A DNA stretch of 42,686 nt from Chromera velia. Lineage: Eukaryota > Sar > Chromeraceae. Where the stretch lies: assembly GCA_018398765.1 (NCBI GenBank), contig JAHBMJ010000570.1:1-42686 (forward strand). Direction: 5' to 3'. Position 1 is the first letter of the stretch. Every line of letters begins with the position of its first letter. Below, piece by piece: positions 1 to 42,686 of this stretch. The notes under the pieces are model-generated. The model had not been told where the DNA came from and ran no database searches. It worked only from the letters and a program-made list of their open reading frames with translations. A program made the translations under genes and the position numbers.

Positions 1-200
1 CCCCCCCCCTTCTCCCCTCTTCCCTCTCCCTCTCTCTCATTCTCTCTCTCTTATTCCCTCTCCCTCCGTCTCCTTCTCTTTCCCCCTTTCTTTCTCTCTC
101 ACTCTCTCTTTCTTTTTCTCTCTCACTTTCTCTCTCACACTTTCTCTTTCTCTCTCTATCTCTATCTCTCTCTCTATCTGTCTTTCACTTTCTCTCTAGA
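1..200. repeat. CT-rich pyrimidine microsatellite at left edge
   Basis: The first 200 bases are almost pure C and T on the + strand, starting with a C homopolymer and continuing as imperfect CT and CTTT repeats. No coding sense is visible. Similar pyrimidine tracts lie in introns elsewhere in the window, so this could be part of an intron of a gene to the left, or simply a repeat where the assembly stopped. Confidence 0.8.
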
Positions 201-1204
201 AAGGGGTTGGGGGGGGTAAAAATGGAGAGTGTCTGAATGAAGAGGAGCGAGGGAACAACAAAGCTGTACCACCTCGACCGTGCTACTCCACTACCACCTG
301 CGGCTTCGCATTCGTTTTCCATCTTCGATTTTGAGTAAGTGACTGAAGGCTCGACCAAAGGGCCAGTGCCAAATGGAGAAACCTGACCTAAATCAAACAC
401 AAGTCGGGGACTGGTGGATGCGTCTGGTCCTGCTGCCTTGTAAAAGAGCAAAAGCAGTTAGAGAGAACGAATCCGTCTCCAACTTTCTCCAACCATCTCT
501 CACTTCGAACTCCTTTTCTAGCTGTGATTTTGAGCAGCTGCCTAGAAGCTTGACCGAGGAACCGGTACCAAGGAGCTGAAGCAGACATCCATGAAATTGG
601 ACAGATCCAAGTCTCGGTTTGAGCTCCGGGCTAGGCTCCGGGTGTATTACTTGAGTGTAATTTCATCTGTTTGGTAATGATGAAATGCCTGTCGTATGAA
701 AAATTCAGTTTTTTGAATATTTCAGCTAGTGGTTTTCTTTGTTTGTGAGGGACGATCACCAGAGAACTTTATCAGGTTCAAAACTGAGTATCGGATTTGT
801 GTACTTCCCTGCGACGGTAATATGCATGGGTCTATGCGGCATTCTAATTCCGGTCCTATGATGGCTGCGAGACTCAACTCCTCTGTGCGAGAATATGACC
901 CCAAGGCGAGGATTTTTGCGGATCTTGACGAGTCCTCGCCTTTTTTTCCCGTGCGCGCCGCTGCTCTATATCGATAAAAACGAAAACCGAGGCCCAGGGC
1001 CCCGGCATCACACAAGAACTGATGCGTTAGGCAGAGAGATCATGCCTGACAAGTCTCATCACTTAGTCACACCACATGCCCTTTTTGCTTCAGTCACTCA
1101 TTTTGTTTATCTGGCTGCGTCACGATCTTCACATCAGGCGAACAAGCCTCGGCCTTCCATTGCTCCGCCACACCTCCCCACACAGCGTGTCCTCTGTCTG
1201 CACA
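201..1204. other. Non-coding stretch upstream of mtnB
   Basis: I find no convincing exon here. Two imperfect direct repeats, about 200 bases apart (near 324-377 and 527-580), share a TTTTGAG start followed by a similar GCTNGACC segment. A perfect 10-bp inverted repeat at 903-912 and 933-942 is followed directly by a T run at 941-947. The last few hundred bases should hold the promoter of the gene starting at 1205, but I see no clear TATA-like element at a convincing spacing. Confidence 0.5.
903..947 (+). other. 10-bp hairpin followed by a T-run
   Basis: AAGGCGAGGA (903-912) is perfectly complementary to TCCTCGCCTT (933-942) across a 20-base loop. The T tract that closes the stem runs to 947. 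This has the shape of a bacterial terminator, or of the 3' end of a small polymerase III transcript, about 260 bp upstream of mtnB. In a eukaryotic setting it may be chance. Confidence 0.3.
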
Positions 1205-2963
1205 ATGACGACCGACTCCTCGTTGGCCGTGTCACCCAAGGAAAGGATCTGCGAGCTCTGCCGCATCTTCTACAACCTCGGTGGGTCCCGTCTGATCCAA
1301 ATGGCCAAAGTTGTGTTGGGCGGGGCGGAGACAGTTGGATGGAGACGGCAGCGCAGAAAACTGCTTCTCCGCCATTGACTTGCATGCAGGTTGGGCCTCT
1401 GGAACAGGAGGCGGGATCTCTGTAAAGGAGGGGGAGACGATCTATATGGCTCCTTCTGGTGTGCAGAAGGAGAGGATGAAACCAGAAGACATCTTCGTGG
1501 TCAGTGACAGAAGCTGTGCTCCCGTCCTGTGGACATATGCACTCAAACGATCGGTTTGACGGGGGATTCCGTTGTGCCTAGCCAAATTTCTGCTGTTTTG
1601 TTGCAGGTATCTTGCTCTGTGCTTCCTTCGATCTTCAGCCTTTGCTGCCGTCACGTTCTTTTCTGACATCCTGTTCTGTTCTCTCCTTTCCTTTCCTGCC
1701 ATGTAACCTTCTGCCGTCTTCTCTCTCATCCCCGATACCTTCCTCCCCTCTCCTTTCCTGCTCTGGAGTGTTCTCTCCTCTTTTCCCCTGTCAACCCCTT
1801 CTCTGATCTCCTGTCCGCTGCTCTCCCGCTCCTTTCTTTTGCCGCTGTACAATCCTCTCTTCTGTTGTTGCCTTCTTTTGTGTCGCCACACGGCACTGGA
1901 ACCCGCTCTGCTCCTGTGGCGCTTTTTTTTCTCTCTCTCTGCAGCTGAATTCGGACGGCTCCGTGAGAGAACCTCCCAAGAGCCCTGCTCTGAAGCTCTC
2001 CCAGTGTGCCCCCCTGTTCATGGCAGCTTATGAAATCAGGGGGGCGGGAGCCGTGATGCACTCTCATTCGCTGAACGCTGTGATGGCAACTGTGATCGAT
2101 GAGAAGGCAACGGAATTCAAGGTGACCTGCCTGGAAATGATGAAGGGAATTGCCGGACACGAATTCTATGATGAAATGGTCGTGCCCATTGTTGAGGTCA
2201 GTCAGAGCGGCAGTGGATGGATAGTTGGTCGATTCTTGTGTTTTCTCTTCTTTGTCGCTTATCCTTTAACTTTTCCGCCTCCTCCTGCCTCTCCCTGAAC
2301 CCCTGGACCCGTTGTGCTCTTCGCATCAGCGTTTTCTTTTCCGCATTTTCTGGCTCTCTTGTTTCGGTCGGTCGGCCGGTCTCCATCTGTCTACCACCCA
2401 ACTGTAATGTGTGTCTCCACATAGATAGATGCCGGAAGGAAGGATAATTTATACCCGCCCTCTGTGTTCTCACGAGAGGCCCACTCCTTCCATCTCCCCG
2501 GTCGAGCGCCAAGTAAATGAATGAATGGATGAACGAATGATGACGGAATGGATGTCTGAATGAATGCAGGAGGATATGACAAATGAATGAATGAATGAAC
2601 GAACGAATGAATGAATGAATGCAGAACACCGCCTATGAGTGCGACCTCGCCGATTCCCTCCGGGAGGCCATCACGAAGTACCCCAAGACCCAGGCTGTGC
2701 TCGTACGGAGGCACGGCGTCTATGTGTGGGGAAAGGACTGGGTGCAGGCCAAGACCCAGGCCGAGTGTTACGACTATCTTTTTGAGGCTGCCATCAAGCT
2801 TAGACAGATGGGAGTGGACCCCACCAAGAAGCCGCCTGTGCTGGGGGCTGACTATGAAGTGCAAATGAAGAAGAAGCAGGCTGCTGAGGCCCTCACAAAC
2901 GGGGGGCAGGCCAATGGGAGAGCCGACAATGGCGAGCCTTCCACGAAGAAAGTGAAGGCATGA
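1205..2963 (+). CDS. mtnB: Methylthioribulose-1-phosphate dehydratase (MtnB/APIP), four exons
   Basis: Exons are 1205-1280, 1390-1499, 1945-2196 and 2625-2963. All phases join cleanly and give 258 residues, close to the usual 240-260. The enzyme is a class II aldolase/adducin-fold zinc lyase. It dehydrates 5-methylthioribulose 1-phosphate in the cytosolic methionine salvage pathway. Visible signatures are [20 protein letters not shown] (split by intron 1), a [12 protein letters not shown] segment, zinc ligands His101 and His103 in VMHSHS, the catalytic Glu126 in CLEMMKGI, and the third zinc ligand His176 in [10 protein letters not shown]. The C-terminal ~30 residues are Lys/Ala-rich and end in KKVKA, perhaps a dispensable tail. 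The start ATG has A at -3, and no in-frame upstream ATG fits the family N-terminus. Donors are GTGGGT, GTCAGT and GTCAGT. The last acceptor abuts a GAAT repeat instead of a pyrimidine tract. The family call is firm. Confidence 0.93.
2500..2624 (+). repeat. (GAAT)n microsatellite forming the 3' end of mtnB intron 3
   Basis: Imperfect AATG/AACG tetranucleotides run without interruption up to the acceptor AG at 2623-2624, so the real 3' splice site reads ATGAATGCAG. A second copy of the same string, followed by G, lies at about 2560-2570 and is a potential upstream acceptor. Confidence 0.85.
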
Positions 2964-5925
2964 GGAAGGAAGAGGAAGAAGTATTTCTGTGCCTCTGCGC
3001 TCTGTCGAGGAGAGAAAATGACCCATCCAATTTTGTGTAGAGAATGAACGAAGTCTGCTGCGATGCCGATTTGCTTTGCTCGTGTTCTGGTCTCGATGCT
3101 GCGTGGCCTTTTTTGGCTGATTGTCTCTCTGGGCGTCTGAGAGTGTTGTGTCTCTCTGTCGTGTTTGCCAACATGCAGCCGTCGGTTTCTTTGAGGAAAG
3201 ACTCCAAAATGTGAGTCTGGCTGGCTGTCGTTTTGAATGAAGCAAACACATGCAGGCCTTTCAGGTTGGTTTTCGACAACATCCTCACTCGCCTCCTTCC
3301 TTGTTCCCCTTCTTCTTTTTCTTCTTCTTCTTTTCTTTACCTCCGAGCGGAGTTTTTCTCCTCGCTTCCCCTTCTGAAAATCTTACACCCTGAATCCTGG
3401 ACACGCAGTCCTCCAGTTTGAGGATTCCTTGTCATGCAGACTGTTGCAGAGTATCTGCGCAGGTCTCAGGCCCTCCGCCTGCATGTCAGACCCCGGCCCA
3501 GCGTGGTGAGGGCCGGAGAGAGGCTTCCGCCGTCTTCCTGTGGCTGGTACTAGCCTGTTAGTAGTATCGTACTTTGTATCAAACACAAACAAAGCTGACT
3601 CGCATGTGACAGCGTACTATATAAAATAAGTCTATATTGCAAAGATACTATGAATTATACACAGAAAAAACACGTGTAATGACTTCTAAAACCATATTCT
3701 AGACCATAGTAGAATAACTTTGTAAACATTCTAGTAAAATTGACTTAAGGCTAAATGATAGCCTAGATGATGGCCTTAAATGTACTAGGACTAATTTAAG
3801 CAGATGTACAGCTAGTGACAGCCTAATGTGAGCTGGATGAGAACTAGGTTACATATTGGCTGAGCAGTGTGAGCTCCGCATGACTCGGCGGTGTGAGCAG
3901 TGTGAGCTCCACTGGCACATATACAACTTTGGTACAAACTACCACAACATAGCATAGCATTGATCATGATTGATGTTGAATCCGAGTTATTTCGATTTCA
4001 AGTTTTAATAAACCATGCATACGTACCTATTTTTTTTTATAAAGATGTCAATTTTTATAGAGTTCATAATTTATAAATTAGACTCGATCTAGTACTCGAT
4101 TAACCTTAACTTAAAGGATTTAACCTTCAATCATCATCAGTAACTTGACAGCAAAATATAAAAACTAATATCTTTTTTTAGAAAAAATATATTTTAAACT
4201 ATAGATTTTAGGCGATTTGTATGATGTAATTTATGAATATATCCGCATATTGTACAGTGCAATAACACCGCAATTAATCATTTGTTGTATATAAAATCTA
4301 TGTGATGATGATGATATGTATAAGTAAGGGGTTAAACCCTAGACCGAAGCCTAAGTGAGGCTAAGTCACTGTCATATATAATGTTACTCTTATTAAGAAT
4401 AAGCTTTTCATGTTTTGAAGCATTACTTGTTTTCAAAGGGATGAATCTGTCATTGATCTGTGTTAGTGTGCAGTTCAGACTTAATGTGGTTGAAGAATTA
4501 AGAAAGAAACAAATTCGATCAAAGGAAGAAAGTAAAGACCTCCAAACTGAAATGGACAGTGCAAACGACCATACGACTCCGATATTCCAGGGCAGCCTTG
4601 ATACTTTAATCAGGACAAAAGCACACCCGAGATGACAAGCTCTCCTTTCTTAATGAATTTCTAATTATTGACCGTCGACGCTCTTGTTCAAAGAGCATTG
4701 ACGGAATCACGCAGGTGGACAGAAGGCACAGTTGATAAGGCACGGATCTTGACAGGATGGGAACTCATCTAGAGTCCTAATGGACGAAGGGAAAGGGGGC
4801 GTGCAGCGGATGGGGAAAAAATGGTACGTTCAAGTCGATTCTTGAGACGCCGCTAAAATAAATCCATGCATATGCCTCCCATCCCATATGCGCGTCTGTT
4901 CTCCACACATCATGCAGAATGCGCACCCTCAGCGCGTACGCCCTCAGGAGAGGCGACAAGACTGCATGCTTGATTGATTTAGAACCCCACCCTCCCATGT
5001 CTCTGCATAGATAGATCTCTTTCTTGTTTTCCTTTGATCAACTGATCCTTCTCCTTCTCGACGCTCTTTGTCGTCGATACGAATTCATGAAAGAAACTCT
5101 GTCTCTGCCCCCCACCCACAACGCCCCCACCCGCCCGCCGGATGGGTGCCTGGACTTGCTGAAAGGATGAAGAGGATTGAGAGTGGTTCGCAAAGACAAA
5201 GCTAGAGTGACCTGTCTGCATTTGTGCAGGGAGAGAGACACATGCCTCTCTCAGAGCTTGCAGCGGTCGATTGCTGTATGAGAGAAGAGAAAAATGAAGA
5301 CGAGGAAGGTTACAGGAAGGGCGCTGGAATGACTCTCCTGAACACAGGCGAAGGAACGGAGAAGGAAAAATTGAAGGAGAGAGCGAAGTAGGGGGAATTC
5401 GATCACTTTCTTCTGATGAAGAAAGAAAAGAATTTTAGGGAACATTGAAGGTATCATGCAGACCGGAAGGCAGACAGGCCCTCCCTTTTCCGCATGCAGG
5501 AAAGACATGTCACTCAAGAGACGATGGAACCAGAAGATGTAGTCTTTTGTGTGTCGATGATTTCATCAACTGGTTGGATCCATGGAATGAATGCCCGAAT
5601 AGACCCTTACACAGCACTCAATCGTCTCATGTTTCTCTACCCTGGCTGCTGTCTGTGTGAATGTCTGTGCGTGAGAGAGAGAACATTACAGAGACATGAT
5701 GTTGCACAAAGGTCGTGAAGTGGAAGGAAGAGGGCAGAGGATGCGAAAAAGAGAGAATTCGTCTTGAGAGAAAGCCCCAGTTGTGTTATTGTTTGTTTGT
5801 TTGTTTGTTTCTCTCTCTCTCTCTCTCTTGCTTTTTTCTCTTTCATTTTCGTTTTCTCATTCATCTCCCCCACCCCCTCCCCCCTTCAGTTGGCTGATGG
5901 AATGAATCACTTCTCCTCCAGGGTT
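2964..5925. other. Intergenic region with an AT-rich island (about 3600-4380)
   Basis: This is the stretch between the convergent ends of mtnB and the NUMOD1 gene. From about 3600 to 4380 the base composition becomes strongly AT-rich, with repeated CTAG-containing words, unlike the flanks. A + strand open frame at 4381-4635 (84 codons) contains a short charged stretch around VVEELRKKQIRSKEE, but it has no start context, partner exon or recognisable domain, so I do not call it a gene. From 4640 to 5925 I see nothing coding. The segment 5800-5830 is a (TTTG/CT)n simple repeat. Confidence 0.6.
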
Positions 5926-8900
5926 TCAACGGGCCCTTGGGGGGGGGTCCGACTGAATGACCGCAGAGGAGGAGGAGGAGCTGGCAGAGGACGACGAAGC
6001 TGAGGGGGGGGCCTTGGCATCCTGCAGCATGGGGGGCTCCTTCGGTACGTCCCCTCCCTCTGCCTCTGCGTGTGCCGCGTCTCCTTCTTTCGCGTCCTCG
6101 TCTCCCTCTCTGTCTCCGGTCTCTTCCGGTCGAGGCTCTTTCGAACAGGCGTGATGTGAGGAAGGAGGCAGGGTCGGGGGAAAGCGGCTGGGAGAAGAAC
6201 GAGCAGCCATACGCTGCTCTCCAGGAGGGAAAGTCTGCTGGTAGGGAGACCAGAATGAATAGGAGGCATGGGGCCCTGCTCGGGGGCGCATGGGAGGGCC
6301 ACCGGGGGCTGCTGCTGCTGCCCCGCCCCTGTACGAGTAAGGAGGCCCCATCATGCGGCCTGGGGGCCTGTATCCCCAGGGCCCCGGCATTGGAAAGTGC
6401 CCCGGCTCGGGTCTGTGAGGGTCTCTTCTCTGAGTCTGTCTTTCGTGTGGTGTAGGAGAGAGTCGATCCCCTTTTTTCTGTGACTGTGCGTCTCCCCTTT
6501 GCTGTTGGCCTTCCTCCCGAGCTCCTTCTTGATCCTCCTGAGGAGGCGGCTGTGGTGGTCCAGGGGGGTAGGATCTGTACCCGTGGGGGTGTGGGGGGAA
6601 GTACATGTTTGAATGGGGAGGGCGATAGGAGTAGGCCCAGTGAGGAAAGCGGGGGCGGAACATCGGGTTCGGGGCGGTGCCTCTTCCTCCTGCTGTGTTG
6701 TTGTTTGTGTATCCGTCTCTGTGCCCTTGCTGTTGCTGGTAGGGGTTGTCATTTGAGGTGGAAGTGGGGGGGTGGTAGGGGGGCTGGTTGTATGGTGGGT
6801 AGCGGTGGGGATAGTAGGAGGGGCCGAAGCCTCGGTGTGCATGCATCGGGTGGTCTCTGAAATACCCCGGGGGGGGGGCCCAAGGGCCAGGGTGGTAGTG
6901 GGAGTAGTCGTCTCCCACATTCTCCCAATCTCCCTCACCCCCCTCATCTGCACCGTCTATCCATCCTGATGGATCCATCTCTGCGTCAGACTGGTACCCG
7001 CCTGCGGCCTCCTGCTCTTCCAGATCGTCCCCTTCGTCCTCTTCCTCCTCTTCCATCACAGGGGGTTTGGTGGAAGACATCCGGGCCCTGCCACCCCGGC
7101 CCCCTCTCCCGCGCCCCCTCCCTCGGCCAAGGCCCTTCCCTCCTCTTCCTTTTGCGGCCACCTTGGGCATTCGGGTTGTCGAGACCACAGCCAGAGCGAG
7201 GGGGTGAATGGCTCTTCGGCCTCTTGCCACTCGTCGCTGTGTAGGGTTGGTGGACGCGGCAGCTGCCGCAGACGACGCAGCAGCAGCACTTGCGCCCCCC
7301 CCGGCTTGCTGAACAGCAGGAGGGACCTCTGTCTTGGTGAACGCGAACCCCCTGGTCTCGTTTGTTGTTCTGTTCAACCCTACTTCGTACTTTAATGCTC
7401 TGCTGATTGTACCTGGGTTGATGCCGAGAGCCTCGCCACATCGGCGCAGAGAGGCAAAGTTTTGGGTGTGCCCTGTTGCCAACTCTTTTGCTGTGACCAT
7501 TATCGTCCCCAGCCCATTTGGCCCGCTGTTGAGTCCCCCCATCGGTGCGGCATGTCTGTTGAAGAACGGATCTCTGATAGATGAAGAGGGACTCGTGAGG
7601 CTCTTCTTGCGTTGGGCTGAGGGGGCAAGGAGGTCTGTGGCGGTCTTACGGTATACCGTGCGGGGTGTTCTCACGCCAGCGGCGGCTGCTGCTGCTGCTC
7701 CCTTCTGTGTCTGTGTCTTTCTGGTTTTCCCTTTGGAAACCACTTCCTCGGGGAATTCACGACGGGAGGCATCAGATTTGAGGGCGTTGGGGGGGGGTCT
7801 GCCCCTCTTTCGCTTTTCGTCTCGGTTCGCCTTGCACTGCCTGCTCTGTGCGAAGAACTCGGCATCCGAGTTGTCCTCTTCCATTTCGTCCATATCCCCC
7901 ACCTGATCCCTCTGCCCCCTCCCTTGGCGAATACTCCCACTCCGACGAGCGAGGGGATGCATCGCAGCACAGTCACTCCCATCAATGGACCTGACCCCCT
8001 CTCCCCCCTCTGTTCCCTCCTCCCCTCCCTCCAGTTCCATGTCCAGACCATCGTCTATCCATCTGTCCTCGGCACGTGCCAAGTCAAATCTGAACCCCAT
8101 CGTCACGTTTGTGCACCCCCTCTGCCCCACCTTGTACTGGAGGGCACGCGAGACCGTGCATGCATTGATCCCCAGTGCGTCCCCCGCATGACGCATGGAT
8201 GGGAATACCTTCACCTGTCCAGTCTTGATGTGAGTGACCTGGACTGCCTGCGGTTTGTGGATCCCGTTGTTGATCCCTCTTGGGACCTCAGCGCAGGCAC
8301 CCGCTCCCCCCTCGGTGCTGTCCAGATCAGTGGACAGACCCAGACCGGTCGACACGAACGAGGATGCCAGAGGGGCATCTGCAGAGAGGAACAGAACAGC
8401 AGCGGGAGAGGCAAGGAGGAATGTGTGTGTGTGGGGGGGTAGACTGAAGTAACGAGAAACGAAGGAAGCACACACATCTGCTTTTTGGGACCGGCCAATT
8501 AATTCCTGCACAAACAGCACTTGAAGGAATCGGTTCGCAGAAATGAAATGAAAAGGGCACGTCAAGACAGGCACGACACAAACACTTTTGGACCGTCTAT
8601 CTGCCTGCACAGCTGCATGTATAGATGTATGCACCTGTCACTGTTGTTGCACACCTTCAGAGTTGTTAGATTGCTTCGGTGGAGCGTTTCTCGGGACTTT
8701 GCGCAACGAATGGAGAAGTCCCGAGGCGGACGGGCGCCCAGCAAAGATACGGTTGCAGATTCGGTTCTGATTGTCCTCCTCCTGCAATTCCCTTCCCATA
8801 CCTCCCGCAATGCGTCCTCCACGACGCCCTCTCCCTCCATTCATTTTTGCATAGTTTCTCGGAACCCCTCCTCGTTCTGAACGGCGAATGATTGGGGCAC

Positions 8901-9137
8901 TCTCCTCAGGTTGAGGATGCATCACGTCAGATTGCAGGTCTACAGAGTATGGTGCGGCATCGGGAGGATCGGTTGGCTGCAAGAAACGGGCAGATGACAA
9001 TTTGACTGGGGGTGAAACAGAAGCAAAGAAGCAATGGGGGTAAACAGATTGATCAAGTGTTGCGCACGAACCTTTTCTGCTACTGGCTGATCTGGTAAGC
9101 CAAAACCTTCTGCTTTGTCACCTCCGTTCTCGCTCAT
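5926..9137 (-). CDS. Nuclear-type protein with two NUMOD1-like DNA-binding modules, AT hook and RGG repeats
   Basis: Exons read 9137-9072, 8976-8655 and 8378-5926. Phases join exactly and encode 946 residues. Two related modules, at roughly residues 176-229 and 423-479, match the NUMOD1 pattern. Each has a short strand (TGQVKVFPS; TGHTQNFAS), then a helix-turn-helix (AGDALGINACTVSRAL; CGEALGINPGTISRAL), then a closing G-F-x-F. NUMOD1 is known as a DNA-binding accessory of homing endonucleases. No GIY-YIG or HNH nuclease residues are visible here. Between the modules is an AT-hook-like KRKRGRPPP (about residue 320). After the second come Ala runs, a GRGRGRGRGGRGG stretch, an acidic block and a long Pro/Tyr/His-rich low-complexity tail. 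I infer a chromatin or RNA-associated nuclear factor. The start MSENGGDK is the first ATG of exon 1; upstream exons cannot be excluded. Family call for the modules is fairly sure, overall function unknown. Confidence 0.8.
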
Positions 9138-10200
9138 CGCTTTTTCAACCACGAATTTGCAAGAGTATGCCCGTGTTTCCTAGAATTTGCCAGAAACAAC
9201 AACGACAACAACGACAACAACAGCGATACAGACTTCGGCTGTTGTTTAGAATGCCCAACGAGTTTTGCAGAACACTCGTGTTCCTGTTCTCCGAGATTCA
9301 GAGAAAATCAACAACTGAGGACATAAAAGAAGTGTAGGACCAAATCACCTACTGATCTGATCGATTTCCACCCCTGTAACTGTGAGGGAAACTGTATGCA
9401 ACGCTTTCTGACAGTTTCTAACCATTCATAGAGAGAGTCGAAATATCAAGGCCATATATATAATTGCATGAACGGAACAAGCTAGGGTATACTGCAGCGC
9501 CTTATGAAAGCGAAAAAATTAACACTGCTTGGCAACCAAGTTGCCAAGTTGGCGCGCGCGTATCGGTTGCGTTGCGAATACGCGCGCATCGCGCGCGCGC
9601 TTGCAACACATGCAAAGCGCAACAAACCGCCTAGCTATGCATGCAAACAACAGCTAGAACATTTGGATGCTGCAAGATGCAAGCATATATATGCCATATG
9701 GCGGGAGAACCGTGTAGGCTGTCATCATGCATGGTGTCATGCAGCCCACCCTGGTCTTGAATCTGCTCCGTTTCACTCCATTACAGATTCCAGGAAGCGT
9801 GTGGCCTTTGCTGAAAAGCTTTTGGGCGACGAGTATGACTTCTGTTGCTTAACACTGATATATATCCACTGAACAACTTTCATGTATACATGTTGCATCG
9901 GAGCGAGTAAGCAGTTGCAGCAAGGAAGCTGATCTCCCACATTTGTATCTTCATCGGCAAAAACTTCAGTCACCGAGAGGCCAGCTTGAGACTTCTGTGT
10001 GACCGAATAGGGGAAAACGCGCAGGCATTCTCAAATTCCGGACTCCAGTTACGTACAGTAGTACATTCATGTACATGAATTTCCGCTTTGCGCTTCGCAA
10101 GCCACTCTTTCTTCCCTCTGTCCACGTGTCAAGTCAGCCTGGACGACGCGTCCCGTATCCACTGTCACAAATTCCAGCCACAAGGAACATTTTTTTCTCG
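9138..10200. promoter_or_regulatory. Divergent intergenic region between the NUMOD1 gene and the small + strand gene
   Basis: About 1.06 kb separate the two outward-facing starts. It contains a CAA/ACA-rich patch at 9190-9230, a CpG-dense CG-alternating block at 9550-9600 and a perfect 9-bp hairpin near 9528-9550. A 122-codon + strand frame covers 9504-9872. Its codons largely reflect GCGCGC and TGCATG repeats and it has no recognisable domain, so I treat it as doubtful. A shared promoter is inferred from the gene arrangement only. Confidence 0.45.
9504..9872 (+). CDS. Doubtful 122-residue open frame, no recognised family
   Basis: The frame opens with MKAKKLTLLGNQVAKLARAY and is rich in Ala, Arg, His and Cys. 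The basic first half could form a helix. The Cys/His residues around VGCHHAWCHAAH do not match a zinc finger I know. The DNA beneath is repetitive (CTTGGCAAC hairpin, GCGCGC runs, TGCATG words), so the open frame may be an accident of composition. No splice partner is evident. It is listed because it fills a gap between two genes and cannot be excluded. Confidence 0.2.
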   Translation: MKAKKLTLLGNQVAKLARAYRLRCEYARIARALATHAKRNKPPSYACKQQLEHLDAARCKHIYAIWRENRVGCHHAWCHAAHPGLESAPFHSITDSRKRVAFAEKLLGDEYDFCCLTLIYIH

Positions 10201-10593
10201 ATGGGGACCTTCGCTTCAAAACCTCACGAAGAGATTTTCGGACAAAGAGACACGTCGAGACCCGTCTCCTTCAAGGGCTTCTGGACGAGAGATGCGTCCA
10301 ACCGTCTGACTTGGAGTTTGATGGATGAATCATCCGCGGCTTTTGTGGCTCTTGTTGATGAACTCAAACGCCAGTTTGAAGGGAAAGAAGTTGGAGGCGT
10401 GAACGACGGAATCGGCATTACTGCATACGTTGATCTTCAGGTGTCACATAACGGCCGGTCGGGGAAGCTGACAGCCCATTTTGAAGACTTGGACGGTGTG
10501 AATCTCTTCGCGCCGAAGTCCTCTGAGGAAGAGCTATTAAAGGGCATTGTTGCTGTTCTCTGTCCAGAGGAGGGCGGAAAGGAGGAAAGCTGA
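10201..10593 (+). CDS. Small conserved-looking protein with N-myristoylation motif, unknown function
   Basis: The single-exon frame encodes 130 residues from ATG 10201. The protein begins MGTFASKP, which fits the myristoylation consensus: Gly2, small residue at 6 (Ser), Lys at 7. The body looks globular, with an alternating hydrophobic pattern such as ITAYVDLQVSHNGRSGKLT and an acidic C-terminus ending PEEGGKEES. The same frame is open upstream to an ATG at 10069. That would add 44 basic residues of leader-like sequence, so a transit-peptide form is possible. I prefer the inner start because of the lipidation motif, although its -3 base is T. There is no pyrimidine-AG splice signal at the start. 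I do not recognise the family. It diverges from the NUMOD1 gene. Confidence 0.55.
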   Translation: MGTFASKPHEEIFGQRDTSRPVSFKGFWTRDASNRLTWSLMDESSAAFVALVDELKRQFEGKEVGGVNDGIGITAYVDLQVSHNGRSGKLTAHFEDLDGVNLFAPKSSEEELLKGIVAVLCPEEGGKEES

Positions 10594-11244
10594 GACTCTC
10601 TTGCGCAGTTTGCAGAAACAATGTCATCAAGTCACCTGAATCTGGCCCATTATCTGGGTCTTGAAGTATGACACTAGCATAGTTCTGCTTTATGAATATG
10701 TCTCTTTCATCAAGGTTTAGCTAGTAGTCAATCAGTTTGTATGGGGGTTTTCATTCTTGCTCTATTCAGACTCTTTTTTACTTTCCCATATGTCAAGCTA
10801 TAGGCTGTGCCTGCTAAATTGCACCGCAACATATTACAACATATATTGAGTCTAATATATACTTACCTAGATCGTTATTATCAAAAGGGTTTGCTTTATT
10901 ATATGTATGATTTGATGTCACTTAATCTATGTGAGTGCTTAAAATGTAAGGAAACGTTCAGAGAAACGTTAATTTCAAAAGCTAGCTAATTCAAAAGCTC
11001 TTGAATTAAATTTTATTTACATCTATATATATATAAAAATTATTGCTGGTAATTACTAATAGTCAGAACTATTGACTAGACTATTAATTTAGTATTAAAA
11101 ACGATGTAGAATCTAGCGTAGAACTAGGCATAGAATACCTAGTAGAATACTAGTACAAACCAATACTAACGAGGTTAGAATCAATTCTAAATTATTTCTA
11201 ATTTTTACTGCATTCATGAGATCGTGTCGAACCGCTATGGTCTG
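10594..11244. other. AT-rich intergenic island
   Basis: The sequence between the convergent small gene and TerC turns sharply AT-rich, with many CTAG, TATA and GAATAC words (for example the repeated TAGTAGAATA-like units around 11130-11160). No coding potential is seen apart from a 60-codon frame at 10807 that I consider random. No terminal inverted repeat or target duplication could be found at its edges. Confidence 0.6.
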
Positions 11245-12798
11245 TCAGACCCCGATACGGATGCCGTCGTTTGAAGAACGCTCTCCTAGCAAACTGCCAA
11301 GGAAAACCCGAGAAGGCAATTCTGACGCCTCTCTGTCTATCAAGGCGCTCTTTCCACCTGCAGAAGATGCAAAGGCCACCGCTGCCTCAGCGGACGTCTG
11401 GCAGGAAAAACTGCTTTCTCCTCCCGCACGCAAAACAGAAGACTGCACGACGTCAAGGTCGGACACAGATGGAGAGTGGGATAAGGCCGACGAAGGCGTA
11501 CTGAAGAGACCGCTCCTCCCCCCTGGACAACGTGTTGGGGCATCAGGTGACAAAGAGGGCAACAACGCACATGATGTTGTCTTCTGCAGAACACGCTCTC
11601 GTCCTGGTGATGGCGTTCGACACCCTTCTCTCCTCAAGCAGTTGCCACCTTGCTCCACGTCCTCCAGCTCATCTGAAGCAAGTCCCGGAGAACTTCTCAT
11701 GTTCCTGTTGGGTGTCCATTCATCAGCCGAGGAGAGGGCACCCTTCCCTCTTCCTTGTCTCCCCTTTCCTTCCCTCCCTCTCGGGGCCTCCTCATGAAAG
11801 TCTTTCCCCAATTCCACGTCTGTCTGGTCTTCCCCTAGGGTCCCCTCCTCCGCCTTTCCCTCATCATCACCCCCATCTGCCTGGCCCTCTTCTTCCTCTT
11901 CTTCGCCCTCCTCTTTCTTCTTTCCGGGACACAAAACAGACGCGACCATACAGGAGACAATCACAGTTATCTGCACAAGCACGGAGAGATGGAACAAAGA
12001 GAAGCCAGGCGAAGAAAACCATTTTCATCCATCAGTCAACAAATGAGCATTGGCGTCAAAGTAGTTGTGGCAACCAAAACGAGTCATCGCACAGAACAAT
12101 GACGTGTACAGAAAGAAAGCAGCAAGAGAGAGCAAAGCCAAAGAAGGCAGCGAGGGCAAGGGGCCAGCCCGAGGGCGAACAAAAGAAGCTCAGGGCGGGA
12201 ACAAGAAGAGAACAGAGCAAAGACGAAACATTTCCACAGGAAACGGAAGATTCTCTACGACACTCCTGCATGCATCTCAAGTGTGTGCATCTCACAAGCA
12301 CAGCGGACCCTCTGGGCAAAAGAAAAAAAAGAGAAAAGACGCACACAGTCACTCAAATGCTGACCATGAATCCAAAAGTGACGGGTTCTGGGATCGTCAC
12401 CCATCTGCATGAGTGAAAGCACGGACAGACTATCTGTTTCTTTGTTCTTCCCAGTCTTCTTCTTTCCACGCACACAGCAGACAAAGAAAAAACGGAAGAA
12501 CAAAAGACAAAGGAACGGACAAACTATCTGTTCTGTTCTTTTCCCCCCTCTTCCTCCTTTCATGTACAGAACAGGCAGACAGGAAGATAGAGAAGAAAAT
12601 CAATCGACCTTCCGTTGAGTTCCAAGAGAGACGAAAGGCAACACTGTCAAGCCGTCTCATCCGAGAATCGCGGAGTGCATGGAAACTTTGAGTGAACAGA
12701 TAAGATCTTGCTCAATCTCGACTTCAGCGACACCGCACACGTGGACGGGTCGAACGTTCTTGAGGGTCAACAAGCAAGCACTGACAAAAGGCTAGAGA

Positions 12799-12845
<47 letters not shown>

Positions 12846-15800
12846 GGAAAAGAAGCAACAAACGAGCTTCCTCCGATTTCGACTGCCCTTCTTTCCTGTG
12901 CGTTTGTATCCGCAATTTTTCATCTGATCAAGGAGAGCTGTGGAAACAGACAGAAAGAAAGATTGATCCACTTCTGCACGAATCCACTCCCTTTCCTCTC
13001 TACCCACCCCAATGGATTGGAATCCCTGACTCACCGCTGCATCATCAGACGAATGCCAATGTTTTTATTTTCATACAGAAAGTAGATGTGTTATTCTGCA
13101 TGAAAAGAGACTCACCGCTGCATCATCAGACGAATGCCAATGAAGGCCAAAATGAGGCCGAGGCCGTACTTCATTGCCGAGAAGTAACTGCACACAAAAT
13201 GGGCGGACCATGTTCAGACAGAGAACCGCAAGCAAGCAAGGAGACAGGAACGAAGTTGCGATACAGTCAGAGAGGGGAAAGAAGGCCGTCAAGGAAATTT
13301 CTCATTTACTGAATGGGATGGAACCCGACCGTTCTCTCTACACATCACTCTTTTCTCCTCCCCTCCCTTGTCTCCTCAAAGCAACACCACACCTAATCAC
13401 CCAAACGGACAAGGAGAGCTCCTCCTTCGTGCAAAATGCGATAGACACGCAAATGGGAAGTGACTTGTTTGACATCTTCACCAGACCACCAGGTGACTGA
13501 CTGACTCCATCACGACTTCCAGGATGAAAAAGAGACTGCGCAATCCAAACATTGCAAAAACCTGCAAGCAAGCGTCAAACGTGAGTCGGCAGAAACCAGA
13601 TGAAGCAAATCAAATGAAGTGCAAACGAAGCCACCCGAATGAGTCATACCGGAAAACTCCGCAAGCACTTTTAATCACTACAGAGGTGGGACTGCGAAAA
13701 GGAGCTTTGTCAGACACCGTGCTCTCTCTTCTCTTCGAAACCGTTTGGCAGCTCTGTACGACTGACGGTCGAAGAATAGGCTTGGAAGACATTCGGCAGT
13801 TGGGCAACTTTGGCCGACACCTGAACGAAAAATGAAGGGACACAGGGAGGGAGGGAGGGAAGGCAATGGGTCCAGAGGAGACTAACTGCTCGGGGGACGC
13901 GAGAGTCGAAAACAGAAAGTTGCAAGGATGGGGCGGGACGAAGTGAGGGGCAGAAAAGAAAAAACTAAATTGCGATACTTCGTCTTTCTTCTTGTCTTTT
14001 TTTACTGCTGTGCCCCTCTTTCCGTTCTGTCTGTATGCCCAGTCCGCTTTGATCTCCTCGCCTGTCTCTCTCTTCTCCGTCGTCGTATGTGAGCACACAT
14101 TCAAGAATATGTGATTACAGAGGTGTCACGGGGATGCTGACAAAGAAGAGAAAAGGGGGAGACACGGAGAAGCGACGCGAAGAAAGACAGAGAGAGAAAG
14201 ACATGAACAGTGAGGCAGATAAACCGCCTGGCCGACCAAAAGACGGCATTAATGAAAGAACGAATGAATAAATGAACGAATGAGGGATAAATGAATAAAT
14301 GAAGCAAAAGAAGGACGAACGGAGGGAACAAAGAAAAAAGGAAGAAAACCTTTTGGAGACCCAGGGATTGCCCCCCCTGGAAAGAGCAGACTGCACTTGC
14401 ATTGCGTACGGAGACAGAGACAGGAAAGGCCTGACAGACGAGACAGCAATCGAAAACAAACTCTGGAACACCATACAAGTTCTTCATGAGTCCATTCCAA
14501 CCAACCGAGTCTACTGCAAAAACGATATCGATCACCTCGCAGACGACCACCACAAGGAAAAGGAGCGTTGCCTGCACGCCAGACGACAAAAAAAAGAACA
14601 TACGTACAGGGTCAAAGAGGCGACCATTCGTGCCTATCTATCCCCCGCCGCTACTGCTCGGATGCACGCCAACCAACTCTCAAACGGAGACTGAGCCAGT
14701 CTCAAAAGTAAAGAGAAGAAAATCTCGTGTGTACAAGCGGGGGACAGAGGCAACTCTTTGATGAATTTCACCACAGGAGACAACGTACACCTTCTGCATC
14801 TCTCATTTTCCCCTTCTGACTCCGTAGTCTTCCATCCATACAGGCAGGCTCGCTGCATGATTTACTGACTCACCTTCCATCTATACCGTCCCTTCCCTCC
14901 CTCCTCAGGTCTCTCCCCCCTTGCGGGCCCACTCATCAGGCCTCTGGGCGACCCCTCCGTCTCTCTCCCTACCCCTACCCCATGCAGACTGCCCCCTGCT
15001 CCACAGTCACCCCCTGTGCCTCCTCCAGTTGTCGCCTTCGCCAGTGCCGAAGGGGACACAGAGGAAGAAGAGGAAGGCGACCCAATCTCACCCCCTCCAT
15101 CCACTTCCGCCTCCGCCTTCTTTTCACCACTCCCCCCCGATGGAAAAAGACCAACGGCAGACGGAAGCGTGGATGATGAGTTCACATCTTCGCCTTCCAC
15201 TAGGCTCTCTCTTCTAGTCCTACTCCCCTCAGTTCCCCCACTTGCGCGCCTCTCTCGAGGCGGAACGCGCACTCCTCCATTCCCCCCCCCGTCCCCTCCC
15301 GTCCCATCTCTTTCCGAATGCACAAACCTCGAAGCAGACGGACTGCTTTCGGAGGTCTCAATATGCTTTTCGCCTTCGTACTCTCCATCCTGCGGTCTCG
15401 AGTTCACCCGACCGTAAATTGCAGGGGTCACTTGCCCCCCCCCCTGATCCGCCACGCGAATGAAGAAAGCCCCAGACGCATCGTAACGGTGCACCACTGC
15501 AACGCAAACAAGGCATTTTTCTGACATAGACACAACGCAATATTATTTCTCGATCAAAAGAGAAGGGAATTCAGAGAGAGAAACACAAGACACCAGAAAA
15601 GCGAAACAAAAGTCGGCCCGAAGTTCGTACTCTCACAGGAGTCAAGAAGAAAGACAGGCAGGTACGCAGAGAGGCGGACAGGCTAAGAGAGACACAGAGT
15701 CTTGGAGAACTAAGGAAGACGGGACGAAAGAAAGAGCCCCAGCTCCTTAACATACCAGGAATGCATTTGGTTGCTGCTTTCACGCATTTGTTATCTTCAA

Positions 15801-15997
15801 TCGGCTCCTCCTCATCCTCTCCACTCGTCGCAGTCTTGTACGCTGTCCAGACCCTGCATGTACACAAATTGACACGCAGTTGTATAGGCAGGGGGGAAGA
15901 AGGAAAGGGACAATGAGTTAAAAGTGATGCCGACAATAGTAGTCTCCACCCGTTTGGAGAAACAGACTGATAGGTTGAGGAAGGGAGGAGACGTCGA

Positions 15998-16034
<37 letters not shown>

Positions 16035-16233
16035 AAAAAGCGGACGCAAGGAAGCTGAAACGAGCAGCAAAGAGGGAGAAGAAAAAAAGAGCGATGAGTA
16101 GAGAAACAGGCGGCAGCACAAACAAACGGCTCGATCAAACCTCAATGGGGTGGCTTAAACACTCCCACAAATACATACATACACTCTCTCTCTCTCTCTC
16201 TCTCACGCACTCTCTCTCACACACTCTCTGTCT

Positions 16234-16273
<40 letters not shown>

Positions 16274-18034
16274 CCGACTAACTGACTGACAGGAATCCCC
16301 CAAAGACAATCTGGAAGAACCACATGAGGTGGAGGAGAAACTCCGTTCTGCATTCAATCATGCATACCATATTGAGTAATCCGTGTACCATATTGAGTAA
16401 TCCGTGAACAAGCAGGCATAAACAAAAAGGAAAGAAGGAAAGAAATTATCAATCAAAAGAAACCAATAGAAAATAAGACAAAAGGAAAGAGAAAAAGACC
16501 AGCAGAGTGGCAACCATACAGAAAAAAAAAAGAGACGAAAGCGAAAGAGTTCGAACCAGACCAAAGAACTACGGATTTCCTGCGTGTTTCTTTTACAGAG
16601 CACAAGTTCCGAGTATAGAGCGAGACCATCCGAACGTTCGGTCTGATTCTCCTCGACTGACACTAGAAAGAACACCAGTCTGAAGACGACGGCACCCATA
16701 ATCCCTGCACACAAAAGCACCAAGACTGCATGCGTTTATTCTTTAAAAAAAAAGACGCAGGCACCCATAATCCCTGCACACAAAAGCAGCAAGACTGCAT
16801 GCGTTTATTCTTCAAAAAAAAAAGACGCAGGCACCCATAATCCCTGCACACAAAAAGCACCAAGACTGCATGCGTTTATTCTTTTAAAAAAAAGACGCAG
16901 GCACCCATAATCCCTGCACACAAACAAACCAAGAGAAAAGGACACCACCGTGCTGTGCTGGAGAGAATTGTACTATACTGCCATTCAGACCCCCCCACTG
17001 GCTGGCTTCCTAGTTGGCCCAAGGAGTCGCTTCCGTGGAGAAAGAAAGTCTTCTGGAAGGGGGCGCACAGTGTCTAAAGCAATGTTCTCAGAAGGGATAG
17101 AACTCATGGAGCCAGCCAAAGCATACTATAACGAACCGCAACGGACATATCAGAATGAACCTGGAGGGAGACTCTGCAAGTGTGTGTAAGCCAACCGTGA
17201 GACTTTCGTGCGAAGCTTGAGAGTCGGCAGAGGGACAGGGGAGCCGAAGTAAAGGCTGCGGTAAGTGCTCTCTGTCGCAGAGAAGAAGGAGTGAGGGGGA
17301 GAGGGAGAGGCAGAGGGAGAGAGGGAGAGAGGAAGGGAGGGAGGAAGGGAAAGGGGGCGGAAGAGAGGGAGAGGGAGAGAGAGAGAGAGGGAGGGAGAGA
17401 GGGAGAGGGGGAGAGGGAGAGAGGGGGAAGAGGGAGGGGGGAGGGGCTGACCGTAGGTAAGCGCTTTTCGTCTTTGTTCGTGGGGTGTTTGGTAAGTCTG
17501 AAAGATAGTGCAGAAGACGAACAGGTTGTCCATGCTGAGGAGGTACTCGAGCATGTACCCGTCTGCCCACTGCATTGCAAACTTCCAATCATACATCAAA
17601 AGCAGACCCAGGTTGAAGACAATCGCAGTAAAGATCCAGAAGGCAGTGTTGCGTGCAGCTTTTCTCACGCTCATCTCTACAGTCTCGCCGCCTGTTGTTC
17701 TCCCAGAGCCTCCCGAAGTAGAACCCACACCAGCGCCCTGCGGCTGCCTCGCTTCCACAACCTCGGCACGCTGGCGTTTCATTGTGGATCGTGTGTCCAC
17801 AATCAGGAGCAGGGCGGTGGCAATGGCGAAGTAGATCCATGCTGCAAGCAATATGTATATGTATTCACATGTGGCGGTATGTGGAAGCCGAACCACGCAT
17901 GTTCAAATAGAAATGCACCGACCCTTCAGATCGCCAATCTCCATTTCCGCACTGTCATCTTGCCCTGCTGTGGCTGCCAGACCCCGGGGCGAGTGCACCT
18001 GCGCCGATCTGTCGGGGCGAAGAAGAGTCCTCAT
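11245..18034 (-). CDS. TerC-family integral membrane protein, twelve exons
   Basis: Exons read 18034-17923, 17841-17452, 16704-16662, 16347-16291, 15853-15756, 15496-14874, 14571-14506, 13820-13767, 13561-13506, 13187-13116, 12780-12723 (tentative) and 11970-11245. All phases fit and give 784 residues. TerC/Alx proteins are polytopic membrane proteins linked to tellurite resistance, manganese export and, in plants, thylakoid membrane insertion. Diagnostic segments are GYMLEYLLSMDNLFVF, GIMGAVVFRLVFFLV, HRYDASGAFF, EVIDIVFAVDSVSAKVAQ, FAMFGLRSLFFILE and YGLGLILAFIGIRLMMQR. Conserved intramembrane Asp/Asn are present. Two features are unusual: a disordered Gly/Ser insert of about 190 residues after HRYDASGAFFIRV, and a C-terminal tail of about 230 residues beginning with an acidic Glu run after VIVSCMVASVL. 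Exons 3 and 10 have duplicated splice sites (separate entries). The start lies in MRTLLRP; an extra 5' exon could exist. Family call is firm, substrate is not. Confidence 0.88.
12723..12780 (-). other. Tentative TerC exon 11
   Basis: Exon 10 ends in phase 2 and exon 12 must start in phase 0, so a linking exon is required. This 58-nt segment follows a long pyrimidine tract plus TGTCAG acceptor and restores phase. It translates to a sequence containing VRPVHVCGVAE, which lines up with the His-containing start of the last TerC membrane segment before ITVIVSC. The donor GTCGAG is weak, so the 3' edge is uncertain. Confidence 0.5.
12797..12840 (+). repeat. (GA)n microsatellite, CT tract on the TerC sense strand
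   Basis: A run of GA dinucleotides with few interruptions. Read on the minus strand it is the pyrimidine tract directly upstream of the tentative exon 11 acceptor, so it may serve as the splice-site polypyrimidine tract. Confidence 0.9.
13028..13142 (-). repeat. 34-bp direct duplication of the end of TerC exon 10 with its splice donor
   Basis: Positions 13109-13142 and 13028-13061 are identical over 34 bases and 81 bp apart. On the minus strand each carries the coding end CATTGGCATTCGTCTGATGA, the exon end CAGCG and the donor GTGAGTC. The higher-coordinate copy is joined to the real exon; the other lies in the intron 81 bp downstream. Confidence 0.9.
14242..14306 (+). repeat. (GAAT/AAAT)n microsatellite in a TerC intron
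   Basis: Imperfect GAAT, GAAC and AAAT tetranucleotides lie in the intron between TerC exons 7 and 8. This is the same tetranucleotide family as the mtnB intron 3 repeat. Confidence 0.75.
16001..16032 (+). repeat. (GA)n microsatellite in a TerC intron
   Basis: About fifteen GA units in the intron between TerC exons 4 and 5, read as CT on the gene's sense strand. It is not adjacent to a chosen acceptor. Confidence 0.9.
16180..16275 (+). repeat. Compound (CT)n-(GT)n-(GA)n microsatellite just downstream of TerC exon 4
   Basis: Three dinucleotide arrays follow each other: CT with interruptions, GT at about 16235-16258, and GA to about 16273. The block starts about 15 bases inside the intron that follows exon 4 on the minus strand. 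Confidence 0.9.
16691..16926 (-). repeat. 69-70 bp tandem repeat carrying four copies of the TerC exon 3 splice acceptor
   Basis: Units begin at 16691, 16760, 16830 and 16900 (the last is partial). On the minus strand each contains TGTGTGCAG followed by GGATTATGGGTGCC, which is the acceptor and first 14 bases of TerC exon 3. Only the unit at 16691 continues into the coding sequence for VVFRLVFF. The other three run into an A/T-rich filler (GACGCA plus A run and TTTATTC). Confidence 0.93.
17285..17450 (+). repeat. Purine-rich GA/GGGA low-complexity tract inside a TerC intron
   Basis: About 165 bases of nearly pure G and A on the + strand. On the minus strand it is a long CT/CCCT tract starting immediately after TerC exon 2. 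Any apparent translation (Ser/Pro/Leu) reflects composition. Confidence 0.85.
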
Positions 18035-18613
18035 GGCACCACACAGAGCCTCTCTGTATCAAGGAAAGGGCTCCAGTATGTACGTACCGAGTCGACAAAG
18101 TTCTGCGACACACGGATGCTTGCAGTTGGATAGGCTGATCATCAAATAACGAATCGTCTACAAGGGAATGTGTTGAGGTACATCTCAGGCATTCTCAGGC
18201 CGGTCTTTTCAGCTAATGATGATTGAGGAAGTGACAGAGGATCGAAAAGAATGCGTGGACGCGAAGAATCAGACTGAGCTAGCTAGCCTCCGCATGCCTC
18301 CGCGCTCCGGACTCTGTGCATGCATGTAAGTGCCCCACGGCCCCTTCAGTTTCCGCCGCCTTTCCGGGGCCCCACACTTGGGCTTTCTCGTGCCCCGAAA
18401 AGCGAAACTCAAAGATCGTCAGTCTGCCAGATCGATGTCGATCTGCCAGCGTGATCGACATAGCGTGACTCATTTTCGCCATATTTCGCCTCTTCCACTT
18501 CATTGGATCCTGCACCCTCTGGTTATATTCATGATAGCAGCAGTCCACTCGAGCAACAAGGGGCTTTTTCAAACATATTTACGCGTTCAGAGTCGACAGG
18601 TGGAACGAGAACA

Positions 18614-20321
18614 ATGGCCGACGTGCCTGAAGTTTCTGAGCGAGCAACACATGAGAGCCACGTGAAAAAAGACCGAGAGGCTCCCGGTTCACAGGATTTG
18701 GCCTCCTCGGCAGCAGAGACTCACCTTGGAAGCTCTGGGGTCATGGAAGAGACAGTGGGATCGGGGGGGGCAGTGAGAGTGCCAGAAAAGAAAGCAACAG
18801 GAGGCATTCTTGTGTCTGATGAAGGAGACGAGGAAGATCAGTCTCCCGCCTACCTTCCGTCCCGCAATCACGCGTCCCCCTCCCCTTCCGATCCTTTCAG
18901 GAACGACGGCTATGACGACGAAAGAGAATGTGAAGAAGACTCAGCTGAAGAGTCCGACGAGGATGAGGAAGCTGCAGACGCGGCACAGACAGTAGAGGAT
19001 GGCTTTGGGAAAGAAAAGGCAAACGAAGCCTTTAAGGAGGGTCGGTTCAATGATGCTATCACTCAGTGGAAGCGTCTGATCAGATCTTGTGATTACATCA
19101 TTTCCAAAGGTGCCTATAACGAGGCGCCCGAAAAGCTTGCAGAGATTACGACTTTGCGGCACACCGTGCGCTTGAACCTGTCTATGGGTTTCATCAAGAC
19201 TGAACAGTTCGCCTCTGCCCTCGAGGTGCTCGGAAAAGTTCTCGCAGACGATCCAGAGAACGTGAAGGCGCTTTACAGAAAGGCAGATGCGCTGTTCAGG
19301 TTGGAAGAATATGAAGAGGCCGAGAAAGCAGCTGATGCTGTGCTGGAGATCGACAAAGAGAACAGGGCCGCCGCACAGCTGCGTGAGAAGGCAAAGAGAG
19401 AGGCAGTGGCATACCGCCAGAAGCAGAAAAAACAGGTCCCTCTCGGTCTCCCTCCCCATCTCACCCTCTCTTGTCTTCTGTTTCTTCGCTGCCTTCTCGG
19501 CGCCTGTGAATTCTCTCTCGTTCCGGTTCCCATCAATGAGTCCCCCGCCCACTCTCTCGTTTTTGTCGTTGAATTTAGTCCCTTCCTCTGGTACCTGAAA
19601 ACCGTTTCAGGCTTCGTGTTTGGGTGTGTGCGAGGTTTTGGTGCATACGTACTATCTCCTTCTATCCCCTTCCTTACGCCGAGGTCCTCCCTCTTCTTGC
19701 CTCGTGTCCGCACCTTCTCACTCTCTCTTCTCTGGTGGCAAGCCGCGCTTTCACACTCAATGTACGCCGCACTTATGCCAGCTGTGCCCCCTCTTCAGTG
19801 TCACCTGTTTGTTTTCCGACACTTTTGTTGTGTCATCTACTTTCTGAGTTAAATCAAAGGGATTTTTTCTGTCATCGACGTCCGACGTGATGTAACCTGA
19901 TTCGATTGCGTGTCGATGCACGTGCATGCAGGTTCGGAGGATTTTCGAAAAGATGAGTGAGGTTCCCGATGCGCGCTCCTGTCACCCCTGGTCTCCAGAA
20001 AAGAGGGAGGTGGACAGTCCCGTGTGGTTCCTCAACAAACAGCTGGTGTCTAGCATGGCGACCCGTGTGTCTGCCCTGGTCTCCTCTGCCCGTGCTGCGG
20101 CTTCCTCCGCGCTCGGGTCTATGTTTGGGGAGGGCGGGTTGTGCAGGAGGCGTCGGCCTCGGGGGGGCGGTCCTTCTCCAGCGGAGAGGGGGTCTTCTGT
20201 GCCGCCACCAGAGGCTCGGGGTTCCTCTGCCGCCCGTGTGACAGCAGCACCAGGGGAGAGAGGGGTGGGGGGGACAGAGCCTCAGGGCGAAGTCTCGTTC
20301 GGAGGCGGACATTTGGAGTAA
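18614..20321 (+). CDS. TPR co-chaperone-like protein with Hsp90/Hsp70 carboxylate clamp
   Basis: Exons are 18614-19435 and 19932-20321, joined in phase 0 to give 403 residues. Residues 1-125 are disordered and strongly acidic near the end. Residues 130-262 form a three-repeat TPR domain of the FKBP/AIP type. It contains a full two-carboxylate clamp: Lys133 and Asn137 in KEKANEAF, Asn188 in RLNLSMGF, and Lys218 and Arg222 in KALYRKADALF. Such clamps bind the EEVD tail of Hsp90 or Hsp70, so a cytosolic co-chaperone role is inferred. No FKBP peptidyl-prolyl isomerase domain precedes it, which is unusual for this TPR subtype. The C-terminal exon carries an Ala/Ser helix (VSALVSSARAAASSAL) and a basic Gly/Arg/Pro tail. 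The chosen ATG has a strong ACAATGG context. An in-frame ATG at 18503 would add 37 residues. Confidence 0.8.
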
Positions 20322-20798
20322 AACGGAGGGGAGTGAATTAATTCAAGAATGGGTTGGGTTGAGTGTGGCGGGATGGGCGTTTCGCTGTCATCAGACAGTG
20401 ATTGAAGCAATGTCGCGGGGCGGCTGCCTTCTAAAGTGACGGGCAGCATGCACGTCAGTGGAAGAGCCTCTGATCCGATCTGTACAGGAAAACTGGCCAT
20501 GCCGTATGTGCCTGCCAGCCCAATCTGCAGCCCGATCCTACCGCGAGTCTTACAGACATTACCGTCAGCTCAGATAATTCAAAAGGCCTTCTAGTGGCTT
20601 TCACGGTGTTGTATGCTATAGCTTGTATGTCATAGTCTGTCATGTATATGTTGCCTGCATGCCAAAACTCCATGCCAAACTTGTAAGTTGTAAACTGACT
20701 GGATGCATGACTTTTAATAGCTATGCTATAACACTGCCAGTTACACTGGTTCTTGCTCAGTCTTACTTCAATGATCGAATTACTAGAGATTTTCAAAG

Positions 20799-20830
<32 letters not shown>

Positions 20831-21487
20831 CAAAGCTAGCCTCAAAGTTGTATATGAATCACACTAAATCACCTATGCTCTGGACTCCATTAAAAAAAAA
20901 AAGTTTCCAATCTTTTTTTTTTTTTAATCAACTGAAAAGTATTGATTGATTGATTGATTGATTGATATGTTCCACCCTAGGGCCTTCCTGCTATGTCTAT
21001 CTGTATATAGTTTTCAAAGCAACACCCCGTGCAACACTTTTGGAACGTACATTTGAACAACAGTTGTTTGTCTATTGAATGCCATAATAAATAAAAAAAA
21101 ACAAAATAAAAAAAAACTTTTTCTCATCTTTTATTTTTTTTTAGATGTATAGTGCAGGGCCTATAGTAAAATTATAGGATAGGATGGGGTATTGTGTTCT
21201 GGGTCAGCTTCCAAGTATTTCCCTATCTAGTTCTCTCGATGTTTCCCACGGTCGACTGCCTAAAACAGTAGTAAAACTATAGCCTAAAAAATGTTTGAAA
21301 CTATAATTGTAAGATTTGCTAGAAGATTTGAGAAAAAAAAAATCTCTGTATACATGGGCAGCATGACTACATATAACCGTAATGAGTAGTAGAAACAAAC
21401 ACCAAACATCACCCTGTCTGGGCTTCAAATTCTAAATTAATGCTACAGCCTACCTAGACTTATTAAATACCGCCTAGGATAAATATC
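20322..21487. other. AT-rich intergenic stretch with ATTG repeats
   Basis: No gene is seen. It contains two (ATTG)n arrays, at about 20799-20828 and 20940-20966, in the same orientation. Between them lie an A run and a T run (20892-20902, 20913-20925) that can pair as a hairpin. Further A/T homopolymers follow around 21090-21140. Confidence 0.65.
20799..20966. repeat. Paired (ATTG)n microsatellites around an A-run/T-run hairpin
   Basis: The ATTGATTG array occurs twice. The 110 bases between hold TTAAAAAAAAAAAG and later CTTTTTTTTTTTTTAA, which are complementary. This could be a decayed small element, but I see no target duplication. Confidence 0.6.
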
Positions 21488-22017
21488 GATAACCGTAGTG
21501 ACCATGTTTGATTTGATTTGATTTGATTTGATTTGATTTGAGGTAGGGCTTAAGCTCAAATCAAATATCTAGTCAGGGAGGACCTAGTGTTTTTAGAGCC
21601 GGGTACGTAAAAAAAATATGGTCCGTGCAAAAGGGGGCAAATGTAATTCAGTGTCAGGTGAAAATACAAGAAGCCGAGGGGGAAGCAGAAACTATTTGTG
21701 GCTGTGAGTATGCAGCAGCAGTAACCAGTTCTTTTCAAACCTACCTCATCAATCAGCATGGCTTGACGATCACGTCTGATAAACATGTGTAGCTGCTCCA
21801 AGAAAGACAGGAGAAGCGGTCGTTCTGATAACTATTGTCATGAGAAAAATGATCAGAGTGATAGTAAGTCAGTGACTCAGTGAGGAACCCTAAGAGATCC
21901 TAAGAGGTTAACCTCAAATCTTACCTCAAATATCAAATATTTGAGGTTGAAGCTCAAATCAAATCAAATCAAATCAAATCAACTATAATCAAATCAAACA
22001 TGGTCACTAGATAACTG
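21488..22017. mobile_element. hAT-like MITE, 514 bp, with near-perfect 8-bp target duplication
   Basis: The element spans 21496-22009. Its ends are inverted repeats: the left starts TAGTGACCATGTTTGATTTG, and the right, read on the minus strand, starts identically for at least 20 bases. Inward of the tips both ends carry TTTGA pentamer arrays in inverted orientation. Flanks are GATAACCG (21488-21495) and GATAACTG (22010-22017), an 8-bp duplication with one mismatch. Eight-base duplications and TAGNG tips are hAT-superfamily hallmarks. The interior has no transposase frame, so it is non-autonomous. A frame of 81 codons on the minus strand is not convincing. Confidence 0.7.
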
Positions 22018-22135
22018 TTATTTGGGGGTCAAATACCAAATTTAGGTATATTATAAGGTATTTATCTAAGTATTTATAATATTTTAATAATAATCAATTC
22101 CTGAAGAGTAACTTCAAGAGTTCAGGGCCAACTCG

Positions 22136-22169
22136 CCCTATAAAACTTTTAGTAAATATGACTAAATAT
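22136..22169 (+). repeat. Left copy of a 34-bp AT-rich inverted repeat
   Basis: This begins CCCTATAAAACTTTTAGTAA. It matches the reverse complement of 24949-24982 at 33 of 34 positions. The pair bounds about 2.85 kb that includes the GC-richer island at 22600-24500. No target duplication is found next to the tips. Confidence 0.7.
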
Positions 22170-22559
22170 TATAAAATATTACAAAAAATTTATATTTTAG
22201 TCATATTTTACTTTTTTTTTATGAGTTTATATTTTTTTCTATATATTGTACACGGACAAACAAAAAATGCTACACAAGTCTACAAACACTCACAAGTTGA
22301 ATGAACTGACTCCCATTCATTCAATCAATATATTTTACGAGAAAAAAAATGATGAAAAAAAACTAGTGAATAGTCATATTTTAGTCATATTTTTTTTTCT
22401 AGTGAATTTTATCATTAATTTCCCTCATATTTAGTCACATTTTATCATATTTTAAAAACCATTTTTTTATGAAAGAATTATAAGTTTTAGGACGTTTCTG
22501 GGGCAATTTACGAAGACTGGAACTTTTAATTCATCTAGCGCACCGACTTAGAGCATGTA

Positions 22560-24198
22560 AAATAAAATATTGAGTAAATAATATCATTTTTATGAAATTC
22601 TATCTTATTTTGACCATGATAATGAGGAGGGGGATGACCTTTTCGCCCCCCCCAATGGTTGCCAGTGGGCCAACCTTTCTCGGAGTGGTACCTTCCGTCC
22701 CCCCTCTCATCCTGAACGTCTTCCATTTCGGCATCCTCTTCCTGCACTCTCCCCCTCCTGCCTGTAGCAGCGGCTCCAGCAGCGGCCGCCCTAGCAGTGG
22801 CCTCTTCAGCGGCCCTTCATGCCTCTTCTTCCGCGTATCCGATTAATTCTGTTATTCAAAGAGGTCGTAAAGTGATGGAGGAACGTGACTGAGACAGTGA
22901 CTCTCTCCCCGGCCTTGTTGGTGACTGTGTGCTTGGATAAATCACCGAAGACAACTTCTAGGGCCTCGTTGAGGGGACTGATCGTCTTGTGTGTTTTCTC
23001 CACACCTGCGTCTGTAGGCTTTACCTTGGCCCACCTGCAAAGAGAAAAAAAAATGAAGGTACAAACCTGGCCAACCTATATAGACAAACAGCTGCGTCAT
23101 CAGGTAGCAAAAACAAGTAAAAAAAAGAGGGGGTGGGAGCAAACAAAGTTGGGATAGCGCAAGAGATATAGACGTGAGGAAAAAAAAAAATGGAGGCTCT
23201 GAAAACAGAAAGCTGACGTACCTGTTCTTCTACTCTTAATCGGGAAAGGTATCCTTGTACATGCAAATCAAATCTTCGATGAGCTCAGAATCAACAGAAG
23301 GGATCGGAGGTTTTTTGGGGCACTGCACTGTGCCAACCAGGTATCTCCACCCAACACTTCTCTCTTTTTTGCATTTAAATCCAAGGATGCAAAACTTTAT
23401 GCATCCATCCATCCATCCATCTATCCCTCCTCACTCGATCACTCCATCCATCAACCCATCAATCCATTCATCCATCCATCCATTCATCCATCCCTCCTCA
23501 CTCGATCACTCCATCCATCCATCCATCCATCCATCCATCCATCCATCCTCACTCGATCACTCCATCCATCAATCCATCAATCCATCTATCCATCCATCCA
23601 TCCCTCAGTCACTCCCTCACTCCATCCACCCATCCATCCATCCCTCATCACTCCATCACTCCATCCCTCCTCACTCCATCACTCCATCCATCAATCCCTC
23701 ACTCACTCCATCAATCCATCCCTCACTCACTCCATCAATTAATCCATCCCTCACTCACTCCATCGCTCCATCCATCCATCCCTCACTCACTTCATCCATC
23801 CATCGATTTATCCATCCAATGGCATCCATGCATCCATCCATCCATCTATCCATCCATCCATCCCTCAGCCACTCTCTCACTCCATCCATCCATCCATCCA
23901 TCCCTCACTCACTCCTCACTCGATCACTCCATCCATCAATCCATCCATCCATCTATCCATCCATCCATCCCTCAGCCACTCTCTCACTCCATCCATCCAT
24001 CCATCCATCCCTCACTCACTCACTTCATCCCTCCCTCACTCCATCCACTCATCCATCCCTCTTCACTCCATCATTCTATGCATGCATCCATCGATCCCTC
24101 ACTCACTCCATCCATCCATCACCTCAGTTGTGACTGACCTTTCCAAATCTCAGTTCGCACATGTTAACATCCTGGTCGATGCAGTCGCTTCTGAAGCT
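22560..24198 (-). pseudogene. Possible spliced gene remnant, family not recognised
   Basis: Three minus-strand pieces look exon-like. 24198-24139 codes [20 protein letters not shown] and ends in AAG followed by GTCAGT. About 23359-23268 codes a piece containing [20 protein letters not shown]. About 23037-22830 follows a TTTGCAG acceptor and codes TDAGVEKTHKTISPLNEA and on through VVFGDLSKHTV. The second joins the third in phase only through a GTACAA donor. The last piece soon meets a stop, while an Ala/Glu-rich frame continues to 22560 only if an in-frame TGA near 22820 is ignored. The first intron holds a large minisatellite. I cannot name the family, and the models are weak, so this may be a decayed or transposon-captured gene. 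Confidence 0.3.
23400..24125 (+). repeat. (CATC)n / CACTC minisatellite, about 0.7 kb
   Basis: The tract is made of CATC tetranucleotides, with variants CACTC, CAATC and TATC, organised into higher-order blocks such as CTCACTCGATCACTCCATCC. It is open in one frame because of its composition, giving SIHPS-type repeats; I do not regard that as a protein. It would lie in an intron of the doubtful minus-strand gene. Confidence 0.92.
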
Positions 24199-25443
24199 CT
24201 TACTAGGCGGCACAAAACAAAGAGACAGCACTATATAAAGACGATCCTACTGTCCGTTTGCCCTGTCCTGGTGGATTGACATAAAAGCACCAATACCCTA
24301 TGACACAGTTCTTTCATCTGTACGAATCTGTACGTCTGCATATATCTTTGTCTGCATGAGTGGCCTTGGATCATGCATGCCGGGGTCTTTCACTGTACAC
24401 GCTGCATAGAACGCTGCGTGCAGCGGGCCCTGATCGGCCCCGCACATTCACGGGAAGCTAGCGCCGCGCTCACGTGCGCACCCCGGTCCCGGTCGCGCGA
24501 CGGGCAGGCCCAACATATACATATATATTTCTTCATATGTTTATATGTTTGCACATATAAGGAGTATGCCATTTTCAAAAAAATCATAAAATACTCTTCT
24601 CGTTAGAGATGGTAGTTAAAAGACTCATTTGGCATCTTTTATCTAAAAATATGTTTAAAAAAATATTTTAAGTTCAGTCATATTTAGTCATAATTTAGTT
24701 ATGAAAAATTACTTAAGAAAAAAATAGTGAATGGACATTCACAAGTTGATTCACTAAAAAATTCATCGTGCTCTAAAATTTTTTTAATATTGTATACGAC
24801 CAATCTGGGTAGCTAAACGTGTTCTCTGATCAAAATTAAACCATACAAACCACTTTTCGGCTCTGCACGCTTTATAGTTCATAAAAAAAAATTATTCATA
24901 TTTTACTTATATTTGTGTCATATTTTCAAAATATTATAATATTTATTCATATTTAGTCATATTTAGTAAAAGTTTTATAGGGGACCTAAAATCGCGTGTG
25001 TTTTGTGGAAAATATTGTTGCAGAGAGCTTAGAGTTGATCATTAAAGGCCTGAAAAACCTAAAAATGCATGTAGAGTGATCACCACTAGGATCACCATTA
25101 TTACTGTATGACGAGCCTGGCACTGACCATGATTAACGGCCTATGCAATCATCTAACTACGGAGAGTGTTACAGTTTTTTATATTTTTCCCCGTATAGTT
25201 GCTTAAATAGCCTCTAAAAGCTTAAAACGGTAAGTTTAAATACCGAATACCGTTATTTATAGGGGTTAAAAACAACTGGTTATAACTGGTATGCAGTATT
25301 TAATAACTCTAAGCCTACCTAGCAGCCTACTACAGCCTACGCGTGTTTCGCAATCCTATAAGCCCTGAAAAGGGGGAGGGACTCCCTGGCTAGGCAAACA
25401 AGCCCTTATTAAACGATAACCAGGAAGAATGTTATCCAAAGTA
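24199..25443. other. GC spike then AT-rich stretch, no gene seen
   Basis: From 24400 to 24510 the DNA is very GC- and CpG-rich (GGCCC, GCGCGC words), then it drops abruptly to AT-rich sequence with TATTTAGTCATA repeats. The GC spike could be a promoter for the doubtful minus-strand gene. Nothing coding is supported. Confidence 0.55.
24949..24982 (-). repeat. Right copy of the 34-bp AT-rich inverted repeat
   Basis: This is the reverse complement of the repeat at 22136-22169 with one difference. Inward from both copies the DNA continues as runs of TATTTAGTCATA-like words, suggesting longer but decayed terminal repeats. Confidence 0.7.
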
Positions 25444-26628
25444 ATCCAAGGTAGGGCTGGGAAAAGGTTTATTGAGAAAAGGTTCAAATCTGAAAAAGTG
25501 AACCTGTTGAACCTGTTTTGAACCTGTTGAACCTGTTAAAGCTGTTTTGAACCTGTTTTGGAGGCCAGACGCGCGGCTACTGGCACAAGGCCGGCCAGGC
25601 CCGTGCCGCCCGTGGCCGATATAGATAAAATAAGGAGCCGGAGCCGCGCGTACAGCAACTGTCCCCAGCCGGTTCAATCTATTGTGTCGGACAGACGCAT
25701 GTCAACATATGTCAGCATGAAAACTTATGCTGACGGTTGCAGAAGTGAAGAAGTACACGTGACTTACCAAGTTTTCCACTTGCAAGGCCCCGTATCAAAA
25801 TGGACAGTCTCCACTGAAGGAATGAGGAAGTATAGAGTTTGTTTGACAGCAGTCTGCACGACAGTGTAATTGATAATATCTTTTTGGAGGGGCTGCTTCA
25901 GACTCGTGCCGGCAGCAGTCTCTCTGTTTGCTTCCACTTGCTTGCTTCTGGTGACACAATATTGCCAATTCACATGATCGGGTGCACTAATGAGTATTCG
26001 AAAACAGAGTTTCAATCCGATTTTGTGTGGCAAAAGGTTGGAACGAATGCAAACCTAGATATTTGGGTGCCACCCGCTGTAGCTGGGAGTGGTGGGGGCC
26101 ATGGGGGGGAGCAGGGGCCCAGGGGGGGGGGCAACAGGCCGGGCCGGGAGCAGCAGGTCAAAGAGGCGGCGGTGCATGGAGAGGGAGGGGGAAAGCGGTG
26201 GCCGCGGGGCAACCGGTAAGCAGATAAAAGAAAGAAAGAAACGTTGTGATGGTCTTATGTTGACTAAATTGTCATGATTGATATGATCATATAAATTTAA
26301 TTATGATATTTTCCAATTTTTTCAGGCTTTTTTGATTACTAATTTTCAACTATAAGCAGTGAATAACTTGAGACTAGCACCTAATGTGAGCGTCAATATT
26401 GATTTAAACTATTTAAAAACACTACTAAAGCATAGATTCTATAATAAAATGTTCTAAAAATGCATTAAAGCCTAATTTAAAGGCATAAAATAATACGAAA
26501 AAATGAGGTTTCTATTAATTAAAAGTGAACCTGTTTTTGAACCTGTTTTTGAACCTGATTCAGGTTCATTACTTCGAAGTGAACCTTGAACCTTGAACCT
26601 TGAACCTTTTCCTAGCACTAATCCAAGG
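25444..26628. mobile_element. Non-autonomous hAT-like element, 1169 bp, with perfect 8-bp target duplication
   Basis: The element occupies 25452-26620. Target duplications ATCCAAGG flank it exactly at 25444-25451 and 26621-26628. The left tip is TAGGGCTGGGAAAAGGTT. The right tip, on the minus strand, is TAGTGCTAGGAAAAGGTT, so 16 of 18 bases match. Subterminal GAACCTGTT motifs occur about five times at 25499-25560, with GAACCTG/GAACCTT units at 26526-26610, as expected of transposase-binding sites. The interior 25560-26220 is much GC-richer than the ends and holds short frames on both strands but no hAT transposase motif. There is a perfect GTCAGCAT/ATGCTGAC inverted repeat near 25711-25734. 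A minus-strand GTAAGT donor near 25770 hints at captured exon sequence. Confidence 0.85.
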
Positions 26629-28972
26629 AAACTGCAGTATGCAATCCGTACAACCATCTATAGGCAACCATGTACATAAGAAAGATGAGGAAAGAATGAA
26701 GCTTAATTGGCTAGTAGCTAGCTGCCGCCATGCATAGAATTTAAAATTGAATTCTATGTAGAATTTACCTGATTGAGTACTAGCATCATGCTAGAGTAGA
26801 TGCTGCAATAAATTTGGTTTAAATATCATCCATTATAATAAAAATTATTTAAACTATAAGCTTCATTTGTTCTATAACATTCGTTTCATGCAAATGAATT
26901 ATTTCACTAAAATCTCTGGAAATTTAACCCGGTTTCACCTGGTGTTATACATGGCATCAATACAGATTAATGCCTAGATTGATCCATCGATCATTTTTTT
27001 TTTAAATTTTATCCTTAACTTGTATAAAGAGATGCATCAACTTCATGCATCCATAATTTTTTACAACTTTTGAATTGAATTTCTTCCATTCAGTGGTTTA
27101 TTTTAGCCCCTGCCCCTCGCTCTTTGCAGCTTAATTCGGCGGCCTTTCGCTATTTCCATCCCTGCGCCCACTCACCCTTCCCCTTGGCTAGAGGTTAGGA
27201 CTCACTTGAGTTCACTCACCAGCTCTTGACAACAGGGGCTTGTCTCGATCTCTCTTTGAGAAATCACTAGAGAATCTCTTGAACAGCCAATTATGTGCGT
27301 TTCGATCCATGAGTGTGCACCTGAGGCACCCAGGATGACCCACCCAGACGCATGCTACAAAGACAGGGACTGGCAAGCAGTCGCCCGACAGGAGAACGGC
27401 TGTATATGTTGCCTTCGGATGCTTGAAGGACAGATGAGTAGAAGCTGCTTTCCGCCCTCGTCTTGTCCGGTACGCTCTGATGGAAAGTCAAGCTCTTTGT
27501 TTCTTTCACAGTGGTTCCATGGCTACCTTCTGCAACCGCTTGCAAGCGGGTGCAGTTGAGTAGGGGGATAGAGGGAGGAACTAAGAATGCACTCGTGTAA
27601 GTGGGTGAGTGAGTGGCTGATTGAGTGGGTAGTAAAGATCTAAATGAGGAAGGAAGGGCCAATGTTTTGAGGCAAACAGACAGACCAAGTAGCCGACCAG
27701 CAAAAGATGTTGTCGGCGGAAACAGCAGAAGGAGAAAGGAAAGGAAGGCTGGAAGGGAAACAGACACGCTGGTCGCAAGACGCCTCGTTTTCTCTCATTT
27801 CTTTCGGCAGAAAGCCGGGTCCGAACGTGCTTGCTTTTTCATTCCGTGCTCCACTGCCTACAGACCGGTAAGGGAGCAGATAAGCAAGCGCACCTAACCA
27901 GCGCTTGTCTTCGACACCCAGACGTGGTCTGGACTGCTGTTTGTACGTCTTTCCGGACCTCGTTTCATCCCTTGTCTTTCTGACCGCTCTCACACAGGGC
28001 AAAATGGCGCTGTAATTCCGCCAAGGTAGGGGAAGAGGAAGGAGGGAAGGTCGGATGGATGGGTGGATGGATGAAAAAGGCGAAAGAAAAATCGCGGATT
28101 CAGCTTTCTCCCATGCTGTTCTGTCCGTCTGACTCAGTCCCGTGCTGCCCTCCTCCCCCCCCTGCCCCCCTCCCCCCACACCTTCTTCTTCCCTTCTCGA
28201 ATTTTTCGACGCGCTACTTCGTGGAGGCAGACCATCCCTCCATCCCTCATCCATGATGCATAGTACATCTTTAGTCATGGCATTTGCATCTTTCTTTGTG
28301 GCATCTCATTCGATCGATCGATCGGTCATCCTTCGTATGAATGGGAAAGGCGAGAGGGAGACGGCCTGACTGAAGAAAGGGGAGCAAGAGAAGGAGACAT
28401 GGGCCGTTGTGGCTCGATCAAAGAAGAGATGATTGATGTCATCTGATTCAGGCTGTCACAGCAAATAAATCAGAACACGATTTTACGCTCATGCACACGC
28501 ACATCTTTCTTACTTTCCTTTTGCCTCAACCGGACGGAACAAAACGAAGCAGCAGTCACGAAATCATCGTGTGTGTGTTTGAGAGAGAGAGAGAGTGCTG
28601 TCGGGGCAGACTCCTGAAGACTGCACACCGCACTCGTGAAAGCCTTTAGTTTAGTATTCGGCATCTTGACTTGACTCCCAACATCTTCTCTTCTCTTCTG
28701 AATCTCTGCTCCCAGGCGTGTTTGTGGGAGAGCCTTGCAAAGACGGAAAGAAAGAAAGAGGTGCGGAAAAGGACATGCAAACACAATGAATGCCTTGCTT
28801 ATGCAACATGCACCACACAAACACGAACGAACAGCGCGTTGCCAACAATTCTCCCCCCCTCCCTCCCCATTCCCCACTTATTCATTCATCCATCCATTTA
28901 TCGATTTCTCACCCCGCATCCTGCCTGCCTGCCTGCCTGCCCCTGCATGTCCTTCCTTCCTTCCTTTCTTGG

Positions 28973-29004
<32 letters not shown>
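26629..29004. other. Stretch without a convincing gene, AT-rich then mixed
   Basis: 26629-27100 is AT-rich and includes a perfect 9-bp inverted repeat CATAGAATT / AATTCTATG near 26734. From 27100 to 28500 composition returns to normal and short frames appear on both strands. None has matching splice phases or a family I recognise. 28500-29004 probably includes the 3' untranslated region of the PP2C gene. TCCC/GTGT and CTGC repeats are scattered here. Confidence 0.5.

Positions 29005-29008
<4 letters not shown>
28976..29008 (-). repeat. (TTGA)n microsatellite that supplies the PP2C stop codon
   Basis: On the minus strand the last codons read ATG TCT GAT TGA, and the TGA at 29007-29005 is the first unit of an uninterrupted TTGA array of about seven copies. 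Confidence 0.85.
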
Positions 29009-29011
<3 letters not shown>

Positions 29012-32000
29012 GACATTCCTCTCTGCTTGTAGCTGGTCGAGTCTCGGGAGTTTTTGGCCGCTTTCACCCTGATAGGTCCCCCCCTTCCGCTTCCACTTCC
29101 CCCCCTCCCCACCCGATTCCCGTTCTGGTCATCGCCCCTGTCCCATCCCTGCACCACAACCGGAGGACCTTCCTCAGAGACGGGCCCCAGAGGAGACTCC
29201 GGGGGCATCGTCGTTGTCACACCAGGGGCCTCCAGGGGGGCACACGCCTCAACCGAGGGGGGGATCGGGACAGACGGGCAAGAGACGGCCGCACCCCCCG
29301 CCCCCTGACTCCCCCCCGCCACCGGTGCTGCAGCACTTGTGCCTGCTTCCTCCACCGTCTGCCCCTTCTTGCCTGTAGGGTACAGCCATATCAACTGCAA
29401 CCCAGAGAGAGAACAGAGGCAGCAGAATGCAACGTGAAGAGACAATGCATAAAAGAAACGGAGAAAGAGAGGGGGAAGAGGGCGAAGGAAGACGCAGAGA
29501 GAAAAAACCCGGCCTTTTTTTGCCCCTTCGCTGTCGCCCCAGTACAGACCATCGTACTCCCTGTCCGTGAAAAACTTTTTCGGCAATAGATGGAGGACGT
29601 TTTTTCTCCTCCTGTGTTCACGATTGACATATCACAGAGCCTCAGCAAAGACAACGATCTCAAGCTGAAGGCCCTACCCTCCAAAGATGGTAAAAGACTG
29701 GCCTTCTCTAAAATAATGCTAAATTCCTTCTTCTACATTCCTCTAATTTCCTTTCAATTCCCCTGCTCACACCACCCACTTGCCTCCGCCCCTCTCTCTC
29801 AGACATACATACAGACGGACAAACAGACAGGCTACATGTTTCTTCTTCTTCTCCCTCCTTTTCTTCATGAACACAACAGACAAAAAGATAGAAAGACAGA
29901 CAGACGGACAGACAGGCAGACCAACCTGCACCGTGATGTCATCCACCACGTTCTCCTCCTCCTTGATCCAGTGCATCCAGGCCTCCTGAGCGAGGGCCTC
30001 TGCGGCCTTCTGGGCCTGCACGTTCGTTCGTTCGATCAATCGATCAGTGATTGCAGTTATCATTCAATCAAGTCAAACCATTCAATCGAAAAGGGGGGTA
30101 AAACAGCGCCCAATGAAAGCAAACGGTCTCACGTCGGCCAACGATGGCAAGACAGAAACGAAAGATTTCAGCATCAAGTTCGAAAAAAAGAAAAAACGGA
30201 AAACGCACTGAGAATCCCGGCAATTTTCCCCTCCCCGCTCTTGCCATGCAGGTACCTGCACCCCCCCACCTCACCTTTCGCTGTCCCACTTTGGAGACCA
30301 GATCGATCGCCCCCTGGGATGTGATGAACTCCCACACACCGTCGGAGCACACGAGAACCAATTGGTCCTTACCCTGCTCAATTGAGTACTCTGCAGGGAG
30401 ACAGACAACGTTCGTTGATTGACTCGACTCAGCACTCAATAGCCAGAAACCCCGCCCACTCTTGGAAAAAGCTGCTGTGCTGCGAAAACTGCACGGACAG
30501 CTGTACAGACGCAAAATAGCGCCACACGCGCACACACTCACACGGCAATCTACAACATAGGGACAGACAGACGGACGGACGGACGGACCGTTGACTTCAG
30601 GTTCTGCCGTGACACCAGCCTGGGTGCCGACGGTGTCTCCGAGAGCACTGCAAAGGCACAGCACCACATCCATGGACGTTCATGAATTCACACAACCCGC
30701 CATGCACTCAAGGATGGGACTCCCGTCGCAAAACCTCTGTCTGTCTGAAACAAACAACAGAACTCAGACTTTCTATCTATGTCTCTCAGTCCAGTGGTGA
30801 ACAACGTCACCAACTCGAAAGCATCGCTAGAGACAAAGGAAGAGCAACTCAGAAAAAGAGTGAGAAGACGGTAGAGAGTCCGCTGTCCCTCAGGCGTGGT
30901 GAAAGAGAGAAGAGCCAGAAGAAAGATCACCGTGGAAGGGTGCGAGGGAGAAAAAAGGGCAGGCAGACGGGTAGGAAGCAAATCAGATGGAGAGCTGAGG
31001 AGCGAATCCAAAAGGAGGAAGACCGGATTCTCTCCGAGGAGAGGGGGTGGCAACACAGTGAGGGGGGTAGGATAAAAATGAAAGAGGAGAACAGAGAGGC
31101 CTTGGTCATGTGCGCTAACTGACCGCGACATCGCGAGGCCGGGGTACAATTTTCCCTTCAAGAACACCCGGTGAGGAATGTCGCCTTCCAACTGACGCAC
31201 TTGCCCTCCTGCATGACATACACGGAACCAAAAACAAAGAGAGGTGGGAGCGAGGCAGATGGTGTGGTCGCCGGTTTCCTTTCCTCTTTCCGTGGAGACA
31301 TTTGTTTCCTGACGGAGACCACGTACACGTCTCGACTCAGGCCAGCAGATGTGTCAGAGAGCCATGAGGAAGACCCTTTTAGAATCAGTGCGAGAAAGCC
31401 CGAAGAAAGGCCACGAGAGAATCACACGACTTCAGGGGAACCTCCCACTGGCTACCAACTATTGATTTCTTCTCTGCTTTCTTTCTCACCTGCTTTGTGG
31501 ATTCTGTTTTTTTCTGATGTACTGTTCGGTTTGTGATCTATTGTCAGGTCCTTCGCCTTCATCTTTCCTGCAGAGAGACAAAAGAGCCAACAAACACAGG
31601 AAGAAATAATCTGAGGACTGCCGGTGTCGGAAGAAGAAAGAGAAGGGAAAAAACGTGACCACAGGCAAGAAGACACAGGATGGACAAGTGAAGAAAACAA
31701 AGAGACGAGTCTGAGTAGAAGCAAATCATGTTCCCTGGACGCGTTCAGGTGGGAAGACAGGCAACGGACTACACTCAGTCAGATCCATGGCGGTAGACGC
31801 CTCGGTAAAACCACAATTTCGGATAAGAACAGGAAGAGGAGAGAGACGTCATGCATGCAATGGAGGAACGATTCGGGTCGGCCCGTCAATCGAAAGAGAC
31901 GAATGATGATGGAATGAAGGGGCCTTCAATCATCTCCCCCTCAATCGACCCGCTTCTCCTTCACACGCGGAACCCATGACGAAAATCATCAACGAAAGAC

Positions 32001-33917
32001 TAAGACAGTCAGATAAACAGACAGAAAGACAGACAGACAGACCGTTCTCGGAATAAGCGAGAACGGCCCTGGAGTCTCCCACATGGGCCGTGAAGATCTT
32101 GTTGTCCTTCTGTCTGTGAAGGACAACGCTCCCAGTGCAACCAGAAAGAGAACAGTCGAAAGCTCCGGTGGCGGCACAGTGAGCTACCATCTGATTGTGG
32201 CACTGCACTCGCAGATAGAGAATTTAATACATGTTCGCTCTTTCTCATACAGCCACACGAATATCTGGTTGCGGCACTGCACGCAGCTTGAGACAACACA
32301 AAATACAGACACACCGTCCTGTCTCTATCCTCTCTACAAGCGAGATGCTTTTTGTCTATCTGATTCCTCTTTCATTGTTCTCGCGCAGAAAAAAAAACTG
32401 GAGTAACACCGACACGGAGATGCACGATCCGCTTAGAGAGTTCTGGACACGTGTGGGGCGTCTCTCCCTTTTCCCCAGCCTCCCCCATCCCCCAATGTGC
32501 GGTCTCACTTCGCTGGTGCAAATGCTGAAAGAACCAAACTTCATTTTGCTGAATTCTTCCCACGTTATTCTCACTACAAACACTACCAGTAGCCAATGTC
32601 AAGAATACTGCCTTCAAGAAAAGGGGCACACTGCCCACTGACTGACGTCAAGAAATGCCGCGGTGAGTGCCGCCTTGGGGTCCTCTTGGAACTGTGGGTG
32701 TGTGACGATTAGCTTGGGGATCTTGTTCTGCACGAAGTGGGAGACGTCGTGCCCAAAAGGACCGTGACCGTCGAAGACACCGTACAGGCCCCAGTCGTCG
32801 ATTCTGCAGGCACGCACCCACGCACCCGCACATACATGCATGCAGCACGCACGCATGCCAACGAATCGATCATGCAGTCAATCAATGGGCATGCGGGAAG
32901 AACCCCAAAGGAATCATGCTGTCAGACAGACAGACGGGTAGAGAGGGAGGACAATCAAGTACCGAGATGGATGCAGATGTGGCCCTGTAGCAAGAAAGAG
33001 ACAGTAAGCACATCGAACGGGAGAAATGGCGGGTAGCCAGCAAAGGAGAACGGAGTCAGCCATAGTGGTTGTGGGAGTAGTAGGTCAAGACTTTCTTTTG
33101 TGGACGTCCGGGAGGGAGAGGTGCAGCTAAGCAGAGGGGAGGAAGAGGCCAGGAAATAACACAAATATTCCTTTCGAACATGCACGGATGAGGAAGACGA
33201 ACATGGAACGCAACAAGGATGCAGTCTCGAGAGGATAAGGGATGCTTAGAGTGGGACAGAGCAGACTGGACAGGTGAGAGGGCATTCATTCGTCCACCTG
33301 CAAGTTATCTATCTCTCTATGGATCAAAATGCGGACCTGAGGATGAAGAAATCGTCTTGGTTGGGAGACTCTGGCTTGAGTCCCTTCCTACAGACGAAGC
33401 CGAGACCCTGGTCAGACAGTTTGGTGTCGTCACCCAGTCGTTCCATGTCCTTTTGCTGCACAGGCAGAAAGCACAGAGAAGATGAACATGCTTGCCAAAA
33501 CTAACTAAACAGAAAGGTGCGGTCGGAACAACGGAAGCAGTCAGTACCTACATCGAAGCCTCTTTGCATCCCGACTGCCGGAGCTCCGGAGATGGACATT
33601 CGACGGTTGGCACCCCTGAACAGCGACAAAATCTGGTTCTCCCCCGCATCTGGGTCGACCATTGCCATGCCCCTCTTGTCATTGCTGTCATCGTCCTGTC
33701 GAGCAGCAGCGGAGTGACTGACGGACAGACGACGACGCCCAGCGGCAATCTTCGGAGGGTCACCGTCCCCCCCAGCCCCACCGGGAGAGCTTCCTCCCGA
33801 CTCCTTCTTTATCCCATCGTGAAGGTCTCCCCCCCCTTTTTTCGAATTATTCACGCCCATTGCAGGTTGAGACTCTTCTATGCCCTGAGCGTTTTTCTTC
33901 GACGCACAGCCTCCCAT
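29005..33917 (-). CDS. PP2C-family (PPM) Ser/Thr protein phosphatase, N-myristoylation signal, ten exons
   Basis: Exons read 33917-33552, 33455-33337, 32803-32647, 32202-32043, 31567-31490, 31208-31124, 30647-30589, 30390-30275, 30015-29926 and 29394-29005. Phases join exactly and give 539 residues. The enzyme is a Mn/Mg-dependent phosphoserine/threonine phosphatase. All metal-binding aspartates are visible: Asp156 (SPNQDDFF), Asp173 (VFDGHG), Asp358 (VCSDGVWEF) and Asp405 (VVDDITV). SGCTGSVV, HVGDSRAV, KDLTIDHKP, GLAMSRALGD and the KGLKPESPNQDD entry motif also match. The N-terminus MGGCASKK fits dual myristoylation (Gly2) and palmitoylation (Cys4), so membrane anchoring is inferred. The 120-residue leader also has two RRxS kinase sites (Ser65, Ser108). 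The C-terminal ~125 residues are low-complexity. An in-frame ATG at 33950 would hide Gly2, so I chose 33917. Confidence 0.93.
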
Positions 33918-34774
33918 GGCTTCCCTTAACACATGCGAGCAGTCACGCACGCAGCACTCACACTATCTATAGGTAAGAAAGTATTCGTGCCGCGTCCTTC
34001 CTCCTTCCTGTTGCTTGGTGTCTGCTCACCGCTAGCAGAGAGGAGAAACCTGTATGATTGTGGGCCTTTCATACACACGTACAAATCCAGCGGGAACACC
34101 GCGAACGGGGCACTCGAAAGGAAGACGATGTCCGCAATGGAGGAAGTGGTGGAAGATTCGGCGAATCGGCTGGGTGCACGCTTGTATCCCTCCAGTCAAT
34201 CAAGTCTGGAGAAAAGTTGGCCCCGGAGTTTCAGCTTTGAGTGCACATTTTGAAATTTCTGTTCGCACCTGAGGCAGGCGTGGATGTTCGCACGGAGCGC
34301 CACTCAGAAATTTCTCACTTCGTCTTAATTGACAAAAACTGCAACGCTGAGTCAGACTGATCGGAGCGCACTCGAGCGTGCTTATAATTACTCTTTTGCC
34401 GCGTACGCGTACGCGTACATACATATTTTCTTTTTGACTGAAATGAAGTGGAATTGTGATGGAATTGAGTGCATGTGTTCCGCTTGTTCCTTTCGGTCCG
34501 TCGGCACAGTCCGTGCAGCAGCATAGAGCTGTGCATGATCGTGAAACACAATCCAAGTCAGGGTTTGAACTTCGACTTCTTCGGCTGAATTTCGCATCAC
34601 CAGCGCGTCTCGTTCTAGCTGTACATTTACATATATACAACGGCAGCATTTATAATGTATTCAACCATTCTTTGCCCCTCGTGAGTGATCAGCAGTCTGC
34701 TTTCACTTCCTCAGCGACCCACCAGAGGCAGAGGGTAGAAGCACTCCGAAAATCTAGAGCCAGACGTTGGCAAA
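33918..34774. promoter_or_regulatory. Shared divergent upstream region of PP2C and the polytopic membrane protein
   Basis: These 857 bp separate two outward-facing genes. A 16-base palindrome GTACGCGTACGCGTAC at about 34403-34418 contains two ACGCGT boxes, followed by ACATACATATTTTC. ACGCGT is the MCB cell-cycle element in yeast; a role here is only a guess. Short frames in the region look random. Confidence 0.4.
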
Positions 34775-36670
34775 ATGGCTGGAGACACAGAAAGTCTGTG
34801 GCAAGAGCGCACCGTCGACATCGAAAGTGACATCGACATAGCAGAGGAGTCCTGCTTTGTGTTGGATGAAGGCTGCCAAGTGCACACACGCTTCAGGCCC
34901 TCTCAAGCAGGCAGAAATGTCCCAGCCTGTCCGAGCTACCGCGGTTCCACCTCAACAGCAGGCAGAGGACCCGCTATTCCAATACCTTCGCTTCCCGTCG
35001 GCGAACTAACAGCAGGGACTGTGAACCACGACATCGATCTGGAAGAGGGGCACGTCCAGACAAATCGCTGCAGCAATGATGCTTGGGTAGTCCGTCTGAT
35101 TACCCCCCTTGGGAAGCACAAAGAGTGGTGTGCCTCCGATGGCTGGCGCACTCAGAGAGACAAAGATCAACAGTATGGGCAGCAAGTGCGTTCGATGGAA
35201 GAAGGGAGTGAGTGGGCGGACGACATCGGTTCAACGAACGAAGACTTGATGGTTCCCTGTTTCTCTGCAGTTCCCGAAGTGGAACGACCGGAGAGGGTTT
35301 TCCCTCCCTGTCTACCCATGAGCGTGAGCGGGGGCTCAGAGAATAATCCGTCAAATGGTATTAAGAGCCCCTCAAGCAAGATGTCTCGCTCCGCAAGGGG
35401 ATCAGGGACAAAGCAGCGAGAAGGGCTTTTCTTCGGGTGTACAGACGGTAGAAATAGAAGGAGGAATGGGGTGGGAGAAGACACGAGGGAAAGGGGGGGA
35501 CCGTCCTTGTTTGCTGTCTGTCCGACGCACTCAAAGAGGGCTCCAGAGGAGAGTGCATTCCTATCCATGAAGGGAGACACGGTTTTCTGGAACCCCCCCT
35601 CGTTTTCCCTTTCACAAAGCATTTTTGAATGCCTGGGGGTGCTCATCCTCGTATTTGTTGTTTTCGCAGCTGCACGGTTGGGCAGTTTGATTTCACACTC
35701 ATGGACCGAAGGGGAGCCTGCCGTTCTCCTCTCTGTAGTCGTTGTGGGGACGGGTTTGACAGGTCGGGTCTGGCTCGCGCTTCAGTTTTCTCTTTTTGCT
35801 TTCTGTGTTGTCTCTCACTTATTTTTTAACGAGTTATCTGTGACAGACAGGCGTGTTCAATATGCAGTTGTTTGTCTGCGGGAGTTTGTGTCTGAGGAGT
35901 GATTCCTGTGGTTGACTGATTCCCCCTCCGAGATTCTGTCACTTTCTGTCTTGTTACGAGCTGAACTGCATTGATGGTAGGCAAGTCAGATCATCTTTCT
36001 GCCCCTCTCTTCGTGTTTGGTGGTCCGACCCTGGTTTCGTTCATTCGTTCACGCATTCCTCCGATTGTGGTTTTGTTGATGTTACAGTGAATGGAACAGA
36101 TTAACTGCAGTGCCTGGTGGTGTGACTCTCCCCTTCCCCCCCGCCCCTCTCTGTCTCCCTCTTTGAGATCTGTCTCCCTCTGTGTCTGCCTACCTGCCTG
36201 CAGGTGTCTGTTCCTGGGGCCTGGTTGTCCCCTGGATCGAGACGCTGGTCCTCTCTGCCGCACAGGTGCTTGTGTCTGTGCTCTTCTCGTTGATGCTGGT
36301 CTCGAAGACCTGGACCGCAACGAATCCCGGGGGGGCTGCGTTGATCCTGGTTCTCTGCCCGTTGTTCTCCCTGACTGCCTCCTTGTCCATCGTCCTCCTC
36401 GTCGCGTTGGGCATCAACAATGAACACGAGGACCCGAGGAATATCGGCAGGAGACGCCTGGCACTGCCCTTTGCGTGGCTCCGACTGAACAGCGAGAGAG
36501 CGATGCAGATCTGCAAGCATGCCTTTCTCCTCCAAGCCCAGTTGCTTTCCATTACTGCGGTCCTTTCTGCTGCAGTGGCAATCTCGGGAGAGAACTTAGA
36601 GGAGACGGATGGAGACTTCTCTTTCGATCGAACAGTCTGGGGATTCGTGGTAAGTATTCAATCAGTCAAA

Positions 36671-36706
<36 letters not shown>

Positions 36707-38211
36707 GCACACACACACGAGAGCACGGGAATGCGTGTACTTACATTCCGGGACAGAGAAAGAGAAAAGTTGAATGGAGGAGGCGTATTTGTTGAAGAGC
36801 CTTCTTGAATCGTCTGCGCCATTGCTTTTACGCACCTGTCTTTGTCCTTCAATTCAATTGGGGGATTCCCGCTTCTTCTTTGCTCGCCTTCTTCTCTTTC
36901 CTATCCTCGTGTCTCTTTCTCTCTCGCACCCTCTGATCCCTCAGGTTGCGCACATGATCCTCATCATTTTGGCGACTGTGTCAAATCCACTTGCGTCCTC
37001 CCTGCCTGGATGCAACTCCGTGAACTGGGAGGGTGCGCTGTTTGGCAGAGAGAGGGGGGATGCGGACGTCCCCGCATACCGATTGATGAAGCCGCCTTGG
37101 TTCTCCGTCCGTCTCCCGGCAGATGCGGCCCAAATGCTCTCTGCCTCCGCCCTCCTGTATGCCTATGCCGCCCCGAGACTTCGCTGGGGAAATCCCTTGA
37201 GCTTCGGCTTTGCAGCCGTACTTGCGTTCTGTCACTGGGTCATTTGTGTTCTGCGTGCGCTGTGGGGGGGGCAGTCCGCCCCGGCAGAAGGCCCAAGACG
37301 CAGAAATCTGCATAACCTGGGGGTTGACGACAGCTCTGAGGCTTCGAGCAGCGATAGGGGGCTTTTGACAGTGGGAGGGCGGGAGGGGTCGGTGGGAAAG
37401 ACAGTTGAGATGCCTCTGTGCGCTGCTGTCCCATGGTTGGTGTGGAGATTAGATCGGTCAGGGGCCCCGGAAAGCGACGTTCCACCTCTACAGCGACATC
37501 ACAGTGGGAGCGCAGCCACCGCCCCTGCTGAGACCGCGAGTATGAGAGGGTCTGGGGGGGGGAATAGGGAAATAGGGGAGGTGCGGTTGACGGGAGTCAT
37601 GGGAAGGGGGAGAAGAAGGTGGGGGTCTTCCTCCTCGAGGGAGAGGGAATCTTCGGTTGAGGGGGGGAGTGTGGTTCGAACCCTCGAAAGAAGACTCCTG
37701 AATGAGGATCTTCGAGGTGAACTTTTGGGGGGTCAACTGATAGTTGACTTCGCGTTTTTTTGTGGCGTCGGGGTTTCCATGGGTACTCTGGAAGGGTTGG
37801 AAGAAGCTTTGAGTTTTGGACTCACGGCAGGATTGATGCTGGTTGTGGTCTTTGCGCTTTTTCTCCTCACAGTGTTCGTGAGACGCCGGGTTGTATACTA
37901 TGCGGTCAGTCAGTCTTTCTGATGATTTTCTCCTTTTCTTTCTCGGGTTGCTGCTGAGGCAGGATACCGATAAAATGGCCTCCATCAGACTAGTTTTTCT
38001 CAGGACAGATTTCTGGACGATAGTGCTTGGTTCTCTCTGGTTTACTCTTGTCACGTCTCACAGCTCTTCTCAATGTCCCTTGCATCTGTGTGTAGTGATT
38101 TGGTGTCTCTTCGCTCATTCGTTCTTTTCTTCCTTCCTTCTCCCACCCACCACCCCGCATCTCTGTCTGCGCGTATGTTTGAGTGTGCATGTGTGGATTT
38201 TTAAATCTGCA

Positions 38212-38248
<37 letters not shown>

Positions 38249-39861
38249 AGATTTTGAAGACGTACGCTGAGTTTCTCTCTACTAGGAGTGCCACTGCCCT
38301 CTCAGTAAGATCAGCCGTGAAAGTTCGGGGCCACTCGCCACACAAGGTCCCCCCAGGTGTGAGCGCCCTCCCTCAACATGAGCAGGAGCCGGGGAAAGCA
38401 AGTCCAAGAAAGGAAAAGACAGATGATGATGCGTGCAGCCCCCCCATGGGTCTCGTCACTCCCCCCTCTCCATCCGAGTTTTCGTCTCCCCTGCCGTCTC
38501 CCCCCCCTCCGATCATGTTGATAGAGGCCGATCACGAGGCTCCAGATCCTGAATCAGACGAAGAAGAAGAAGAGCACGAGGGCCAATCCGACGGGTTGAA
38601 CAATTTCTCTTCCACTCAGCACGTCATCCCAGAAGTCCCTCGACACTACCCCGCTTCTTCTCAATTTCACTTTCAGCTCGACGACCTGCCCCCCGTCCCA
38701 GCCTCTCGAATGGAGAGTCCCCGGGGTCCGGCAGAGACAGACCAAGACCAAGCGCATGAGGAGACCTTTACGGGGTCGATGCCCGAGAGTCCCAGACACG
38801 AGCTCGGCAGGTTAAAGACGGTGGAGAGACAAGATTCACAGAGAGAGCAAGAAAAAGAAAAAGAGAACGACTCGGTGTGTGACGGTGCGCCCTCTGAAGT
38901 TTCGGAAGCAGACCAAATTGTTGCTCTGGCGGTGTTTGCAGCTGTCAGTTCGAGAGGAGCTGCAGCTCTTCCTGGACGGAAGATGTCCAGCACGCACTCC
39001 ATGCCCTTCCCTCCCCCCCCGGACTGTCCCCCCCCCTGGTCCCCCCCCGGAGCCTTGCCTTCGTCTTCTTCCATTGCCGAAGAGGCCTCAAAAGCTTCCC
39101 CCTCTCGCAGTGCAACCTCAAGATCCCATTCTTGTTCCCAGTCTGCATTGCCGTTTGTTGGAAAATACACCAAAGCCGTCTCCTCTTCCGGGGTCGTTAC
39201 TACAGAGGTGCTGCGCCTCTCAACCGGCCTCCCTACTCTCCCCCCCTACCCCCTTTTTCCAGAAGATTGTCGGCGCTTCTCACGAGAAGCAGAAGAAACC
39301 GGGCTAGGCCGGCAGGTTCTCGTCAGAGAAATCACCTGTGGAGACGCGCCTGAGGATCCCGCAGACGTCCCCTCCCAAGCAGAGGAATACCAAAATGTCA
39401 ACTCAATAGGAAGTTTTCCCGGAGGCACAGAAAGAGAAAGAGGAAGAGAAAGAAATTCAAATGAGGCAGAACTCGATGAGACCTCCTCTGCCTCAGACTG
39501 GCGAGTTCGCCTCTCTGGCTGTCTCTCAGGGTCTCCAGGAGGATTTGCAGCCGGGTTGTTGAAGATGAAACCGAAAGAACCGACTCCCGACCTTGCTGTC
39601 GCCACACTGACGGGACCTGAGGGGGACGACATCAGTTCGGAGGCAGGAGCCTCACCCATAGACCCGCATCACTTGCCCCCTGGTCCTGCGTTGTCTTGTG
39701 TAGGCGGGTGGTCGTTGCAGACAGCGATTGAAGGGGCAGAGCGTGAAGAGGCAGAGGGGCGCGCACTGGCGACTCTTTGTTGGGGCGTACTCTTTCCGCA
39801 AGGGGGTCCCGGAAAGCCGACTTGTGTGTCTGCTAATTGGCGCCTCGGTCGGTTGGCTTGA
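34775..39861 (+). CDS. Large polytopic membrane protein with long disordered regions, family not recognised
   Basis: Exons are 34775 to about 35850 (donor unresolved), 36204-36649, 36945-37904 and 38251-39861. The last three join in phase. The ATG has an AAAATGG context. The protein would be about 1360 residues. Residues 1-270 are hydrophilic. About ten hydrophobic segments follow, for example VLILVFVVFAAARLGSL, LILVLCPLFSLTASLSIVLL, SITAVLSAAVAIS, MILIILATVSNPLASSL and TAGLMLVVVFALFLLTVFV. A 200-residue Ser/Gly/Arg-rich loop lies inside exon 3, and an acidic, Pro/Ser-rich tail of about 530 residues fills exon 4. The layout suggests a cytosolic-tailed transporter or scaffold, but no transporter signature is visible and I assign no function. 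Exon 4 may contain further unseen introns. It diverges from PP2C. Confidence 0.65.
36670..36720 (+). repeat. (AC)n microsatellite near the start of intron 2 of the membrane-protein gene
   Basis: About fifteen AC units followed by a few interrupted ones, about 20 bases past the GTAAGT donor. Confidence 0.9.
38213..38250 (+). repeat. (GT)n microsatellite forming the 3' splice site of intron 3
   Basis: An uninterrupted GT array runs straight into TACAG and the exon at 38251. It takes the place of the usual pyrimidine tract. Confidence 0.88.
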
Positions 39862-41768
39862 GCTTAAGCTGATATATCTGTTACCGTTTTTCGTCCTTCT
39901 GTGTCAGTTTGTAACTTGAACATTGACGATCTTTGATTCTGTACTTACTGCTCTTGTTTGGCTTGTTGGATTTCCTTCCCTCTTTTTGCAGCGCGGCTCA
40001 AGGCCGCTGCATGGAGGGTGAGCGGGCCTACCGGAGTTCTCCTTGCGGGTCGGTTGAGATTTGTGGCTGTGTCTGCGGGGGGCAGGGTGTTTTTTTCTTT
40101 TTTTTATAGCAGGCGGGAGATCTGGTGGTTCGGTTCTGCTTGTCGACTTTGGCAATTCTGTGCTGACGATTTTTGAGAGGACTGGGAAAGTAAGTGTGAC
40201 GTCAAAGACGGAAAGGACAATCTTCGTGCACGCACCGCTTGAATTGCCTTTGTTCTTCCTTGGTTTCTGGCATTTGTTTCCTTTTTTGTCGGTTTCGCCA
40301 CTCTTCCACCTCCGGATTTTCTCTTTCTTCCTGTGTCTGCAGGCACTCGTATCATTTGGCAGCTTCTCAGGTTCGCCTTCCCACTTCTCGTCATCTTCCT
40401 CCCGATGGGGCTTCTAGTCATTTTTTGAGTAACTGGAGAATCGACCTGCAGTGCAAAGCGGTCGTCAGATGAAACAGCGGCCTCCTGACTGAGCTCCGTC
40501 AAAACTTTGCAGAGAAAAAAAACGCAACTTTATAGTGCTTCAGAGTTTTCCCTCATTGAGAGATTTCCATTCTTTTTCTAAAGTCTTTCATATTGATGCA
40601 ATCATACATACTGTCAGAAGTAATGATATGAAGTAGTATCTAGAGTAGTACCCTGTTGAATTAGGATATAATTAGGTAAATTGGGGCCTGTTTTGTTACT
40701 TTTGTACAAAATAGATTTTATCAAAATTTTATAAGGTGTATGTTAGTTAGATAAGTTGGGTTCAAGCTTGTTAGCTATAGGAGATTTAGGGTCTTAATCG
40801 CTACCTATCGCTAGCTAAAATATATTAGGAAATGTGTTATATATTTTTATGAGTCATGACGGAATGATAGAGAAGCAATACCCTCTTTTTTTGTTATGCT
40901 GGTCTTTTCATCGACATGATCAATTTTAGTCTGAACTTAAATTAAATTGTTGCTCGGCAATGTTCGCAGAGTGTTCGTATCCTTGTTAGTAATAGTCGTT
41001 ACTTAGATGCGGCAACAGATCGGATAACAGGTCAGGCATGTATCAGATCGACCCATACACTTTAACTCTTTAATACTCTTTAAGCCTTTTCATGGTACAA
41101 TTACAGCTGATCTAGCTACTGATTCTAGCGTCCTAGCATTGACTCAGCTGCAGTCTCAGCAATAGTTATTTAGTTATAGTTTGAGGATGTTCAATCCTAT
41201 TTGGACCATTGAAGTCCGGGAACCCGGGGTAGTGCATTTTTATGAAATTTAAAAGTGAATTATAAAACTTTTACAAACACAGTGAGACTTATTTCAGCTC
41301 ACTTCACAATTTTCAGGAACAATTAACAAAAAAATTAAATAGGTCTATACAGTTCACTAGACAGTTCAACAGTTCTTAAGCAGCCTAAATTAAAGCAGGG
41401 GAGACTTTCCCTTCATTCAGGTGTGTTGATGCAGACAGAGGAAAGCAGTACTCTCTGCTGGAACATCATGATGCCCGCCGCGGTTAGCCGCGGTCCATGC
41501 AACAAAAAACGGGCCCGCGCCGGCCCCGCGGTACGTTTGGGGACCGCAGGCCCGCGGCCGGGGGAGCGTTGAAAGCGAAATGGCGAGATTCGGTGAGCCG
41601 TCTCCAGACTGAGTTTTGCAGTAACGCAGACTGTCCGACTCTGTTCGTTGACCGGATGACATCCCGCACTTCAGGTTCTTCTTGTAATGATCAAGGGGTC
41701 TGTAAGTCAGGGACTCGGAAAACGACGCCAGAGGCACTCTGAAGGCCTTGTTCAGCGATAGAAGTGCA
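39862..41768. other. Intergenic region: T-rich segment, AT-rich island, CpG-rich block before the RAP-like gene
   Basis: 39862-40500 is T-rich with short frames that could be a 3' untranslated region. 40510-41400 is an AT-rich island without genes. 41470-41580 is strongly CpG-rich and contains CCGCGGTTAGCCGCGG, suggesting a promoter for the gene starting at 41769. No transposon ends were identified. Confidence 0.5.
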
Positions 41769-42686
41769 ATGAAGTTGGGTCCCTCCGCGGAGACGGGGAG
41801 ACGGCATTGTCTCAGGAGTCTCTCGGGAAGCTTGGGGCTCTATGCAGGGGCAGTAGACGGTCTTCAGAGGGGACATGTGGCCTCTCTGAATCGTGTCCAG
41901 CTCGTTCAGATCAGGACGAAGGTGGATGTGTCGATATTTCCTCCATGGAGACGGTGGAGCAAGACGAAGCTCCGAATGGATCTCCAACCAAACTTCGACC
42001 TCCAGAACCTCTCCGACCCAGATATTCTCACGCGCGTTGCGATTGAGATGGTTCCTTGGAAAGCCCTTTCTGCACGGATGCCAATAGTCAAGAGGAAGAA
42101 TTTGGATTTTTTGGATTCGCTCATCGGTCGAATTTCAGAGCACCAGGAAACTTTTACAGAACTTCAGCTGGCACAGATCCTCATAGCGTTTGCTCAACTG
42201 ACGAATTATAGACACAGAGCATTTACAGACCTTGCCGGCCGAGTAACAGCCGAGGTTGCCAATGAACACAACGCAGTACATCTGCTGAAGGCTTTGAAAC
42301 GTCTGAATATCCCGAATAGCACAGTTCCACTCTTCGACGACGTTTGTGAGCGCGTTGCCTCCGAGGATGTATACCTCTCTGAGGAATCTCTCGCAGAAGT
42401 GATGCTCCTCCACAGGCAGCACAAGTGCATCACACCTGTGCTTTTTGATCATGTGATCGAGAGGCTCACACTCCGGTGGGGTGGCTGTCTGTCTAGATTT
42501 GCTCTGTCCTCTTCCCCTTCTCCTTTCTGTCTTCTCATCCCACCTTTTCTTCGACGCTTTCCCCTTTCTTCCGGTGCGAATGAGTGAAGGTCTCTTCTCC
42601 GACCTTCCGACCAACAATTGTTTTCTTCTGAGTCCCTCAAAGTCTCCAAAGTCTGACGTGTCACCTGCCCCTGATCCCCCCCCCCC
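41769..42686 (+). CDS. Helical-repeat protein of RAP/heptatricopeptide type, first exon only, runs off the window
   Basis: Exon 1 is 41769-42475 (phase 2, 235 codons plus 2 bases). It ends at a GTGGGG donor followed by a pyrimidine-rich intron that reaches the window edge, so the 3' part is missing. The N-terminus MKLGPSAETGRRHCLRS is basic and free of acidic clusters, as expected of an organelle transit peptide. The rest is made of paired amphipathic helices (FTELQLAQILIAFAQL; HNAVHLLKALKRLNI; LSEESLAEVMLLHRQH) spaced about 36-40 residues. In alveolates such arrays usually lead to a C-terminal RAP domain and act in mitochondrial or plastid rRNA/mRNA handling. The RAP domain itself would lie outside, so the family is inferred. 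Confidence 0.6.

Follow-up and report, generated by a model that had tools for sequence, protein, structure and literature searches.

A probable Ds-like deletion derivative with a GC-rich interior in a hAT-like transposon family of Chromera velia

Tips of hAT-type elements follow the consensus TAGGG-TG-. In the Ac/Ds system of maize, the tips start in this way, insertions carry 8-bp target-site duplications, subterminal repeats are present, and short forms arise by internal deletion of an element that bears the gene of a BED-finger transposase. hAT MITEs occur as many short copies without a transposase, which have common tips and duplications and form subfamilies with one junction. The family described here, which we call family A, has all of these traits, and very probably supplies the Chromera velia element under study, which we read as a non-autonomous, Ds-like internal-deletion derivative whose interior is not host DNA. 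It differs from Ac/Ds in the subterminal motif, which is GAACCTG here and GGTGCA in a second, related family, and in a transposase gene with a C-terminal tail that has no convincing Pfam match; unlike hAT MITEs, its copies are 0.8–1.6 kb long without nested inserts and keep recognisable ends of the transposase gene. Pack-MULE and Pack-TIR elements (PMC8277862) likewise combine tips, a duplication and a GC-rich interior, whereas the interior here would come from the element's own gene rather than from a host gene. The published C. velia assembly comprises 193.6 Mb in 5953 scaffolds with approximately 30 Mb of transposable elements, according to the genome paper (PMC4501334), and the word hAT is absent from its main text. 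No description of family A was found in the literature on Chromera transposons or on hAT transposases with BED or C-terminal parts, which is weak evidence as that literature was covered mostly outside subscription papers.

The window element and its copies

The window is the whole stretch of 42,686 nucleotides that was analysed, contig C569 of the 177.8 Mb in 4040 contigs searched as the genome. It contains a 1169-bp element (25452–26620) whose ends read TAGGGCTGGGAAAAGGTT...AACCTTTTCCTAGCACTA, with ATCCAAGG, a perfect 8-bp target-site duplication, directly outside both (25444–25451 and 26621–26628). An earlier note on this DNA had claimed that a target duplication flanks the element exactly, that its 18-bp tips agree at 16 of 18 positions and that GAACCTG subterminal repeats are present; each claim was borne out, the repeats being located at both ends. 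The features of the element are as follows.

25444–25451, no strand: left target-site duplication ATCCAAGG, which stands singly at the related empty site on C2956
25452–25469, plus strand: left terminal inverted repeat TAGGGCTGGGAAAAGGTT, with 125 exact genome copies
25499–25557, plus strand: left subterminal repeats GAACCTGTT
25452–25938, plus strand: part colinear with positions 1–500 of the C1271 element, a predicted 5' leader that precedes the region coding for the BED finger
25939–25949, plus strand: putative deletion junction with an 11-bp filler (TTGCTTC-like repeat), a join common to L001–L008
25950–26219, plus strand: predicted remnant of the transposase C-terminal tail, from GDTILPIHMIGCTNEYSKTEFQSDFVWQKV... 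to the stop at 26217–26219
26220–26525, plus strand: AT-rich 3' part, colinear with the C1271 element
26526–26608, plus strand: right subterminal repeats GAACCTG / GAACCTT
26603–26620, minus strand: right terminal inverted repeat, its outer 16 bases with 151 exact genome copies
26621–26628, no strand: right target-site duplication ATCCAAGG

The search for other genomic copies with the same tips, suggested earlier, was successful. For the 18-base left tip, the genome has 125 exact copies and none of the reversed pattern; for the right tip, 151 exact copies of the outer 16 bases stand against none for the control. Both counts greatly exceed chance expectation. Locations were taken for the first 100 left and the first 100 right tips. 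A DNA search of the genome gave at least 62 pieces that match the element, with 40 of 282 candidates scored. Both tips were present at 25 of the 28 loci first examined, the other three being cut or without one tip. Among 37 distinct two-tipped copies, a set that does not include the C1271 copy, which spans two loci, the 8-bp duplication is perfect in 15 and has one mismatch in 7; shuffling the left and right 8-mers gave a mean of 0.65 and a maximum of 4 such pairs with at most one mismatch, against the 22 observed. In the other 15 copies the flanking 8-mers differ at two or more bases, so that decay or rearrangement has affected many flanks. Identity to the window copy is 96.7–98.0% in four of 33 aligned copies and 81–94% in 29; this alignment excluded three copies that carry nested inserts. 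The differences from the window copy over the whole element comprise 2059 transitions and 545 transversions. Two longer copies, L030 (1592 bp) and L031 (1553 bp), hold more of a plus-strand frame.

Three long two-tipped copies were considered as autonomous elements and rejected. L069 (4155 bp) has an insert with one stretch near both of its ends, as judged by eye, L070 (2504 bp) also carries an insert, and L071 (6920 bp) contains a nested copia-like retroelement whose frames were read by eye. L071 (C1043:16770-23770) is flanked by the duplication AAGTTTGG, and its copia-like retroelement lies near the left tip. Other hATs of the genome have a dimerisation domain of their own that exceeds the Pfam cut-off, but their tips differ from those of family A and the GAACCTG array is absent; read by eye, the tips are CTAGGTGCAT in L009, L011 and L012 and CATAGTTGCCATAGGATAG in L013–L015. 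These PF05699-positive loci (L009–L015) were thus dismissed as the autonomous partner, two groups having other tips; the stretch examined around L010 showed no tips. The tail protein of family A has no real match in them (best E 1.1).

When the two flanks of the window element were joined, they matched C2956:25688-25816 across the joint, with 72% identity over 147 bases, and ATCCAAGG stands there singly whereas it is doubled, on both sides of the element, in the window. The outer left flank alone matched at five other places in the genome. C2956 thus shows the site without the element; it is a related repeat and not an allele of the kind named in the earlier note. Ten extra bases, ATCCAAAGTA, at 25434–25443 adjoin the window duplication on the left and are missing from C2956. 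They resemble a worn duplication plus TA, and possibly are the footprint of an earlier excision.

Taken together, the tips, the 8-bp duplications, the copy number, the related empty site and a transposase-bearing relative support the classification of the window element as hAT-like and non-autonomous.

Deletion junctions and a transposase-bearing relative

C1271 carries a 6308-bp stretch (33358–39665, minus strand) with a family-A tip at either end. All 25 compared copies consist of a left part and a right part of this element, and L020, L026 and L034 show one further gap relative to it. The window copy corresponds to positions 1–500 and 5665–6308 joined with the 11-bp filler, while positions 501–5664, a nested stretch included, are missing. 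The same junction is common to L001–L008, that is, to seven other copies, with slightly shifted BLAST edges in L005 and L006, indicating that the deletion was probably a single event whose product then multiplied. By our own grouping, the 25 copies fall into 16 junction classes. Their joins have 2–14 bases of overlap in 11 copies and 1–25 bases of filler in 14, where the join edges are BLAST edges and overlaps of 2 bases could be chance; overlaps and filler of this kind are as expected of interrupted gap repair. In the history that we propose, the middle of an ancestral transposase-bearing copy would have been deleted, probably when the repair of an excision gap was interrupted, and the two ends would have been joined by the filler. 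The short form would then have been multiplied and inserted by a transposase supplied in trans, which would give the 8-bp duplications.

A 501-aa frame encoded by the C1271 element includes a BED finger (PF02892), whose score of 20.7 bits is marginal to the cut-off of 20.6. Beyond the BED finger, no convincing Pfam, NCBIfam or PDB match was found for a catalytic core, and two further Pfam matches (E 0.04 and 0.19) look like chance. The motifs TYDIGT and TTDNASS may be of DDE type, and an RNase-H-like DDE core is predicted by eye. One copy of the transposase core was detected in the genome: among 13 genome matches to the 501-aa frame, the only full-length one is the frame itself, and each of the other 12 covers a short part of residues 1–73, the pattern that deletion derivatives should give. 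A downstream exon resembles the hAT dimerisation region PF05699 at 12.3 bits; this score and another of 12.8 bits are both under the cut-off of 21.4. In an hhalign comparison, this exon together with its counterpart in a second family, family B, aligned with the PF05699-positive hATs of the genome at E 1.3e-4 and a probability of 53%, and when single sequences were compared, the match to L010 had E 0.05. The order on C1271 is the 501-aa frame, the dimerisation-like exon and then a tail frame as in the short copies. A second gene beside the transposase had been considered and was dropped after this reading of C1271.

The tips of the C1271 element are worn, and its flanks, TCATCATG and CCGCTATA, form no duplication. 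Inside it, positions 2536–2956 and 4293–4670 are 79% alike as an inverted repeat. Because of the worn tips, the absent duplication and the nested stretch, we regard this copy as a relic and not as the proven source of the short copies. The nested stretch (2536–4670) has inverted repeats of about 420 bp with CTAGTTGCTAGC-like ends. The earlier note had recommended a search by tips for full-length relatives encoding a hAT transposase; the relative on C1271 is a BED-finger, hAT-type copy, a worn relic with a dimerisation-like exon below the PF05699 cut-off.

Origin and coding capacity of the GC-rich interior

The GC content is 55% in 25560–26220, compared with 38% in the first 110 bp and 28% in the last 399 bp of the element, so that the richness of the interior noted earlier is a real contrast; it is uneven, since a stretch of 45% separates two GC-rich blocks (64% and 71%). 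The family's own gene very probably supplies both blocks, as its leader and its C-terminal tail, and the interior would consist of the remaining 5' leader and the final codons for the transposase. The statement that the interior has no transposase motif holds for the catalytic core, although the end of a transposase gene is present.

The earlier note had taken the element for a non-autonomous hAT carrier of captured host DNA, in the manner of a Pack-TIR. A captured piece of a host gene would fit an interior richer in GC than the ends and a tail ORF that no Pfam or PDB match marks as transposase. Against it, the whole interior is colinear with both ends of the transposase-bearing C1271 copy, leaving the capture of host DNA unsupported, and the tail stands behind a dimerisation-like exon in families A and B alike. 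Nor did two protein searches of the genome reveal a donor gene (156 and 141 matches, with the surroundings opened for a minority). Capture by the window element is hence very unlikely, and what persists of that description is a hAT-like and non-autonomous element. L067 (C1842), a 79-bp DNA match, was tried as a donor gene and judged to be a worn piece; its frame is rich in simple repeats, and no recognisable tips were found within 1501 bp. The end of a divergent transposase gene, when GC-rich and devoid of a transposase motif, can therefore be misread as captured host DNA, and it is a longer relative with the same tips that decides between capture and internal deletion.

The minus strand of the window holds SVETVHFDTGPCKWKT followed by GTAAGT, as had been pointed out. 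The region of this peptide is retained by 25 of 34 scanned copies, among which the peptide is identical in two, the window's included, the frame is open across it in 21 and GTAAGT is kept in 22. The corresponding frame in L031 has no Pfam match. The peptide with its GTAAGT was rejected as an exon: it is antisense within the 5' leader and is not conserved as protein.

A different suggestion is that the GC-rich part encodes a small protein still expressed by the short copies and of consequence to the host or the element. A 127-aa ORF is open in the window around 25902–26192, and some copies have longer open frames, such as the plus-strand frame of 255 aa in L031. The substitutions show no protein constraint, however: relative to L068, 26 copies have 91 synonymous and 282 non-synonymous codon changes (a synonymous share of 0.24, with 0.31 expected) and 14 stop codons, indicating that the copies decay free of coding constraint and making an expressed protein highly improbable. 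Differences from L068 in the tail region of family-A copies are strongly transition-biased, with 415 transitions and 42 transversions. Internal deletion of the family's own element remains our reading of the interior.

The C-terminal tail in two families

Searches with the 255-aa frame of L031 gave nothing in Pfam at E values up to 5 and nothing in the PDB at E values up to 10, and the tail alone gives weak, scattered Pfam matches (up to E 10; best 0.016, in 2 of 8 members) that look like chance. The 156 genome matches obtained with the L031 frame include a distant relative on C3770, and homologues of the remnant at 25950–26219 are found in L031, L039, L066 and L068. The relative belongs to an element of family B (C3770:13622-16207, minus strand; L066/L072) of 2586 bp, with tips TAGGGCTTGGAAAAGGTGCA...TGCACCTTTTCTCAGCCTTA, GGTGCA subterminal repeats and a perfect duplication GTAGATTT. 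Its exact 19-base left tip has 42 copies in the genome against none for the control. The left ends of families A and B are 74–76% alike over 74–104 bases, and their tail frames have 30–35% protein identity (about 33%). In an alignment of 60 codons, this frame gives 21 identical residues of 60, compared with 14 of 59 and 12 of 59 for the remaining two frames.

The dimerisation-like exon of C1271 finds family B at E 4.4e-12, and the exon that precedes the family-B frame matches just one other place in the genome, which lies in C1271. The tail follows a dimerisation-like exon in both families, which keep it despite different subterminal repeats. The exon and the tail are in different or interrupted frames on both C1271 and C3770, and a fused dimerisation–tail protein is accordingly deduced from the homology between the two families. 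After a charged, alanine-rich linker, the tail reads LQSY...D-x-x-x-FR...FVGM...G...I...W...F-(Q/K)-SDF-x-W-x-KV. By eye it gives an impression of BAH- or SH3-type folds, and no test supports BAH.

We tentatively propose that the hATs of families A and B possess a previously undescribed, conserved C-terminal domain of approximately 110 aa, which is kept across families and might bind chromatin or DNA to guide insertion. The tail is the sole part that may be new, the rest being an ordinary Ds-like deletion derivative. It is also conceivable, if somewhat unlikely, that the tail itself goes back to an ancient capture. In that case a host domain would have been joined to the transposase in the common ancestor of families A and B, and its counterpart in the host would since have disappeared or changed beyond recognition. 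To our knowledge, such a tail is not a usual part of hATs, and the two families are joined by only about a third of identical tail residues, both of which agree with an old fusion. A host relative was nevertheless not recognised in the two genome protein searches, with the surroundings of a minority of matches opened, and two scans of viral contigs for a viral origin of the tail or the transposase (23 and 33 pattern matches, none confirmed) yielded no relative either. What is documented is an Ac/Ds-like system with many deletion derivatives, one detected transposase core and a tail common to two families.

Elsewhere in the window, a 903-aa low-complexity ORF (5929–8637, minus strand) has NUMOD-like motifs at two places; it scores 23.1 bits for NUMOD1 (PF07453, cut-off 22.8) and 24.1 bits for PF22083, below the cut-off of the latter. 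NUMOD domains are usually linked to homing endonucleases. A long CATC-type tandem array with periods of 4 and 107 occupies 23402–24120, and its frames read IHPSIHPS repeats. Two likely ordinary host genes are represented by an exon of a TerC-family membrane protein (17153–17902, minus strand) and by a TPR-repeat protein (18464–19849, plus strand).
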